From an uncultured Erythrobacter sp. (GTDB lineage: Bacteria; Pseudomonadota; Alphaproteobacteria; Sphingomonadales; Sphingomonadaceae): 64,000 nt of DNA. A program made the translations under genes and the position numbers. The stretch's first letter is position 1. The number at the start of each line of letters is the position of its first letter. Positions 1-64,000 of this stretch are shown here, in pieces. The DNA is taken from positions 992,001 through 1,056,000 of the forward strand of contig CANLVN010000001.1 of the NCBI GenBank assembly GCA_947494705.1, given 5' to 3'. The notes below the pieces were generated by a model. It did no database searches and was not told where the DNA came from. It saw nothing but the letters and a program-made list of their open reading frames with translations.

Positions 1-1
1 T

Positions 2-1621
2 CATAACACCCAGGCGCAACTGTATGGCGGAGAGGTCTCGGTCGCCGGCAGCACCGGACGCCTGAGCTACACCGTGGCGCTGTCCAACGAGAACAACCGT
101 TTCGGTTACGACGGCCCGACCCGCATCACCGCGGCCGATGGCAGCCTGATAGAAGAGCAGCAGGTCAAGCTGTCGGGCAGGTTCGACAATCCGACGCTCT
201 CGACCAATCTCACCTACGATTTTGGCGGCGAGATCATCGCCAACCTCAACCTGAGCTATGGCGAGGATTTCTTCCGTCGCAGCGAACCGGAGACCGGCGC
301 GACTCCGGATGGCCTCGTGCGCACACGGACGGTCCTCATCGATGAGGACGGCCCGGAATACGAGATCGGCGGCGATATCGAGTTCCCCCTCGGGCCGGGC
401 AAGCTCAAGCTGATCGGGCTCGAACGGTTCGAACGCGACAACTTCACCAACACCGTCATCGACCGTTTCAGCGATGGTCGCGATCCCGATGGAACGCGCT
501 TCACCCGCGTGAGCGAGGATGGCGAGCGCATCGGGCGCGTCGAATATGGCTGGAACATGTGGGACGTCGAGTGGCAGGTGTCGGGCGAAGGCGCGTTCAA
601 CCGGTTGAACCGCAATGCGCAGCTATTCACGCTGCTGCCCGACGACACCTTTTCCGAGATCGACTTCCCCGCCGGAACCGGCGGCGTGACAGAGGATCGC
701 TATGAGGCCCTGCTCAGCGCAACCGCGCAGCTTACGCCCGAGCTATCGCTGCAATTCACCGGCGGCGGCGAATATTCGAAGATTGAGCAGACCGGTTCGG
801 CAGCGAATTCGCGCACTTTCCAGCGGCCCAAGGGATCGCTGACCTTCGCCTGGAAGCCGCAGCCCGATTTCGACGTCTCGCTCGAATTTCGCCGCCGGGT
901 GGGGCAATTGAGCTTCGGTGACTTCCTCGCCAACGTCTCGCTCAACGACGAGAACCAGAGCGGCGGCAACAACGAGCTGGTCCCCGACCAGAGCTGGAAT
1001 GTCGAACTCGAGGTAAACAAGTCGCTGGGCGCGCTGGGGTCGGTCAAGTTCGAAGCGCGGCAGGCTTTCTTCGAGGATTTCATCGACTTTTTCCCGCTCG
1101 CCACTGGCGGCGAGGCGCGCGGCAATATCGGCAGCGCCGATCGCACGCACCTCGAGGTCAATGCGACGCTCAACGGCGACACGCTCGGCGCGACGGGGAC
1201 GCGCTTGGAAATACGCGCGGTCAAGCGATGGATGAGCGTCACCGACCCCTTCATCGGCGTCGAACGCACCTTTTCGAACGATCTCAACGACCTGCTCGAA
1301 CTGGATTTTCGCCACGATATTCCTGCGTCGAGCTGGGCCTATGGCGTGGGGCTGTTCACCAGCGATAACGCCCCCTATTCACGCCGCTTCGAAGTTGGAC
1401 GCGCCTATGAAGGGCCGACTTTCGCCGACCTGTTCATCGAGAACAAGGACGTGCTGGGAATGACCGTGCGGGCTACTTACGCCAACGCGCTGGGCGCGCG
1501 CAATTTCTTCCGGCGAACGGTCTTCGACGGCGACCGTCCCGACGCGCCGATCCTCTTCGTGGAAGACAGCGACCGGCGGATCGGGCCGATCTTCCGCTTC
1601 GTGGTGAGCGGCAACTTCTAG
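2..1621 (+). CDS. TonB-dependent outer-membrane receptor, C-terminal part
   Basis: The reading frame is open to the left edge, so the N-terminal signal peptide and plug domain lie outside the window. What remains is a long stretch of alternating polar and hydrophobic segments typical of a 22-strand beta barrel, and it ends in Asn-Phe. A terminal aromatic residue is the usual outer-membrane protein sorting signal. Such receptors import iron chelates, vitamins or oligosaccharides using TonB energy; the substrate cannot be told from the barrel. An internal GTG at 74 is not a credible start because coding sequence continues upstream of it. Family assignment is by overall character, not by a hallmark motif. 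Confidence 0.75.
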   Translation, partial: HNTQAQLYGGEVSVAGSTGRLSYTVALSNENNRFGYDGPTRITAADGSLIEEQQVKLSGRFDNPTLSTNLTYDFGGEIIANLNLSYGEDFFRRSEPETGATPDGLVRTRTVLIDEDGPEYEIGGDIEFPLGPGKLKLIGLERFERDNFTNTVIDRFSDGRDPDGTRFTRVSEDGERIGRVEYGWNMWDVEWQVSGEGAFNRLNRNAQLFTLLPDDTFSEIDFPAGTGGVTEDRYEALLSATAQLTPELSLQFTGGGEYSKIEQTGSAANSRTFQRPKGSLTFAWKPQPDFDVSLEFRRRVGQLSFGDFLANVSLNDENQSGGNNELVPDQSWNVELEVNKSLGALGSVKFEARQAFFEDFIDFFPLATGGEARGNIGSADRTHLEVNATLNGDTLGATGTRLEIRAVKRWMSVTDPFIGVERTFSNDLNDLLELDFRHDIPASSWAYGVGLFTSDNAPYSRRFEVGRAYEGPTFADLFIENKDVLGMTVRATYANALGARNFFRRTVFDGDRPDAPILFVEDSDRRIGPIFRFVVSGNF

Positions 1622-1710
1622 CCCCTCCCGTGTCGTTCGGATGGCCTTGGGCCCAGACCTCCCTGGGCACATCCGGGAACTGCCTTGCTCGCCCAAGGTA
1701 GATATCAGGA

Positions 1711-3051
1711 ATGTTTGAAGCGCGCATATTGATGATCGCCGTGTTCGGCCTTGCCCTCGTTCTGGCCGTGCCGCTCGAACGAAGGCTCGGCAAGTCGTGG
1801 CTGTCGCTACCGCTGGTCTATGTCGCTGCCGGTTATATCCTGTTCTCGCTGCCCATCGGACTGCCCAGTTTCAATCCGGCGCAGGACGGGTTCGATGCCG
1901 TGGCGCTGGAATATGCCACGGAGTTCATCGTCATCGCCTCGCTCGCCGCAGCCGGTATCTCGATCGACCGGCCTGTCAGCTGGGAAAACTGGAAGCAGAT
2001 ATTGCCGCTGCTGTTGATCGCGATGCCGATCACGATCGTTGGCGTCTCGCTGTTGGGCTGGTGGGCGCTCGGGCTCGCCCCTGCGAGCGCTATCCTTCTG
2101 GGCGCAGCTCTCGCCCCGACCGACCCCGTGCTCGCACGCAGCGTTCAGGTCGGTCCGCCGGGCGAAGAGCAGCGCCACGACGTGCGTTTCAGCCTGACGG
2201 CGGAAGCGGGCCTGAATGACGGCCTCGCCTTCCCCTTCACCTATCTCGCCATCGCAGCCGTAGGGATGAGCGCGCTGGGCGGGTGGACGCTGGAATGGCT
2301 GGCCTTCGATGTCGTCTTTCGCATCGTAGTCGGCTGCGCGCTGGGGTTTGCGGTCGGGCGTCTGGGCTCGTGGTACGTGTTTGAACGCGAAGCCGATGAC
2401 CCGGTCGAGGATGAGGACGACGAAGCGCCGCGCTATTCGACCAGCGAAGGCCTGATCGTGCTGGGGACGTTGCTGCTTGCCTATGGCGCAGCGGAACTCG
2501 CGGAAGGTTACGGCTTTCTCGCGGTGTTCGTCGCCGCCGTGACGGCGCGACAGCGCGAGAATGCCAGCCGGTATCACCGTATCAGCCACCATTTCATCGA
2601 CCAGATCGAACAGATCGTGCTGGTCGCAGTCCTGTTCGGGTTCGGAGCCATGCTGGCAAGCGGAGTGCTCGACAATCTCACCGTGACCGCGGCGATAGTG
2701 GCGCTGCTGCTGGTCTTCGTGATCCGTCCGCTTTCGGGCCTTCTAGCCGAAACCCGCAGCGGCCTGCCATGGGCGGGCAAGCTGGCCATCGCCTTTCTTG
2801 GCGTGCGCGGGATGGGCTCGATATACTACACCGCTTATGGCCAGACCCATGCCGACTTCGATCAACTGGGCATTATCTGGGCAACAGTGAGCTTTGCCAT
2901 TCTTGTCTCGATCGTGGTCCACGGGATCGCATCGGCACCGATCATCCGCGCGATCGAGCGCAGGGACGGTCATATCCATGTCGGCAGCGACCCGACCATG
3001 GCATCGCTCAGCCCGGATCTCGAAACAGACAAGCCGGTCAAGCCGTGCTGA
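1711..3051 (+). CDS. CPA1-family Na+/H+ (cation:proton) antiporter
   Basis: A 446-residue inner-membrane protein with about twelve hydrophobic segments. Two family motifs are visible: APTDPVLA near residue 134, and EAGLNDGLAFPF near residue 165, where the Asn-Asp pair is the ion-binding site of CPA1 exchangers. It would exchange cytoplasmic Na+ or K+ for protons in pH and salt homeostasis. A CAGGA sequence lies just ahead of the ATG. An acidic cytoplasmic loop (EREADDPVEDEDDEAP) interrupts the membrane part near residues 225-240. It stands alone between the receptor gene and the convergent trigger factor gene, so there is no operon context. Confidence 0.85.
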   Translation: MFEARILMIAVFGLALVLAVPLERRLGKSWLSLPLVYVAAGYILFSLPIGLPSFNPAQDGFDAVALEYATEFIVIASLAAAGISIDRPVSWENWKQILPLLLIAMPITIVGVSLLGWWALGLAPASAILLGAALAPTDPVLARSVQVGPPGEEQRHDVRFSLTAEAGLNDGLAFPFTYLAIAAVGMSALGGWTLEWLAFDVVFRIVVGCALGFAVGRLGSWYVFEREADDPVEDEDDEAPRYSTSEGLIVLGTLLLAYGAAELAEGYGFLAVFVAAVTARQRENASRYHRISHHFIDQIEQIVLVAVLFGFGAMLASGVLDNLTVTAAIVALLLVFVIRPLSGLLAETRSGLPWAGKLAIAFLGVRGMGSIYYTAYGQTHADFDQLGIIWATVSFAILVSIVVHGIASAPIIRAIERRDGHIHVGSDPTMASLSPDLETDKPVKPC

Positions 3052-3106
3052 TCAGAGCGATGCTCGTCGGCTAGCTCCTAGCGGACCGAAAGAGGCGGCA
3101 ATGCGG

Positions 3107-3140
3107 ATCGGGCAGGCGCAACTGAATGTGCCTGCCCGAT
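3107..3140. terminator. Hairpin between convergent genes, probable bidirectional terminator
   Basis: ATCGGGCAGGCGCA and TGTGCCTGCCCGAT form a 14-bp stem (one G-U pair) with a 6-base loop, between the convergent antiporter and tig genes. No T-run follows on either strand, so termination strength is uncertain. Confidence 0.5.
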
Positions 3141-3163
3141 ACCATGTCCGTTAGCCTGATGGC

Positions 3164-4801
3164 TTATTCGCCGTCGGAAGCTTTCTTGGCAGGAGCCTTC
3201 TTCGCAGGCGCCTTCTTGGCGGGTGCCTTTTTGGCGGGTGCTTTCTTGGCAGCAGGCTTCTTCTCAGCCGTTTCCTTGGCCGGTGCCTTTTTGGCCGGAG
3301 CCTTCTTGGCAGGAGCCTTTTTCGCGGGAGCCTTCTTCGCAGCGGGCTTGTCTTCCGCTGCATCGTCCGCCTTCTTGGCCGGGGCCTTCTTGGCGGCGGG
3401 CTTCTTGGCTGCTGCCTTCTTCGCCGGAGCCTTCTTCTTCGGTTCGGCCTTGGCCTTTTCGGCTTCCGCTTCCTCGTCGGCTTCGATCGCTTCCTGCAGT
3501 TCCTCGACGGTCACTTCGCGCTCGGTGACTTCGGCCTTGTCGAACAGGAAGTCGACGACCTTGTCTTCATAGAGCGGCGCGCGCAGCTGGGCTGCAGCCA
3601 TCGGCTCCTGCTGGATATACTGGATGAAGCGCTCGCGATCTTCCTCGCGATATTGCTGCGCCGCCTGCTGCACCAGCATGCTCATTTCCTGCTGCGTCAC
3701 TTCGACGCCATTCGCCTGGCCGATTTCGGAGAGCAGAAGGCCAAGGCGCACGCGGCGTTCCGCAATCGCGCGATAGTCTTCCTTCTCTTCCTCGATCTGC
3801 TTGAGAGCTTCCTCGGGATTCTCTTCCTTGGCCGCTTCTTCCTGAAGCTGCGCCCAGATCTGCTGGAACTCGGCCTCTACCATGGTCTGCGGAACTTCGA
3901 AATCGTGGCCCGCGGCCAGCTGATCGAGAAGCGAACGCTTCATCTGCGTGCGGGTCAGGCCAGCGGTCTGCTGCTCCAGCTGGCCCTTCATGATTTCCTG
4001 CAGCTTTTCGAGGCTGTCGAGGCCGAGATTCTTGGCGAACTCGTCGTCGACCTTGGTCTCGGTCTCGACCTTCACCGCTTTCACGGTGACGTCGAAAGTC
4101 GCTTCCTTGCCGGCGAGGTGCTCGGCCTGGTATTCTTCGGGGAAGGTCACGGTGATGGTCTTCTCATCGCCCGCCTTGGCACCGACCAGCTGCTCTTCGA
4201 AACCGGGGATGAACGCACCCGAACCGATCACCAGCGGAGCGTCTTCGGCCTTGCCGCCTTCGAACGGCTCGCCGTCGAGCTTGCCGACGAAATCGATGAT
4301 GAGCTGGTTGCCGTCGGCCGCCTTCTTGGTCTTGGCGGCGTCCTTGTAGCTCTTGTTCTGGCCCGCGACGTTGAGGATCGCTTCCTCGATCTGCTCGTCG
4401 GTCACCGGGACAACAAGCTTTTCGAGCTTCAGACCGTCGGTGCTCGGCGCCTCGACCTGCGGAAGCACTTCGAGTTCGACGGTGACTTCGGCGTCCTTGC
4501 CCTGCTCGTAATCTTCATCGAGTGCGATGCTGGGCTGCATGGCGGGGCGCAGGTCCTCGTCCTTGAGCAGCTTGTCGACCGATTCGCGGATCATGTCATT
4601 GAGCGTTTGTGCGTGAAGCTGCTCGCCATGCATCTTCTTTACGAGGTTGGCAGGCACCTTACCCGGGCGGAAGCCCGGCATTTTGACCTGCGGGGCGATT
4701 TTCTTGATCTCGGCGTCGATCTTGCCGGAGATTTCGCCTGCGGTCAGCGTGATGGTGTAGGCGCGCTTGAGCCCTTCATTCGTGGTCTGCTTGATAGCCA
4801 T
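3164..4801 (-). CDS. tig: Trigger factor chaperone with Lys/Ala/Pro-rich C-terminal tail
   Basis: Ribosome-associated chaperone that meets nascent chains at the exit tunnel. The ribosome-docking signature GFRPGKVP lies at about residues 43-50. An FKBP-type prolyl isomerase domain spans roughly 160-245 (with the [11 protein letters not shown] segment), and a helical chaperone domain follows. The protein is 545 residues, about 100 more than usual trigger factors. The excess is a tail at residues 454-545 made mostly of [14 protein letters not shown]-type repeats, broken by two acidic patches (DDAAED and KETAEKK). Such tails resemble histone H1-like nucleic-acid-binding regions. The start ATG at 4801 gives the normal N-terminus. 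The gene stands alone, with tRNA-Leu just upstream on the same strand. Confidence 0.95.
3167..3442 (-). repeat. Degenerate tandem repeat encoding the trigger factor tail
   Basis: On the plus strand this is a run of variants of GCCTTCTTGGCAGGAG, in steps of 12 to 15 bases, all in the tig frame. It encodes KKAPA/KKPAA units. Slippage between units could change the tail length between strains. Confidence 0.8.
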
Positions 4802-4861
4802 GGGAGTTGAACTTCAGCCTTCTTGCGTATGGGTCGAGGGGTGCTGCGATCCGGGCCGAAA

Positions 4862-4946
4862 TGGTGCGGGCGAAGGGACTCGAACCCCCACATCTTGCGA
4901 TACTGGTACCTAAAACCAGCGCGTCTACCAATTCCGCCACGCCCGC
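4862..4946 (-). tRNA. tRNA-Leu (anticodon TAG)
   Basis: On the minus strand the sequence starts GCGGGCGTGGCGGAA and ends CGCCCGCACCA, so the 7-bp acceptor stem and an encoded CCA are present. The anticodon stem CTGGT/ACCAG holds the loop TTTAGGT, giving anticodon TAG, which reads CUA and related leucine codons. The long variable arm expected for tRNA-Leu is present (85 bases including CCA). Confidence 0.96.
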
Positions 4947-5120
4947 TTGCCCGAACGAAGCCGCGCGGGAAACCTGACCGGCTCCCCGCGCGCATTAGCG
5001 AGCGCATCTAAAGCCCCTCGCGCAAAAGGGCAAGACTGGTGGTGGCAAATCAGCGCCTAGTTGCGGAACAAAGGCCGAAACGACCGGTTAAGTTGTAGTG
5101 AAATCAAAAGGATCAAGGTC

Positions 5121-5270
5121 GTGAAGCTTAATCTCAACGCAATGAAAGCACGCAACGCACGGGCCATTCTCAGCCTGCGCACCCCTTCCGAACGCCAGGT
5201 AAGGCGAACCGGCGAGGTCTCGCCCGATCACAGCGGGGAGCCCGAGCCCTCAGGTGTCGCAGGCAACTGA
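5121..5270 (+). CDS. Possible small basic protein (49 aa)
   Basis: A short reading frame from GTG at 5121, with AAGGATCAAGG just upstream as a possible ribosome site. The product starts VKLNLNAMKARNARA and ends in a hydrophilic stretch, with no signal or membrane segment. An earlier start at 5061 would add an N-terminus without an obvious ribosome site. Nothing recognisable; it may be non-coding sequence upstream of the next small gene. Confidence 0.25.
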   Translation: MKLNLNAMKARNARAILSLRTPSERQVRRTGEVSPDHSGEPEPSGVAGN

Positions 5271-5323
5271 GCCTGGGCCAAGGCCACCCGCCGGAACGAA
5301 ATACCAGAAACAGGAATGTCATC

Positions 5324-5530
5324 ATGGCAACGTCCCCCGACAAGAAGCCCGGAACCATAGACCCGGCCGCGCCGCCTGAAAGCCCGCCCGGCAAGCTTCC
5401 CGAGGAAACACCTCATCAGGCACCCGACGAGATCGTGCCGCCCGAACCCGACACCGATCGCCCGGACGGCGCACCGGCGGAAACGCCCGGCATCAGCGAT
5501 CCGACGATCGACCCCAGTGTAAAGACCTGA
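5324..5530 (+). CDS. Small proline-rich acidic protein (68 aa)
   Basis: Starts MATSPDKKPGTIDPAA after an AGGAA ribosome site. The product is about one quarter proline, acidic, with no cysteine and no membrane segment, so it is probably disordered. The next frame starts 18 bases downstream and has a similar composition (both contain PP-x-DPD/IDP motifs), so the two are likely co-transcribed and perhaps related. I do not recognise a family. Confidence 0.5.
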   Translation: MATSPDKKPGTIDPAAPPESPPGKLPEETPHQAPDEIVPPEPDTDRPDGAPAETPGISDPTIDPSVKT

Positions 5531-5548
5531 ACCGGACGGAAAACGCCC

Positions 5549-5809
5549 ATGAGCCAGCGCGACGATTATGAAAAACCCCGCATCCCGCCAGCGACCCCGC
5601 CGGTGATCGACCCCGATGCCGAGCCGAAAAGCTCCGAGGAAATGGAGCAGGAGGGCGAAGAAGAGGGCGAGCCGCTGGGCAATCGCAGCGATCCCGACCA
5701 GATCGACACCGAGATGTCGGACAAGCTGCGCAAGCGGCAGGACCGTGACGGCGGCGGAGAGTCCGAACATGACTCAGCCAGCCCGGAAACACTGCTGCCG
5801 CCGGACTGA
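5549..5809 (+). CDS. Small acidic, proline-rich protein (86 aa)
   Basis: Starts MSQRDDYEKPRIPPATPP and contains a strongly acidic central run (SSEEMEQEGEEEGE), then a short Lys/Arg-rich helix (MSDKLRKRQDRD). No cysteine, signal or membrane segment. It probably forms an operon with the 68-residue gene ahead of it. Composition suggests a disordered cytoplasmic protein. Function unknown. Confidence 0.5.
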   Translation: MSQRDDYEKPRIPPATPPVIDPDAEPKSSEEMEQEGEEEGEPLGNRSDPDQIDTEMSDKLRKRQDRDGGGESEHDSASPETLLPPD

Positions 5810-5874
5810 GGAACGGGCGAGCCGTGCAACGGTTCGATATTGTCAGCTTCGCGTGCGCGCACTAAGGGCGCGCC

Positions 5875-6183
5875 ATGACCGAAGAAAGCACCCCCACCCC
5901 GACTCCCGATACGTCGAACGACGTTCCGCCCTCCCATCTCAGCGTGAACCCGCGCAGCGAACACTTCGATGCCGAAGTGCTGCAGCGCGGCGTCGGGATC
6001 AAGTTCAAGGACCGCGTACGCACCGATATCGAGGAATACTCGATCTCCGAAGGCTGGGTCCGTGTGCAGGCGGGCAAGACCGTCGACCGCAAGGGCAACC
6101 CGCTGACCATCAAACTGACCGGCCCGGTCGAAGCGTGGTACGAAGATCTCGGCGACAATCCGCCGGTCGCAAAGAAGGACTAG
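5875..6183 (+). CDS. DUF3297 family protein
   Basis: A 102-residue protein. After a disordered Thr/Pro-rich N-terminus comes the compact family domain, including PRSEHFDAEVLQRGVGIKF near residues 26-44 and GWVRVQAGKTVDRKGNPLTIKL further on. The family is common in proteobacteria and sometimes carries a glutathione peroxidase label that the sequence does not support: there is no catalytic Cys or Sec. It precedes der by 51 bases and may share its transcript. Confidence 0.8.
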   Translation: MTEESTPTPTPDTSNDVPPSHLSVNPRSEHFDAEVLQRGVGIKFKDRVRTDIEEYSISEGWVRVQAGKTVDRKGNPLTIKLTGPVEAWYEDLGDNPPVAKKD

Positions 6184-6234
6184 AGTCCTGCTGTCCTTGC
6201 CAAGTGGCGGGATAGCGACCACTTGCGCAATGGC

Positions 6235-7662
6235 ATGAAACCTACCGTCATCATCATCGGACGCCCCAACGTGGGCAAGTCCACCTTGTTCAACCGGCTT
6301 GTCGGAAAGAAGCTGGCGCTCGTCGACGACCAGCCCGGCGTCACGCGCGACCGACGGCTGGGCGATGCCGAGATCGCCGGGCTCGAGTTCACCGTAGTCG
6401 ACACCGCCGGGTGGGAGGACGAAGACGACCTCACCCTCCCCGGCCGGATGCGCAAGCAGACCGAGGCGAGCCTCGAAGGCGCCGACGCGGCGATGTTCGT
6501 GGTCGATGCCCGTGCCGGCCTGACCCCGCTCGACAATGAAATAGCGCGTTATCTGCGCGAACACGACGTGCCGATCGTCCTCGTCGCCAACAAGGCGGAA
6601 GGTTCTGCGGGTGAGAGCGGCGTGCTCGAGGCTTATTCGCTCGGCTTCGGCGACCCGGTCGCGATGTCGGCAGAGCATGGCGAGGGCATTGCGGACCTGT
6701 TCGGCGGATTGTGGCCGATCATCGGCGAGGCAGCCGAAGCCGCCGAAGCGCGCGCAGCGGAGACCACAGAAGACGATGAGGATGCCCCGCTCGGCCCGCT
6801 AAAGCTGGCCATTGTCGGACGGCCCAATGCGGGCAAGTCGACCCTCATCAACCGCCTGCTGGGCGAAGATCGCCTGCTGACCGGACCCGAAGCGGGGATC
6901 ACGCGCGACTCGATCTCCATCGATTGGAACTGGACGGATCCCAAGTCCGGAGAGACGCGGGAGATCCGCCTGATCGACACGGCAGGGATGCGCAAGAAGC
7001 GCAACGTCACCGAAAAGCTCGAAAAGCTCAGCGTCGCCGATGCCCGCCGCGCAGTGGACTTCGCCGAAGTCGTGGTGCTGCTGCTCGATGCGACACAGGG
7101 TCTGGAGCACCAGGATCTCAAGATCGCCAGCCACGTGCTCGAAGAGGGCCGCGCGCTGATGGTCGCGATTAACAAGTGGGACGTGGCCGAAGAGCCTTCC
7201 GCACTGTTCAACGGTATCAAGGATGCACTGCATGACGGGCTTGCGCAGGTGCGCGGGCTGCCGGTCTTTTCGGTCAGCGCCAAGACCGGCAAGGGTCTCG
7301 ACACGATGCTGGGAGCGGCCTTTACCCTGCGCGACAGCTGGTCGAAACGCGTGCCCACCGCCGCGCTCAACCGCTGGTTCGACGATGCATTGGAGGCCAA
7401 TCCCCCGCCCGCACCCGGCGGGCGCCGGATCAAGCTGCGCTACATCACTCAGGCTGGCACCCGCCCGCCGCGCTTCGTGATCTTCGGCACGCGCCTCGAC
7501 GATCTGCCCAAATCCTACGAGCGCTATCTGGTCAACGGCATCCGCTCCAAGCTCGGCTTCGAGGCGGTGCCGGTGCGCGTTACGCTCAAGTCGCCCAAGA
7601 ACCCCTACAACGCCAACAAGGGCGGCGGGGGCAACTACTCTGGAGGTTCCGACAAGTCATGA
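6235..7662 (+). CDS. der: Ribosome-assembly GTPase Der (EngA)
   Basis: Tandem-G-domain GTPase needed for maturation of the 50S subunit. The first P-loop, GRPNVGKS, is at residues 9-16 and the second, GRPNAGKS, at 195-202. Each is followed by a DTAGW or DTAGM switch and an NK[AW]D-type motif (VANKAEG, NKWD), and the C-terminal KH-like domain closes the protein. Start ATG 6235 puts the first P-loop at its usual place; an in-frame TTG at 6223 would add four residues. The tail ends in a glycine-rich GGGGNYSGG segment. The stop overlaps the start of the DUF2721 gene by four bases (ATGA), so the two are probably translationally coupled. Confidence 0.97.
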   Translation: MKPTVIIIGRPNVGKSTLFNRLVGKKLALVDDQPGVTRDRRLGDAEIAGLEFTVVDTAGWEDEDDLTLPGRMRKQTEASLEGADAAMFVVDARAGLTPLDNEIARYLREHDVPIVLVANKAEGSAGESGVLEAYSLGFGDPVAMSAEHGEGIADLFGGLWPIIGEAAEAAEARAAETTEDDEDAPLGPLKLAIVGRPNAGKSTLINRLLGEDRLLTGPEAGITRDSISIDWNWTDPKSGETREIRLIDTAGMRKKRNVTEKLEKLSVADARRAVDFAEVVVLLLDATQGLEHQDLKIASHVLEEGRALMVAINKWDVAEEPSALFNGIKDALHDGLAQVRGLPVFSVSAKTGKGLDTMLGAAFTLRDSWSKRVPTAALNRWFDDALEANPPPAPGGRRIKLRYITQAGTRPPRFVIFGTRLDDLPKSYERYLVNGIRSKLGFEAVPVRVTLKSPKNPYNANKGGGGNYSGGSDKS

Positions 7663-8156
7663 GCTTCGTCGACCTTTTCCTGGCCAGCAGCATTGCGGGC
7701 GAGTTGCTTGAACGCACCGCCGATACACCGCGCGTACTGAACGCGGTGCAGTTGAGCCTTGCTCCCGCATTCCTGCTGGTGGGCATCGGCAGCATCATGA
7801 ACGTCATGATGCAGCGGCTGATCTGGCTTGCCGGACGAATCGAGAGGCTTTGCGCCAATTCGGAATCGAAAGACCCGGCTTTTATCAGTCGTCTGCCCTT
7901 CGAGGTCGAGATTGCATGGCTGACACGCCGCCGCCGCCTCGTGCGGATTGCGATCAAGTTCGCCACCGCAGCGGCAGTCGTCATCAGCCTGGTGATCGCC
8001 CTGCTGTTCGTCTCCGCCTATGTCCACATGCGGATGGGCACGCTGGTCGCCGCACTCTGGGTGATCACGGTCGGCCTGCTGATCACCGCCCTTCTCCACT
8101 TTCTGCGCGAGACCCTGCTCGCGGCAGACAGTCCGGGTGACACGCCCGGCGATTAA
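7659..8156 (+). CDS. DUF2721 family membrane protein
   Basis: A 165-residue protein with three hydrophobic segments, near residues 27-50, 105-130 and 130-155. The family pattern LAPAFLLVGIGSIMNVMMQRL is visible at about residues 31-51, followed by a cytoplasmic, Arg-rich loop. Function of the family is unknown. Coupled to der through an ATGA overlap. Confidence 0.75.
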   Translation: MSFVDLFLASSIAGELLERTADTPRVLNAVQLSLAPAFLLVGIGSIMNVMMQRLIWLAGRIERLCANSESKDPAFISRLPFEVEIAWLTRRRRLVRIAIKFATAAAVVISLVIALLFVSAYVHMRMGTLVAALWVITVGLLITALLHFLRETLLAADSPGDTPGD

Positions 8157-8162
8157 AAAGAA

Positions 8163-8190
8163 GGGGCGGCGACCTTTCGGCCCCGCCCCC
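8163..8190 (-). terminator. Terminator of bfr, possibly bidirectional
   Basis: On the minus strand GGGGGCGGGGCCGAAAGGTCGCCGCCCC folds into a GC-rich hairpin followed by TTCTTTTT, about 20 bases after the bfr stop. The convergent DUF2721 gene ends just on the other side. Confidence 0.7.
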
Positions 8191-8212
8191 TCGTATTCTT
8201 CTGGCACTTTGC

Positions 8213-8719
8213 TCAGTTCTGCGCGCCGGCCTTCGTTTCGTCCTGACCGGCAGGGGCGCTTTGCAGCTGGTTGTAGTTCTGCAGTCCCATACGCTCGATC
8301 ATGTCGAACTGCGTTTCGAGGAAGTCGACATGCTCTTCCTCATTCGCAAGGATATTTTCGAACAGCTGTTCGGAGGTATAGTCGCGCACGCTCTTCGCAT
8401 ATTCGGCCGCATCGCGCAGCAACGGGATCGCCTCTTCTTCGAGTGCGAGATCGGCCTTGAGGATTTCCTCGACGCTTTCGCCGACCTTCAGGTTGTGGAT
8501 CGCCTGGAAGTTGGGAAGCCCTTCGAGGAACAGGATACGCTCGGCCAGCTGGTCGGCGTGGTGCATTTCCTCGATCGATTCCTTGCGCTCATATTCGGCA
8601 AGCTTGGTGATGCCCCAGTCGGCGAGCACGCGATAATGCAGCCAGTACTGGTTGATGGCGGTGAGTTCGTTGGTGAGTGCCTTGTTCAGGAACTCGATGA
8701 CTTTGGGATCGCCCTTCAT
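8213..8719 (-). CDS. bfr: Bacterioferritin
   Basis: Iron-storage protein that forms a 24-subunit shell and oxidises Fe2+ at a di-iron site. All expected residues are present at their usual positions: ferroxidase ligands Glu18, Glu51, His54, Glu94, Glu127 and His130, and the haem ligand Met52. Length 168 residues with a short, disordered, Gln/Ala-rich tail. It lies downstream of bfd on the same strand, separated by 159 bases that may hold its own promoter. A TTTAGAATCAG element at about 8833 in that gap resembles half of an Irr-type iron control element (TTTAGAA), a weak hint of iron regulation. Confidence 0.97.
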   Translation of the reverse strand: MKGDPKVIEFLNKALTNELTAINQYWLHYRVLADWGITKLAEYERKESIEEMHHADQLAERILFLEGLPNFQAIHNLKVGESVEEILKADLALEEEAIPLLRDAAEYAKSVRDYTSEQLFENILANEEEHVDFLETQFDMIERMGLQNYNQLQSAPAGQDETKAGAQN

Positions 8720-8878
8720 GGCCTGTTTCCTCGCAAAAATGGTGTTTGCGCCAGATCAAAGCGGTGGCGCTTGCAAGGTGTCATATAGAGCCTGCGCCCC
8801 TGTGCACGCAAGGGCAGCGGGAAAATTTTTCGTTTAGAATCAGCTATTTGCAAGCCGCTCGCAATTGCGGTGTGCAGT

Positions 8879-9070
8879 TTATAATGCGACTTTTTCGCAA
8901 GCGGCAAGCGCACGTTCTTGGTCGAGAATTTCGCCAGCCTTTGCAAGGCATTGCCCGCAATTGGGCCTTTTGCCGAGCGTCGCGTAAGTCGATTCGGCAT
9001 CTCCGCTGGAGTTGATCGCGGCGGCGCGAAGGTCGGTTTCGCGAATTGCGTTGCAAATGCAAATATACAT
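8879..9070 (-). CDS. bfd: Bacterioferritin-associated ferredoxin Bfd
   Basis: A 63-residue [2Fe-2S] protein that docks on bacterioferritin and reduces stored Fe3+ for release. The four cluster ligands are Cys4, Cys6, Cys38 and Cys41, in the pattern MYICICNAI ... PNCGQC typical of Bfd. The start at 9070 is chosen because the family begins at this Met; the frame runs further upstream but that part is not family-like. A GGAG motif precedes it. Its neighbour bfr is the partner protein. Confidence 0.92.
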   Translation of the reverse strand: MYICICNAIRETDLRAAAINSSGDAESTYATLGKRPNCGQCLAKAGEILDQERALAACEKVAL

Positions 9071-9194
9071 GGGGCTGCGAATCTCTCCTGCGAAGCGTTT
9101 GCAGAAAGTAAGATATGCGAACAAATCTCAATAGCAAGCGAATTCGGAACCTGTTTGTTCACAGCTCGCGCTCGCTCTCAGGTGGCGCCCGCCC

Positions 9195-10490
9195 TCAACG
9201 CCGGATCGCGAACACCCGCCTGTAGGTCAGGCAGCGCCACAACCACTCCAGCGGACCGTATCGGAACCGCTCCAGCCACGTTTTCGACCATGACAGCATG
9301 ATCCCCCACATCGCGAAGGTCAGCAGATATAGCTGCGGTCGGTTGAGTTCGCCGAACAGACCCAGCGCCCAGCCATGCATGATAAACAGCATGACGATCG
9401 AGGTGCCGAGGTAATTGGTGAAAGCCGCGCGCCCCGCCGCGCGGACCCGTTGCGCCAGCCACCCGGTCCAGCCGGGCGAATAGGCAACCAACAGCGCAGC
9501 AAGGCCCAGCACCATCGCAAGGCGCGGAAGCGGGCTCCAGCCGAGGAATGCCGCATTGCTCGCCCAGAACCCGAAATCAGCCGCCTTAACGACCAATCCG
9601 AGGCCAAAATGTGCGATCGCGCCTGCAATTACGCCGACCCATCCCCACACGATCATCTTGGAGCGCGTGAACGCACCGCTGAAAAAGCCGAAGCGGTACA
9701 GCGCCATGCCGATCAGCATCAGCGGAAAGGTTTCGAAGAAGAAGATCGCCGTATTGCTGATCGGCGAAGACCAGTCCTCGCTAAATCGATGCGCCACGAA
9801 GCCTGCATAATCGCCTGCAACCTTGAGCTGGGTGACCACGGCATCGCTGGCGAGCGCTGCGTCAACTCCGGCCTGGAACTCCGCGCGCTGGCCTTCCATG
9901 CCCTCGATCTCACCTATCGCGGTGTTCGCAATAAAATAGGGGATCGAGAAAAACGTATAGATCAGAGCGCCGAAGAAATACGCGATCAGGCCGGTCCAGA
10001 ATTGCGCCTTGGCTGTCCACCGCATCAGGCCGACGACAAGAAACCCGATCAGCGCATACATGGCGAGGATATCGCCAACCCAGATGAAGAAGAAATGGAT
10101 CAGGCCGAAGCACAGCAGGATGAACAGGCGCCACAGCTGCAACCTTCGTGTGCCGCCACGCTCCCAAGCGCGCTCCATGAACAGGTACATGCCCGCACCG
10201 AACAGGATCGTGAAGAGCCCGCGCATCTTGCCATCGACCAGCACGAATTGCGCGATCCACATCCAGCCACCCGGGTCGCCGGGATCGCCGATGAAGCCTT
10301 CGGGAAACAGATAGGCGTTAAACGGCTGGCCAAAGGCGATGATGTTCGCCGCAAGGATGCCCATCACCGCGATACCGCGAATGAAATCGAGGCTCTCTAT
10401 ACGCTCGGCCGCCGCTATCGGCGCATGCGTATGCGGCGTGTCGGGCGCGGCCTGCGCGTCTGCGGAGGCTGCGGCGGCGGCTTCATTCAT
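9195..10490 (-). CDS. DUF418 family membrane protein
   Basis: A 431-residue integral membrane protein. After a disordered Ala-rich N-terminus comes RIESLDFIRGIAVMGILAANI, the family's N-terminal motif, then about ten hydrophobic helices. The C-terminal half (TNYLGTSIVMLFIMHGWALGL, then FRYGPLEWLWRCLTYRR) matches the DUF418 domain as known from YeiB-like proteins. These are related to acyltransferase-3 membrane proteins; substrate unknown. It stands apart from bfd (about 125 bases) and from the SPOR gene upstream (84 bases). Confidence 0.85.
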   Translation of the reverse strand: MNEAAAAASADAQAAPDTPHTHAPIAAAERIESLDFIRGIAVMGILAANIIAFGQPFNAYLFPEGFIGDPGDPGGWMWIAQFVLVDGKMRGLFTILFGAGMYLFMERAWERGGTRRLQLWRLFILLCFGLIHFFFIWVGDILAMYALIGFLVVGLMRWTAKAQFWTGLIAYFFGALIYTFFSIPYFIANTAIGEIEGMEGQRAEFQAGVDAALASDAVVTQLKVAGDYAGFVAHRFSEDWSSPISNTAIFFFETFPLMLIGMALYRFGFFSGAFTRSKMIVWGWVGVIAGAIAHFGLGLVVKAADFGFWASNAAFLGWSPLPRLAMVLGLAALLVAYSPGWTGWLAQRVRAAGRAAFTNYLGTSIVMLFIMHGWALGLFGELNRPQLYLLTFAMWGIMLSWSKTWLERFRYGPLEWLWRCLTYRRVFAIRR

Positions 10491-10574
10491 GGGTGGTCCC
10501 CTGATCCCTGTCGGCCACTCTTGTAGCAGCCGACCGGATCGGGGAAAGCCGGTTTATCGAACCGGGCGCGTGGT

Positions 10575-11600
10575 TCAGCCCTGGTTCTTTACGATGCAGC
10601 CCTGCCCCTGACGCTTGAGCGTGTCGCAGGCGGATTGGGCGGCGGCGCGGCTGGTGAAGCCGACCGCGAGCAGGCGGGTCACATTGCCACCGGGAACGAG
10701 CTGCTTGCTCGTGCCGCGCAGCACGGGATTATTCGAAAGCTTGCCCCAAAGACGGTCGGCATTCCCGGCGACACCGAAAGCGCCGAGTTGCACGCCCCAA
10801 TCACCGGTAAGCGGTCGCGCGGCAGCGCTGGTGCTGGCACTGGCACTGGCACTGGCGCTGGCAGGGGTGGAAACCGGTTGCGGCGCAGGACGGGCTGCTA
10901 CCGGTGCGGGTGCAGGTGCCGGCGCAGGTGCGGGCGTTGCCGCTCGGGCAGGCAAAGGTGCGGGCTGCTGGGTTCCCAGGTCGAGCGCGGCCAGCTGCGC
11001 GGCGCGTTCCTGCTGGGACTGCGCTTCGAGTTGGCGGGCGAGCGATTGCGCCTGCTGGCGCTGCGTCATCGGCACATACTGATCCATCTGCGACAGCGCA
11101 GTGCCCGCCTGCGGGAGCCCGGCACCGTTCGCGAGCGTCAGGAGGGCATAGGCGCGCACCCAGTCCTTCTGCGCATAGTCGGCGTTGAAGTGAGCAAGGC
11201 CCAGAACATACTGCGCGCGCGGATCGCCGCGCTCCGCTGCATCGCGGATCAGTGGCATGGCGGTGGCCTGCTCACCCTGCTGGAAAAGCAACAGGCCGTA
11301 ATTGTCGGCAGCTTTCACATGACCCTTGGACGCGGCCTCCGCGTAAAGCTCGCGCGCGCGGGCGATGTCGGCTTCGACTCCGCGACCGAGGCGGTAGGCC
11401 TGCGCCAGGTTGAAGATCGCATCGGCATCGCCATTGGCCGCCGGACCACGCCATTCGGCGATCGCGGTGGAATAGTCACCTGCACTCCACGCATCGACGC
11501 CGGTCTTAACGTCGGCGGCCACCGGGCTTGCGAAAAATACCAGTGTAGCAGCGCCAATCGCGGTGCTCGCGCGCTTAACCAAGTTTGCGTTGTAAGCCAT
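10575..11600 (-). CDS. Periplasmic Sel1-repeat protein with C-terminal SPOR domain
   Basis: The start at 11600 (MAYNANLVKR) gives a clear signal peptide ending ASPVAA, so the mature protein is periplasmic; an upstream in-frame start would put an unlikely 31 residues ahead of it. Three to four Sel1/TPR-like repeats follow (AIFNLAQAYRLGRGV, AADNYGLLLFQQGE, AQYVLGLAHFNAD). Next is a low-complexity linker of alternating Pro-Ala and Ala-Ser, then a SPOR domain (WGVQLGAFG to the C-terminus). SPOR domains bind denuded peptidoglycan at division septa. It is divergent from parA, and another SPOR protein lies beyond parA. 341 residues. Confidence 0.85.
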   Translation of the reverse strand: MAYNANLVKRASTAIGAATLVFFASPVAADVKTGVDAWSAGDYSTAIAEWRGPAANGDADAIFNLAQAYRLGRGVEADIARARELYAEAASKGHVKAADNYGLLLFQQGEQATAMPLIRDAAERGDPRAQYVLGLAHFNADYAQKDWVRAYALLTLANGAGLPQAGTALSQMDQYVPMTQRQQAQSLARQLEAQSQQERAAQLAALDLGTQQPAPLPARAATPAPAPAPAPAPVAARPAPQPVSTPASASASASASTSAAARPLTGDWGVQLGAFGVAGNADRLWGKLSNNPVLRGTSKQLVPGGNVTRLLAVGFTSRAAAQSACDTLKRQGQGCIVKNQG

Positions 11601-11749
11601 GTGATCGAGCTCCTTCGCCCTGAAATCCTGAAGTCGTGAGCGTAAGTTAACCGAATAATGGTTAGCATTTCGTTGCCGACATACCCTCGGCAATGCCCGC
11701 CCCTGACCCCGACAAATGTCCGCGATGTCGAAAGCACGTGCTCTGCGGA

Positions 11750-11764
11750 TTAACCCAAAATTAG
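11750..11764. promoter_or_regulatory. Possible CtrA-type binding site upstream of parA
   Basis: TTAA-CCCAAAA-TTAG fits the alphaproteobacterial CtrA pattern TTAA-N7-TTAA with one mismatch. It lies 79 bases before the parA start, in the divergent intergenic region. A single near match can arise by chance. Confidence 0.3.
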
Positions 11765-11842
11765 GGGTAGTCTGCGAACACCGGTCTCAAGCAGTCGCAT
11801 TGGGGCGGCTCGACATGGTCACGAATTCAGGGGGACCGAGCG

Positions 11843-12574
11843 TTGCGTGTACTTGCTTTGGCATCGCAAAAAGGCGGATCGGGGAAAACAACCCTTTCCG
11901 GACATCTGGCCGTCCAGGCCCAGCGCGCAGGCGCAGGGCCGGTCGTCCTGATCGATATCGACCCGCAGGGCTCGCTCGCCGATTGGTGGAACGAGCGCGA
12001 AGCGGAATATCCGGCATTCGCGCAGACAACCGTCTCGCGCCTTGCCAACGACCTCGCGGTCCTGCGTCAGCAGGGCTTCAAGCTGGCTGTCATCGACACG
12101 CCGCCCGCGATCACGATGGCTATCCAGTCGGTGATTTCGGTCGCCGAACTGATCGTCGTTCCGACCCGACCTAGCCCGCACGACCTGCGCGCTGTCGGCG
12201 CAACGGTCGACCTTTGCGAGCGCGCCGGCAAGCCGCTGGTTTTCGTAGTCAACGCCGCGACGCCCAAGGCCAAGATTACGTCGGAAGCCGCTGTCGCGCT
12301 CTCGCAGCATGGCACGGTCGCTCCCATCACGCTTCACCACCGCACCGATTTCGCCGCCTCGATGATCGACGGGCGTACGGTCATGGAAGTCGACCCCGAA
12401 GGCCGCAGCGCCGCCGAGATGACGGCCCTGTGGAAGTATATTTCGGACCGACTCGAAAAGAATTTCCGTCGCACCGTCTTCGCCGCGCCCGGCACCGGGC
12501 ATGGCGCTGCGCATGCGCAGGCCAATGGCGTCAACCGTCCCGGCGGCGGCTTCGGTCGCCGCGTGGCAAACTAA
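11843..12574 (+). CDS. ParA/MinD-family partitioning ATPase
   Basis: A 243-residue deviant-Walker ATPase. The P-loop KGGSGKTT is at residues 10-17, with the first Lys diagnostic of ParA/MinD. DIDPQGS follows near residue 39 and a Walker B-like VIDTPPA near residue 87. The start is TTG 11843, supported by AGGGGGA seven bases ahead and by the fact that the conserved N-terminus begins here. The C-terminus is a Gly/Arg-rich tail. No ParB gene is beside it; the next gene, 15 bases on, has a ribbon-helix-helix-like end and is the likely partner. This chromosomal ParA may position an envelope or chromosome cargo rather than segregate a plasmid. Confidence 0.85.
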   Translation: MRVLALASQKGGSGKTTLSGHLAVQAQRAGAGPVVLIDIDPQGSLADWWNEREAEYPAFAQTTVSRLANDLAVLRQQGFKLAVIDTPPAITMAIQSVISVAELIVVPTRPSPHDLRAVGATVDLCERAGKPLVFVVNAATPKAKITSEAAVALSQHGTVAPITLHHRTDFAASMIDGRTVMEVDPEGRSAAEMTALWKYISDRLEKNFRRTVFAAPGTGHGAAHAQANGVNRPGGGFGRRVAN

Positions 12575-12589
12575 GGGAGCACCTGCGGC

Positions 12590-13168
12590 ATGTCCGAAGC
12601 CAGCTTTGCCTCGCTTGGACCGACCCTGCTCGCGCGTAAGGGCGGAGCCAAACCGGCCATGCGCCCGCAGCTCGCGCCGCTTCCCGGCGTCGTCCCGCCC
12701 GAAGCCGACCAGCTCGAGGATCTCGGCTGGAACGACCTTGGCCTCGACGATGACGACGCGACGGAAACCAACGACAACATCGTCTCGATCGTCCCGAACG
12801 CCGAAAAATCGGCAGAGCGCGAAAGCGTGGCCGATGCGATCGACGACCGTTCCGGCGAAAGCCCGGTCATCCATAGTCAGCAGCGCCGTCTGGCCGAACG
12901 TATCCTCACCGATAAAGCGCCCAAGGCCACCAAGCCGAAACGCTCCTCCGCACGGGCAACCCAGGCGGCATCGTCCTCCAGCGGTCGCCGCGCGGCCTTT
13001 ACTCTGCGACTCGACAGCGAGCGCCACCTCAAGCTGCGCCTCGCCGCGACCATTGAAGGCGTCAGCGCGCAGGCGCTGGTGACCGAGGCGCTCGACGCGT
13101 TGCTAGCCGAAATCGACGATCTCGATGCGCTCGCGGCCAATATGTCCGAGCACATGAAACGCAACTGA
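12590..13168 (+). CDS. Putative ParA partner with C-terminal ribbon-helix-helix-like region
   Basis: A 192-residue protein starting MSEASFASLGPTLLARKGGAKP after a GGGAGC ribosome site, 15 bases after parA. The N-terminal two thirds are hydrophilic and acidic and probably disordered. From about residue 132, GRRAAFTLRLDSERHLKLRLAA then GVSAQALVTEALDALL reads as a beta strand plus two helices, the layout of ribbon-helix-helix DNA-binding domains. By analogy with plasmid ParA/ParG or Omega pairs it could be the centromere-binding or adaptor partner, but the match is by eye only. Confidence 0.6.
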   Translation: MSEASFASLGPTLLARKGGAKPAMRPQLAPLPGVVPPEADQLEDLGWNDLGLDDDDATETNDNIVSIVPNAEKSAERESVADAIDDRSGESPVIHSQQRRLAERILTDKAPKATKPKRSSARATQAASSSSGRRAAFTLRLDSERHLKLRLAATIEGVSAQALVTEALDALLAEIDDLDALAANMSEHMKRN

Positions 13169-13238
13169 CGCACCGCAATCAAGCAAGCCAAGAACCGCCA
13201 AGACACAGATTATGATGGTTAATTTAGGGGAAATGCAC

Positions 13239-14615
13239 ATGGACCGCCGTACTCAGGGCAAACTCTCGGGCACCGCGCCGCGCATCGGCCTGTTCGTCAG
13301 CACCGCGCTTGCCGGTCTTGCGCTCGCAGGCTGTACCGCTTCCGCACCCGCAGCCGAAACCTCCTTTGCCAAGGCACAGTCCGCGCTCAGCGCAGGCAAG
13401 GCCGACAGCGCCATCGGCCATGCCGAGGCCGCCGTCCTCGCAGAACCTCGCAATGCGGGTTACCGTACGATGCTGGGCGCCGCCTATCTCGATGCGGGCC
13501 GGTTTGAATCCGCATCGCAGGCTTTCGCCGATGCGATCGAACTGGGCAGCGACGATTCGCGCACAATCCTGAGCTACGCGCTCGCCAAGATCGCGACCGG
13601 CAACAACCGCGCCGCGCTGGCACAGCTTGCCGCGAACGAAAACGCAATCGCACCGGCGGATCTGGGCCTCGCGCTGGCGCTGGCCGGAGAGCCTGAAAAG
13701 GGCGTCCACTATCTCGTCAACGACGTGCGTGCCGGCAATGGTGGGGCCAAGGCCCGCCAGAACCTCGCCTATGCCTATGCACTCGCCGGCAACTGGCGCG
13801 CCGCGCGCGTCATGGCCGCAGAAGACGTTCCCGCCGATCAGCTCGATGCGCGCCTGTCGCAATGGGCATCCATGGCACGTCCCGAAGATTACCAAGCCCG
13901 CGTGGCGCAGCTGCTTGGCGTGACACCCGTCGCCGATAGCGGCCAGCCGCAATATCTCGCCCTCGCGAACTTCCCGAGCCAGGCGACGATGGTCGCCGAA
14001 GCCCAGGCGCAGGCGGATGTTCCAGCCGAACCGAGCGAGAGCGAGGCCATGGCTTTCGGCATTCGCGATATCGACGTGGCCGCTTCGGCTGCTCCGGCAC
14101 CGGCGGCTTCGGCCACTCCGGCTCCGCGCGCTGTGCCCGCTGCTGCCGCTGCACCGGTCCGTTCGGGTCCGCGCTTCGTTTCGAACGCCATCGTCCAGGA
14201 CGTGCCCGTCACCAAGCGCCCGACGCGCGTTACGCCCGCACCGGCCCCGGCACCCGCACCTGTGCGCGCTGCCGCTCCCGCCAATCAGCAGCGCATGGCA
14301 ATCGCCACCGGCACCGCAGATACGCACCGTATCCAGCTGGGCAGCTTCGACACCCGCGATGTCGCGGAAGCGAAGTGGGACGAATTCACCAAGCGCTTCC
14401 CGCAGCTCAAGGGGCATGACCTGATCATCACCGAAGCACGCGTGAAGGGCCGCACCTACTACCGCGTCGCCGCCGCCGGCTTCGGCGCGCGCAGTGCGCG
14501 TTCGATGTGCAGCTCGGTCAAGTCCTCGGGTCGCGGCTGCTTCGCCTATTCGGCGGCCAACCCGCCCGCAGGCGCGGTCGACAACGGCGTACGCATCGCC
14601 GCCCGCACGCGCTAA
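13239..14615 (+). CDS. TPR lipoprotein with C-terminal SPOR domain
   Basis: A ribosome site AGGGGAA at 13226-13232 points to ATG 13239; upstream ATGs at 13212 and 13233 are in frame but badly spaced. A lipoprotein signal ends LALAGC, so the protein is probably lipid-anchored. TPR-like helical repeats follow (AEAAVLAEPRNAGYRTMLGAAYLDAGRFE, LAYAYALAGNWRAARV). A Pro/Ala-rich linker then leads to a SPOR domain starting HRIQLGSFDTRD and ending GRGCFAYS. It probably acts at the septal cell wall. It is co-oriented with parA and the RHH-like gene, and a strong terminator follows it. Confidence 0.85.
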   Translation: MDRRTQGKLSGTAPRIGLFVSTALAGLALAGCTASAPAAETSFAKAQSALSAGKADSAIGHAEAAVLAEPRNAGYRTMLGAAYLDAGRFESASQAFADAIELGSDDSRTILSYALAKIATGNNRAALAQLAANENAIAPADLGLALALAGEPEKGVHYLVNDVRAGNGGAKARQNLAYAYALAGNWRAARVMAAEDVPADQLDARLSQWASMARPEDYQARVAQLLGVTPVADSGQPQYLALANFPSQATMVAEAQAQADVPAEPSESEAMAFGIRDIDVAASAAPAPAASATPAPRAVPAAAAAPVRSGPRFVSNAIVQDVPVTKRPTRVTPAPAPAPAPVRAAAPANQQRMAIATGTADTHRIQLGSFDTRDVAEAKWDEFTKRFPQLKGHDLIITEARVKGRTYYRVAAAGFGARSARSMCSSVKSSGRGCFAYSAANPPAGAVDNGVRIAARTR

Positions 14616-14662
14616 CCGCAAACGAACTAACCCGCTCAACATTCTTGAGCTTCAGCGAGACT

Positions 14663-14697
14663 GCCCTCGGAGCCCCTGGCTCCGGGGGCGTTTTTTG
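14663..14697 (+). terminator. Strong intrinsic terminator after the SPOR lipoprotein gene
   Basis: GCCCTCGGAGCC, loop CCT, GGCTCCGGGGGC form a 12-bp stem with one G-T pair, followed by GTTTTTTG. It ends the parA-RHH-SPOR transcript. Confidence 0.88.
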
Positions 14698-14833
14698 TTT
14701 CAGGTTTCCGCGTTGTCAAAGCGCCCCGGACCTTGCGTCGTTCGCGATCGCTGCGGCAGATTTTCCTACAGCTCGCCTCGCGCCTAGAGCGTTGATTGCC
14801 GCTCCTTGAAATCGTCAGCCACCACCGCCCCCC

Positions 14834-15032
14834 CGAAAGTGACACTTTCGCCGCGCCAGAGTTACGGTTCTGCGCGCACAAGTGACATTATGCGCCAAAA
14901 GGTCACACTTTGGCCGCTCGACAGGTCTGGAAAGTCACATCCCCACCATGCGCAACCCGGCATTACACGAATTTATTCAAAGACTTGCGAAAGTTTGAGA
15001 GAATTCCAAAACACCCACTTCGGTGTTCCGCC
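14834..15032. repeat. Cluster of GTGACACTTT-like dyads, possible IS21-type end remnant
   Basis: Variants of one motif recur: CGAAAGTGACACTTTCG (perfect 8+1+8 palindrome, 14834-14850), then CAAGTGACATTATGCGCC, CCAAAAGGTCACACTTTGG, GAAAGTCACAT and GCCAAAAGGTCAGATC. Several copies of a GTGACA...TTGGCGC motif in both orientations are what the multiple-terminal-repeat ends of IS21-family elements look like. No transposase is left, and an operator cluster is the alternative reading. Confidence 0.4.
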
Positions 15033-15038
15033 AAAAGG

Positions 15039-16274
15039 TCAGATCTCGACCTGCACCCCGCCCTTGATGAGCGCCCTCACCCGGCCCTGCACGCCCTGTC
15101 GGTCGAACGGCGTGTTGTCGGCGGTCGCCTCCATCTTCGTGCGATCGACGAACCACGGCGCGTCGGGCTCGATCACCGCGACATCGGCCTCGCGGCCCGC
15201 TTCGAGGACACCCGCCGGAACGCCGAGCAGCGCAGCAGGCGTCGCCGCCAGCAGGTCGAAGGCGCGGCGCATGTCGATCACCTCCTCGCGCACGAGGTTC
15301 AGCACCATGGCCAGCAGCGTCTCCGCCCCCGCCATGCCCGGCGCCGCATCGGCAAAGGGCAGCCGCTTGTCCTCCGGACCGCGCGGGTCGTGCCCGCTCG
15401 CAATGACGTCCACCGTGCCATCGCCGATCGCAGCGCGCGCGGCCTGACGATCGGCTTCGCAGCGCAAGGGCGGCGAGAGGCGCGTGAACGTGCGGAAGTC
15501 GGCTGTCGCAAGGTCGGACAGCATGAAGTGCGCAGGGGTGATCCCGCAGGTCACCTTCACGCCCCGCCCCTTCACCGCGCGGATCAGATCAAAGCCCGCC
15601 TGGGTCGTCACCTGCCGGAAATGGACCCGCGCCCCGCTCATCTCGGCCAGCGCGATATCGCGAGCGAGCGCCAGCGTTTCGGCTTCGCTGGGTGCGCTCG
15701 GAAGGCCCAGACGGGTCGCGATCTCGCCTGCGGTCGCCGCCGCCTCTCCGGCAAGCCCGCCATCCTCGGGGTGGGCAACCACGACAAGGTCGAGCATCGC
15801 AGCATACTGAAGCAATCGCAGCATCACGCCGCTATCGGCGATCCAGCGCCGCCCGGTTGCAACGCCCCTCGCCCCGGCATCGCGCATCATCGCGATCTCG
15901 GCCAGTTCGACACCCTCAAGCCCGCGCGTCGCGGCGGCAAGCGGGTGGACCCACAGGTCCGGCTTACCCGACTTCGCCACGTAAGCGACGCGGCTGGGGT
16001 AATCGAGCGGCGGCGACTGGTCCGGCATCAGCGCCGCACGCGTGATCCCGCCAAAGTGAAAGGCGGGCTTGTCGACCGCGAAGACGCCGAAATCGACGAG
16101 GCCGGGCGCGACGAGCTTGCCAGAGGCATCAAGCACCTCGTCGCCCTCTTGAGCCGCGACATCGGGACCGACCGCGTCGATCAGTCCGTCGACGAGGCGT
16201 ATTGTCGCCTTGGTTACGCCACTCGGAGTGACGGTGTTGCCGCCGGTTATCGTAAGAGGCCGCGACTGCTTCAT
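15039..16274 (-). CDS. pyrC': Dihydroorotase-like protein PyrC', probably inactive, partner of PyrB
   Basis: A 411-residue amidohydrolase-fold protein of the dihydroorotase type. Active enzymes bind zinc through a D-x-H-x-H motif. Here the matching segment [15 protein letters not shown] reads Asp61-Phe-Gly63-Val-Phe65, so both histidines are gone. A second expected His is also altered (RVHFRQVTT instead of H-x-C-H-V-S-T). In pseudomonads an inactive homologue (pDHO, PyrX/PyrC') forms a dodecamer with aspartate transcarbamoylase and is needed for that enzyme's assembly. The gene overlaps pyrB by four bases (ATGA), which fits this role. An active dihydroorotase must be encoded elsewhere. Confidence 0.88.
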
Positions 16275-17287
16275 GACCAGCCCTCCACGCCCCTGCCGCT
16301 TCGCGTCAGCACGTCGAGGCAGGCCATGCGGATCGCGACGCCCATCTCGACCTGGCTGGTGATGATCGAGCGGTCGAGCATGTCGGCGACCTCGCTGTCG
16401 ATCTCGACCCCGCGGTTCATCGGCCCAGGATGCATGACGAGCGCATCCGGCGCGGCGCGGGCGAGGCGTTCCTTGGTAAGGCCGTAGAGGTGATGATACT
16501 CTCGTGCCGACGGGATGAACTGCCCCGCCATGCGCTCCGATTGCAGTCGCAGCATCATCACCACGTCGCTGCCCTCCAGCGCATCATCGAAATCGTGAAA
16601 TGCCTCTGCGCCCATCGCCTCGACGCCCTGGGGCATCAGCGCGGGCGGCGAGCAAAGCCGGACGCTCGCGCCCATCGCCTGAAGGCACAGGATGTTGGAC
16701 CGCGCAACGCGACTATGCAGGATGTCGCCACAGATCAGGATCGTGCGCCCGGTGAAGTCCTCGGTCTCCTCGCCGCGCCGCGCCAAGGCCTCACGCAACG
16801 CCAGCGCATCGAGCAATGCCTGCGTCGGATGCTCGTGCTGACCGTCCCCGGCATTGAGCACCGGGCAATCGACCTTGTCCGCGATCAGCTGCGTTGCCCC
16901 GCTCGAGGCGTGCCGGATCACGATCGCATCGGCGCGCATCGCGTTCAGCGTGATCGCGGTGTCGATCAGCGTCTCGCCCTTCTTCAGGCTCGACGTAGCC
17001 GCCGCCATGTTCACCACGTCCGCGCCCAACCGCTTGCCGGCGATCTCGAAGCTCAGCAGCGTTCGGGTCGAGTTCTCGAAGAACGCATTGATGATCGTGA
17101 GACCGCTGAGCAAATCGGAATGCTTGGTCCGCTGGCGGTTCAGCTCGACCCACTTGCCCGCCTGATCGAGCAGATAGAGGATCTCGTGCCGCTCCAGCTG
17201 GCCGATTCCGGTCAAATCGCGATGCGGAAAGGCGAGACGCCCGGCGGGAAAGCGCTCATTCGCGCCTGGAGGAGACGTCTGGTCCAT
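16271..17287 (-). CDS. pyrB: Aspartate carbamoyltransferase, catalytic subunit
   Basis: Second step of pyrimidine synthesis: carbamoyl phosphate plus aspartate gives carbamoyl aspartate. The phosphate-binding STRT motif is at residues 73-76 and HPTQALLD at 153-160; a late [16 protein letters not shown] segment is also typical. The start chosen at 17287 (MDQTSPPG) gives a normal-length protein of 338 residues; an in-frame ATG at 17350 would add 21. The stop overlaps the start of the inactive dihydroorotase gene. No regulatory subunit (pyrI) is present, as expected for the class that pairs with a dihydroorotase homologue. The gene is divergent from sppA. Confidence 0.95.
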
Positions 17288-17410
17288 CAAAGCCACGCCC
17301 TTAGTCGAAGCCTGTCCGTCGCTCAACCCATCCGCATGCGGGTTCCCCATAGATGTTTGCGAACAAAGTCCCTAGTTCAGGCGAAACGCAAAAGGGACAT
17401 CGGTAAAACA

Positions 17411-19306
17411 ATGAGCTTCATCGGCAAGGCATGGAAAATCATCGTCGGGATCAAGGACGCGCTGGTCCTGGTCTTCATGCTGCTGTTCTTCCTCGCGCTG
17501 TTCGCCATCCTTTCGGCAGCGCCTAATCCCGGGCAGGTGCGCGAGGGTGCGCTCTACATCGACCTGACGGGATATGTGGTCGAGGAACGCGCCGCGATCG
17601 ACCCGCTGGGCGCGCTCCTCGCCGGAGAGGCTCCGCCGACCGAACATGAGGCCCGTGAACTCGTCCGCGCACTGGACGCAGCTGCAGGCGACGAACGGAT
17701 CAATGCCGTGGTCCTCGACATGACGGCATTCGTCGGCGGCGGCCAGGTACACATGCAGGAAATCGGCGACGCGATGGACCGCGTTCGCAAGGCTGACAAG
17801 CCGGTGCTGACCTACGGCGTTGCCTATGGCGACGACGCCATGCACCTCGCCGCACGCGCTACCGAAGTCTGGGCCGATCCGCTTGGCGGCGCGGTCATCG
17901 CCGGGCCGGGCGGAAGCTCGCTCTATTATGCAGGCCTGCTCGACCGGCTCAACATCAATGCACGCGTCTACCGTGTCGGCGAATTCAAGTCAGCGGTCGA
18001 ACCCTATCTGCTCAACGGCCCCTCAGAGGCTGCACAAGAGAACCGGGCAAGCCTTTACGGCGCGTTGTGGGAAGAGTGGAAGGCCAACGTAAAAAGCGCG
18101 CGTCCAGCCATCGAACTCGAACGCGTGACCTCGGACCCTGTGGCGTGGATACAGGCCTCTGGCGGCGACCTTGCCAAGGCTGCTTTGGAAGCTGGCCTTG
18201 TCGACCGTCTCGGCGATCCGGTCACTTTCGGCGAACGCGTGGCCGAGCTGGCCGGATCCGACGACTGGAACGAAGCACCCGGCGCCTATGCGCGGAGCGA
18301 ATTGCGCCCTTACCTCGCCGATGTCGGCATGGGTACAGGCACGTCTGGCAACCGGATCGCGGTCGTCACCGTCGCAGGCACGATCGTCGATGGCGATGCC
18401 GGACCGGGAACGGCTGGGGGTGCGCGGATCGCAGGGCTTCTCGACGATGCCCTGTCGGATGACTCAATCAAAGGGCTGGTCGTGCGGGTGGATTCGCCCG
18501 GCGGATCAGTGCTGGCTTCAGAGGAAATCCGCCGCGCGATCGAGCGATTCCGCGCAAAGGATATTCCTGTCGCGGTCTCCTTCGCCAATGTCGCGGCCTC
18601 GGGCGGATACTGGGTCGCCACCGCAGGCGACCGAATCTTCGCGCAGCCTGAGACGATCACCGGCTCCATCGGCGTTTTCGCCGTGGTCCCCACCTTCGAG
18701 AAGGCTGCAGCCGAAATCGGCGTGAATGCGGCCGGATATCGCACCACGCCGCTATCGGGCCAGCCCGACCTTATCGAAGGCTTTCCGAGCGAAATCGACA
18801 CGATCCTGCAATCGGGCGTCGAGGATACCTATGGCGACTTCCTCACGCGCGTCGCCGAAGCGCGCGGGATGACCACCGAGCGCGTCGACAGCATCGCGCA
18901 GGGGCGCGTGTGGGACGGCGGCGCGGCGCGCAACCTTGAACTGGTCGATCAGTTCGGAGGAATGTCCGACGCCATGCAATGGGCCGCCGCCCAGGCCGGG
19001 CTGGAGGAAGGCGACTGGAGCGCGCAATTCCTGGGCACCGAAGTGGCCGATTACGATTCGCTCATTCGCCAGCTGGTAACGAGCGCAATCGCCCCCGCGG
19101 CGCAGGCATCCGGAGGCGACCTGTTTGCCGTCGCAGCCCGCCAGCGCGAGGCACTGCTGGCGCGGATCGGGCAGGACATGCGGCTGCTCGCCGGAACGCC
19201 GGGCGTGCAGGCCTATTGCCTCGAATGCCCGATCGAAGCGAGCGCCGCGAACACTGCCGAAAGACAGGGGATCAGCCAGCTGATTGCAGGCTGGTTCTCG
19301 CGCTAA
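17411..19306 (+). CDS. sppA: Signal peptide peptidase SppA, 67K type
   Basis: Membrane-bound serine protease that degrades cleaved signal peptides. An N-terminal membrane segment (ALVLVFMLLFFLALFAIL, residues 18-35) is followed by two tandem S49 domains. The catalytic Lys-Ser dyad is visible: Lys193 in GEFKSAVEPY of the first half and Ser397 in ASGGYW of the second, positions close to the E. coli pair. The frame is open for nearly 1 kb upstream, but that part is antisense to pyrB; ATG 17411 starts directly before the membrane anchor and fits the family. 631 residues. Confidence 0.94.
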   Translation: MSFIGKAWKIIVGIKDALVLVFMLLFFLALFAILSAAPNPGQVREGALYIDLTGYVVEERAAIDPLGALLAGEAPPTEHEARELVRALDAAAGDERINAVVLDMTAFVGGGQVHMQEIGDAMDRVRKADKPVLTYGVAYGDDAMHLAARATEVWADPLGGAVIAGPGGSSLYYAGLLDRLNINARVYRVGEFKSAVEPYLLNGPSEAAQENRASLYGALWEEWKANVKSARPAIELERVTSDPVAWIQASGGDLAKAALEAGLVDRLGDPVTFGERVAELAGSDDWNEAPGAYARSELRPYLADVGMGTGTSGNRIAVVTVAGTIVDGDAGPGTAGGARIAGLLDDALSDDSIKGLVVRVDSPGGSVLASEEIRRAIERFRAKDIPVAVSFANVAASGGYWVATAGDRIFAQPETITGSIGVFAVVPTFEKAAAEIGVNAAGYRTTPLSGQPDLIEGFPSEIDTILQSGVEDTYGDFLTRVAEARGMTTERVDSIAQGRVWDGGAARNLELVDQFGGMSDAMQWAAAQAGLEEGDWSAQFLGTEVADYDSLIRQLVTSAIAPAAQASGGDLFAVAARQREALLARIGQDMRLLAGTPGVQAYCLECPIEASAANTAERQGISQLIAGWFSR

Positions 19307-19386
19307 AGCAGTGCTTGCAAACCACGCACACCCGAAGTAGACGCGCCCCCCTGTCCGCCGGGCGCATCGTCCGCCCGAGCAAGGAC

Positions 19387-19461
19387 GGGCGCGTAGCTCA
19401 GTGGTAGAGCACACCCTTCACACGGGTGGGGTCGCAAGTTCAATCCTTGCCGCGCCCACCA
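19387..19461 (+). tRNA. tRNA-Val (anticodon CAC), likely island attachment site
   Basis: GGGCGCG pairs with CGCGCCC in the acceptor stem, followed by A and an encoded CCA. The anticodon stem CACCC/GGGTG holds loop TTCACAC, giving CAC (Val, GUG). Gene content changes directly downstream from core to accessory, a typical pattern when an element integrates at a tRNA 3' end. I did not find a second copy of the tRNA 3' end in the window, and no integrase gene lies next to it. Confidence 0.95.
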
Positions 19462-19691
19462 TCTTTTCAACGACTTAGAAGAGATGGCCTGAGTTTCCCT
19501 GTAAAAAACCTGTAAAACACCGGTGGGAGTTTGCGAACGCCGGCGGTCAGTTTTGTGTGCCCTTAAGGAGCTGCCGAACCTTATTCGAGGGCGCTTAGCA
19601 ACAGGCGATCGCGCCAAGGCATTTCAGCTTGAACAAGTTGCCTCGCGCCACAGTGTCGTATCGGCGTCATCATCCGCCGACGTTGGCTTTC

Positions 19692-21345
19692 TTAATCGCT
19701 TCCGCATCGCACCTTGATGGCTTTCAGTCCCCAGCGCTGCTTCCTTCGATCAAAATTTATGAGAGCAATCCCGTCGACGAGGTCACAGTCATTGACCCGC
19801 CCAGCTGCAATCACCGGAGGCGGTATGAAGATGCCGTCGGCCGTGAAACCCATTCCGTTATTCACTCTAACCTCTTCATGAAAGGTTCGCCCCAGGTGGC
19901 AGGGAATTCGTGCGTCTGACTGTTCGATTGAGAGCAGGCTTGTTCTGGGACCATCTGGTCCTTTCACGGTATCCACCTGAACACAAACTACCTGGCCTTC
20001 CTTAGGAGGCTCCCTGAGCATGTTGAACGGAGCCACCCCATCCACGCCTTTGTCGACGATGTAGTGAAACAATTTTCGCTTGAAATTGACGTGATCGATG
20101 ACGGCGAGCTGCTTAGGCAGTTGAGCCAAGAGATACTCATCAGCAGGACCGGTCAATTTATCGTAAAATGATGGCGTGACTGGCTGTGGAGATGTTTGCA
20201 AATACCAACCACGATGCGTTAGTTCTTCTGCCCTCTTCGGCACGTTGTGACCGGCCTCTCTGCTGGCCTCAATGACCCGGTCAACTTCTGCTCGAGCCTC
20301 GCCCGGATAGAGTTCCGCCACCGCCTCTGCGAATTTTAATCGGATCTTGCTGGTAAAGATATCGTCCGACGAACAGGTGAGAGCCTTGGCAAAACAAGCG
20401 AGCTGCGTAGCCCGGTCTTCCACAAGGTCTCCCAGAAGTTCCCAAGCCCAAAATTCGCGAGATTTCGCGCGAACAAATTCGACTGCAAGCGACCGCGCAT
20501 CATCGACGCGACCTAATCGACTGAGAAGCTTGACATGGTTCATCTTAAGCCATTGATTGTCGGGGAACCTCTTCGAGACCCCTTCAAGGTGAATGAGAGC
20601 GAACTCAACATCCGCTTCGGTGCCATGCGCTGCAGCGTCCTTGGCAAGAAAATTCACTAAGCTCTCGCTCAAGGCAGGTAACGTCTTCCCGTCGTTTGTC
20701 CGGAAGCGTTCGTCGTCTTCGCTGCGGAAGGATTGGAGATCCCACATCCGGGCCAGTGGAAGGATCTTTATGTGACCTGCTTTAGCGAGAGTAAGTGCTT
20801 GCTGTGCAATTCTGCTATGCAAAAGATCCGGCCCTGCGAGGCCAAGCTTGAAGTAGTCAGAGATATGACGGCGAGCTTTCCCAATTGGTGCACCAGCTAA
20901 CGAGGGTCCTTGACCTGCTTTGATTACGTGTTGGGTTGCGTGACAAAGTTCCCACCCAAAAGATATGCGATCAGCTTCTCGAAGCTTCCCGGTCTCAGCA
21001 ATTCGCTTAAAAATTGCGATCGCTCCGTCATGGTCACCTTGCCTGCCAATCTGGCGTGCGCGCTCGACCTCCCTACCTGTCTCGTCCGCCAGCGACAGCC
21101 ATCGTTCTCGCTGGGCGAAAAGAACTTCGTCGGATGGCTGCACTGGGAGGTCAGCTAGCTCGGTCAAATACCGCGTAAGATCGTCACTTTTGGAGCTATT
21201 TGCATGGTGCTTGACGAGCTCAATCACGCACCATCCAAAGGCTCCCAGGATCCAGCTATCCGTAACAAACTCCGCTCTCGCTCTCTTGCCGAGCTCATAG
21301 GCTTCAGCGACTTGTCCTGTCCTTCGTAGCCTGGTGATCTCGCGG
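19692..21345 (-). pseudogene. TPR/OB-like protein, 3' part of a gene cut by an IS3 element
   Basis: About 550 codons remain, starting inside the IS end. The first preserved part (REITRLRRTGQVAEAYELGKRARAE) looks like the first helix pair of a TPR protein, and helical repeats continue for some 350 residues. The C-terminal 150 residues are beta-rich and end KQRWGLKAIKVRCGSD, resembling a small OB/cold-shock-like fold that could bind nucleic acid. The frame joins exactly in frame to the helicase fragment on the other side of the IS. Whether the two were one gene, or were brought together by a deletion next to the IS, is open. No start codon of its own is evident. Confidence 0.7.
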
Positions 21346-21430
21346 TGTCCCCCGTCAGCGCCTATGGCACAGATTTGAGGTTGTGATTTAAGGAGGATTT
21401 GGGCTTCGTCGTAGTGACGAAGGAACGAAG

Positions 21431-21817
21431 ATGAAGCCCAAATCCTCCAATGCAAAATCGCGGTCCAAGGCCCCTGCTGAGCAGGTAGTAAAGGACATCC
21501 GCCGCAAGACCCGTCGGCATTTCTCGGCTGAAGACAAGATCCGCGTCGTGCTCGATGGCCTGCGCGGCGAGGACAGCATCGCTGAGCTGTGCCGTAGGGA
21601 AGGCATCGCCCAGAGCCTGTATTACACCTGGTCCAAGGAGTTCATGGAGGCCGGCAAGCGTCGCCTCGCCGGTGACACAGCCCGTGCCGCGACCACGGAC
21701 GAGGTGAAGGATCTGCGCCGTGAGGCCCGCGATCTGAAGGAATGCGTGGCCGACCTGACCCTGGAGAACCGCCTGCTCAAAAAAAGCATGACTGGGCTTG
21801 GGGGAGACGACGAATGA
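21431..21817 (+). CDS. IS3-family transposase OrfA
   Basis: A 128-residue DNA-binding subunit. A Lys/Arg-rich start is followed by a helix-turn-helix (AELCRREGIAQSLYYTWSKEFM) and a leucine-zipper-like coil at the end (LRREARDLKECVADLTLENRLL). A run of seven A at 21779-21785 near the 3' end is a likely site for -1 frameshifting, which would make the OrfAB fusion transposase. Confidence 0.9.
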   Translation: MKPKSSNAKSRSKAPAEQVVKDIRRKTRRHFSAEDKIRVVLDGLRGEDSIAELCRREGIAQSLYYTWSKEFMEAGKRRLAGDTARAATTDEVKDLRREARDLKECVADLTLENRLLKKSMTGLGGDDE

Positions 21818-22794
21818 GATACCCTGCATCCGAGAAGCTGGAGATCATCCGGATCGTCGAGCAGTCGCACCTGCCTGCCAAACGCACGCTGGACCAGCTC
21901 GGCGTGGCAAGGCGGACCTTCTACCGCTGGTATGACCGCTACCTTGAAGGCGGGCCGGAAGCGCTTCAGGATCGCCCCTCAGCGCCGAGCCGGGTGTGGA
22001 ACCGCATCGGAGACGATATCCAGGACCAGATCGTCGGACTCGCGCTGGAGCAGACCGATCTATCCCCGCGCGAACTGGCGGTGCGCTTCACCGACGAGAA
22101 GCGCTACTTCGTGTCCGAAGCCACGGTTTACCGGCTGCTCAAGGCCCATGATCTGATCACCAGCCCGGCCTACACTGTGATCAAGGCGGCAGAGGCGTTC
22201 CACATGAAGACCACGCGGCCCAACGAGATGTGGCAGACAGATTTTACCTACTTCAAGATCATCGGATGGGGCTGGGTCTATCTCTCGACCGTGCTCGACG
22301 ATTACTCGCGCTACATCATCGCCTGGAAGTTGTGCACGACGATGAAGGCCGAGGACGTCACCGACACGCTAGACATGGCGCTGGCCGCCTCAGGCTGCGA
22401 CCATGCCAATGTGCTGCACAGGCCCCGCCTGCTCAGCGACAATGGCCCCAGCTACATCGCGAGCGAGTTGGCCGAATACATCGAGGCCAACAGGATGAGC
22501 CACGTGCGCGGCGCACCCTTCCACCCACAGACGCAGGGCAAGATCGAGCGCTGGCATCAGACATTGAAGAACCGCGTGCTGCTGGAAAACTACTTCCTGC
22601 CAGGCGATCTCGAACAGCAGATCGAGGCCTTCGTCGAGCACTACAACCACCAGCGCTACCACGAGAGCCTCGACAACGTCACACCCGCCGATGCCTACTT
22701 CGGCAGGGCTGCCGCCATCATCAAACGAAGAGAAAGGATCAAGCGAAAGACACTCGAACATCGGCGCTTGCAACACCGCAAGCTCGCCGCCTAA
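21814..22794 (+). CDS. IS3-family transposase OrfB, DDE integrase domain
   Basis: A 326-residue product from ATG 21814, which overlaps the orfA stop as ATGA; its frame extends upstream to the A7 slippage site. It has an HTH_21-like N-terminal region and an rve integrase core. The DDE residues are visible in WQTDFTYFK, LLSDNGPSY and TQGKIERWHQ, with the usual 35-residue spacing between the last two. The frame is intact, so the element may be active. Confidence 0.92.
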   Translation: MRYPASEKLEIIRIVEQSHLPAKRTLDQLGVARRTFYRWYDRYLEGGPEALQDRPSAPSRVWNRIGDDIQDQIVGLALEQTDLSPRELAVRFTDEKRYFVSEATVYRLLKAHDLITSPAYTVIKAAEAFHMKTTRPNEMWQTDFTYFKIIGWGWVYLSTVLDDYSRYIIAWKLCTTMKAEDVTDTLDMALAASGCDHANVLHRPRLLSDNGPSYIASELAEYIEANRMSHVRGAPFHPQTQGKIERWHQTLKNRVLLENYFLPGDLEQQIEAFVEHYNHQRYHESLDNVTPADAYFGRAAAIIKRRERIKRKTLEHRRLQHRKLAA

Positions 22795-22868
22795 ACATCA
22801 ATCCGAGACGAGGCCCACACTCCACTGATCTACGCCGCGAGTTGTGCCAAATGTTCTGACGACGGACA

Positions 22869-25114
22869 TGATGATGTGCTACATCGTCGATCGAAATCCC
22901 GGAGCCCTCCAGAGCCGCTCTTGAGCGGGCAAGAACTTCACTGCGGAAGGTCGAAAGCGGTGTCAGGCCGTTCTGGTCTGCGACCCCGTCAGCAGCCCCT
23001 GTTGCGAAGTCTTTTAGCGATGGCCCAGCAACTTTGATCCTCACTTCGGGGGGATTGACCATGAACAGTTTAGAACGGGCACGGGTCATGGCCGTATAAA
23101 GCCAGCGAAAGGTGTCCTCGTTTCGGGGATCGCTCCCACTAGGGCACAGAACCACGACTTCATCCCACTCCCCACCCTGCGCCTTGTGACAAGTGACCGC
23201 ATAGCCGAATTTGGCTTTCATCGCATTGAAGTAAGGGTCCTGCCGAATGGTCTGCGTAAGGTGGCGCGGATCAGCCTTCTTGATATCGGGATGGCGCCGA
23301 AGGAAGTCGACATAGAGCGCGCGTTGCTCGTCAGGTGTCAGGCCAGAGTGGCGGTCGTGCAGTAGCGTGTCGATGACTTTAACCTGCTGGATGCCCTGTT
23401 CACCGTTTTCCAAGTTCATCGCTATCTCGATGTCCCGGAAGAGTAGGTCGATAGTAACTTGCTCCGTATTGTCGGTGCCCTCGACGCGGCGGGAGAGCTT
23501 TACGCTTCTGCGCTCAACCACTGGCTCCACACCGCAGACCTCGACAAATTCGCCATTCGCGAGAAATTTTTCGCCCACGAACGTGTTCGCTGTGACCATA
23601 AGCCGATCCCCCGATCGAACTTCGTCATGATCAGGGAACAGTTCTGCCCTGACGGCGCGATTGATATCCGCGGCCTCAGCATTCGACCGTGTTATGACCA
23701 TCGGCTGGCGGCCTTGGCTTCGCAGAACCTGCAGATATGTTGGGATGATGTCACCATGCCCAAGTCGCACTACATCTTCGTCAAAGTCGAAACTCAACCC
23801 ACGGAAAGCACCTTCGTCGACCCCCTTCCGTAGTGGTCGCACGTTTGTCAGGATGGAGCTCTCAGAACCTTGCCGAACGATTTCCGTCAGACGGTATTCG
23901 GCTGCGCGATAGCCGTAGTGATGGTTGAGATACTCCTCATCAAGAGCGGGCGAGGTGTTCATGCCGACAGGGGTAAGCTGGACAGGATCGCCGATGAAGA
24001 TCACCTTCCGATCCGTGCCCGGCGTCTGCATACCGACGTATTCGAGAAGGTCCTTTAGCAGATAGCCGCTGCCCGAACGGAAGAAATCGGACTCACTGAA
24101 AGCGTCGGAAACGAGCGAGGCCTCGTCAACGATGTAAACGGTGTTGGCGGAATCCCTGTTCGCGGCAATGCTGGCGAAAACCTTGAAGCTGGCAAGACCT
24201 GATCCATCTTCTCCGTCTTCGCCTAACCTCCGCAAATTACCGTAATCATAGATCAGGCTGTGAAGGGTGCGGGCCCGACGCCCCGTCTTCTCGCCGATAA
24301 TTTTGGCGGCACGCCCTGTCGGCGCGCCTATCACATACTGCCGGCCCTGCGATGATAGGTATTCGACAAGACCTTTGGCCATGAATGTCTTGCCGGTGCC
24401 TGCATCGCCCTTGAGCAGCATGATGCGTTGGTTCGAGTCGTTGAGAAAAGATTCGAGCGCGTCGGCGCAGCCTAACTGGTCCTCGTTGAGCTCCTCATTG
24501 AACGCTTCTCGCATCGATATACGAGTGCGAAGATCACGAATGCTGGGATCGACTTTGGCGAGCGCTGCAGCGACTTCTCGACGGATGCGCCGGACGCGGT
24601 CTTCGGGAAAATTAACGACGTTGTCCTGCTGCTGCATCTCGGCGCTGTCGGGATGCGGCCTGCAGTCGCCGCTCTCTACATCCTCCATCCCAGAGTTTTG
24701 GCCATATGGGCGAATCAACCAGTCGATCTCAGGACGGATGAGCCGGACAAACCAGCATCCCAGTGTCCACGCATCATAGACTAGGTCCTCCGCTCGCTCG
24801 GACGTGACTTCCTTCCCGTGAGCTCCATCATTTCCGAACTTCCTGATGGTGTGGAACTTCGCCAGGAGACGCCGCTCCAAGAGATTGTCCCGCTCCAGCA
24901 AAAGCAACCGGTCAAATTGCGTATCCTCATCGGAAAGCGGCAACCCAAAATGCTTGAACAGCAATGCAACCAAGGTCTCTGTGAAGCTGCGCAATCGAAC
25001 CGCTGAAATGTCCGGGTCGGTTGCGACAGCATTGCCCGCTTTCAAGGCGAGATCGTGTAGGTCTGGCCAACCCTGCCTAAGAAAATCGAACTCGGAAGAA
25101 ATGATATCAGACAT
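22869..25114 (-). pseudogene. SF1 (RecD2/UvrD-like) helicase with DUF4145-like N-terminus, 3' end lost to the IS
   Basis: 749 codons are intact; then the frame runs into the IS, which replaces its end with foreign sequence and a stop at 22739. Residues 1-115 resemble the helical DUF4145 region often found at the start of HsdR-type nucleases (LLERRLLAKFHTIRKFGNDGAHG). The helicase follows: Walker A GDAGTGKT at 236-243, then GAPTGRAAKII, Walker B VYIVDEASL, motif III FIGDPVQLTP, and the C-terminal motifs TCHKAQGGEWDEV and RWLYTAMTRAR. The core motifs are complete, so a shortened product could still be made. Possibly a defence gene. Confidence 0.8.
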
Positions 25115-25279
25115 TTGGTCGGTCTAGAATAAGGTGCCGACATGTCCAACCACACTCTTCCTAAAGAGAATAAGAAGGCGATCTCGGGGGAGGCTCATAA
25201 CTCGCACGTCGGGAAACGCTTGTCGCTCTCGCCCCTAACGAAAACGATTTGGTAACCATCTCCCTAGAGAAGGATGCGA

Positions 25280-25855
25280 ATGAAAGCTCCTGATGCACAC
25301 TCCCTCCTGCTCACATGCCAAGCCCCTCAAAAAGCTTTGACCGAGTTCGGCGATGCTGTCGCCCGGGGTCGCATTAGCGGCACCGCTTCGGTGCTCTACT
25401 TGGAGACTGGTCACGTGGGCGAATTTGCAAAGATCAAACGTTATTGGCTGCGCATCGAAGAGCAGGCTCAGCAGGCCGCTGTGTGGACTTGGGGTAGAGC
25501 TGAACTAGCAAGCCACGGCGAAAACCCCGCAATACGCTTGAGCGAAATCGAGTTCGACGAGGTCGCCGTCGCGAGCTTTGTCGCAGAACGAAAACCATCA
25601 AAGCCAAAACGCGGAAAAAAGCGAATACAAGATGATTGGACGCCATTCTGGCTAGCGGCAATTCAGCTAGCCAAAGCCGGACGATTGAATGCTGGATATT
25701 TCCCAACGAAGAAGGCTCTTCATGACCGTCTCCACGTGATGATGGGAGCGACGATGGATCTCCAATCGATCACACCGCTGTCTAGTGTAATCTACGAAGA
25801 AGTGTTGGAACCAACTGCTGTCGAGGTCGAGCAGGCGGTGGCCGAGACCGACTAA
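25280..25855 (+). CDS. Hypothetical protein (191 aa)
   Basis: Starts MKAPDAHSLLLTCQAPQKA; AGAAGG eight bases upstream favours ATG 25280 over the in-frame ATG at 25274. The protein is mixed alpha/beta, with a very basic stretch near residue 110 (RKPSKPKRGKKRIQDDW), then WLAAIQLAKAGRLNAGYFPTKKALHDRL. No cysteine cluster, no P-loop, no signal peptide. Base use is less GC-rich than the core. It lies between the interrupted helicase and the replication module of the element. I do not recognise it. Confidence 0.6.
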   Translation: MKAPDAHSLLLTCQAPQKALTEFGDAVARGRISGTASVLYLETGHVGEFAKIKRYWLRIEEQAQQAAVWTWGRAELASHGENPAIRLSEIEFDEVAVASFVAERKPSKPKRGKKRIQDDWTPFWLAAIQLAKAGRLNAGYFPTKKALHDRLHVMMGATMDLQSITPLSSVIYEEVLEPTAVEVEQAVAETD

Positions 25856-25996
25856 GCCTCGAAGCGCCAATTGCGCAGCATTTGCGCACCAATTGCGCAC
25901 CTTGCTCATCTTTTAGCATTCAGCACACCTCCCGAATCGGCGTCAATTCACTCTCCGACCGCGAATCATTCCGATTGCGGAAACGGAGTAGAAACT

Positions 25997-26158
25997 ATGG
26001 AATTGATTACCATCGCCGAGACAATGCGCCGCCTTTCTCTGGGCCGCACGAAAGTATACCACCTGCTCGCCGAAGGGCACTTGCAGTCGGTAAAAATTGG
26101 GAGATGCCGCCGCATCCTTGCCGAAAGCCTCGACGCGTTCGTGCGAGGTGAAGCATGA
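25997..26158 (+). CDS. AlpA/excisionase-type HTH protein
   Basis: A 53-residue protein, MELITIAETMRRLSLGRTKVYHL onwards, that is almost entirely a MerR/AlpA-type winged helix: recognition helix GRTKVYHLLAEG, then the wing LQSVKIGRCRRI. Such proteins act as excisionases or regulators of integrated elements. It overlaps the following ATPase gene by four bases (ATGA), which is the common excisionase-RepA arrangement in genomic islands. The frame continues upstream, but the family starts at this Met. Confidence 0.82.
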   Translation: MELITIAETMRRLSLGRTKVYHLLAEGHLQSVKIGRCRRILAESLDAFVRGEA

Positions 26159-27483
26159 GGCCCCCGGTCGATCACGAGGTCTTTGGTTTTGACCTCAAGG
26201 CTGGGCAGAAGGTTATAGGCACAGAATGTCACGTCGACGAAGACAAGAACCTTCTCTTCCGCAAGCATTTCGTAAAACCTGGCGAAAACGGGAAGGCTGA
26301 AGTCCGTCTTTATGATCACCCGGACGGCAATGGTGGATGGAAGGCTGGACGCGGCCCGCAAGTCTATCGGTCACACGAACCGGCTCTGGCGGGTTCAACC
26401 CACCAGCAAGCCGGCTCCCTAAACGAAGACCAAGCCTCATTCCAACTCATTCATGTTGGCGACCTTGAGTATCGCCCGCCCGAATATCTGATAGAGGGCC
26501 TTCTGGAGACGGATACACTAGGGGTAACCTTCGGGGCGCCCGCATCAGCCAAGTCATTCATCGCAGTGGACATTGCGCTTTGCGTTGCCACCGGGACTCC
26601 ATTTCATGGGCGCTCGGTAAAGCGCGGCCCAGTAATCTACATTGCTGGCGAGGGGCGAAGTGGTCTTGCACGCCGTTTTGGAGCGTGGAGCGCCTATCAT
26701 GAAGTCCCACTTCAAAGCGCTGCTTGCTATATGTCGACGTGTGCTGCGAGTTTCCTTGATTGCAAAAGCGCTGAGACAGTGACGGCGGCAGTGCACAAGA
26801 TCGCGGAAAAGAAGGGTTCACCCGCCTTGATCGTGATCGACACGCTGGCCCGAAACTTTGGTCCCGGTGACGAGAACAGCACTGCGGAAATGTCAAGGTT
26901 CGTGGCTGCTCTCGACAGACTTCGGGGAGAGTTTCCTGGTAGCACCATCCTCGTCATCCACCATAGCGGGCATTCCGACCACCAGCGTGCTCGAGGCGCG
27001 ATGGCTCTGAAGGGAGCGCTAGACAGCGAGTATAGAGTAGAAAAAGCTGAAAACTTGGTGACACTGGTAAACACCAAGATGAAGGACGCACCACAACCTT
27101 CGCCGATTGCGTTGAAACTGGAGGACGTGGCAATCGGTAATGGAGCATCAAGCGCCGTGCTCGTAGAAACAGAGGCTCCTAGACGGACGGAGAAGGTGTC
27201 GTCGGCACACAAGCTGGCGCGAGACACCTACATTTCCGCTGCGATCGCGAGCTCTAACTGGCGTGACGATACCGGTGGAGGTCTGCACATCAACGAATGG
27301 CGTATTCGCTTTTACGCCGAACACACGGGTCATAACAACGATACTAAGCGTCAGGCTTTCAATCGCGTTCGAAAAGAGCTTCAACGCGAGGGATTGATTT
27401 CGGTCGACGACAACTTCTGCCTTTGGGATGACGCTGCAATCATCAAGGCCATCTATTCGGGACGAGAAGGCTCATGTGCATAG
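26155..27483 (+). CDS. RepA-like AAA ATPase of an integrated element
   Basis: A 442-residue RecA-fold ATPase. After about 95 N-terminal residues of its own comes a core like RSF1010 RepA, a hexameric replicative helicase: Walker A GAPASAKS at 127-134, PVIYIAGEGRSGLARR, Walker B LIVIDTLARNFGPGDENS, and IHHSGHSDHQRARGAMALKGALD. The region after 350 is probably a winged helix. The usual Gly before the P-loop Lys is replaced (SAKS instead of SGKS), a variant seen in the RepA group. Coupled to the HTH gene. It is likely used to replicate or maintain the excised form of the element. Confidence 0.8.
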   Translation: MRPPVDHEVFGFDLKAGQKVIGTECHVDEDKNLLFRKHFVKPGENGKAEVRLYDHPDGNGGWKAGRGPQVYRSHEPALAGSTHQQAGSLNEDQASFQLIHVGDLEYRPPEYLIEGLLETDTLGVTFGAPASAKSFIAVDIALCVATGTPFHGRSVKRGPVIYIAGEGRSGLARRFGAWSAYHEVPLQSAACYMSTCAASFLDCKSAETVTAAVHKIAEKKGSPALIVIDTLARNFGPGDENSTAEMSRFVAALDRLRGEFPGSTILVIHHSGHSDHQRARGAMALKGALDSEYRVEKAENLVTLVNTKMKDAPQPSPIALKLEDVAIGNGASSAVLVETEAPRRTEKVSSAHKLARDTYISAAIASSNWRDDTGGGLHINEWRIRFYAEHTGHNNDTKRQAFNRVRKELQREGLISVDDNFCLWDDAAIIKAIYSGREGSCA

Positions 27484-27530
27484 AGAACCCGGCAGCAAGC
27501 AGCTACGAAGTCCCTCAGTCGACCCTGCAA

Positions 27531-27577
27531 GCGTGACACGCGTGACAGGTCTTATAGACCTGTCACGCGTGTCACGC
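27531..27577. repeat. Perfect 21-bp inverted repeat with 5-base loop
   Basis: Left arm 27531-27551 starts GCGTGACACGCGTGACAGG; loop TTATA at 27552-27556; right arm 27557-27577 is its exact reverse complement. CGTTTTTG follows, so it can act as the terminator of the RepA-like gene ending 47 bases earlier. Each arm also contains the direct repeat GTGACA-CGC-GTGACA, which looks like paired protein-binding sites. Confidence 0.85.
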
Positions 27578-27967
27578 CGTTTTTGAAGTTCTACGCTTCT
27601 CTACAACACTACGGAATATCTGTTAGTTCGGTTCAAGGGAGGAGCACCTTCGAAACCGCACAGGCGAATGCCATCTGGCCGGGATGCGCCCAATCACGGC
27701 CAATGCAACGCGACGGCAGCATTGCATCTACAGGTTCCGACTGCACGTTGTCTTCACAGGCATAGTCGCTCCCCTGGCCCAAGTGCGGATTCAAAAAAGG
27801 GCGGAGGTCTGCCGCCACGCCCGGATCAGGCCATGACGGATTGTCTGGCCTTGTGAATACATCGCCAGGCCTCGAAACAGGCGAACAGCCGTCCGCGCTC
27901 TGTCGAAGCCCGCTGAGAAAACAGGTAACAGATCCACGCAGCCTGCGCTTCCGCACCGATCCGCTGG
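27578..27967. other. Non-coding stretch downstream of the RepA-like gene
   Basis: About 390 bases after the inverted repeat. Frames exist on both strands but none has a ribosome site or a family-like product. I see nothing further here. Confidence 0.5.
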
Positions 27968-28171
27968 ATGCGAGCGAGCGGCAACGGGGTTCGAGAAGGG
28001 ATGGGGCTGGGTCGAACCAAGATCGATCAGCGTATGCGAGACGGCACTTTAGAGAGGACAAAGATAGGCCGGCGCACCCTGATCAGCATAGAGAGCATCG
28101 AACGGTTTGTAGGCCCCAGAGTAGCGCGACAAGGGCAACGAAAGACGAGAAGGTCTTCGGAAGGCATATGA
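27968..28171 (+). CDS. Second AlpA-like HTH protein, possibly degraded
   Basis: A 67-residue frame whose middle, GLGRTKIDQRMRDGTLERTKIGRRTLI then SIESIERFV, lines up with the HTH gene at 25997 (SLGRTKVYHLLAEGHLQSVKIG then ESLDAFV). The family's first helix (IAETMRRL) is missing: the sequence before GLGRTK does not look like it. Together with the poor start context, this suggests a copy that has lost its N-terminus. Confidence 0.5.
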   Translation: MRASGNGVREGMGLGRTKIDQRMRDGTLERTKIGRRTLISIESIERFVGPRVARQGQRKTRRSSEGI

Positions 28172-28474
28172 GCAGACCGTCAGTCGGTCATGGGGCCTGA
28201 TCCGCTAGCTCGTCGATATCTTTCTGCGAAAGGATGCACCCACTGCCGTCCTTCGCGCGACTGTGAACCTGTGCAAGCGTAAAGCGCTCAATTATCTGTG
28301 GGAAATGAAATTACGCCAATACCTGCTGCCATTATTACAAGCTAATTTCTTAGGTGATTGCCGTTGTGACAAAGCGGCCGCGCGCAAATAGATACGTCCG
28401 AATTTGTCATGCCTGTGTGCTGAAGATGCGCGATCTGCTTTCTCCCAGGCCGCCACGCCTCCACAGGAATCTGA
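28172..28474. other. Non-coding stretch before the sacsin-like gene
   Basis: About 300 bases, more AT-rich in the middle (near 28290-28350). It probably holds the promoter of the following gene; no gene or RNA seen. Confidence 0.45.
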
Positions 28475-30340
28475 ATGACCGCCCTAAAACATTCCCCGGA
28501 AACCACGATCCAACAAATCCAGACCCTGCTGCAGGAGGGCTACGGCACCGGCTTCACGATTTTCAAGGAACTGGTCCAGAACGCCGACGATGGGGGGGCC
28601 AGACGTTTGCTGCTTGCCGGACATGATGGCTTTCCTGAGGCGGAGAACCTTCTGTTGAGGGTGCCGGGTTTATTTGTGGCCAACGATGGCAGCGTAACGC
28701 GCGCGGACTGGGAAGGCCTTCAAAAGGCGGCTGGCGGCAGCAAGGGCGGCCAAGAAGCAGCGGTGGGCCGTTATGGTTTGGGACAAAAGGCGCTTTACCA
28801 CCTATGCGACGCTTATGCGGTGTTCGCGCGTCTCGATGGCGCGCCCGAGGCAACCTCGATGATCCTCAACCCCTATGAAGACATTCCGGTCGCGCACTAT
28901 GCCCAAGCCTGGAAAGAACTGAGCCGACACGACGAGACGCTGCTGGCGACTTGGGCCGAAGCTGCAGGAATGAGCGAGGGACTTGTCCTGCGCATCCCGC
29001 TACGGACCGAAGGCCTGCGCCCGGGGGATGACAGGCAGATGCGACTGACCGGCGCACACTGGACGGCGCAAGAGGCGATTACGGACATACGAGACGGGCA
29101 GCAGCTCCTTGCCGCTTTGGCGTGCCTGCGCCACCTTGAGGCCATCGAAATCACTTGCCCGGGCAAGCAGCCTTGGCGGGCGGAGGTAAGGCCGGGCTTT
29201 TCCCGTCTGGCTGGTCCGGGAGCGGCGGCACAGGCGCAAATGCAGGAGAGCATTGGCGGCTCCCTTGTCATCAATGGCATGGCGGCAACTGTCCACGGCG
29301 CGCAACGTAATGCGACCGGCGGCAATGCCGATGCGCTTCGCCACGATCCAGAGTGGCCCAAGGTCTGGACCCTTACTGGGCTTGATAGGGACAAGGCCAC
29401 ACCACACGGCGCTGCCATCGTCTGCCGTCATTCGGCGGCCGAGGGGGCGCAGGCGCGACTGCGGGTCTGGGACGCAGTCTATCTCCCTTTGGGAGACCCT
29501 GCGCGCGAAAGAGACAAAGAAAAGGTGCCGCTTGTCGATGCGGCGCTGGAGGGCAAGGAGAACGTCGAACTGATCGTGCACGGCGATTTCTTCGTATCAA
29601 GTGACCGCAGGTCACTCCATCGAGGGAATGACATCAAGGCGCGCTGGAACGCCGAACTGCAGCGAGAAGCTGCACTTCCATGCGTCCTCAATGCAGTGGC
29701 TAGTGACATTGCCGCCTTGCCAGACAACCCCGCGTGCTACGACCTGATAAAGGCATTGCAGAATGCGAACGTCTGGTGGTCAGCCAATGCCGCCGCTATC
29801 TGCGGGGAGCGAGCGCTGGCCTGCGTGGCCGATGGCAAAGGCCAGCGCTGGGGGATCGAACCCGCCGCCAGTCTGCGCCCCGTTCCGGTCGGCGACGCGA
29901 CCCGCCCGCGTAGGCTGGACGACGCCTGGCCAGGTTTTGCCGAATGGCGCAAGCAGCACGGCATCGTGCTTGCCCTAGGCCGCACGCTTAGCGCTGCCGC
30001 TCCGGCTTGGAGCGACAGTGAGCTGGCCGCCATTATCGATGGCATGGGCCAGGCGGCATGGAGCAGCATGAAGGCGGCAGAAACGCTGTCTGCCTTGCTC
30101 GAAGCGCAGCCAAACGGCTACGTGCTGCTGGGCGAACTTGCGCAAAAGAGCCTCGGTGAGAGCTTACGCGCTGCGTTAGTTGCCAAAAGTAAAATGGCAC
30201 CGACGGTCCTGCTAAAAAAGCTCACCCGTCACCTCGACGAATCTGTTCGACAACGAGCGCGCCGAAACCGAACGGGGCTGGCGGCTGTCCGAGCGCGGGT
30301 GGAGGCAGAAGGGATAGCGCGATCATCCGGTCGGCAATGA
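28475..30340 (+). CDS. Sacsin-type GHKL ATPase, probably truncated at the C-terminus
   Basis: A 621-residue protein with a Hsp90-like ATP-binding domain of the sacsin type at its N-terminus. The N-box FKELVQNADDGGA is at residues 30-42 (Glu32, Asn36, Asp38 or 39). A later glycine box VGRYGLGQKALYHL is at about 97-110, and IVHGDFFVSSDRR near 370 also fits sacsin-like ATPases. These proteins occur in bacterial defence islands, usually as much longer polypeptides with nuclease or other effector ends. Here the last 35 residues turn into Arg-rich sequence (SVRQRARRNRTGLAAVRARVEAEG) that overlaps the remnant of an unrelated minus-strand gene. This suggests recombination removed the original 3' part. 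AGGAA precedes the ATG. Confidence 0.75.
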   Translation: MTALKHSPETTIQQIQTLLQEGYGTGFTIFKELVQNADDGGARRLLLAGHDGFPEAENLLLRVPGLFVANDGSVTRADWEGLQKAAGGSKGGQEAAVGRYGLGQKALYHLCDAYAVFARLDGAPEATSMILNPYEDIPVAHYAQAWKELSRHDETLLATWAEAAGMSEGLVLRIPLRTEGLRPGDDRQMRLTGAHWTAQEAITDIRDGQQLLAALACLRHLEAIEITCPGKQPWRAEVRPGFSRLAGPGAAAQAQMQESIGGSLVINGMAATVHGAQRNATGGNADALRHDPEWPKVWTLTGLDRDKATPHGAAIVCRHSAAEGAQARLRVWDAVYLPLGDPARERDKEKVPLVDAALEGKENVELIVHGDFFVSSDRRSLHRGNDIKARWNAELQREAALPCVLNAVASDIAALPDNPACYDLIKALQNANVWWSANAAAICGERALACVADGKGQRWGIEPAASLRPVPVGDATRPRRLDDAWPGFAEWRKQHGIVLALGRTLSAAAPAWSDSELAAIIDGMGQAAWSSMKAAETLSALLEAQPNGYVLLGELAQKSLGESLRAALVAKSKMAPTVLLKKLTRHLDESVRQRARRNRTGLAAVRARVEAEGIARSSGRQ

Positions 30341-30359
30341 CCAGCGGGTGTTTAATCAT
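30222..30359 (-). pseudogene. 5' remnant of a minus-strand gene (45 codons)
   Basis: ATG at 30359 has an excellent ribosome site (GAGGAG, seven bases ahead) and a plausible start, MIKHPLVIADRMIALSLLPPP. It stays open only until TGA at 30222, inside the end of the sacsin-like gene. It follows the same hairpin-then-gene pattern as the block at 30,456-33,885. It is probably the leading piece of a fifth gene of that block, cut at the junction. Confidence 0.45.
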
Positions 30360-30379
30360 TTTGGTGCTCCTCAATGCAC

Positions 30380-30411
30380 GAGCGGGCGGTCGCCAATGGC
30401 GCCGCCCGCTC
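30380..30411. terminator. Intergenic hairpin
   Basis: GAGCGGGCGG and CCGCCCGCTC pair, with CGCCA/TGGCG continuing the stem after one bulge. It lies between the minus-strand gene ending at 30456 and the remnant starting at 30359. No T-run follows, so it may attenuate or protect mRNA rather than terminate. Confidence 0.6.
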
Positions 30412-30455
30412 GGAAGAAATTGGTCGTTGTAAATGGTGTTTGAAAAGCCTCTCAG

Positions 30456-31250
30456 TCATCCGTCAGGCGGTGACGGCTGATCAGCGAGAGCAAGCTGCAG
30501 GAAGTGTTCGCTCAGGGCCTGCGCGCCTTGCTCGTTCGCGAGCGAACCCCACGGCTGCCAGCGCTCTACTCGTAGGGCCATCCAGGCGAACAGCCGGTCG
30601 CGTGCATGGGTGTCGGGCAATTCGATCGCCCACAGCGTCCTCGAGAGTGGCATGTTGCTCCCGATTCTGGCACCGAGCAGCTTGATTGCCGCCCTACCCT
30701 CCAGTGTATCGCGCACGAACCGGAAAGGCAGGTCTGTGGTGCGGGCTTCAATCTCCGCAAGCACGCGCTCGCGATATTCGCGCGTGGCACCCCCATCGAG
30801 GCCGCGAGTGAGGCCGAGTGAGCCAAGGCCGATCGGAAGACCCGCATAATCTGTCGAACGGGTCGAGGCGAGCATAAGCAGGACCGCCCGGCCTTCGGCC
30901 GTCAGGCCGTAGGCTCCACGCTCCGTGAGCAAACCGACGGCTTCGAGCCAGTTTTCGTAATGGGCGCGCAGCGTCCACGATCCCTCGCAAAGATCCAGAA
31001 CCCGCTCCTCGATAGGCACGAGGTCCCGACTATGCGCGGCAAGGATCGTGAGCATGAATTCCAGCTGGGAATCGACCAGTTCCGAATAGCGACCTGGCAT
31101 TCCGAGGCGTCCATTCCAGAGGCAATGACGCACGCTCTCCCATCGGTTGCCGTCTTCATCAATGAGGTCATTCCGACCCGGATCCACGTGAAGCCAGTAG
31201 CCCCAAGGGAGGCTGGCATTGCGGCGGTCCTGAAAAGCACGGTTGTCCAT
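30456..31250 (-). CDS. Hypothetical protein of a mobile-element block (264 aa)
   Basis: The start at 31250 (MDNRAFQDRRNAS) has GGAGG five bases ahead. A GTG at 31265 overlapping the previous stop is the other option. The protein is soluble and alpha-rich, and the segment WTLRAHYENWLEAVGLLTERGAYGLTAEGRAVLLML near residues 95-130 has the shape of a winged helix. No catalytic motif seen. Last complete gene of the minus-strand block, coupled to the 221-residue gene. I do not recognise the family. Confidence 0.65.
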   Translation of the reverse strand: MDNRAFQDRRNASLPWGYWLHVDPGRNDLIDEDGNRWESVRHCLWNGRLGMPGRYSELVDSQLEFMLTILAAHSRDLVPIEERVLDLCEGSWTLRAHYENWLEAVGLLTERGAYGLTAEGRAVLLMLASTRSTDYAGLPIGLGSLGLTRGLDGGATREYRERVLAEIEARTTDLPFRFVRDTLEGRAAIKLLGARIGSNMPLSRTLWAIELPDTHARDRLFAWMALRVERWQPWGSLANEQGAQALSEHFLQLALADQPSPPDG

Positions 31251-31261
31251 ATTCGCCTCCA

Positions 31262-31927
31262 TCACGCCTGGTCTTCGTAAATGGCGCGAGAGCCGATCTG
31301 CAACGGCTTGCTGCTTCCCTCGACAGGTCGATACGCGAAGGCTTTCAGTGCGCGCGCCAGACTGCGGACTTCCGCGAAGACGTAATGCATGTCCCGGTAG
31401 GTCTCACCCTCCTCGCGGTAGCGGTCGGGCTTGATACCAGTCGGCACGAGGTCGCCCGGATGAGATGTCCGAAACCCGAACCACCACTTGTCGTCATGGT
31501 GATCTGCTCCTGGCGCGTGGCTAGGTGCTCCGGTCGGTCGGATATGGCACACGCGGACTGCCTCGGGTCCGTAATTTCGGCAAGGTTCGGCGTAATCGAC
31601 GCCGCCATGGGAAGCGTTGCGCACGGCTCGAGGAAGAGCATCATGATTATAGGCATGAAGCGGATGATCAAGATCGACGGAGACATAGCCGGATAGCGTC
31701 CCGTTTTCCTGTCGCAGGATGATGCAGTCCAGTCCGGTCTCGGGGTCTTTCCAGGCGATCTTCCCGGGCTCTTCAGACCAGGGTCCACGCTCCGTTGGTT
31801 GCCGCTCGGGCAGGCGATAGAATTGTTCGGGCCGGATTTCCGTATTGGCGATAGCGAAGGTTTGCGGCAGGGCAGGAGCGGTCGATTTCGTCGGCGCAAG
31901 CGCCTTGGAGGTCTTCTTCTTGGGCAT
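31262..31927 (-). CDS. Hypothetical protein of a mobile-element block (221 aa)
   Basis: Starts MPKKKTSKALAPTKSTAP, a basic Ala/Lys/Pro-rich leader of about 25 residues, followed by a compact domain rich in Trp, His and Tyr (KIAWKDPETGLDCIILRQENG, WWFGFRTSHPGDLVPTGIKPDRY). No signal peptide or known catalytic motif. ATG 31927 is preferred over an in-frame start at 31957, which lies inside the hairpin upstream. It ends overlapping the next gene. Family not recognised. Confidence 0.65.
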   Translation of the reverse strand: MPKKKTSKALAPTKSTAPALPQTFAIANTEIRPEQFYRLPERQPTERGPWSEEPGKIAWKDPETGLDCIILRQENGTLSGYVSVDLDHPLHAYNHDALPRAVRNASHGGVDYAEPCRNYGPEAVRVCHIRPTGAPSHAPGADHHDDKWWFGFRTSHPGDLVPTGIKPDRYREEGETYRDMHYVFAEVRSLARALKAFAYRPVEGSSKPLQIGSRAIYEDQA

Positions 31928-31946
31928 TGGTATTCTCCATTGAAAA

Positions 31947-31975
31947 AGGGCCGCCACACGATCGTGGACGGCCCT
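31947..31975 (-). terminator. Hairpin terminator between block genes
   Basis: On the minus strand AGGGCCGTCCACGATCGTGT followed by GGCGGCCCT folds into a hairpin and is followed by TTTTTC. It lies between the exonuclease-like gene ending at 32032 and the start at 31927. Confidence 0.72.
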
Positions 31976-32031
31976 GGAAGGTTGACGGGGTATCGAAGGT
32001 GTCCGCGGGAGGCGGACGGGAAGCGCGATGT

Positions 32032-32916
32032 CTACATGACCCTCTCTCCTTCCCGGTTAGATGAGCCATCGACGTGGTAGACCACGCCTTTCAATCGATG
32101 GCGCGCATGCCGCGCCCGCACCCAGGGCTTGAGCGTGCGGGTCACGAACTCGCTGTTCGGCTGCGCTGCTTGTGCCGCTTCGACGATCGCGAGGTCGGTC
32201 GTCATCTGGTCGCAGGTGATCTGGCCGAGAGCGACCCAGTGACGAACCGCAAGGAGCGCGGTCGCCAATGTATCGGCGAGGCACTGTTCTCGAACGGTTG
32301 TCCACTCGCCTCTCTCGACAAGTTTGCCGATCGAACTGGCGGCTATCGGCTTGGCTGGAACTGAAAGTGCCGCAGCATACTCACCGAGGTGCGGGTTCTC
32401 CGCCAAGCCTGCCACGGCCCGACACAGATCAACGCGCTCGCCTGCGTGCGGCGAGAGGTTGCGCAACTGATCGGGAAGGAGGAGGCAATGCTCTGTTGCA
32501 CAACGACGCAGGACGGGCAGATCGCGGAACTCCCCTCCCCATGTGACGAATGCGGCACAAGGATCGGTGCTGAGCGTATCGAACAGGCTGTCGACGATGT
32601 CGACCTCGGCTGAGTCTTCCATCGTCCGGACGAACGGCCCCTCAATTCGCGGGCTAGTCTCGCCGGCGACGAAGGTGAGACTAATCCAACTCGCCGCAGC
32701 GATTCGGTCGAATGGCCACCGGATCATCGCTGCATCTTTGCCCTCCTGGGTCTTGTATCCATGGTGTCGCGAACGGTCCCACAGGAACTCGAAATCGGCG
32801 ACGATGAGAGAGCGAGTTGACCTGCCCTCCTCGCTGCCATTCCGGGCTGCGAAACTGCGAGCCTGCCGCTCGAGGTCCTGCACGAACCTGTCCATGCGGT
32901 CTGATTGATTGGTCAT
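32032..32916 (-). CDS. PolB-type 3'-5' exonuclease-like protein
   Basis: A 294-residue protein with features of the DEDD exonuclease fold: the Exo I pair Asp41-x-Glu43 in LIVADFEFLW, then an Exo II-like FVTWGGEFRDLPVLRRCA, which recalls the T-x-N-G-x-x-F-D-x-P-x-L pattern of the PolB-related group with changes. The helical C-terminus has a basic tail (WVRARHARHRLKG). It would trim DNA or RNA 3' ends. Start ATG 32916 follows an AGGAAT-like site; the longer frame to 32943 overlaps the upstream hairpin. It is flanked by hairpins on both sides, like the other genes of this block. Confidence 0.6.
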   Translation of the reverse strand: MTNQSDRMDRFVQDLERQARSFAARNGSEEGRSTRSLIVADFEFLWDRSRHHGYKTQEGKDAAMIRWPFDRIAAASWISLTFVAGETSPRIEGPFVRTMEDSAEVDIVDSLFDTLSTDPCAAFVTWGGEFRDLPVLRRCATEHCLLLPDQLRNLSPHAGERVDLCRAVAGLAENPHLGEYAAALSVPAKPIAASSIGKLVERGEWTTVREQCLADTLATALLAVRHWVALGQITCDQMTTDLAIVEAAQAAQPNSEFVTRTLKPWVRARHARHRLKGVVYHVDGSSNREGERVM

Positions 32917-32942
32917 GGCAATATTCCTTGTCTGAAAAAGCA

Positions 32943-32966
32943 AAGGCCCGCCGGTGGGCGGGCCTT
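32943..32966 (-). terminator. Hairpin terminator after the DnaQ-like gene
   Basis: AAGGCCCGCC, GGTG, GGCGGGCCTT: a perfect 10-bp stem. On the minus strand it is followed by TGCTTTTTC. It separates the two exonuclease genes. Confidence 0.8.
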
Positions 32967-32997
32967 GCTCATGGGGTGTTGGTTGTAGTGAAAGAGA

Positions 32998-33885
32998 TCA
33001 GCGGTGCCGCTCTTGGGCGGTTACGGTCCTGAGCGTCGGCGCCGGCAGGCCCTCGGTGTAGAACCAGGCTTCCTCGTGCGGGACGAGACTTTCTTCCAGT
33101 TCCTTCTCCCAGACGCGGTGCATCGCATTCCAGCGATACTGCCGGGCCTTGAGGACATCCTTCTTGCCGATCGGCGCGCGGGTCGCCTGCACAAGCACGG
33201 TGGTGCGATCAGCACCTTCGAGGAGACGCTCGAGATGACTGCGTTCCGGGTCCTTGCCCCAGCCCCGCCGGCGCTGCTGGAGAAGCCAGAACAGCGACCA
33301 CACATCGTCGCCAGCACGATGCGCGTTGCTGTGCCATCCTTCTTGCGCCAGCAGCCACTGCTGGGCGCGTCCGTCCATCCCGGCGCGCAGCCAGTCGACG
33401 TCCTTCATCGAACACGCCCATGCGGCCCCTTTGATCTGCGGATAGCGGCGCTCCAGCCAGCTGACTTCGAAGGCGGCGTGATGCGCCACCAACAGGTCCG
33501 CGCGGTCCAGCATCGCCAGCACCTCTTCGTCGGGGATCTTCCGACCAACGAGGTGATGGTTCGCAAGACCCGTAATCCAGGTGATGCGGGGGTCGATCTC
33601 AGCCTGCGGATCTTCCTGCCAGACCCTGGGCGCGATGTGGTTGAGAACCTCGCCATTCTCGCCGACCCAGACGAGCATGATCGCAAGTTCCATGATGCGA
33701 TCATTGGCGGGATCGAGGCCAGTCGTCTCGAGGTCAATCAGCGCCACACAGCGTGCGTAGGGTGGCGCGCCTTTCGGCACATTCGAATAGGGCCGAGGAA
33801 CAGCCCGTAGCAAGCGGTAATTCGGGTCCGTTTCGAGGTGCCGAGCGACGTCCTCGTTTTCAGGATTCAGGTGTTCGATATTCAT
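32998..33885 (-). CDS. DnaQ-like (DEDDh) 3'-5' exonuclease
   Basis: A 295-residue protein. Exo I is LIDLETTGLDPAND with Asp51 and Glu53; Exo II lies in VAHHAAFEVSWLERRYP, where the usual N-x-x-F-D is changed to A-x-F-E; Exo III is HRAGDDVWSLFWLL with the His-x4-Asp of the DEDDh class. A C-terminal region of about 90 residues (RATRAPIGKKDVLKARQYRWN onward) is extra to the exonuclease fold. The start at 33885 matches the family; the frame runs a further 24 codons upstream without a ribosome site. First gene of the minus-strand block. Confidence 0.85.
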   Translation of the reverse strand: MNIEHLNPENEDVARHLETDPNYRLLRAVPRPYSNVPKGAPPYARCVALIDLETTGLDPANDRIMELAIMLVWVGENGEVLNHIAPRVWQEDPQAEIDPRITWITGLANHHLVGRKIPDEEVLAMLDRADLLVAHHAAFEVSWLERRYPQIKGAAWACSMKDVDWLRAGMDGRAQQWLLAQEGWHSNAHRAGDDVWSLFWLLQQRRRGWGKDPERSHLERLLEGADRTTVLVQATRAPIGKKDVLKARQYRWNAMHRVWEKELEESLVPHEEAWFYTEGLPAPTLRTVTAQERHR

Positions 33886-34466
33886 GAAATTTGCCTTTCG
33901 GTTCGTATCCGAACCGACGAGGCGAATGCCGAGTGTTTCACACCCTTTTCCACTCACCTCGCCGGTTCAACCGGCAGGTCCTTCTGAAGTTATCGAAATT
34001 AAATTCGGCCCGCAGCTATCAGCGGTAGGGTCCGCTAAACCCCAAGGTGTCGCCACACCGCCCCAGGCCATGGCAGGCCGCACCACGCGAGGAGGCTTCT
34101 AAAAGCCGACGTGCGAGCCTTTGGCGAGCTATACTCGTCGGACCTCCAGTCCGAACGAGCGCAGCAAAATGGTTCGCTCCGTAGGTGCGGCCCATTTTGA
34201 GGTATTGCGCCTAAAAAACTGAGTGCGATCATTTACCAAGAAATTGTTCGTCAGCGATAATTCTGTTGCCGCGAACGATTTCGGGAATACCGTTCGAAAT
34301 CTTTAATATGGCTTCGCGAACCCGCTTCATGATGGGGTTCGCAGGCTCTCCTTCTTCTCGATGCGGAAAGAACCATCGCTTTGGAAGGGACCCCCTTTTC
34401 CTTCGCTACGAACAAAAATTGATGGGGCGTTTGGCATACCCGCTAACCGCATCCTAAAACCATGAG
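33886..34466. other. Divergent intergenic region, 581 bp
   Basis: Lies between the DnaQ-like gene and the three-gene operon, so it should hold promoters for both. A small hairpin GGCTT-CTAA-AAGCC lies at about 34,092-34,105. No frame here has a ribosome site plus a protein-like composition, and I see no RNA gene. Confidence 0.5.
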
Positions 34467-36224
34467 ATGCTCGAAGATGACCCTCACCACGCCTATCGCG
34501 AATTGCTCAACCGGACTGCGCTAGCGATCATTCCCGACGCGACCGCTGAGGACGCGGAAATCAGCAAGCGATTACGGCGGATCCGAAGCCATCTCAAAAA
34601 CGGCGCCAGCTATGACAAGCTCTCGCAGGATATGCAGTTCGCGCGCAATCCCGCGCTTGTTTCAACTCATAAGAACAAGACTCGCAGGAGGCTGAGTAGA
34701 ACCGTCGAACTGACAACCAAGGCAGCTGCAGAAGCAACTGCAGATGCTCTAGCAAAGAACCTCGTGGCTGAGCAGGCCAAGCTCGAATTGGAGCTGTTCG
34801 ACAGCGCCGAACCGCTCGCCGAGGACATCCCCCAGTCGCGAGAAAACCCAAGCGAGGATGGATACAACCTTCGCTATCTCAAGCGACTTATCGGACAGTT
34901 TTCTGCTCATGATGTAAGCCGCTCCGCCGTTCAGTCCGCCCCATCTTATGCCCTTTCCATAGCCGCCGAACTCATTGGGTGGGCAACGCGCGATCGAGAG
35001 TTCGAGGATCCTCAGAACCCCATTCCGCATCTCCATCAAGTCGGCGTTTTCGAATGTTGGCGTGACGAACTTTCCGATGAAGAAGCAGTATGGATCGACC
35101 GTGCGGCGGCGCTTGATCGCACGTGTGTCATGGATGAAGTTCGCCGAGTCTTCGGCATCGATTTGCCTATCGATTATCCAATGTCGAGTGCTGCGCTCAT
35201 GGGTATGGCACGACTCGCAGACGAGGATAATCCCATGGCCAAAATCGACTGGGATCTGCATCGAACTGCGGGAGAAAAACTCGAATCCAACGAAGTAGCA
35301 TTCGTGCAATCGAGCCTCGGCCTAGACGAAAGTAGGCGCGCCGCCGCGGAGGCGACGGTCTCGTTTCTCAAGCGCCGTATCGAGGACGAGACGATCCGAA
35401 ATTTCGAGCTCTCGGTGCCATTCGGTCACATTCGTCTTATGATCGATGAGCTCGATCCCGCGAGCAACGAGACGGACGACTGGGTGCCGCGCTTCTGCGA
35501 GAAAATCCAGGCGCTGGCCGAGCAACTTGCTCCCGTAGTCAGGAGTGAGGAGGTCTTCTTCGCGCTGATGCATGCGGCGCACGAGCACAGTTTCGCGAAG
35601 GTGAAATTCGACGAAATGGATGCCGTCAGGCGCGCTGGCGACAGGCACCGGCGCAACATGGAATCACTCGACGATGCGCTGGCTTCTGGCATGCAGTTCA
35701 AGTTCCGCAGCGATGGCAAGGTAGTTCTCGGGGACGACCCCGACTTCCATCTTATTGCCCAGCAACCGATGACCCGCGAGACCTACATGACGTCACAGTC
35801 CATCCCGCTCCTCGATGAAGAGTTAGTGGAATACGGATCGCCCGAAGAAGCGCAGCAGGTGCCTCCGCCACAGGATGAAGAGAACGCTCAAGCGAGCGAA
35901 ACGCCGCCTGCTAGCGGCGCTGAACCGAACACCTCGCTTGATGCAAGTGGCACCGATCAATCGCCCCCTCTCGCCCAAGGAGAAGAAGCCCAATCGCAGG
36001 CATGGACCGGACTCAGCGATGACCTGGGGGACGAGGCCGCGGAACGCGGTGAGAGCGTCTCTGACGGAAATGATGCGACTTCGCGTGAGGTTGATGCCGC
36101 CTTTCTTTCGGAAGCCAAGATCGCCTCAACGGAAGTCACCATACTGCCTCCTAGCCGCAAACATGAGCGCGAACACAGACATCAAGCGTCTCTGTTCGAC
36201 GTCGACGACAAGGACGTCATATGA
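34467..36224 (+). CDS. Hypothetical protein, first gene of a coupled three-gene operon (585 aa)
   Basis: A soluble, mostly helical protein. Residues 30-110 are charged and probably coiled (KRLRRIRSHLKNG, then RTVELTTKAAAEATADALAKNLVAEQAKLELELFD); a folded middle spans about 130-440. From 450 to 560 it is acidic and disordered (Glu/Gln/Ser/Pro-rich). The last residues, HRHQASLFDVDD, resemble the short beta-clamp-binding type peptide Q-x-S-L-F, an intriguing but unproven match. No P-loop, nuclease or membrane motif seen. The stop overlaps the next gene by four bases. I do not recognise the family. Confidence 0.7.
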   Translation: MLEDDPHHAYRELLNRTALAIIPDATAEDAEISKRLRRIRSHLKNGASYDKLSQDMQFARNPALVSTHKNKTRRRLSRTVELTTKAAAEATADALAKNLVAEQAKLELELFDSAEPLAEDIPQSRENPSEDGYNLRYLKRLIGQFSAHDVSRSAVQSAPSYALSIAAELIGWATRDREFEDPQNPIPHLHQVGVFECWRDELSDEEAVWIDRAAALDRTCVMDEVRRVFGIDLPIDYPMSSAALMGMARLADEDNPMAKIDWDLHRTAGEKLESNEVAFVQSSLGLDESRRAAAEATVSFLKRRIEDETIRNFELSVPFGHIRLMIDELDPASNETDDWVPRFCEKIQALAEQLAPVVRSEEVFFALMHAAHEHSFAKVKFDEMDAVRRAGDRHRRNMESLDDALASGMQFKFRSDGKVVLGDDPDFHLIAQQPMTRETYMTSQSIPLLDEELVEYGSPEEAQQVPPPQDEENAQASETPPASGAEPNTSLDASGTDQSPPLAQGEEAQSQAWTGLSDDLGDEAAERGESVSDGNDATSREVDAAFLSEAKIASTEVTILPPSRKHEREHRHQASLFDVDDKDVI

Positions 36225-36946
36225 CCAACGAGATCGTTTCCCGAAACCCTCACCAAGATCGGATTCACGCGGTCACGCGAGTTGATCATGTGAGCAGCGG
36301 GGTCAGCTTCCCGATGTCGAAAGGACAAGGTTCGCAGCTGACCGACACCTATGTCGTCGCCCATTACGACGGCGAAGGCGCAAGCACGCTAGCGCTATTG
36401 TTATCGCAATTCATAGTGGCCAAATCTCTTATCATAGAGATCGGCACCCCTACGAGCCGGGCATTTAAGTCTCTGCCACCGGAGCGACTGTTCACGCCAG
36501 AATTGGGCGTATCGCATCCTGTCAGGACCGCTATGGATGAGAGGCTACGGCACCCCGATATCCCCGCATTAGTCGAGTTCGGTCGCACGCATTGGCGCGA
36601 TGCGATCGATGCCTCAAAAAGGCTACAAAGTCCGCCACTGTCGGCAACCGTCTATTTCTGCTTCCTTGCATCTGAAAACGATCGGAAACTGCAAATTCCA
36701 GAATTAGCTGTGAATGCCGGATTGCGAAATGTCCTGGTATTTGGCGGCTACAAGCTGAGCCGTGAAACCCGCGATGGCGTCATCAAGATTCCCACGCTTC
36801 CCAGCGATATGCAGCGCCTGATTTTCAGCGAAGGCCTCTCTCTGACCGATGCTGCCAACGCGTCGGTTGATAGATTTTCTGTTCTGGAGTTCCTTGTGGA
36901 GCTTAAGAAATTCGGGTCGGACGTGGAGTGGGAGATGTCGGGATGA
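36221..36946 (+). CDS. Possible ParA-like fold protein with degenerate P-loop (241 aa)
   Basis: Middle gene of the operon, joined by ATGA overlaps on both sides. Near residues 46-70 the sequence VVAHYDGEGASTLALLLSQFIVAKSLIIEIG has the strand-loop-helix-strand pattern of a P-loop NTPase, but the catalytic Lys is missing (GEGAST in place of GxGKST). A later NVLVFGGYKLSRETRDGVIKIP could be another core strand. It may be an inactive ATPase with a scaffolding role, comparable to StbB-like proteins. That comparison is mine and is not supported by a clear family signature. Confidence 0.6.
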   Translation: MTNEIVSRNPHQDRIHAVTRVDHVSSGVSFPMSKGQGSQLTDTYVVAHYDGEGASTLALLLSQFIVAKSLIIEIGTPTSRAFKSLPPERLFTPELGVSHPVRTAMDERLRHPDIPALVEFGRTHWRDAIDASKRLQSPPLSATVYFCFLASENDRKLQIPELAVNAGLRNVLVFGGYKLSRETRDGVIKIPTLPSDMQRLIFSEGLSLTDAANASVDRFSVLEFLVELKKFGSDVEWEMSG

Positions 36947-37398
36947 CCACTCTCGATGACTTGTGGCAGCGATTGTTCGGCGAACCGATCAGCGACTTCG
37001 AACGGAGCATTATGACCGGCGTTGCCGAGTATGTCGGAGATCGCAGCGCTATTCTCGTCCTCGCCGCAATCCTCGTTTACATTCTCACGCTTGTGCTTCT
37101 GCGCGACCCAAGCAGTCCGTTCGTCATCTCGCGGAAACTAGGCGATACAATGCGTGATCTGGAGCGGCGCCTCCACGAAAACGAGCAAGGAGCTTACCTC
37201 TTTAAACTCGCCCGATCGGAGCTTTTCGAAGACATCGAATTCACGAAAAATGTTCTGGCACTCGCTCGAAAAGACGCCCGCGAGAGAGAGGACTTGCCCG
37301 CGCGCGCTTACTGGAAAATCGGGGTCGTCTCGTTCGCTGGGATGCTGAGCGCGATAGCGTTGAGTTTAAGTGTTCTTAAGCTGAGCGGCCTGGCATAG
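36943..37398 (+). CDS. Small membrane protein with two transmembrane helices (151 aa)
   Basis: Last gene of the operon; ATG 36943 overlaps the stop of the 241-residue gene. A cytoplasmic-type N-terminus (TTLDDLWQRLFGEPISDFE) is followed by a hydrophobic helix at about 40-57 (AILVLAAILVYILTLVLL). An Arg/Glu-rich helical loop of about 65 residues comes next, then a second helix near 125-147 (GVVSFAGMLSAIALSLSVLKL). No signal peptide. The layout, two membrane helices around a charged coiled segment, fits a membrane anchor or effector for the two soluble partners. Family unknown. Confidence 0.7.
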   Translation: MTTLDDLWQRLFGEPISDFERSIMTGVAEYVGDRSAILVLAAILVYILTLVLLRDPSSPFVISRKLGDTMRDLERRLHENEQGAYLFKLARSELFEDIEFTKNVLALARKDAREREDLPARAYWKIGVVSFAGMLSAIALSLSVLKLSGLA

Positions 37399-37670
37399 CG
37401 TCTGCGACGTGCCGCCTGATTTCTCTTCACTCTCTTTTGTATTCCTAAGCTGACTTAAAGTCGGCCACGATTGCGTTGTGTGTGCCTGAAGAACACCCAA
37501 TCATCCAAGTAGTTGATCCGCGGCGCGTTGGGACTGGACGCGGCTGGAGCCGTGGCGTTATCTGCAAGACAAGCACCTTAGATTAAGCCAGCGGCGAGCA
37601 GAGCAATGGCGCGGGTCCTGTCATGGACCAACGAACATAGTGAGCCGAGCAATCGCAGAAAGAACATTTA

Positions 37671-40163
37671 ATGGCCGTCAAAAAGTCCGACCTTTATTCA
37701 TCGCTCTGGGCGTCCTGTAATGAGCTGCGCGGCGGCATGGATTCGACCCAATACAAGGACTACGTCCTCTTCATGCTGTTCATCAAATATGTGTCGGACA
37801 AGTATGCGAACAGCGACGACATGGAACCTCCGATCGTCATCCCCGAAGGCGCATCCTTTGATGACATGGTGGCGCTTACCGGCAACCCGGAGATCGGCGA
37901 TCTGATCAACACCCAGGTCATCCAGCCGCTTGTCGATGCCAACGAACGGCTCGCTCGCACCGACTTTCCGGACTTTAACGATCCGAACAAGCTGGGCGAT
38001 GGTAGTGAGAAAGAGAAGCGGATCAGCAACCTGATTGCTATCTTCAACAGTCCCGATCTCGATTTCGCGCAGAACCGTGCCGATCATGACGACATCCTGG
38101 GAGATGCCTACGAATACCTGATGCGGCACTTCGCAACGGAAAGCGGCAAGAGCAAAGGCCAATTCTACACGCCGTCCGAGGTCAGCCGCATTATCGCAAA
38201 AGTTATCGGTATCTCTCCCCAAAATTCCGTGGCTGGAACCACCGCATATGACCCAACATGCGGCTCCGGCTCGTTGCTACTCAAGGTTGCAGCTGAAGCG
38301 GGCAAACGGATCACCCTGGAAGGCCAAGAGAAAGACGTCACCACCGCAGGTCTTGCCCGCATGAATATGATCCTGCACGACTTCCCAACCGCCAATATCC
38401 TGCCCGGCAATACGCTGACAGCGCCCAAGTTCTTGGAAAATGAGCGCTTGCGCACTTACGATTACGTCGTCGCAAACCCACCCTTCTCGGACAAGTCATG
38501 GAGCAATGGCTTTTCCTACGACGAAGAGGGAGCGGTCGCCGACATTCATAACCGCTTCGTATGGGGGGCGCCGCCAAAAAAGCAGGGCGATTACGCATAC
38601 CTGCTCCACATCATCCGATCGATGAACAGCACAGGCAAGGCGGTCTGCGTCCTACCACATGGCGTCCTGTTCCGTGAAAAGTCCGAGGCGACTTTACGCG
38701 AGGCGCTCGTGCGGTCCGGCTACCTCAAGGGGATCATCGGCCTGCCGGCCAACCTTTTCTATGGGACCGGCATCCCGGCCTGCCTGGTGGTGCTCGATAA
38801 GGAAAACGCCGCTGCCCGCCGCGGGATCTTCATGATCGACGCCGCTAAAGGGTTCCGAAAGGACGGCCCCAAAAACCGCCTTCGCGAGCAGGACATCCAC
38901 CGGATCGTCGACACTTTCCGCAAGGGTGCGGATGTGCAGAGATACGCCCGCATGGTCCCGTTTGACGAAATCATGGACGAGCGAAACGCCTTCAACCTGA
39001 ACCTCGCGCGCTACATCGACACGTCTGAGCCGGAGGACATTCACGATATCGACGCGCATCTCAACGGCGGCATCCCTGTAAGAGACGTCGATGCGCTTCA
39101 GCCTTGGTGGGAGGTCATGCCTGGACTTCGTGGCGATCTGTTCAGCGATTTGCGGCCCGGCTATCTCGACATGAGGCTCCCCGCTGGAGAGGTGAAAGAT
39201 GCCGTCAGCGCCGACGACGAATTCAGGCATTTTGCGGCATCGGCTGGCGAAGTCTTTGCTGCGTGGCGCGAAAGGACGGATGCGACGTGCCGCCGCTTCA
39301 CAGCAGGCGACAATCCGAAAGAGCTGATCGAAACTATTTCCGAGAGTTTGCTGAAAGCCTTCCGGGCTGTCCCGATGCTCAACCACTACGACGTATATCA
39401 GCATCTGATGAATTACTGGGCGGAGGCCCTACAGGATGATGCCTATTTGATCGCGGCTGCCGGCTGGGTCGGTGGCGTGCAGCCGCGAGAAATCATCAAG
39501 CGCAAAGGCAAGAGCGGAAAGATGGAATGGCCGGAGTCGGGCGACTACACGCTAGGCAAACGCCGATTCATGTCCGATCTAGTTCCGGCGCGGCTCATAG
39601 TGGTTCGCTATTTCGCTAGCGAGCAGACCGCGATTGACGAGCTCGACATTCGCATTGCCGAACTGGAGCAGGATCTTGCCGACCAGATTGAGGAAGGTTC
39701 AGGCGAGGACGGCCTGCTATCCGAAGTGATCGAGAGCGATGGCGACAAGCAAAAGATTGTGGCCAAGGCCCTTAATGATAGACTGAAGGAGATCGGCGAA
39801 GACCCCGATTTCGCAGATGAGCAAGCCGCGCTTGAAGGCTACAAAAAGGTCGTGAATGAGCTCGACAGGACGAAGAAGCAACGAAAGGCGGCGCAGGACA
39901 AGCTCTGGCAACTGGTCCATGCCAAATACGCGGCACTCAGCGAAGACGAGGTGAAGTCACTCGTGGTCGCCGACAAATGGCTCGCTGTCGTCGAGGAAAG
40001 GGTGACGGGTGAGGTGCAGCAGGTGGCGCAAACCCTTGCTGCTCGGGTCTGCAAACTTGCCGAGCGTTACGCTTCGCCGCTACCTCAATTGGAGCAGGAA
40101 GTCGAAGCTCTGTCAGCGTGCGTTGCCGGACACCTCAAGGCCATGGGTGCGACATGGAGCTAA
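37671..40163 (+). CDS. hsdM: Type I restriction-modification DNA methyltransferase subunit HsdM
   Basis: An 830-residue N6-adenine methyltransferase subunit. An N-terminal helical domain (LRGGMDSTQYKDYVLFMLFIKY) is followed by the S-adenosylmethionine motif DPTCGSGSLL at 194-203 and catalytic NPPF at 269-272. The protein is some 300 residues longer than classical HsdM. The extra C-terminal half includes a long coiled stretch from about 640 to 800 (ELDIRIAELEQDLADQIEEGSG and onward). This extended form is known in several proteobacteria. The stop overlaps hsdS by ten bases. Confidence 0.95.
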   Translation: MAVKKSDLYSSLWASCNELRGGMDSTQYKDYVLFMLFIKYVSDKYANSDDMEPPIVIPEGASFDDMVALTGNPEIGDLINTQVIQPLVDANERLARTDFPDFNDPNKLGDGSEKEKRISNLIAIFNSPDLDFAQNRADHDDILGDAYEYLMRHFATESGKSKGQFYTPSEVSRIIAKVIGISPQNSVAGTTAYDPTCGSGSLLLKVAAEAGKRITLEGQEKDVTTAGLARMNMILHDFPTANILPGNTLTAPKFLENERLRTYDYVVANPPFSDKSWSNGFSYDEEGAVADIHNRFVWGAPPKKQGDYAYLLHIIRSMNSTGKAVCVLPHGVLFREKSEATLREALVRSGYLKGIIGLPANLFYGTGIPACLVVLDKENAAARRGIFMIDAAKGFRKDGPKNRLREQDIHRIVDTFRKGADVQRYARMVPFDEIMDERNAFNLNLARYIDTSEPEDIHDIDAHLNGGIPVRDVDALQPWWEVMPGLRGDLFSDLRPGYLDMRLPAGEVKDAVSADDEFRHFAASAGEVFAAWRERTDATCRRFTAGDNPKELIETISESLLKAFRAVPMLNHYDVYQHLMNYWAEALQDDAYLIAAAGWVGGVQPREIIKRKGKSGKMEWPESGDYTLGKRRFMSDLVPARLIVVRYFASEQTAIDELDIRIAELEQDLADQIEEGSGEDGLLSEVIESDGDKQKIVAKALNDRLKEIGEDPDFADEQAALEGYKKVVNELDRTKKQRKAAQDKLWQLVHAKYAALSEDEVKSLVVADKWLAVVEERVTGEVQQVAQTLAARVCKLAERYASPLPQLEQEVEALSACVAGHLKAMGATWS

Positions 40164-41425
40164 AGCGAGGATTCAAGCAGACAGTTATCGGCCTGATCCC
40201 TGAGGACTGGGAAATAAAACCGCTCGGTGAGCTTTTTGAAACTCAACTCGGAAAGATGTTGGATGAGCAGAAAAACACAGGTGTGCGGAAGCCCTATCTC
40301 GGAAATAGCTCAGTTCAGTGGGGCCGAATTGAAGTATCTTCCTTGGCCACAATGCGAATGGGTCCGAAAGATCTAGTCAAATATCGTCTTTCCGAGGGCG
40401 ACTTGTTGGTCTGCGAAGGAGGAGAGGTCGGACGATCCGCCATTTGGTCTGGCGATTTGGAAGAATGCTATTTTCAGAAAGCACTCCATCGCCTTCGACC
40501 CAAAGCGGCAATCGATCCAAGGTTTGTGCAAGCCATTTTTCACAGTTTCGCATTGAGGGGTTTGTTCGCAAATTACGTTACCCAAACCAGCATTGCTCAT
40601 TTACCCCAAGATCGCCTCGTCCAGCTTCTACTGCCAGTTCCATCGCTAGCTGAACAAAACGCAATCGCGGGGGCGCTGGCGGATATGGATGCGACGATTG
40701 CGGGAATGACTAGGCTGCTTGTCAAGAAGCGCGCCCTACGCTCCGCCACTTGGCGGCGCCTTCTTACTGGAGAGGTGCGCCTCGAAGGCTTTACCATTCC
40801 TTGGGTGGAGAAGAGGCTCGGAGAAGTCGCGACGGTCGTTCGGGGTGCTTCTCCAAGGCCAATCGCCGATACGAGATGGTTCGATCAGAACTCGAGCGTC
40901 GGCTGGGTAAGAATCTCCGATGTCGTAAAAGGTGCGATGTATCTGGACAGGACCACTCAACGCCTCTCTGAGGACGGGATTTCTCGTAGCCGAAGAGTCG
41001 AGCGGGGCAGCGTCATAATGAGTATTGCTGCCACTGTAGGCCGCCCCACAATCACCCGCATTGACGCTTGCATCCATGACGGATTTGTCGTCTTTGAAGA
41101 CGCAAAAATCGATGCAAGTTTTCTATATTTTCTCCTTTGCTTCTTGGAACCGGGATGGTCGTCTCGTGGTCAGACTGGCTCACAAACGAATATCAACACG
41201 ACAATTATTAAGGAGGAAACGGTCTTTGTCCCCGCCGACCCTAAAGAACAGGCAGAAATTGCCCGAGTTCTGATGGAAATGGATGAGGAAATTCAGCGTC
41301 TAGAGGACCGTTCGGCAAAATTTTCTGCGCTCAAACAGGCAATGATGCAGGCGCTTCTTACAGGCCGCGTTCGCCTTCCCGTCCAAACAGTCGAGGACGC
41401 CGGTGAGGAGCTTGCCGATGCTTGA
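40154..41425 (+). CDS. hsdS: Type I restriction specificity subunit HsdS
   Basis: A 423-residue DNA-recognition subunit with two target-recognition domains. The first begins at GLIPEDWEIKPLGELF and ends in the helix SLAEQNAIAGALADMDATIAGM; the second begins at GFTIPWVEKRLGEVATVVRG and ends DPKEQAEIARVLMEMDEEIQRLE. The two conserved helices set the spacing of the bipartite target. The sequence recognised cannot be read from the protein. Start ATG 40154 overlaps the hsdM end. The gene is less GC-rich than hsdM and hsdR, as is common for specificity genes exchanged between strains. Confidence 0.94.
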   Translation: MELKRGFKQTVIGLIPEDWEIKPLGELFETQLGKMLDEQKNTGVRKPYLGNSSVQWGRIEVSSLATMRMGPKDLVKYRLSEGDLLVCEGGEVGRSAIWSGDLEECYFQKALHRLRPKAAIDPRFVQAIFHSFALRGLFANYVTQTSIAHLPQDRLVQLLLPVPSLAEQNAIAGALADMDATIAGMTRLLVKKRALRSATWRRLLTGEVRLEGFTIPWVEKRLGEVATVVRGASPRPIADTRWFDQNSSVGWVRISDVVKGAMYLDRTTQRLSEDGISRSRRVERGSVIMSIAATVGRPTITRIDACIHDGFVVFEDAKIDASFLYFLLCFLEPGWSSRGQTGSQTNINTTIIKEETVFVPADPKEQAEIARVLMEMDEEIQRLEDRSAKFSALKQAMMQALLTGRVRLPVQTVEDAGEELADA

Positions 41426-44400
41426 CCGCCCCCGCAGCGAGCGGGTGACACAGGATCGCCTCGTGCGCTTCATCACTCAACCCGAAGCGACCGGTGGTCT
41501 CGGCTATGATTATCTCGGCGACTGGTCCAAACGCGACAACAACCGCTGTGTAGATCCCGAGCTTTTGCGCGCAAACCTGACTAAGCGCGGTTACACGTCT
41601 GACGAAATCAGTGCGGCGATGACCAAGCTGATGCAGGCGATTGAGGTCACAGGAACCACGCTCTACCAGGCGAACATGCGCACCTACACGCTGCTGCGTT
41701 ACGGCGTGGACGTGCGAACCTCAGCCAGCGAGCCCTTCAAGACAATCCATCTGGTCGACTGGGACAACCCGGACAACAACGATTTCGCTTTGGCAGAAGA
41801 GGTGACCATCAGGGGCGGCCACGAACGGCGCCCCGACCTCGTGGTTTATTTGAACGGGCTTGCAGTCGCTGTGATCGAACTCAAGCGCTCCTCGGTCGAG
41901 ATCGGCGACGGGATCCGGCAACTGATCTCCAACCAGGAAGAGATTTTCAACGCACCGTTCTTCGCCACCGCGCAATTGCTGCTAGCCGGCAACGACACCC
42001 AAGGGCTGCGCTATGGGACAATGCGAACGCCCGAAACCTACTACGTGGAATGGCGCGACGAGGATCCACCGACCGACGATCTCGCTTCCGGTGCTTTGCT
42101 TGACCGACCGGTTGGTCAGATGCTGCGCAAGGACCGCCTTCTCGATCTCATCCGGCACTTCGTCATTTTCGACGCCGGCCAGAAGAAGGTGCCACGGCAG
42201 CATCAGTTCATCGGTGTGAAGCTGGCCCAGGACCGGCTGTCAAAGCGCGAAGGCGGCGTGATCTGGCACTCGCAGGGTTCTGGTAAGAGTATCCTGATGG
42301 TGCTGCTAGCGAAGTGGATACTGGAACACGATCCAGAGGCGCGTGTCCTCATCGTTACTGACCGGGACGAACTCGATAAGCAAATCGAGGGCGTGATGCG
42401 AAACGCCGGTGTCACCGCAGCCGACGCACCCTCTCCGCGGGTGACGAAGCGGGACCAGTTCGTGAGCTGGCTTGGCTCCCCCTCGCCCCGCCTGATCTGC
42501 GCGCTGATCCATAAATTCGACACGACCGACTTATCGGGCCCGCCGCCAAAGGTGCACGGCCGGTTTTATGTCTTCGTGGACGAGTGCCACCGCACGCAGG
42601 GCGGTGACATGAACAAGCAAATGAAGCGCTGGCTGGAGGGCGCGATCTTCGTCGGTTTTACCGGCACGCCGCTCCTTAAGAAGGACCGGCAGACCACGCG
42701 GGACGTCTTCGGCACATACATCCACACCTACAAATTTCAGGAAGCAGTGCGGGACAAGGTGGTCCTCGACCTGAAATACGAAGCCCGCGACGTGCCGCAG
42801 AAAATGACGGACCCAGCTGCCATCGACGCTTGGTTCGAGAAGCAGACCAGGGGCCTGAACAAATATCAGAAGGCAGTTCTTCGCAAACGCTGGGCGAGGA
42901 TGGAAGAGCTGCTCAGCTCCACAGGTCGCAAACAGCGTATCGTTGCTGAGATCGTCAAGGACTTCGATCTCAAGCCTCGCCTGTCAGATGATCGCGGCAC
43001 AGCGATCCTAGTCGCCGATTCCATTCGCGATGCATGCGAATACTTCCGGCTTTTTCAAGGCACCCGTCTGGCTGGCCAAGTGGGGATTGTCACCTCATTC
43101 GAGCCGAACCACAACGCGGTGTCTCGCGAACCTGCCAAGAGCGATGAACGCTATAAGTTCGACACCTACACGAATTTCGTGCTCGCGAGCGGTCAGAGCA
43201 CCGGAGCCTATGAGACAGAGGTCAAGCGTCGGTTCATCGATGAACCTGCGAACATGAAGCTGATCATCGTCGTCTCAAAGCTGCTCACCGGCTTCGATGC
43301 CCCAAGCTGCACCTACATCTATCTCGACGACACGCTGCGCGATCATAACCTTTTTCAGGCGATCTGCCGCACCAACCGGCTCGATGGCGACGACAAGGAA
43401 TATGGCTACATTGTCGACTTCAAGGAGCTGTTCGGGAAGGTCCAAGAGGCAATCGCAATCTACAGCTCTGACAAACTCGATGTCGACCAAGGGGACGGCG
43501 GCGACAATAACGTCACGATCAAGGAATGGCTGGAAGAAGGTAAGGCGCGACTGGATGCTATCCGCGAGGAACTGCACTATTTATGCGAACCCGTTCCGCC
43601 GCCTCGGGAGGTCGAGCAGTTCCTGCGATATTTCTGCGGCGATGCCGGTAGCCCCGAGGCGCTGCTGGAGACGGAACCGTTGCGGATCGCCTTCTACAAG
43701 TCGGTTGCCTCGTTCGTGCGAGCGTATGGTGCGCTGGCCGCCAACCTAGAAGAGGCGGGATACTCAGCAACAGAGCAGGCCGATATCGTTGGAGAAGTCG
43801 AGGCTTATGCGGACTTGCGCGCAGCGATAAAGCGACACTCGGGAGAGGAGCTCGACATCAAGCCCTACGAGGCGGACATGCGGCACCTCCTCAACACTTA
43901 CATTGAGGCAGAAGCGGCCACCACACTTGGAACGCTGTCCAAGGTATCGCTCACTGAAGCGATCATCGAAACCGGAATCCACGATGCCATTGCCAAACAG
44001 CTCAACGAGAAAGGCAAGCTTTCGAAGAACGCGATCGCCGAAGGGATCATCAACAATATCCGCAAGACGATCATCCGCGAGCAGTTAACCGATCCGCGCT
44101 TCTATGAAGAGATGTCCAAACTCCTCGAGGACCTTATCAAGCATGCTCGCGAGAGTGCGGAAGCTTACGAAGAGTTTCTTCGCGAGGCCGAGGAACTGGT
44201 TCGGAAGTTAGCGGAAAAGGAAGCCGATCCCGGGCTACCCGCGGTGCTTCAAGGCAACCGTGAGGCTGCTGTGATCTACAACAACTTGGCAGCGCTCCCG
44301 GCGACGACATTCGCTTGTCCGCCAGGTGATGATGAAAGAGCAAATCTAGCTCTCGAAGTGGACATCGCTGTCCGCGAGCGCGCGCCTGCGGGATGGAAAG

Positions 44401-44513
44401 GCGATCCCATCCGGGAAAAGGAAGTAAAAAACACACTGTTCCCGATCTTCAACCGCGACCGTGATGCCACCATGGCGATTTTCAAGATCATCAAGAGCCA
44501 AACGGGGTATTGA
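41418..44513 (+). CDS. hsdR: Type I restriction endonuclease/translocase subunit HsdR
   Basis: A 1031-residue motor-nuclease. The N-terminal nuclease shows Asp140 (RRPDLVVYLNG) and Glu154-x-Lys156 (AVIELKRSS). The SF2 translocase has Walker A with Lys290 (SQGSGKS), the DECH box in VFVDECHRTQGG, motif III GFTGTPLL and a late QAICRTNRLD. A helical C-terminal region for binding the methylase follows. The start at 41418 overlaps the hsdS stop by eight bases. All catalytic motifs look intact, so the system is probably functional. Confidence 0.95.
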   Translation: MLDRPRSERVTQDRLVRFITQPEATGGLGYDYLGDWSKRDNNRCVDPELLRANLTKRGYTSDEISAAMTKLMQAIEVTGTTLYQANMRTYTLLRYGVDVRTSASEPFKTIHLVDWDNPDNNDFALAEEVTIRGGHERRPDLVVYLNGLAVAVIELKRSSVEIGDGIRQLISNQEEIFNAPFFATAQLLLAGNDTQGLRYGTMRTPETYYVEWRDEDPPTDDLASGALLDRPVGQMLRKDRLLDLIRHFVIFDAGQKKVPRQHQFIGVKLAQDRLSKREGGVIWHSQGSGKSILMVLLAKWILEHDPEARVLIVTDRDELDKQIEGVMRNAGVTAADAPSPRVTKRDQFVSWLGSPSPRLICALIHKFDTTDLSGPPPKVHGRFYVFVDECHRTQGGDMNKQMKRWLEGAIFVGFTGTPLLKKDRQTTRDVFGTYIHTYKFQEAVRDKVVLDLKYEARDVPQKMTDPAAIDAWFEKQTRGLNKYQKAVLRKRWARMEELLSSTGRKQRIVAEIVKDFDLKPRLSDDRGTAILVADSIRDACEYFRLFQGTRLAGQVGIVTSFEPNHNAVSREPAKSDERYKFDTYTNFVLASGQSTGAYETEVKRRFIDEPANMKLIIVVSKLLTGFDAPSCTYIYLDDTLRDHNLFQAICRTNRLDGDDKEYGYIVDFKELFGKVQEAIAIYSSDKLDVDQGDGGDNNVTIKEWLEEGKARLDAIREELHYLCEPVPPPREVEQFLRYFCGDAGSPEALLETEPLRIAFYKSVASFVRAYGALAANLEEAGYSATEQADIVGEVEAYADLRAAIKRHSGEELDIKPYEADMRHLLNTYIEAEAATTLGTLSKVSLTEAIIETGIHDAIAKQLNEKGKLSKNAIAEGIINNIRKTIIREQLTDPRFYEEMSKLLEDLIKHARESAEAYEEFLREAEELVRKLAEKEADPGLPAVLQGNREAAVIYNNLAALPATTFACPPGDDERANLALEVDIAVRERAPAGWKGDPIREKEVKNTLFPIFNRDRDATMAIFKIIKSQTGY

Positions 44514-45217
44514 TGGTCGAGACAATCGAAATCGCCGACATGTTGATCGACGTGACCCGAAAGGCAGTGAAGAATGTCCACCTTTCGGTTCATCCGCCAG
44601 AAGGTCGCGTCACACTCGTGGCACCGACTAACACACGGATCGAAGTGGCTCGCGCCTACGCCATTACACGTCTAGGCTGGATACGAAAGCAGCAGGAGCG
44701 ATTCCGGGACCAAGTTCGCGAGTCACCGCGGCGGTTCGTGACACGTGAAAGCCATTATCTTTGGGGAAGGCGTCACCTCCTGAAGGTCGAAGAGCACGAA
44801 GGTCGACAAGGTGTGACTGTTGACCATCGAACCATCCACCTTCGTGTCAGGCCTGGGTCAGACACATCAAAGCGGGCCGAAATCATTCATCGATGGCACC
44901 TCCGTCTTTTGCACCAAGCCCTGCCGCCCATAATTGAAAAATGGGAGCCTCGTTTGGGCGTAACCGTCGAACGCTACTTCCTCCAACGAATGAAAACGAA
45001 GTGGGGCAGTTGTAACGCTGCGCAGCGCACGATTAGATTGAACACCGAACTCGTGAAGAAGCCCCGCGACCTACTTGAATACGTCGTGGTGCACGAAATG
45101 ATCCATATTCTCGAACCAACCCATAGCCCGAAATTCTTCGAGATTCTCACAAAGAACTATCCGAACTGGGCCGGGGCTCGCTTAGAACTGAACGAGCTTC
45201 CAGTCCCTGCGATCTAG
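44513..45217 (+). CDS. YgjP/WLM-type zinc metallopeptidase
   Basis: A 234-residue protein whose zinc site is visible: HEMIH at 194-198 and a third His at 204 (THSPKF), the H-E-x-x-H-x5-H pattern of the YgjP (DUF45) family. The family motif KWGSCNAAQRTIRLN precedes it at about residues 163-177. The start shares one base with the hsdR stop (TGATG), so it is translated with the restriction operon. YgjP genes are frequent companions of type I restriction systems, but their role there is unknown. It may process or remove one of the subunits; this is speculation. Confidence 0.85.
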   Translation: MVETIEIADMLIDVTRKAVKNVHLSVHPPEGRVTLVAPTNTRIEVARAYAITRLGWIRKQQERFRDQVRESPRRFVTRESHYLWGRRHLLKVEEHEGRQGVTVDHRTIHLRVRPGSDTSKRAEIIHRWHLRLLHQALPPIIEKWEPRLGVTVERYFLQRMKTKWGSCNAAQRTIRLNTELVKKPRDLLEYVVVHEMIHILEPTHSPKFFEILTKNYPNWAGARLELNELPVPAI

Positions 45218-45524
45218 GCAAAGAGCTTTCTTGGGCGAGCTTAATTTCGACCTGCTCGAATGTCGCGATCCGACATCTTTATGAGAGCAGGATCAAGCGG
45301 TGACCGTAGCAGGTGCTGTTAATTTACCCGGTCTGAAACGGACCAAGGATGGTAAGACGCATACTAGACATTACTAGGACCAAGCCCAACAGCCGGGCGG
45401 ATTGCAGCTGATGGCCCCTTAGCAAAGACCCACGAGAGAGTTGCGTAGCTCGGACACAAAGAAGCAATCGAACCCGCGAGTCTTGATGCCCTCGAGGACC
45501 ATTGGGCTTGGTTCTAGATCAGAT
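45218..45524. other. Intergenic region between convergent defence operons
   Basis: 307 bases between the YgjP-type gene and the WYL gene. No gene, RNA or clear terminator hairpin seen. Confidence 0.5.
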
Positions 45525-46550
45525 TCACTCACAATCAGTCCCTCCGTTTTGTTTATCATTGGGCTGCATCGGAGCGGTCACGGCCAACTCCGCGACCCTC
45601 AACCGCTCGCGCATCACCTTGCGCAATTCCTCCGGTGCTTCGATGCGAATCTCGCCGCCCCAGGTGAACAAATGCTCTGCGATCTCGCGCAATCCTCCCG
45701 AGTGGAAGCGAACCACCACTTCCTCACCGTCCGCCTCGATGCTCTGGTGGGGATGAAATCGCCAGCGCCGGGCGCGCTCAGCGCTTTCGGGGCCGACCCT
45801 GAGAACGATATCGTGACCTTCCTCGCGCCAAATCCCGAAGCTGCGGCCCATCCATTCGTCGAGGTTCCAGTCATCGCCGGGAGCGCCGGACTCCTCGCTC
45901 GCGCGGACCGCGCTCATCCGGTCGAGCCGGTAGGGGACTGGGTCGAGATCGCGGCCGGGAAGTTTACCGATGAGGTAGGTCACCGGTCCGTGGATGAGGC
46001 CGAAGGGAATGACGCGGCGCCATTTTGCCTCGTTCGCGCGTTCGGCTCGGTAATCGAACTCGACGCAGCAGCCCGCCATGATTGCGCCTTGGACGCAAGC
46101 GACCATTTCGGGTCCGTGCTCGATCAGTGGGCCGGCCGGGAGATAGTGGCGCTGGAGGCGAACAAGTGGATCGAGGTCAGGTGCCATGCGGCTCTTCACC
46201 TCTCGCCTGAGCCCCGCGTGCACCTTGGCAAGCAGACTTTCGAGTAGCGGCGCCTGCGCCGAGCCCGTCCTCCGCTCCGTCGCGGCGAGCGATTGCAGCG
46301 CGGCAATCTCGGCGACGTTGGGCTGCGTGAAGGCAGAGGGCAGCGGGCCCGGTATGCGAAAGCGCTTCCGGCGATCCTCGACCGTCTCATCGAGATCGAA
46401 ATGAACGAGAATGAGGTCGCGCAGCCGCTCCGCGGTGCGGCGGTCCACGCCGATTTCTTGGGCCATCTCTTCGAGCGTCAGGCCCTCGGTGCTTTCGCTG
46501 AGTGCCTTGACGAGAGTTAGCAGCCGGTCAAGCTTCGCCATGCGGGCCAT
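45525..46550 (-). CDS. WYL-domain transcriptional regulator
   Basis: A 341-residue protein. The N-terminal winged helix is LDRLLTLVKALSESTEGLTLEEMAQEIGVDRRTAERL. The WYL region follows at about 150-240, with CVEFDYR, RRVIPFGLIHGPVTYLIGKLPG and VPYRLDRM matching the pattern of a small-ligand or nucleic-acid-sensing beta domain. The C-terminal WCX-like part contains VVVRFHSGGLREIAEHLFTWGGEIRI. WYL proteins of this layout (BrxR, CapW) repress defence operons. The gene is last in the McrBC-containing operon, seven bases after mcrC, so it is probably self-controlling for the cluster. Confidence 0.88.
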   Translation of the reverse strand: MARMAKLDRLLTLVKALSESTEGLTLEEMAQEIGVDRRTAERLRDLILVHFDLDETVEDRRKRFRIPGPLPSAFTQPNVAEIAALQSLAATERRTGSAQAPLLESLLAKVHAGLRREVKSRMAPDLDPLVRLQRHYLPAGPLIEHGPEMVACVQGAIMAGCCVEFDYRAERANEAKWRRVIPFGLIHGPVTYLIGKLPGRDLDPVPYRLDRMSAVRASEESGAPGDDWNLDEWMGRSFGIWREEGHDIVLRVGPESAERARRWRFHPHQSIEADGEEVVVRFHSGGLREIAEHLFTWGGEIRIEAPEELRKVMRERLRVAELAVTAPMQPNDKQNGGTDCE

Positions 46551-46557
46551 TGGTCGG

Positions 46558-47913
46558 CTACTCCACTAACATGGCCATAGGGGGCGAAGCCTCGCCCATT
46601 GTCTCGCCCGAAGGCCGGTGGGAAAGCATTTTAGCACAGAGCCGCGCAAGCGATGCCGTTAGGTCCGCTTCGTTCTGGGCCACGTCCACCGATGCGATCC
46701 GCAGGCACTCGCTGCCGCCCGCGATACCGAACCGGGCACGCTCGCTCGATTCTTCACCCGGGCGGCTGGGATAAAGTAGCATCAGCTCCTTCGTGCAATA
46801 GAGCCGCGCATAGGCCATCAGCTGGTAGACGTCGGACTGACTAACCCCGTGCTTGCGCTCGAGCGGGTCGGAGTCGAGCTTCTTCCACTTAGTGTCGATG
46901 ATCGCGCAGATCTGGCCGCCACGGCGCAGAATAATGTCGGGTTTGGTGCTAAACACATTACCGCTTTCGAGATGCTCGCCGGTGAAGGTGCCAAGACAGG
47001 CGCGATGCCCGCCCTGTTCCACCACTTCGATCTCACTCCCCGCCAGTGCGCGGCGCAACATCACCGCAACGTATTTCTCGAAAAGGTCGTTCATCGGGAA
47101 GAGTAGCGTGAGGCCCTCAGGTGCCTTCGTATCATGATGGGTCGCCTGCCAGTCGCGCTGTAGCAGCAGCATCGCCAGACGAAACAGCGCCGCCCAGCGC
47201 CGGTTTGTGCGGTCAATCCGGACCTGTTTCCACGGCAGGCGGTTGATCGGCACGAGGGGAATGTCGACAAGCGTGCAGCGCAGCTCGTCCAGCTTGCGCC
47301 TAGTAGTGTGCGAACGTGCATGTCCGGCGAGGAACACGACCGCCGCCGCCATCACGCGCATCAGCGGCGTGTCCGACTCTAGCTGGTCGAAGCGGCAGGC
47401 AAGCCGGTCGGGCCGCACAGCGTTACGTGTAAACTGGCGGGTCACGTCGAGCCGTCCGCGCAGCGCAGGCAGATCGTCCTCGCGCGCGACATAGGCGCGC
47501 GGCAGGCCTCGCCGAACCTCGGCGAGCAAGCGCATTGCAAAGGCGTCGATCAGGATTTCGAGCAGGCTCGTCTTCTGCCGCGCGATCGCCGCTTCGCCCC
47601 CGATGCCGAGATCGAGACCGAGCGCAACATCGAGCATCCGCACGAGGCGGGATCGAACGGTTTTCTGGTTCTCCGCCCCCTCGTTCGGATCGACCTTGGG
47701 CAGGATCTCTAGGCTGCATCCCTTCGCCGAGACGATGCCGACCATCTGCCGCGCGATCAGCCGGTCGCGGCCCAGCACCATGATGTTCGTCGCATCCTCC
47801 CTAGCCAGCGGATGCGCGCAGGCGGCGGCATGAAGCGCATCGGCCTTCTCGCGGGTAAGACCGTTCTCGCCGAAGCGCGCATGACCCCATTCGTGCAGCG
47901 TCAGGTGGGTCAT
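46558..47913 (-). CDS. mcrC: McrC-like nuclease subunit
   Basis: A 451-residue partner of McrB. The N-terminal half is the beta-rich McrC domain (SLEILPKVDP, DVTRQFTRNAVRPDRLACRFDQLESDTPLMRV). The C-terminal PD-(D/E)XK nuclease has Asp326 in STKPDIILRRGG and Asp340-x-Lys342 in AIIDTKWKKL, then QSDVYQLMAYA, the usual QxxxY helix of this fold. In E. coli McrC stimulates the McrB GTPase and cuts DNA. The start at 47913 forms an ATGA overlap with the preceding nuclease gene; the frame upstream of it is not family-like. Confidence 0.93.
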   Translation of the reverse strand: MTHLTLHEWGHARFGENGLTREKADALHAAACAHPLAREDATNIMVLGRDRLIARQMVGIVSAKGCSLEILPKVDPNEGAENQKTVRSRLVRMLDVALGLDLGIGGEAAIARQKTSLLEILIDAFAMRLLAEVRRGLPRAYVAREDDLPALRGRLDVTRQFTRNAVRPDRLACRFDQLESDTPLMRVMAAAVVFLAGHARSHTTRRKLDELRCTLVDIPLVPINRLPWKQVRIDRTNRRWAALFRLAMLLLQRDWQATHHDTKAPEGLTLLFPMNDLFEKYVAVMLRRALAGSEIEVVEQGGHRACLGTFTGEHLESGNVFSTKPDIILRRGGQICAIIDTKWKKLDSDPLERKHGVSQSDVYQLMAYARLYCTKELMLLYPSRPGEESSERARFGIAGGSECLRIASVDVAQNEADLTASLARLCAKMLSHRPSGETMGEASPPMAMLVE

Positions 47914-48653
47914 GGGGTGAATGCCTCCCGCACCGCGCGGGCGTGGCCTGCGGCCGCGCCGCTGAAGGTCGAAAGCCATCCGCGCCACGAGCAGGCTGCG
48001 AAACGCACGCGGTCGCCCGCCACTCTTACTTGGAGGTCTTCGATCTCGCGGCGATGCTGAAGGAAAGCACTGTCGGATATCTCCATCCCGCCGTCCGGTT
48101 CGGCGTAAAGATACAGCAGGGCAGGCTCGAGCCCCTCGCGGCTCGCTTGCGTCGCAATGCCGAGTGCGTGCTTGACGAGCTGCGCCGCGTCGAGGTGGCT
48201 ATATCTTCGAGGCTCGGCGCTAAGCAGGTCGCGCATAGCCTGCCAGCGGGTCATCCCCTCGCCCCAGACGTCGCGGTTATAGGTCTCGGACAGCTCTGCG
48301 GGTTTCGCGCCGCGGAAGGGCTCATAGCGCTTGGACTCAACGCCGATCAGGTGCGTCTCGGTCCAGACGGCGGCATCGAGCCAAGGGTGTCGCCCGCCGC
48401 TCCACGGAAATCGCATCTCGCATTCGATACCGACCTTGACAGGGCGGCCGGACAAATCGGCGAACGGAGGGAAGGCAGGCTGTTCACCGGGCCGCTCTAG
48501 GAACCATCCGAATCCGTTGGCCGCTAGCGCTGCGCTGCTCTGCGGATTGGCGAATTTACCACTGGCAATCTCCTTACCTGCCGCACGCTTGAATATGGCA
48601 CGAACGCAGTCTTCAGGAACGCCCGGCAAAAACAGAGGGTTTGCCTCGCTCAA
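47910..48653 (-). CDS. PD-(D/E)XK nuclease-like protein inserted between mcrB and mcrC
   Basis: A 247-residue protein starting at TTG 48653, which overlaps the mcrB stop (TTGA). The candidate active site is Asp93 in PWLDAAVWTET and Glu106-x-Lys108 in LIGVESKRYEPF, with Glu77/Glu79 just upstream. The spacing fits the PD-(D/E)XK fold, and the Y-containing helix near 145 could support it. The remaining part is helical. Its place between the two Mcr subunits, with overlaps on both ends, implies it works with them. It resembles PGN_0703-type restriction nucleases in the active-site segment. Family assignment is by motif only. Confidence 0.72.
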   Translation of the reverse strand: MSEANPLFLPGVPEDCVRAIFKRAAGKEIASGKFANPQSSAALAANGFGWFLERPGEQPAFPPFADLSGRPVKVGIECEMRFPWSGGRHPWLDAAVWTETHLIGVESKRYEPFRGAKPAELSETYNRDVWGEGMTRWQAMRDLLSAEPRRYSHLDAAQLVKHALGIATQASREGLEPALLYLYAEPDGGMEISDSAFLQHRREIEDLQVRVAGDRVRFAACSWRGWLSTFSGAAAGHARAVREAFTP

Positions 48654-51619
48654 TCGACGACCTCCGCCGCGACCGCACCAGACGGCTTACCCTTTACAAG
48701 ACGGGAGTAGGCGCCTTCATCGAAGCTGTCGCGAACACGCCAGCTCTTCAGCGGTTCGCCGCCATCGCCCATTGGATCCTCGATGGTTTCGCATTCGAGA
48801 AAATTGCAGCCCTTGTCCTTCTCACCAAGAACCGCAGCGAGGCGGTTCCAGTCTTCGAAGAAATATTCTTGTAGAAGCGGGATGACCTTGTCGCGCATGA
48901 CCGCGTCAACTTGCGGCTTCGTTTTGCAGCCGATGAAGAAGGCATGGCCAATCCGGTGGTCGCGATCGACGAGGTATTCTATACGCCGATTCACGGTCTC
49001 GAGCACCTGTGCGAGCGGAAGGCCGGTTGCCCTCTCTGCGTCCAGGAAGGCCTCGACCGAAGTATCAGGAGCCATCTCCTCGAAGCGGAACCGGCGGCGC
49101 AGCGCAGTATCGAGCAGCGCGATTGAGCGGTCGGCAGTATTCATTGTGCCGATGATGTGCAGGTTCGCGGGCACTCCGAATTCGCGCTTCGAATACGGCA
49201 GCCGGACCTTGAGCGCGTTCGGCATGCCTAGCCGCTTGTCCGGTTCGATCAACGTAATGAGCTCGCCAAAGACCTTGGAGATGTTGGCGCGGTTGATCTC
49301 GTCGATGATAAGAACGTGCGGGATGCAATTCTGAGTTGCGGGGCGATCCTCATCCTGATTTACGATCTGTGACAGGCCAGTCCAGTCTACAGCGGCGGGA
49401 TCGAGTCGATACAGCGAGTGCCTTCTGAAACCTTTTGGGTAGAAGACCGATCGCTCCTCGCCTTCCTCGTTCCGCCAGAGCCAGCGGACCCTCCGTCGGT
49501 GGGGGTGGCGCTCTTGATTGGCGTGATATTCGTAGGGCCCAATGACTTCTCCAACGGCTCTGAAGCGATCCCTGCCGTCTGAAACGACAACATAGTCGCC
49601 TTCCTGCATCCAAGACCTCAAGGCAAAGAGTTGTTCAACGTTAGAGTCCTTGCCTGATGCATCCGGATCCTTCTCCCGCCGCCACCTCTCCAATATTTCC
49701 TGAAGATCGTCGTATTCCGGTGCACTCCAGTCGATATCACCACCCCATCCGAGCGTGATCACCGCTTCATCGAGCGCCTCAGTTATTAGAGCTTCCTCAT
49801 GATTCCGATCCCCCAAGGCGATCTTAAAAACCGACCGGTGTGTGTCGAGGGAAGACGCCGAAGTTGCACGCTGAACTGCCGCTCTCTCCGCCATATCTCG
49901 AAAGATGCCGGGGTGCACATCAAGGGTAAGGGCTCGATCATTAGGTCCGTCCACTTCGCTATCCTGCGACGATGATGGCGGCCGTAGTCCCTCTACGAAC
50001 TCCTCGTAACTGAAACTCTGGTGAAACGTAACGAAGTCAATCCGGTGCGCGTCGATAAGTTCGCGGTAGCGCTTCATCAGCGCTGCGCGCCCTTCGGCAT
50101 CTTCGCGATATTCGACAGAATCATCACACAGCCGCACCGCTTCGCGGGCAGTGCGATACGTCTTTCCAGTGCCAGGTGGACCGTAAAGGATAAGGTTGGT
50201 TGGTTCCATCAACGTTTGGCTCTCTGGCGATGTTGATTCATCGATTTCATACTCATCTGGCCATCGCCCCTCGCGATTGGTTTCAGTGGGCTGCCAGTCG
50301 GACAAATTTGACTCCGCTTGTTCGATCATCGAACCAAAATCTGCAGCACTTTGATCGTTGAACTCGTATGAACCCGTGAGGCCGAGTTTGTCGTTCTGGT
50401 GGCTGAAAACAACGAACGCTCGATCAGTTCGCAACTGAACTGAGCCCAGCGTCCCAGCAGCATCGCGATTGGCATCATTTTTCCGACCGAACCGAATTTC
50501 TGGAATTTTCGTGTGATACCAATCGAGACCTGCCTCATGCACCGTTCGAGCTATTGAACAAAAAGCTCGCTTCTGCTCGGCGCTCCAAGCGGCACGGGCC
50601 ACCCCAAATCGCTCATCGCCATCGAAGCGCATCAGAAGCTCATCGTCATTCATTTCATCGTCTCGCAGCACTTTCTGACAAGTTTCCCAAATGAAGCCTT
50701 GCACATCCCAAAGATCACGGGGTGACCAACCCCACTCGTGGTCCATGATCCGCATCATCTCTTTGGCCATTCCCGAGACATTGGTCAGTTCGTCGGGAGA
50801 GAGTGGTGCATTGGCAAAAGCCGGCTTTCCCAAAAGCATGCGCGAGGCATTGTCAGTTGGCGTGGATCTGATCGGCAGGACTGATTGCGGGTCAACGAGC
50901 GCGCGCAGCATCGTCGGGAACATACGGCTCTCTGCAAAGGGATTACCGGCCACGTTGTCGCGCATTTCCGGCCAAAGCACCTCAAGCCATTCAGCAATGG
51001 CTTCTGAAGCATCGTCTGCCTGTGCAAGGCGCCCGGTCGCTGCTTCGACCAAGCTCGACTCCGCCTCGCGTGCTTTGTCGATGACCTTCTGCGCACGCCA
51101 GTCGATCAGGTTGCTATAAAGCCCCGCGCGTCCAGCGAGTAGTTCGATGAGCGCCGCTCCGATTTCGGCATCATCTGAAGCAGACATGTCGTGGATCAAT
51201 CGTTGAGCTTCTTCGACGAGCGCGCGCTTGTATTCGCCTTCGCTTTCCGCGAAGCTCGGGCAATCGGAGAAGGTCTCAAAGTCATCGTGCCGCTGGAGAA
51301 ACAGGCTCTTCATCCGATCAAGAGCCACCCGGTCCAAAACTAGACTAGGCGTAGATGCAGAAGTCTCCGCTGCAAACTTGCGGTAGTATCGAAGCGACTG
51401 ACGAAGGTGGTTGCGCTCCCCTTCGTTGCCGAGATCCGCCGGTAGCGCAGCAGAGTCCGCAAGAAGCGTCGCGATACGTTCGATCTCGCCTTTCTCGATC
51501 AACAGATCAAGATCACCAAAGTGGCGATTGAGCTTCCGAATTTTGCTCAACTGCGTCCCAATGGTGCCCTCGGCGAGCCCCCTTCCACGCATCCATTTAC
51601 GGAGCTCCTCTTCTCTCAC
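48650..51619 (-). CDS. mcrB: McrB-like AAA+ motor with PUA/EVE-like insertion
   Basis: A 989-residue protein. The start is GTG 51619, overlapping the helicase stop (GTGA) with AGGAGGGAGG ahead; the open frame further upstream is antisense-like sequence inside that gene. The AAA+ core has Walker A GPPGTGKT at 480-487, the McrB signature FVTFHQSFSYEEFVEGLRP, Walker B LIIDEINRANISKVFGEL with Asp773-Glu774, and MNTADRSIALLDTALRRRF. Between Walker A and B lie about 285 residues, far more than usual. Part of this (WMQEGDYVVVSDGRDRFRAVGEVIGPY) looks like a PUA/EVE domain that reads modified bases. The N-terminal 470 residues are helical, then a separate beta domain (RTDRAFVVFSHQNDKLGL). Confidence 0.9.
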   Translation of the reverse strand: MREEELRKWMRGRGLAEGTIGTQLSKIRKLNRHFGDLDLLIEKGEIERIATLLADSAALPADLGNEGERNHLRQSLRYYRKFAAETSASTPSLVLDRVALDRMKSLFLQRHDDFETFSDCPSFAESEGEYKRALVEEAQRLIHDMSASDDAEIGAALIELLAGRAGLYSNLIDWRAQKVIDKAREAESSLVEAATGRLAQADDASEAIAEWLEVLWPEMRDNVAGNPFAESRMFPTMLRALVDPQSVLPIRSTPTDNASRMLLGKPAFANAPLSPDELTNVSGMAKEMMRIMDHEWGWSPRDLWDVQGFIWETCQKVLRDDEMNDDELLMRFDGDERFGVARAAWSAEQKRAFCSIARTVHEAGLDWYHTKIPEIRFGRKNDANRDAAGTLGSVQLRTDRAFVVFSHQNDKLGLTGSYEFNDQSAADFGSMIEQAESNLSDWQPTETNREGRWPDEYEIDESTSPESQTLMEPTNLILYGPPGTGKTYRTAREAVRLCDDSVEYREDAEGRAALMKRYRELIDAHRIDFVTFHQSFSYEEFVEGLRPPSSSQDSEVDGPNDRALTLDVHPGIFRDMAERAAVQRATSASSLDTHRSVFKIALGDRNHEEALITEALDEAVITLGWGGDIDWSAPEYDDLQEILERWRREKDPDASGKDSNVEQLFALRSWMQEGDYVVVSDGRDRFRAVGEVIGPYEYHANQERHPHRRRVRWLWRNEEGEERSVFYPKGFRRHSLYRLDPAAVDWTGLSQIVNQDEDRPATQNCIPHVLIIDEINRANISKVFGELITLIEPDKRLGMPNALKVRLPYSKREFGVPANLHIIGTMNTADRSIALLDTALRRRFRFEEMAPDTSVEAFLDAERATGLPLAQVLETVNRRIEYLVDRDHRIGHAFFIGCKTKPQVDAVMRDKVIPLLQEYFFEDWNRLAAVLGEKDKGCNFLECETIEDPMGDGGEPLKSWRVRDSFDEGAYSRLVKGKPSGAVAAEVVD

Positions 51620-54600
51620 TTGCCTCCCTCCTCGATCACCCATGCAAGGGTATTCACCAATTGTAGATGATCGACGCTTTTTGCGTCCAATTCCAGTAAC
51701 TTCGGATTGGCCATCACAAGCGCAAGTGTGCGCGCTCGGCTGATCGCGACATTTATGCGGTTCTTCGAATAAAAGAACTCGACATGTCGCGGCAGGTCGT
51801 CCGGGGTCGACGTCGCGAGTGATACGATCACCACCTCGGCTTCCTGACCTTGGAACTTGTCCACAGTGCCCACGCGCGCTTCGGCGGGCAACGCAGCCGT
51901 GAGGGCATTCACCTGCATATTGTATGGCGCCACGATCAGGATGTTCTTCCACCCGATTTTGCCCTTCTTGCCCTCCCGATTGGTGAATTCCGTGCCGATC
52001 AACCCTTCGGCCAACTCCTTCACCCTTGCCACTTCGGCATCGCTTCGCTGTCCGCAGCCTGCGTGATCCATCGCCACGAAGCGGATCCCACTCTCGGCGA
52101 GCACAGGATCATGGCCGGGCTGCAGATGGAGCCGCTGGCGCGCGCAATCGGGATGAGCTTTCAGGCGCCCGTCATAGACAGCGTCCGAAATGAAACCGCA
52201 GATCGAGGGATGCATACGCCAACTGGTATCGAGCAGGATGCCCCGGTCGGCTGCGACAGTAGCCTCGCCCTGCAGCAGGTAATCAAGCGCCGAAAGACCA
52301 CTTTCGCCCGGATGGGCGCCCTGGATGGGCTGTGACAACTGCATCTGGTCGCCTACGAGCACGATATTGCGTGCAGCCGATCCCATCGCCAGCAAATGAC
52401 CGAGCGACACCTGTCCAGCCTCATCTACAAACAGATAGTCGAGCGTTCGGTCGAAATCGCTATCGGCAAACAGCCAGGCCGTGCCACCGATCAGATCAGG
52501 CATGTAATCATGCACATCAGCGGCTTTCTCAACGTCGGTTATGATACGGCCATTGAGCCGTTGCTCGTCATTTCCACGCGTGCATTTCTTCACACCGACG
52601 AAGCTGAGGCCAGTCTCATCCGCGACATCCTCCACTTTCGCTAGCAGGTTGTTGATCGCCTTGTGGCTGTTGCTGGAAACGCCGACCTTCTTGCCCGCAG
52701 CGAGCAACGAGCAGATCACGTGTGCACTTGTGAAGGTCTTGCCCGTGCCCGGCGGTCCTTGGACAAATAAGGTCGTGCCGTCCATCGCCAGACAGCGCAT
52801 TGTCGCCGCTTCGACCAGGCTTTCGCCTTCTCGCACCAGCGGCCCACCATTCCAGCCGAGTAGTTGCGGCGCCCTGCGTTCGATGAGATCGAGCAGCGCG
52901 CTGTAGGGTCGCTCGTTTGCCTCTTCCACTGGGGTAGGAACGCCGTTTAGCCACTCTTCCTCCGCCATACCCGCCCAGGCCAGCGCCACCCGGCGAACGG
53001 CGGAAACGAGAATCTGGTTCGGCACAGTCGGCTCGGGGATCAGTGAGCCGTCCAGTGGCCAGATCCCCTTGGCGGCATTGCCTCGCTTGATTTCAACTGT
53101 CCCCGCTTCACAATCGAGCGCTACGATGGTGCCAACTTTTGAAAGGCTCGGCGCGTGCAGGACGACCGATCCTTCCCGAAGTTTCGTCTCCTGCGGCGCA
53201 AACCGATAGCTGGCGATGGTGCTGCGCTTATCTGGTCGTTGCCAAATTTCCTCTTCATCGGGGTCTGGCACGATGCCTCCGATGCACTCATGATCTTCTG
53301 CGAGCTCATCCGGATCACGCTCACAGCGGTCGAACATGGCCCAAAAAGCAGGCTTATCGGCTCTGCGATGAAACTGTGTGAGGTGTCCGACTAGCGCCCT
53401 GCCCTCTTCGCTTTCCGGCAATGGCCCGGCTTCGATGGCCGTCAGTATCCTCTGGGAGCGCACCTCGGCTTCAGCGCGTGCTTCCGCTTTTTCATCGGGA
53501 ACCGCCGCAGCAGGACCAACTGGCCGCCACGGCAAATCCTCCATACGCAATTCTACCAGCCAGTCGCGCAGTGCCTCGGTATTTTCGCAATCCACCTTGT
53601 TGTATTCGAGAATGCCGTCGAGGATCGCCTGTTCGTTGGTTTTTTGCCAGCTTTTGTATTCAACAACAGATTGGTCAGCCTTGGTCACATCGCCCTGGCG
53701 CGCGTCGGCAAAGAATATCTCCATTGTTTTGAGCGACAGGTTGTCTTCGCTTGTTCTGATGGCCTGCCTCAAGACACCATAGAGATCCACGAACCGCCTC
53801 TTGCGCAGCATGTCGTCGAGCAATTCTTCGCGGCTCGCATGAAGCGTGGATAGGCGGCGGAGCGCCGTAATTTCGTAAGGGGCATAATGGTAAACATGCG
53901 CGCCGGGATTGGCCTCGAGATGCGCGGCAATCCAGTCTATCGTGGTTTCGAAAGCAATCCGTTCATCGGCGTGGTTGTGCCCCCACCGAAAACGGAACTG
54001 CGGACCGGATCCATCGCGGTAGTGCACGCCCCAAAGGTAATCCAGTCCGCCCTCTTCCAACGGATCACCCTCAAGGTCGAAAAACAGGTCAGCGGGATCA
54101 GGTTGAGGGAGGGCGGCAAAGCCCCTGCCGTCCTCAATCGGCAAAGGCTCAGCCACTGGCTCTCCACCCTGCCAGCGGGTTTGCTGAAGCCGGGCCTGCG
54201 CACGCAATTTGTCGAGCGTGGCAAGCGCGAGGCGGGGAATGCGCTGATCATCCGGAAGAGAGGCGAGTTGCGCAACCGTGGATACGCCAGCCGCTCGAAG
54301 TTTTTCGATCTGTGGTTTGCCTATCCCACACACGCGCGAAAGATGATCTTGTGCTTCCCAGACCTCAGCACAATGATCGCGCCACGGACACAAGCCGCAG
54401 GCTGAACATGGCTCCGGCTCGCTCTCCTTTACCCCACTCTCCACGAAAGCGAGGAAGCGGGCGATAGCGGCGCCGAGCACCTTATCAAAATCGACGAGCC
54501 GAAAGCTCTCGCGTCGCCCGTCGCCCAGTTGGACATGCGCACGGCGCGGCGCCTTGCCCTGGATATCAGCTATCATCCGTGCATAGATGCCGAGCTGCAC

Positions 54601-55038
54601 AACGTGACTTGCCTTGGCCGAGCGCGCCAGCTTGGTATCCACCGGTTCGTAAGACCAGTCGCCGAGGTCGGACGGCTCCTCTACCCGGATCAGGAAATCG
54701 GCGAAGCCACTCCATGGAGGCTGCAGAAAGGCAGCTTGGAATATTGCCTTCGCGCCTTGTTTCATGGCCTCCCTTGTCAGCAATGCGCGACTTTCCAGCG
54801 AGCCTTTCTCCGGTATCTCGACTAGGCCGCCTTCACCCGCAAGCTGCTCACGATAAGCATCCTCGTGTTCAAGGCCGGCTTGTTGCACAAGCTTGCCCAT
54901 GGCGTCGTCTTCGGCCTGTTGGGGACCGGCGTCAGGCTTTTGCAACCGCGCCAGGTCGAGTGCGGTGGCATGCGCACAGCCTAGATAGCGGACAAGATCC
55001 GACGGTGAATAAAGGATGGCGTTATTGAACTGACGCAT
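51616..55038 (-). CDS. TM0106-type Cas4-like nuclease / RNase H-fold / SF1 helicase
   Basis: A 1140-residue, three-part enzyme. Residues 1-230 form a RecB/Cas4-like nuclease: Asp114, Asp134-x-Lys136, and four cysteines for an iron-sulfur cluster (Cys21, then Cys211, Cys214, Cys217 and Cys223 in the CSACGLCPWRDHC region). Residues about 330-520 form an RNase H-like 3'-5' exonuclease domain (DLFFDLEGDPL, AHVYHYAPYE, EYNKVDCENT). The C-terminal half is an SF1 helicase of the Dna2/NAM7 type, with Walker A GPPGTGKT at 761-768, YLFVDEAGQVS, LVGDQMQLSQP, GTVDKFQGQEAEVVI and NVAISRAR. It is first of the overlapping five-gene set; its stop overlaps mcrB. It would process DNA ends ahead of or behind the McrB motor. 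Confidence 0.9.
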   Translation of the reverse strand: MRQFNNAILYSPSDLVRYLGCAHATALDLARLQKPDAGPQQAEDDAMGKLVQQAGLEHEDAYREQLAGEGGLVEIPEKGSLESRALLTREAMKQGAKAIFQAAFLQPPWSGFADFLIRVEEPSDLGDWSYEPVDTKLARSAKASHVVQLGIYARMIADIQGKAPRRAHVQLGDGRRESFRLVDFDKVLGAAIARFLAFVESGVKESEPEPCSACGLCPWRDHCAEVWEAQDHLSRVCGIGKPQIEKLRAAGVSTVAQLASLPDDQRIPRLALATLDKLRAQARLQQTRWQGGEPVAEPLPIEDGRGFAALPQPDPADLFFDLEGDPLEEGGLDYLWGVHYRDGSGPQFRFRWGHNHADERIAFETTIDWIAAHLEANPGAHVYHYAPYEITALRRLSTLHASREELLDDMLRKRRFVDLYGVLRQAIRTSEDNLSLKTMEIFFADARQGDVTKADQSVVEYKSWQKTNEQAILDGILEYNKVDCENTEALRDWLVELRMEDLPWRPVGPAAAVPDEKAEARAEAEVRSQRILTAIEAGPLPESEEGRALVGHLTQFHRRADKPAFWAMFDRCERDPDELAEDHECIGGIVPDPDEEEIWQRPDKRSTIASYRFAPQETKLREGSVVLHAPSLSKVGTIVALDCEAGTVEIKRGNAAKGIWPLDGSLIPEPTVPNQILVSAVRRVALAWAGMAEEEWLNGVPTPVEEANERPYSALLDLIERRAPQLLGWNGGPLVREGESLVEAATMRCLAMDGTTLFVQGPPGTGKTFTSAHVICSLLAAGKKVGVSSNSHKAINNLLAKVEDVADETGLSFVGVKKCTRGNDEQRLNGRIITDVEKAADVHDYMPDLIGGTAWLFADSDFDRTLDYLFVDEAGQVSLGHLLAMGSAARNIVLVGDQMQLSQPIQGAHPGESGLSALDYLLQGEATVAADRGILLDTSWRMHPSICGFISDAVYDGRLKAHPDCARQRLHLQPGHDPVLAESGIRFVAMDHAGCGQRSDAEVARVKELAEGLIGTEFTNREGKKGKIGWKNILIVAPYNMQVNALTAALPAEARVGTVDKFQGQEAEVVIVSLATSTPDDLPRHVEFFYSKNRINVAISRARTLALVMANPKLLELDAKSVDHLQLVNTLAWVIEEGGK

Positions 55039-55113
55039 TCGCGATTACTCCTTGCGAACGCGCTAGCAGTCTGCTGCGACAAAAGCGGTCGATTGTCAAA
55101 AAGAATGCAGGCA

Positions 55114-57150
55114 TTAAAACCCCATAGAAGATTTTTCAAACCCACGGCCTTCTCGTTCTTCGATCAGCCATTTTGCGAGAACCTTGGGATCCTTCTCTGC
55201 CAGTAATTTCGCCCGCTTGCTGACGAGAAAATAATCTCCGGGCGTCGTGCCAGCAACCGGCAGCCTTTCAGGTGCATGGAAGCCAAACCATCGCTTGAAC
55301 TGCGCGCGTGCTCGATGCTCATCGAGCGGTTTGAATTTCGCACAAACAGTAAATCTGCGCTGCGTCGCCGGATCGAAATTGTCCGCTAGGTTGGTCGTCG
55401 CCACGAATGGCGCCTTCAATGCTTCCATCTGGCGCAGCATCTCGTTGACCATGCTGCGTTCCCAACCTCGCTGGGCACTGCGGCGGTCAGTGAGGAAATC
55501 ATCCGCTTCGTCGATCAGCAGCAGTCCCTTGCAGCGCCATGCCTCGTGGAAGGCGGCGGCGATGTTCGCTTCGGTTTCACCGACATACATGCCAAGCAGG
55601 TCAGAGCCGCGCCGTTCGACGAGTTCGATCTGCAGCCGTTCGGCCAGATGGCGCGCGTAGGCACTCTTGCCAGTTCCGCTCGGCCCCGAGAGCAGTAGGC
55701 TCCAGTCACGATCCTCGGACGCTTCGAGCCGGTCGGCCAGCGCGTCAAGATCACGGTCCGCCACGGCGAGAGCGGGATCATAGGCCGCTGGCAACGCCAC
55801 GGGGCTTGGAACTCGCCCCGTGATCGCGGTCACCAGACCTTCTCCAATTGCCATAGCCTGCTCGATATTCCCCCCTGCCTCCTTCGCGCCTTTCACCGCC
55901 GACGCAAGAACGGCGGGAGCAGCGGGCAGCGAGGCGAGACGATGCCTGTCATTTTCGGACAGCTTCAACTTTGCTTTCTTCGCGTGCAGATCGACAATCC
56001 GTTGCCGCACCGCGGGCGATGGTTTCGGAAATTCGATAGCCAGCGACATGCGCCGGATCAGCGATTCCTCGAAGCGCCACAGATCGTTCACGATCCAGAT
56101 CGTCGGCCGCTCACCGCTTTCGATCAGGCGATTCAGGAACAGTTTCGACCGGCCGCCGCGGTCTTCCAGCGCGCCGAGTTGCAGCACGTCGTCGGCCTCG
56201 TCCATCACCACGATGCGCCCCGGTTCGCCGCTGGTCAGCGCCCGCAGCAATGTCAGGTGCGCCAGCCTCTCGCGGCGGTTGGGTTCCCGGCCGCTCTCAT
56301 CCTCCATCCCGGCAAAGACGGCACGCTTGCCCGAGCGGGAAGCAAGCAGCCTGGCAAATTCCGTCTTTCCGGTTCCCGGCGGCCCGTAGAGCAGAATTGC
56401 GCATCCCCTCGCCGCCCCGACGAGTGTCTCTGCAATTTCTCGCTGCGGCCCAATGTGGTCGAAGTCACACCAGGCGAGCGTCGATGGCTTGGCAACCGGC
56501 ATCAGCTGTCTTGCCAAGCGGGAAGGCGGCGAACCCGATTTTGCGATACGTTGCAGGAAATTGTTGGCCGAAACCTCTCCGTCGCGGTCATTGTCGACAA
56601 GGCCGGTGCTCCACAGCCGCGCTCCAACCGCCAAACGGTCTTCCACCTTGAAAAGGGGGAGATCATTCAGAAACGCGATCTTGCGTGAAGATGGGTTGTG
56701 GCCCCCACCAGGCAGCGCCCGGATCAGCTTGTCCCATTCATCATGCGTGGAACACCGCGCAAGCGTCAAGATAATTGCCCGCTCAATGTCGTCGAGCTTC
56801 AGCATCTTCGCCAGCCAGTCGATCCGGCGATCAAGCGACGTGCGCTTCATCGTTCCACCGCTAGAATTGCCCCTAACCAGCCGACGCAGCAAAGGGGGAT
56901 ACTGCTGACTGGTGAGCAGCTCCCAGTCCTCCTCGTTATCGAAAGCCTTGTTCGCAGGCTCGGCGTGCGTCCATGCTTCCAGCAGCTCCGAACCGCATTT
57001 GCAAAGCTGCTGATCGGACATCCGGCTAACCACGTCACACCATGTCTGCGCGAAGAGCCTAGCTTCTTCGTTGGAAGAAAAGGACGTTTCGGATCGGCGG
57101 TTGCTATGGCGGTAGTGACGCCTCAAGCGGTGGAGTTCTGATTCTGTCAT
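55114..57150 (-). CDS. Protein with two AAA+ ATPase domains
   Basis: A 678-residue protein from ATG 57150 (MTESELHRLRRHYR); an in-frame start at 57225 would overlap the opposite gene's leader. The N-terminal 220 residues are helical. The first AAA domain has Walker A GPPGTGKT at 256-263, Walker B IVVMDEADDVLQ and an Arg pair in ESLIRRMSLAIEF. The second has GPSGTGKS at 489-496, LLLIDEADDFLTDRRSAQRGWE and DPATQRRFTVCAKF. Both look catalytically intact. The build recalls VCP/Cdc48-like remodelling motors, but no protease domain is attached. It is 75 bases upstream of the helicase-mcr set on the same strand, so it may be co-transcribed. Confidence 0.85.
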   Translation of the reverse strand: MTESELHRLRRHYRHSNRRSETSFSSNEEARLFAQTWCDVVSRMSDQQLCKCGSELLEAWTHAEPANKAFDNEEDWELLTSQQYPPLLRRLVRGNSSGGTMKRTSLDRRIDWLAKMLKLDDIERAIILTLARCSTHDEWDKLIRALPGGGHNPSSRKIAFLNDLPLFKVEDRLAVGARLWSTGLVDNDRDGEVSANNFLQRIAKSGSPPSRLARQLMPVAKPSTLAWCDFDHIGPQREIAETLVGAARGCAILLYGPPGTGKTEFARLLASRSGKRAVFAGMEDESGREPNRRERLAHLTLLRALTSGEPGRIVVMDEADDVLQLGALEDRGGRSKLFLNRLIESGERPTIWIVNDLWRFEESLIRRMSLAIEFPKPSPAVRQRIVDLHAKKAKLKLSENDRHRLASLPAAPAVLASAVKGAKEAGGNIEQAMAIGEGLVTAITGRVPSPVALPAAYDPALAVADRDLDALADRLEASEDRDWSLLLSGPSGTGKSAYARHLAERLQIELVERRGSDLLGMYVGETEANIAAAFHEAWRCKGLLLIDEADDFLTDRRSAQRGWERSMVNEMLRQMEALKAPFVATTNLADNFDPATQRRFTVCAKFKPLDEHRARAQFKRWFGFHAPERLPVAGTTPGDYFLVSKRAKLLAEKDPKVLAKWLIEEREGRGFEKSSMGF

Positions 57151-57274
57151 GCGCTTCTGATAAGTGCGAGGTGCGACAGAATTGGTCGTGGCAGGCGATC
57201 CAACTTTGTGAATGCGGTTGTCCAACGAGAATGTTGCGTTTCAAATCGCGATAGAATGGGGAAAAGATGCCAGC

Positions 57275-57958
57275 ATGAAGAATTTTCAAAGGATCATTTA
57301 TGCAATGCCGGACCGAATTCTTGATCGGTCGGGTTCCATTTTCTACTCGGCACCCGCTGCCTTTGAGGGCAAGCGCGAGATTTATATACTTGGACTCAAT
57401 CCGGGGGGCGATCCTGCAGCGCAGCAAGAAAACACAATTCGCAAACATTACGAGGAATGGGCAGAGCGCACTGAGGCTTACTCTTCTTATGTGGATGAAA
57501 TCTGGGAGGGATCAGTCGCTGGCGCGCATGGGATGCAACCGAGGATTCGGCACCTGGCCAAGCATCTTGGCATAGACCTGCGGCTAACCCCTTCGAGCAA
57601 CGTCGTATTCGTGCGCAGCGCGACGGAGGCAAAGCTGGAAGCCGAAAAGAAGGAACTGCTAGATGCCTGCTGGCCGGTGCATCAGGCGGTCATCGACGAG
57701 CTCGGTATCCGTAGCATTATCTGCCTCGGGAAGACTGCTGGATGGTGGGTTCGCGAGCGCCTTGGCGCGCACAAAGAGCTCGACAGCTTTCAGGAAACGA
57801 ACAAGCGTGGGTGGTGGAGCACCGCCCATCTCTCGCCCGAAGGCAAGGTGGTCTGCACGCTGACCCATCCCGGACGCGTCGACTGGAGCAATCCGGATGC
57901 TGACCCCGCGGCTATGGTCGAGCGGGTCTTGAGAAACGATTTGAGGCCTCAAACGTAG
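57275..57958 (+). CDS. Uracil-DNA-glycosylase-like protein
   Basis: A 227-residue protein (start ATG 57275, MKNFQRIIYAMP). The motif YILGLNPGGDPAAQQENTI near residue 41 matches the LGxNPG loop of the uracil-DNA-glycosylase superfamily, and LTHPGRVDW near residue 202 occupies the place of the second catalytic loop. IICLGKTAGWW in the middle fits the core strand of the fold. It may remove uracil or another modified base. It is the only plus-strand gene inside the minus-strand defence cluster and is divergent from the double-AAA gene. Confidence 0.65.
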   Translation: MKNFQRIIYAMPDRILDRSGSIFYSAPAAFEGKREIYILGLNPGGDPAAQQENTIRKHYEEWAERTEAYSSYVDEIWEGSVAGAHGMQPRIRHLAKHLGIDLRLTPSSNVVFVRSATEAKLEAEKKELLDACWPVHQAVIDELGIRSIICLGKTAGWWVRERLGAHKELDSFQETNKRGWWSTAHLSPEGKVVCTLTHPGRVDWSNPDADPAAMVERVLRNDLRPQT

Positions 57959-58085
57959 AACAACATCAGCAAATACAGTGATCGCTGGTCCACCGACTTG
58001 TTGCGGTCATCGAGACGACTAAACTGATCCGATTTCATTTAAAGCCACGATGAGCGTCATGATCGTAACGTTCTTTGGAATCAAT

Positions 58086-59264
58086 CTACCGTCGAATTTC
58101 GGGAATTGCGAACTCGGTTAAAATAATAGGACTGCCTTTTTTCGAAGCTTCCTTTTGTGCCGACGACATCAGTTTCCGAAGGGTTTTGGTAGCAAATTCT
58201 TCAGAGGGAAATTCAACGAGTGGATCGCTCTCGAGGTAGGTAAAATCTCCTTGCCAATTCAGCGAGACATACAATCTAATGAAGGCATTCTCTGTCTCCT
58301 CTGGATCAATCTCAACCACATATCCAGCCTCAACGCGAGACCAGCCATCCCCTTTCATTTTCTTTAGCGATGCGAGAAAATAAATAAAAATGTTCGCGGA
58401 CGAAATTGCTGACGACGGCAGTTCATCATCATCATTTGACGACCGCTGCAGCTGTCGAATCATCTTGTCTCGATCACAATAACGCGTAACCCAATACCTG
58501 GACGTTGGTTTCTGAGAGCAATTTTCTAAATTTGCCTCATGAAACCATGAGCCAAGTTCCAATGCATTCTCGACAAGCTCCGCCAGCAATCTGGGTGCTC
58601 GCAGCGTGGTATATGCGTTTTGCAGACGGCCCATACCGCGCGAATGAATGCCTGCGATCTGAACTGCCATCAATGTGAGAGCCTGTCCATCATCCTCTAA
58701 AGGGATCCTGCGATACGACGTCACCCCTATCTCCTCCAAATAGTCCGCAATCATCGCTGACAGCGGTTGATCGACCAAATCCCGAGTAGTTTTATGAAGA
58801 TCGCGAAAACGCAGGTCGAAAGATCGCGGATGCTTTTCAGACTCCAACACCTGCAGTGTCTGTTCCGGTATGTAACGGCTGAAGTGGACGAAAAAGCGGT
58901 CAGATTCCGATTTTAGCCATGCAATGTAGTCCTGAGTTTGCATGACGTTCTTCTCGCTTCGATGATCGTCTTCCTTCACTTCGACAAGAATACGTTCCTG
59001 ACCTCTGGTTAGGATGGCAAGATCGGCGCGCCTGCCTGAAACATAAGCACGCTCCACCTCAAACTGTGCTTTACCGGCGAGAATTTGCTCGCGAAGGTGG
59101 CTTGGTAAATTACCTAATCCGGAGCTTTGCAAAAACTCCAAGAAGATTTTCGGCTCTCGCCTTCCGAGTTCTGCGAGCATCAGGGAGATTAGTCGACCCG
59201 AAAACCTGTTATTCAAGTTTGATCTGATCGAAGAGAAAAATCCGTTTGCCATCAATTCATTCAA
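58086..59264 (-). CDS. PD-(D/E)XK nuclease family protein (392 aa)
   Basis: The N-terminal 100 residues hold the nuclease site, Asp81 in GRRADLAILTRG and Glu95-x-Lys97 in ILVEVKEDD. QTQDYIAWLK follows, a QxxxY-like helix of the fold. The rest (about 290 residues) is unassigned and mixed. The gene has clearly lower GC than its neighbours, which suggests separate acquisition. A TTG start at 59264 overlaps the DUF2779 gene by eight bases; ATG 59252 is an equally possible start four residues in. Oriented with the cluster. Confidence 0.75.
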   Translation of the reverse strand: MNELMANGFFSSIRSNLNNRFSGRLISLMLAELGRREPKIFLEFLQSSGLGNLPSHLREQILAGKAQFEVERAYVSGRRADLAILTRGQERILVEVKEDDHRSEKNVMQTQDYIAWLKSESDRFFVHFSRYIPEQTLQVLESEKHPRSFDLRFRDLHKTTRDLVDQPLSAMIADYLEEIGVTSYRRIPLEDDGQALTLMAVQIAGIHSRGMGRLQNAYTTLRAPRLLAELVENALELGSWFHEANLENCSQKPTSRYWVTRYCDRDKMIRQLQRSSNDDDELPSSAISSANIFIYFLASLKKMKGDGWSRVEAGYVVEIDPEETENAFIRLYVSLNWQGDFTYLESDPLVEFPSEEFATKTLRKLMSSAQKEASKKGSPIILTEFAIPEIRR

Positions 59265-60738
59265 CCAGTCGCTTGCTAATGACCACCATTGCCCACGTAT
59301 CCCGTTCGCAATAGGCTTTCAGCGCATCGGCCAAAGCCTCCCGTCGTAATATGCTGCACCCAGGATCCGCCGCCTCATGCCACGCCATCTGCGCGTTCCC
59401 ACCATCCTTAACCTCGAGCGTAGCATAATCCAGTTCGGGCGCGATGGTCGGCAGGACAGCCTTGATTGACCAGCTTCCACGCTGATCCCTGTGATACCAG
59501 TTGTTGCGTGTGACGGGCAGGAGATCGACGGTCGCTTCTGCCATGGCTAGCAGCGGCTCAGCCAAATCCGGCTCCCACCCGGCCAGATCACGCAGCACAC
59601 GGCGTTCGAACGGCGCATAGTAGGCGATGAGGGTCGCATCGCCTGGCACCATCTGGACCAGCGCCTCGGCGCAGGCGCGACGGGGATCGCTGCCATCGCA
59701 GGTGAGGAATTCGTGATGCGTGATCGTCCCGTCATCCTGTTCCAAGTGGAGCGAGAACTGGAACGGGATCTGCTGATAGGGCCGTGCCCCAATCCATCTC
59801 GGAATGGCAGGCGCAATGGTTTCGAAATCGAGCCAAGCCCGCGGCCAGCCCCATTTTGCCATTTCCCGGCGCGCGCCTTCCGCATCGTGGAAAGGAACGC
59901 CGTCGCGTGTCGCTGCCAAGATCTGCGCGTTGGTGCCACTGAGGTCATCCGGCGAGAGGTCGAGGAGGTTCTCGATGCCTTTCTTCTGCCATTTCTTGCC
60001 GCCTCCGCGCGGAAGGACGGTAACCGGCCATTCGGGCCCTGACGGCAGGTCGCGCCCGCAATAGGCCGCGAATTCGCATTCGAACGGCGAGGAGCAGTGA
60101 TCGCCCATCTCCAGCTCCGGTTCCTCGCCCGCGAGCACAGCTCTTGCCTGCTGCACCAGCACGGCGCGGCCAGCTATCGTGTCCTCCAGCTCGTCCAGAA
60201 GATCGACATCGGCGAATAGTCCGGCATAATCGCCCGTCCGGGTCAGTTCGAATGTCTTGTCGACGTGCCGGATCGCCGCACTTTCCAGCTCCAGGCCAGC
60301 TTCGCGCAGGACCCACACTTGCGTCGCAAGATCGCCGCGATGGTAGTCTTTCACCCCTGTCGAGCTTTTCACCTCTGCTGCGCGCCACGCATCGCCCTCG
60401 CTTCGCTCAAGCACATCGACGCGCACCAGAACGCCCTCATGCTGAAAAGTGGCTTCGAAGATCGGGCCGGGATGCCCCTCGCCCAGCAGACGCGCCGTGG
60501 TAGCAAGCGCGGTCGTCAAATCAGGCTCTGCATCAACCATCACTCCTTGGGGATGCAGCGCACAGGCAATCTCTCCCACTTCGTTGCCCCCAACAAAGCG
60601 CATCTTCGCGCCATCGTCATATTGCGCGAATTCGGGTCGGTGGACCGACAACCAAAGTTTCTTCGGGCACTGCTCGAAAGAGGTTATGCGTGACTTGGAA
60701 AGGCCGGGGCGGCGATGTGGTTTCGTATGGTGCATCAC
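59257..60738 (-). CDS. Cas4-like nuclease with DUF2779 (RNase H-like) domain
   Basis: A 493-residue protein with the same two-domain plan as the front of the TM0106-type protein. The RecB/Cas4-like part has Asp108 (LVRVDVLER), Glu122-x-Lys124 (RAAEVKSS) and cluster cysteines Cys24 (FEQCPKKLW), Cys215, Cys221 and Cys227 (HCSSPFECEFAAYC). The C-terminal DUF2779 domain starts at WPRAWLDFETIAPAIPRW and continues AYYAPFERRVLRDLAG, an RNase H-fold exonuclease pattern. It could cut 5' or 3' ends of foreign DNA. An ATG at 60735 is nearly equivalent as start. It overlaps the next nuclease gene by eight bases. Confidence 0.85.
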   Translation of the reverse strand: MMHHTKPHRRPGLSKSRITSFEQCPKKLWLSVHRPEFAQYDDGAKMRFVGGNEVGEIACALHPQGVMVDAEPDLTTALATTARLLGEGHPGPIFEATFQHEGVLVRVDVLERSEGDAWRAAEVKSSTGVKDYHRGDLATQVWVLREAGLELESAAIRHVDKTFELTRTGDYAGLFADVDLLDELEDTIAGRAVLVQQARAVLAGEEPELEMGDHCSSPFECEFAAYCGRDLPSGPEWPVTVLPRGGGKKWQKKGIENLLDLSPDDLSGTNAQILAATRDGVPFHDAEGARREMAKWGWPRAWLDFETIAPAIPRWIGARPYQQIPFQFSLHLEQDDGTITHHEFLTCDGSDPRRACAEALVQMVPGDATLIAYYAPFERRVLRDLAGWEPDLAEPLLAMAEATVDLLPVTRNNWYHRDQRGSWSIKAVLPTIAPELDYATLEVKDGGNAQMAWHEAADPGCSILRREALADALKAYCERDTWAMVVISKRLVE

Positions 60739-60797
60739 ACTCTACTACTTGATAGCTGCGACAGATATGGTCGCGCCTGGTCTGACTTGGCGATCCG

Positions 60798-61655
60798 TCA
60801 TTTTAACGAGGCAAGAAAGCTTGTCGGCGAGAGGTCTGCATGAGCGCTCAAGGGAGGACGAAGCGCGAAGGCCCTAGGCTGGCGAGCGAAGTCCCAGAGC
60901 CGAATGAGATGCCAATGATCACATCTTTCATCCGCAACGGCTAACTCGTTCACACTGATGTGAAATGGTGTTCGCTCCCAGCCATTGGTTGTTTTCACTT
61001 CCAGTAGCCGCTCCGAGCCATCCGCCTCGAAGCTGGAGATGTCGTGGCCATAACCGTCTCCGTCCTCCGCCGACGTCCAACGCACTTTCCGCGCAAGGTC
61101 GCCCCTCCCCGCGGACTCCAGCCGTGCTCTTTCGTGCGTAAGCACTCGCTTCTCGCCCGCTTTGCCCAAGGCGCGATTGCGGGCGTCGCGTTCTGCCACG
61201 TCGTATTTCAAGCCGAGCTTGGCCATGAATTCGGCGTTCACCGGGGGTGGCTCATTACGCTGCGAGGGAACGGGACCGAATTCGAGCAGTCTTTCGGTCG
61301 GCGGACCTATCCAATTTGTTGCAGCGGGCTCTCTTAGGCGCGATTCATTTGCTCGTGGGGCAAGCCAGTCCTCATTGCGGTCCAACCAGCGCAACACTCC
61401 ATCTACCAAAGCATTTTGGAAATTGGCCGCCGGTTTGTAGCCTGGCATCCATGGTTGACCGAGACCGAGCAGGACTGCGCTGGTATTCTGATGTTTGAAC
61501 TCTATCGAACCTCGACTGCGCCCGGTCCTCTTCTGTAATCCTCGATTGTGCGGGGCCTTATTGTAACGAATTCCTGCGATGTCGTCCGCCAGCATCGCGA
61601 AATAGTCCGCAACGGCAGCATCGATCTCCGGGGCAGTCCAGTCATCGCCCGCCAA
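60798..61655 (-). CDS. DUF3883 nuclease-like protein
   Basis: A 285-residue protein. The N-terminal region contains SIEFKHQNTSAVLLGLGQPWMPGYKP, a module also seen at the front of HNH-type restriction proteins. The C-terminal DUF3883 domain begins GKAGEKRVLTHERARLE and has a PD-(D/E)XK-like site: Glu168, Asp205 (GYGHDISSF), Glu219-x-Lys221 (LLEVKTTNG). DUF3883 is frequent in defence genes. The HEPN gene upstream ends five bases before this gene starts, so the two are one transcription unit. The gap to the DUF2779 gene is 59 bases. Confidence 0.82.
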   Translation of the reverse strand: MAGDDWTAPEIDAAVADYFAMLADDIAGIRYNKAPHNRGLQKRTGRSRGSIEFKHQNTSAVLLGLGQPWMPGYKPAANFQNALVDGVLRWLDRNEDWLAPRANESRLREPAATNWIGPPTERLLEFGPVPSQRNEPPPVNAEFMAKLGLKYDVAERDARNRALGKAGEKRVLTHERARLESAGRGDLARKVRWTSAEDGDGYGHDISSFEADGSERLLEVKTTNGWERTPFHISVNELAVADERCDHWHLIRLWDFARQPRAFALRPPLSAHADLSPTSFLASLK

Positions 61656-61660
61656 GCCTC

Positions 61661-62359
61661 TTACTCTTCAACCACTGGATACATTGGCATCGCCCACTCG
61701 GCATCCGGATTGTCCATCATCAGGTCAATGAAGACAGGCAGCAAACAGCCAAGCAGGGATGCGCCATCTCGCACCTGGTTGCGGTTTGCGCTGCTGTCCC
61801 AAGTGGCACCGCCATGCACGAGCTGGTTGCGCAGCACGTAAAGGCGATCAAACAGAATTGAGAGAACGATCGGCGTATTGCGCTGCGCCACCGCGCGGTT
61901 AGCCGCGGCACGAGCGCTTTCGAAACTCACCTCCCAACCGGCCCCGCCGAACTCGCCAGCCTGATGGCGCCAGAACGGGGCGAACACGAACTTGTTGTCT
62001 AGCAGTAGACGGATTTCCTGACTGAAACGCTCCCAGATGGCGTTGTATATCCGATTATCGCGATCCATCTCGACCAAGGTGGCAAAGAACTTGTCGAAGC
62101 GCTCCCGCTCGTTTCCAGCCTTGCCCTCCCCGTCGAGCGCGCGATCCAGATCACCCGCGTAAGCGGCGTTAAAGCCGATCCACAACAGGATGAAGCGAAC
62201 ATCGAGATCGTCCTTTTCATTTTCGGCGCGCCTGAGCCAGCTCAGCGCCCGATGAACCCGCAGCGTGAGGGGTAGCGGAAAACCATCGCGTAGTTCGCGC
62301 TGCTTTTGCTTGAGCGTTTCGGGATCAAGCGGATTCTCGGATACAGGCATGGCACTCAT
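61661..62359 (-). CDS. HEPN-domain protein, candidate RNase
   Basis: A 232-residue helical protein. VRFILLWIGFNAAYAGD (about residues 54-70) and the late VLRNQLVHGGATWDSSANRNQV match the RiboL/Apea-type HEPN fold. The R-x4-H motif of HEPN RNases is present as Arg177 to His182. Active HEPN proteins cut RNA and often kill or arrest the infected cell in defence systems. The gene is immediately upstream of the DUF3883 nuclease gene. ATG at 62350 is an alternative start. Confidence 0.8.
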   Translation of the reverse strand: MSAMPVSENPLDPETLKQKQRELRDGFPLPLTLRVHRALSWLRRAENEKDDLDVRFILLWIGFNAAYAGDLDRALDGEGKAGNERERFDKFFATLVEMDRDNRIYNAIWERFSQEIRLLLDNKFVFAPFWRHQAGEFGGAGWEVSFESARAAANRAVAQRNTPIVLSILFDRLYVLRNQLVHGGATWDSSANRNQVRDGASLLGCLLPVFIDLMMDNPDAEWAMPMYPVVEE

Positions 62360-62510
62360 CCTAGATTAGTAGCAAATTCAAAACACTTGGGCAGACCTTT
62401 CTCCAAGTGCTGCTTGGTCCTAACGCATAGAAGCGGCTCAGGCCTGATCCCAAATCGAAGAATTCGCTTCTTGAGCGCTCACCACATTTGACGAATTCAT
62501 TGGCCACCCT

Positions 62511-63875
62511 TCAGCATAACTCTTCCGGGCACTCCCGAACCTTCCCCGACGCAAGTTCAATGAGAAATGGCTTTTCGCCTACATGGAGGCGCACGCCGTT
62601 ATTGATCCTCTCAATTTGACCAATGAGGATGTCCCCTCCGAATGGGAGACCTGCCAGTTCTGAGATGGGTCGACCGGTCATTGCAACGCGCTTCGCTTCC
62701 GGCACTTCAATCCCATACAACTCGAGCCTGTCTCGCGACCAGTTCAGCGTTCCCTGTCGCGAAAGTTCGGCGCGGATGGTCCCATCAGCCCAATAAAGCG
62801 CTCCAAAGATTGGCGCGCCATTTGTCGCGAGCTCGAAGGTTACGTCGTAGGACCGCGCGAGGACAGCAAGTAATTGCTCTGGCTCAACTGCACCGGACGC
62901 CAGAACTGCTGCCGCTAGCTCCGTTATCCTGCCATCAGCGCCATGACTGCGAACCGCCTCAAGTTCCTCACGTCCCGAAATGATCTTCGAACAAGGTCCG
63001 AAGTAATGACCTTGCTTAATCAAATTTCGTCTCGATGCCGGGATGTAGTCAAGGACAAGCCCGCGGCGCATGGCATCGTCAACTCCGAGGTAATGAACGT
63101 AGAAATCAAAGTCCTCGTCGCTAAACTGTATGCTCATGTCGACGATTATCGCTTCAACCTCGGCGTCCACATCGGCTATAAAATGCTCGACGATTGCACG
63201 GACCTCGGCGCCCTGTCGCGCTATGTCTTTACGGCGCCTCCAGAACGCGCGCATATCTTTTACGATAGCTCGTGCGAACGCCTCAACTTGTTCGGGGAGA
63301 GCGGCACAAAACCTTGGTGCGCCAGTTCCACTCGCCCAACACTGAAGGACCACGCCGCCAGCCTCCGGGTGCGGGGCGAAATGTAGGAGGTGTCGTTCAT
63401 CAAAGTCACATACTAGTGCTGGTTGGGGAAGGCCGAGGCGGCGACAAGCCAGGTTGCGCGTCAGCCTTGCTATATGACGATGCAGCAGTTTGAGGTTTGG
63501 CCCGTGCGCATCACTTCGTGTCGTCCAGATAGGAAACAAACCTGGTCGGCCAGCATCCAAGACCCAGCGCTCCCCACCGATTAGAATTTCTCCGAGGCCT
63601 TTGGATTCGAGGATGGTCCCAAACGGCAATACAGTTTGTGAGCCAGAATGGGTAAATGTGTAGCGGGCATCGAACGCGAGATCGCGGAGGACGTCATCCG
63701 AGATATCAGAAATATGTTCGTCCGACGCACGGCTGATACGCCGATCTACCTCAATTGCTACGGCAATAGCTGGAGCTAGTGGTGTCCCATTTCCCGCGTC
63801 CATTCCGTCGAGAAGCGTCTCGAGACGCTCGTGAGAAATTGCTATTTTAAACTGATTCTGATTCCCGCTGAACAT
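62511..63875 (-). CDS. Hypothetical protein upstream of the defence cluster (454 aa)
   Basis: Starts MFSGNQNQFKIAISHERLE behind an AGGAGA-like site. The N-terminal third is beta-rich (TVLPFGTILESKGLGEILIGGERWVLD). The middle is helical and basic with FARAIVKDMRAFWRRRKDIARQ, and the C-terminus is again beta-rich (FGGDILIGQIERINNGVRLHVGEKPFLIEL). No P-loop, nuclease or membrane motif was found. It is 151 bases from the HEPN gene, on the same strand, and could belong to the cluster or to the neighbouring region. Not recognised. Confidence 0.65.
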   Translation of the reverse strand: MFSGNQNQFKIAISHERLETLLDGMDAGNGTPLAPAIAVAIEVDRRISRASDEHISDISDDVLRDLAFDARYTFTHSGSQTVLPFGTILESKGLGEILIGGERWVLDAGRPGLFPIWTTRSDAHGPNLKLLHRHIARLTRNLACRRLGLPQPALVCDFDERHLLHFAPHPEAGGVVLQCWASGTGAPRFCAALPEQVEAFARAIVKDMRAFWRRRKDIARQGAEVRAIVEHFIADVDAEVEAIIVDMSIQFSDEDFDFYVHYLGVDDAMRRGLVLDYIPASRRNLIKQGHYFGPCSKIISGREELEAVRSHGADGRITELAAAVLASGAVEPEQLLAVLARSYDVTFELATNGAPIFGALYWADGTIRAELSRQGTLNWSRDRLELYGIEVPEAKRVAMTGRPISELAGLPFGGDILIGQIERINNGVRLHVGEKPFLIELASGKVRECPEELC

Positions 63876-64000
63876 ACTGACATCTCCTGTAAGGACGCCA
63901 TGTCGGAGAATTCCCTTCCATAAGGTTTATCAAGCACTTCTTTGCACGCACTGATTGTAGGAGCAGCCTCCCGAACTAGCGGCTTCGACAATCCCAAAAC
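63876..64000. other. Right edge, no gene seen
   Basis: The last 125 bases hold the upstream region of the gene ending at 62511. No reading frame with support was found. Confidence 0.5.

Follow-up and report, generated by a model that had tools for sequence, protein, structure and literature searches.

The window, that is, the whole stretch of 64,000 nucleotides of Erythrobacter sp. DNA that we analysed, contains an McrBC operon that probably belongs to a DriD-regulated, modular type IV restriction array. This reading draws on the homology of the operon's WYL protein to DriD, on matches to the DriD site, on the co-occurrence of the site with the WYL gene, on exchange within McrB and on the proximity of McrC to a nuclease-helicase, here called HEL. 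The five-gene order of the operon is one arrangement of a mosaic, and it is the regulation that is the new element here.

Organisation of the operon

All five genes lie on the minus strand. HEL (51616-55038) encodes a protein of 1140 residues of the TM0106 family, with a Cas4/RecB-like nuclease, an RNase_H_2 domain and a UPF1/DNA2-like SF1 helicase. It is followed by mcrB (48650-51619; 989 residues, GTG start), which encodes an N-terminal module and an NxxD-type AAA+ GTPase, by NUC (47910-48653; 247 residues, TTG start), which encodes a REase-ARP-like PD-(D/E)XK nuclease, by the gene for the nuclease subunit McrC (46558-47913; 451 residues) and by WYL (45525-46550; 341 residues), which codes for an HTH-WYL-WCX regulator. 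The first three junctions (GTGA, TTGA and ATGA) are 4-bp overlaps and the last is a 7-bp gap, bearing out the sequence-only reading of the five genes as one translational unit. The overlaps are retained in three related loci (L012, L093 and L097), and a fourth, L094, permits the same with a later GTG. We found no stops inside the window genes, and dN/dS for HEL, NUC, McrC and WYL was 0.05-0.18 in comparisons with L012, L093, L094 and L097; many of those with relatives other than L012 had a saturated dS, and the L097 McrC was left out. Directly upstream of HEL is an operon companion, the gene for a double AAA+ ATPase (55114-57225, minus strand; PF00004, 6e-36). Its likely start is the ATG at 57150, giving 678 residues; the frame of the L012 copy, which is 94% identical, begins there. 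The earlier reading did not include this gene, the sites that precede it and HEL, or the point at which the homology to L012 ends.

HEL matched TIGR03491 (8e-79), RNase_H_2 (1e-24) and AAA_12 (7e-28) in Pfam and NCBIfam, and carries the motifs GPPGTGKT, DEAGQ, GDQMQLSQP and NVAISRA as well as a Cas4-type D-DTK with a Cys cluster. McrC matched PF10117 (1e-69) and the solved McrC structure 6ut5 (8e-18), and its PD-x13-DTK motif is intact; the meanings that we give to the HEL and McrC motifs are presumed ones. NUC matched PF22558 (REase-ARP) at 3e-8, and in a fold search its matches were weak (best E value 7e-3). Residues E28, D93 and E106-x-K108 of NUC are invariant in 33 hand-chosen alignment rows, the window and 32 of 80 loci. 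Inspection of the HEL, McrC and NUC motifs agrees with the previous description of the catalytic motifs as intact. McrB matched AAA_5 (3e-16), and a Pfam search with its N-terminus gave no match. An identity of HEL with MkoA of Mokosh was considered and set aside: the best stretches of the MkoA matches fall within the helicase region (851-1116 and 866-1112), and the full MkoA architecture was not found in HEL.

As in canonical McrBC, the McrB of the window is an AAA+ GTPase with an NxxD signature (GTMNTAD), McrC is a PD-(D/E)XK nuclease and mcrB lies upstream of mcrC. Unlike in canonical McrBC, a predicted YTH-like insert lies between Walker A and Walker B, NUC is found between mcrB and mcrC, HEL stands in front and a DriD-like regulator is encoded. 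A UPF1-like SF1 helicase also adjoins McrBC in CoCoNuT types II and III. CoCoNuTs, however, have an NxD signature in the GTPase (PMC11090510, in the part of that paper covered here), and types II and III are further described with an inactivated McrC nuclease, whereas the window has NxxD, an intact McrC motif and a helicase that shares its polypeptide with Cas4-like and RNase_H_2 domains. The NxxD signature and the McrC motif together rule out CoCoNuT membership, and a match to a CoCoNuT-like class, which would have counted against the earlier reading, is thereby set aside. Searches of the open-access literature for McrBC with TM0106 found nothing, and those for TM0106 alone found unrelated matter only.

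A mosaic of separable modules

A contig scan with the NUC alignment kept 80 of 150 relatives. McrB, NUC and McrC occur in that order in 11 of these 80 loci, and McrBC is found elsewhere in the locus in 5; it was undetected in the other 64, many of which are short contigs. The order HEL-McrB-NUC-McrC-WYL, for which the sequence-only reading had advised a search in other genomes, recurs in L093 (a Sphingomonadales MAG), L094 (Porphyrobacter sp. AAP60), L097 (a Novosphingobium MAG) and L012 (a member of the host's family), and the five-gene observation, as described, is confirmed as real. L092 and L095 lack HEL and have a DUF2779/Cas4 gene farther upstream; in L096 the HEL position is taken by a protein of 1947 residues that matches PDC-S37 and Hhe. 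McrB-NUC-McrC is accompanied by an HsdR-like gene, with no HEL, in L106, L117 and L119, and was also seen without HEL or WYL. A fixed five-gene machine is rejected, because the modules occur separately. The multi-enzyme machine proposed earlier is unlikely as a fixed entity, given McrB-NUC-McrC without HEL or WYL, HEL without McrBC and HEL beside other systems.

Some relatives carry a longer array. A YprA-family helicase gene follows WYL in L012, L094, L095 and L096; an SNF2 helicase gene is found at the end of the locus in L094-L096 and, in L180, the stretch beside L012, is followed by a methyltransferase gene. The YprA protein (L094 copy) has DEAD and MZB domains, and its best PADLOC match is DruE3. 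The SNF2 helicase of L012/L180 matched DpdE (2e-175), DrmD (6e-76) and BrxHI/II (8e-60) in PADLOC, and the methyltransferase matched DrmMI (1e-69) and PglX (4e-18). The gene order of ARMADA type I is YprA-BrxHII-PglX (PMC12458937, as far as covered), and from their matches the genes after WYL in L012/L180 can be read as that order. Homology to L012 extends as far as position 45597 of the window, a point within the 3' end of the WYL gene. No YprA of this kind was found in the host genome, the best match (7e-10) being another helicase, nor was the combination of YprA, BrxHII-like and PglX-like genes. The L012 extension is thus like the McrBC systems with a DISARM-like cassette or ARMADA (Bell 2024, 2025), and the host genome is without that half. 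The portions of these two papers covered here do not name HEL, NUC, DUF2779 or a WYL partner; WYL is mentioned once in each, in the 2025 paper among the references.

HEL is present in 21 of 298 genomes of the host's family (E <= 1e-30), with McrC within 10 kb in 10 of the 21, host included; in one more (G230) McrB follows HEL and the contig then stops. All six full-length family HELs at 59-100% identity, the host's included, adjoin McrBC; another (G247) is an 89% fragment at a contig edge. NUC and McrC were found in 11 and 36 of the same 298 genomes. HEL occurs in 9 of 385 genomes of the class; of the 8 other than the host's, 2 have McrC no more than 10 kb away and a third has it on another contig. 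HEL is also found in 63 plasmid records (E <= 1e-60). We viewed 16 of these: 3 have McrB-McrC after HEL, and 9 have a DriD-like WYL gene close by according to a profile, which missed two more annotated WYL genes in L203. By annotation, the other plasmid neighbours are BREX, multiubiquitin/E2/ThiF, DUF4011 and type III RM genes; the multiubiquitin/E2/ThiF genes we take to be Bil. The plasmid locus L197 has an 84%-identical HEL without McrBC nearby and a NUC gene 6 kb away. We counted this locus against a DriD-regulated array, as we did the fact that most NUC upstreams are without a site. HEL fits the description of a portable accessory better than that of a subunit of McrBC, because it is found without McrBC and beside other defence genes on plasmids. 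UvrD-Cas4 and YprA-Cas4 proteins have been linked to defence in a phylogenomic analysis of Cas4 (PMC5704561); in the part of its text covered here no HEL-type protein was found.

These neighbourhoods bear on a second reading, in which the locus is a defence-island mosaic of independent systems that travel together and whose translational coupling would serve co-expression only. HEL alone or in the company of BREX, ubiquitin-like, DUF4011 or type III RM genes would be expected on such a reading, as would the L197 HEL, the many NUC loci in which McrBC was undetected and the 36 family genomes with McrC, of which only 10 have an adjoining HEL. We nevertheless consider it unlikely, although not the least likely of the alternatives, because the 4-bp overlaps are kept in L012, L093 and L097, the six full-length family HELs all adjoin McrBC, and a common site precedes several of the modules.

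A DriD-like regulator and its putative sites

The WYL protein matched the Pfam families WYL (7e-9) and WCX (3e-12). Against the PDB, it matched 8tp8 at 1.7e-60 over residues 3-321, and PafBC at only 0.014; 8TP8 is DriD of Caulobacter, an activator that is itself activated by ssDNA (PMC11804915, in the portion covered). With its HTH-WYL-WCX organisation and its similarity over the full length, the protein is, by sequence comparison, a full-length homologue of DriD. Its gene is the sole DriD-like match in the host genome at E <= 1e-3, and the WYL protein encoded beside another HEL, in L080, matched DriD at 1.4e-52. The consensus site of DriD is ATACGAC(X)7GTCGTAT, and the sites, at which the ssDNA-activated protein acts, have their centres at -35 and keep a constant spacing to -10 (PMC12340889, in the part available to us). 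A PafBC-type promoter was considered and dropped, both for the difference between the two matches (1e-60 for DriD vs 0.014 for PafBC) and for the fit to the published DriD consensus.

Two sites of this type, both on the minus strand and both CGAC-N7-GTCG, are present in the window. One, CGACCAATTCTGTCG (57174-57188), lies 23 nt before the likely ATG of the AAA+ gene and is the same in L012; the sequence TATCAG begins 11 nt after it. The other, CGACCGCTTTTGTCG (55077-55091), lies 38 nt before the HEL ATG, and the TA of the presumed -10 (55064-55065) again begins 11 nt after the site. In both, the core thus keeps one spacing to a presumed -10, as in the Caulobacter crescentus DriD regulon, where CGAC-N7-GTCG lies near -35 and at a fixed spacing from -10; the likeness extends to the full-length WYL homology. 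In contrast to that regulon, the window sites precede restriction and helicase genes, and not didA, bapE, recJ or dnaG. By listing, the open-access literature had nothing on the subject of McrBC with DriD. WYL control of the operon, suggested earlier in general terms, is supported, more specifically as putative control by a DriD-like regulator with matching sites.

The strict pattern YGACMRNTTYTGTCR has three matches in the 3,391,363 bases of the host genome: two are those before HEL and the AAA+ gene, and the third is some 125 nt upstream of a gene resembling, by eye, one for a TonB-dependent receptor. In 44 related loci (899,289 bp) we found 28 matches, distributed over 21 loci with 23 having none, as compared with 0 for the pattern read backwards and a mean of 0.20 over 20 column shuffles. 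The pattern was first read by eye from HEL upstreams, so the 10 of the 28 matches that are HEL promoters are circular. The other 18 precede NUC in five cases (L098, L099, L101, L114 and L197), the AAA+ gene in three, DUF2779 in two, McrB in two where HEL is absent, and, once each, an SbcD-like gene, an RmuC-like gene (by eye, and 325 nt off) and a gene of 570 codons; two are near WYL genes and one is before no gene. An A stands 12 nt past the site in 27 of the 28 (the next most constant position reaches 17 of 28, and the base frequency is 0.20), and TA stands at +11 in 13. The 49 more distant NUC loci (766,703 bp), in which neither McrBC nor HEL was detected, gave no strict match, and among NUC upstreams just 3 of 63 have the strict site and 6 of 63 the core. 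Across the family the pattern matches in 154 of 298 genomes, and its backwards control, which was not totalled, scatters too; since this count is not distinctive, it is position that carries the claim for the sites. Such counter-results bear on the number of modules with a site, not on the window's own two.

Of 48 distinct HEL upstreams, 30 contain a looser form of the site, where Markov resamples predict 0.80; among 231 upstreams of other ORFs in the same loci, 16 do. The core YGAC-N7-GTCR accounts for just 18 of the 48 HEL upstreams, vs 19 of the 231 others, the remaining 12 of the 30 looser matches having TGWC-type half-sites outside that core. Of 39 HEL loci, 21 have both the looser site and a DriD-like WYL gene nearby, 12 have neither, 5 have the site only and 1 has WYL only (Fisher, 1.7e-5, uncorrected for descent). 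When L203 is taken as WYL-positive, the figures become 21 with both, 5 with the site only, 2 with WYL only and 11 with neither (p = 1.4e-4). The loci compared are related and partly near-duplicate. Sigma-70 and terminator scans gave no excess over shuffles, and by eye the presumed -35 stretch is a poor match.

A WYL protein could also act in the opposite sense, as a repressor of the array that an infection signal relieves. WYL regulators are encoded in other defence loci, as in the window, and those of immune systems, BrxR and CapW, are described or proposed as repressors (PMC9122589 and PMC11804915, in the parts covered); the sites span about -38 to -24, and polymerase could be obstructed by a protein bound there; and a WYL gene within the operon is a common layout for autorepression. 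That a site over -35 would suit a repressor too was counted against activation by the DriD homologue. We nonetheless judge repression improbable, in that the best full-length solved match is DriD, an activator, and that one constant distance separates the sites from the -10, as in DriD promoters, together with the poor presumed -35. From the DriD homology and the spacing only, we infer an activator rather than a repressor.

McrB specificity and the proposed array

Comparison of near-identical operons points to the part of McrB that may set its target. In DNA, the window and L012 are 93.9% and 88.4% identical on the two flanks of a break that extends from the McrB start to Walker B and holds one 227-bp piece at 75%; protein identity between the two McrBs is 34% up to Walker B and 93% beyond it. 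Between L093 and L094 the break runs from just before Walker A to Walker B, and between L094 and L095 the match resumes at the same Walker B seam, with a 584-bp piece at 90% inside the break. L094 and L096 show no break and align through the seam at 77.8%. A clean exchange of the segment is not visible in every pair (L094-L096, window-L012, L094-L095). Because identity jumps at Walker B inside near-identical operons, the McrB segment up to Walker B is inferred to be an exchanged specificity segment. The spacing between Walker A and Walker B is 276-296 residues in most loci where both motifs were found, 104 in L092, L110, L112 and L113, 91 in L044 and 96 in L062.

Part of this segment, between Walker A and Walker B (49295-49978, minus strand), is predicted by AlphaFold2 and Foldseek to contain a YTH-like domain. 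The model has a mean pLDDT of 76 and a pTM of 0.69, with the barrel blocks mostly above 90, and its 33 Foldseek matches at E <= 1e-3 are all to YTH, with TM-scores of just 0.33-0.39 by query length. A sequence search of the insert against the PDB gave nothing useful, and the YTH signal came from the fold search only. The YTH fold is tied to N6-methyladenine, with a precedent in an archaeal McrB (cited in PMC7641849, in the part covered). N6-methyladenine is therefore a candidate base for this McrB, because of the predicted YTH-like fold of its insert. The modified-cytosine target envisaged in the sequence-only reading is not favoured over other bases, the predicted YTH-like fold being the only reader that we recognised.

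Taken as a DriD-regulated array, the locus might work as follows. Single-stranded DNA arising from infection, or from McrBC cleavage and HEL resection, would bind the WYL domain, and the ssDNA-bound protein would recruit RNA polymerase to the weak promoters of the AAA+ gene and HEL. McrB would locate modified invader DNA through its exchangeable recognition segment and, with McrC, cut it; NUC might provide a second cut. HEL would unwind and degrade the cut ends, and the ssDNA so made would feed back on activation by WYL. Induction could thus be self-reinforcing, because WYL is the last gene of the operon that its product would activate. A common site would allow modules to be gained or lost and yet be kept in one regulon. 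That all of the enzymes instead form one restriction complex, in which McrB reads, McrC and NUC cut and HEL processes the ends within a single assembly, we regard as quite improbable: the genes overlap, the nuclease motifs are kept and NUC lies between mcrB and mcrC in 11 of the 80 NUC loci, but the parts are individually missing in relatives.

The DriD-regulated array may extend to a broader view, which we put forward tentatively, as one that could well prove wrong: in Sphingomonadales islands, a DriD-type, ssDNA-triggered regulon would preside over plug-in anti-phage modules, namely McrBC, the TM0106 nuclease-helicase, NUC, DUF2779, AAA+ and perhaps SbcD- or RmuC-like proteins. Intermediates of phage replication or resection, and not modification itself, would arm restriction, and the ssDNA made by HEL would amplify the response. 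With the common site, members of the array could be sought without having to rely on gene names. The Walker B seam suggests where specificity is seated, and the natural chimeras joined there could serve to map the modified base that is read. To our knowledge, little is understood of what keeps type IV systems silent in healthy cells and activates them in infection. If the present reading is true, the homologue of a DNA-damage sensor within an McrBC operon would tie the sensing of ssDNA directly to restriction.

Genes flanking the McrBC operon

A complete type I restriction-modification set (hsdM, hsdS and hsdR), followed by a YgjP-like metallopeptidase gene, lies at 37671-45217, convergent with and facing the McrBC operon. 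Between 45218 and 45597 the window is without homology to L012, a relative with the same gene order, in which the YprA gene occupies the corresponding place; here a short reading frame overlaps the stop codon of the WYL gene. Upstream of the operon and on the same strand, positions 59257-60738 code for a DUF2779 and Cas4-like protein. The DUF2779/Cas4-like gene adjoins NUC in some relatives, and its copies in L092 and L095 have the 15-bp DriD-type site (CGAC-N7-GTCG) in front of them. The same island also encodes a NOV_C (Protein NO VEIN C-terminal) domain protein (60798-61655).

Divergent from the AAA+ gene is the gene for an unnamed protein (57212-57958), for which a Pfam search at 0.01 returned no match. 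Its L012 counterpart is 99% identical, and a homologue is found beside NUC in L099 (10750-11673). In a further related locus, L096, the place of HEL ahead of McrB is taken by a 1947-aa protein (632-6475) that matches PDC-S37 and Hhe.

Start codons and genes downstream of the 15-bp site

For the AAA+ gene of the window (site and ATG within 57150-57188), and for the DUF2779 and NUC genes of L092, L095, L098 and L099, the ATG lies only 22-24 nt after the site. Because this distance is so short, the transcripts of these genes might be leaderless. The same site also precedes an SbcD-like exonuclease gene, so annotated, in L198 (400-1671) and, 325 nt away, a gene in L081 (9944-11870) judged RmuC-like by eye. 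Its presence before both genes suggests a wider end-processing regulon.
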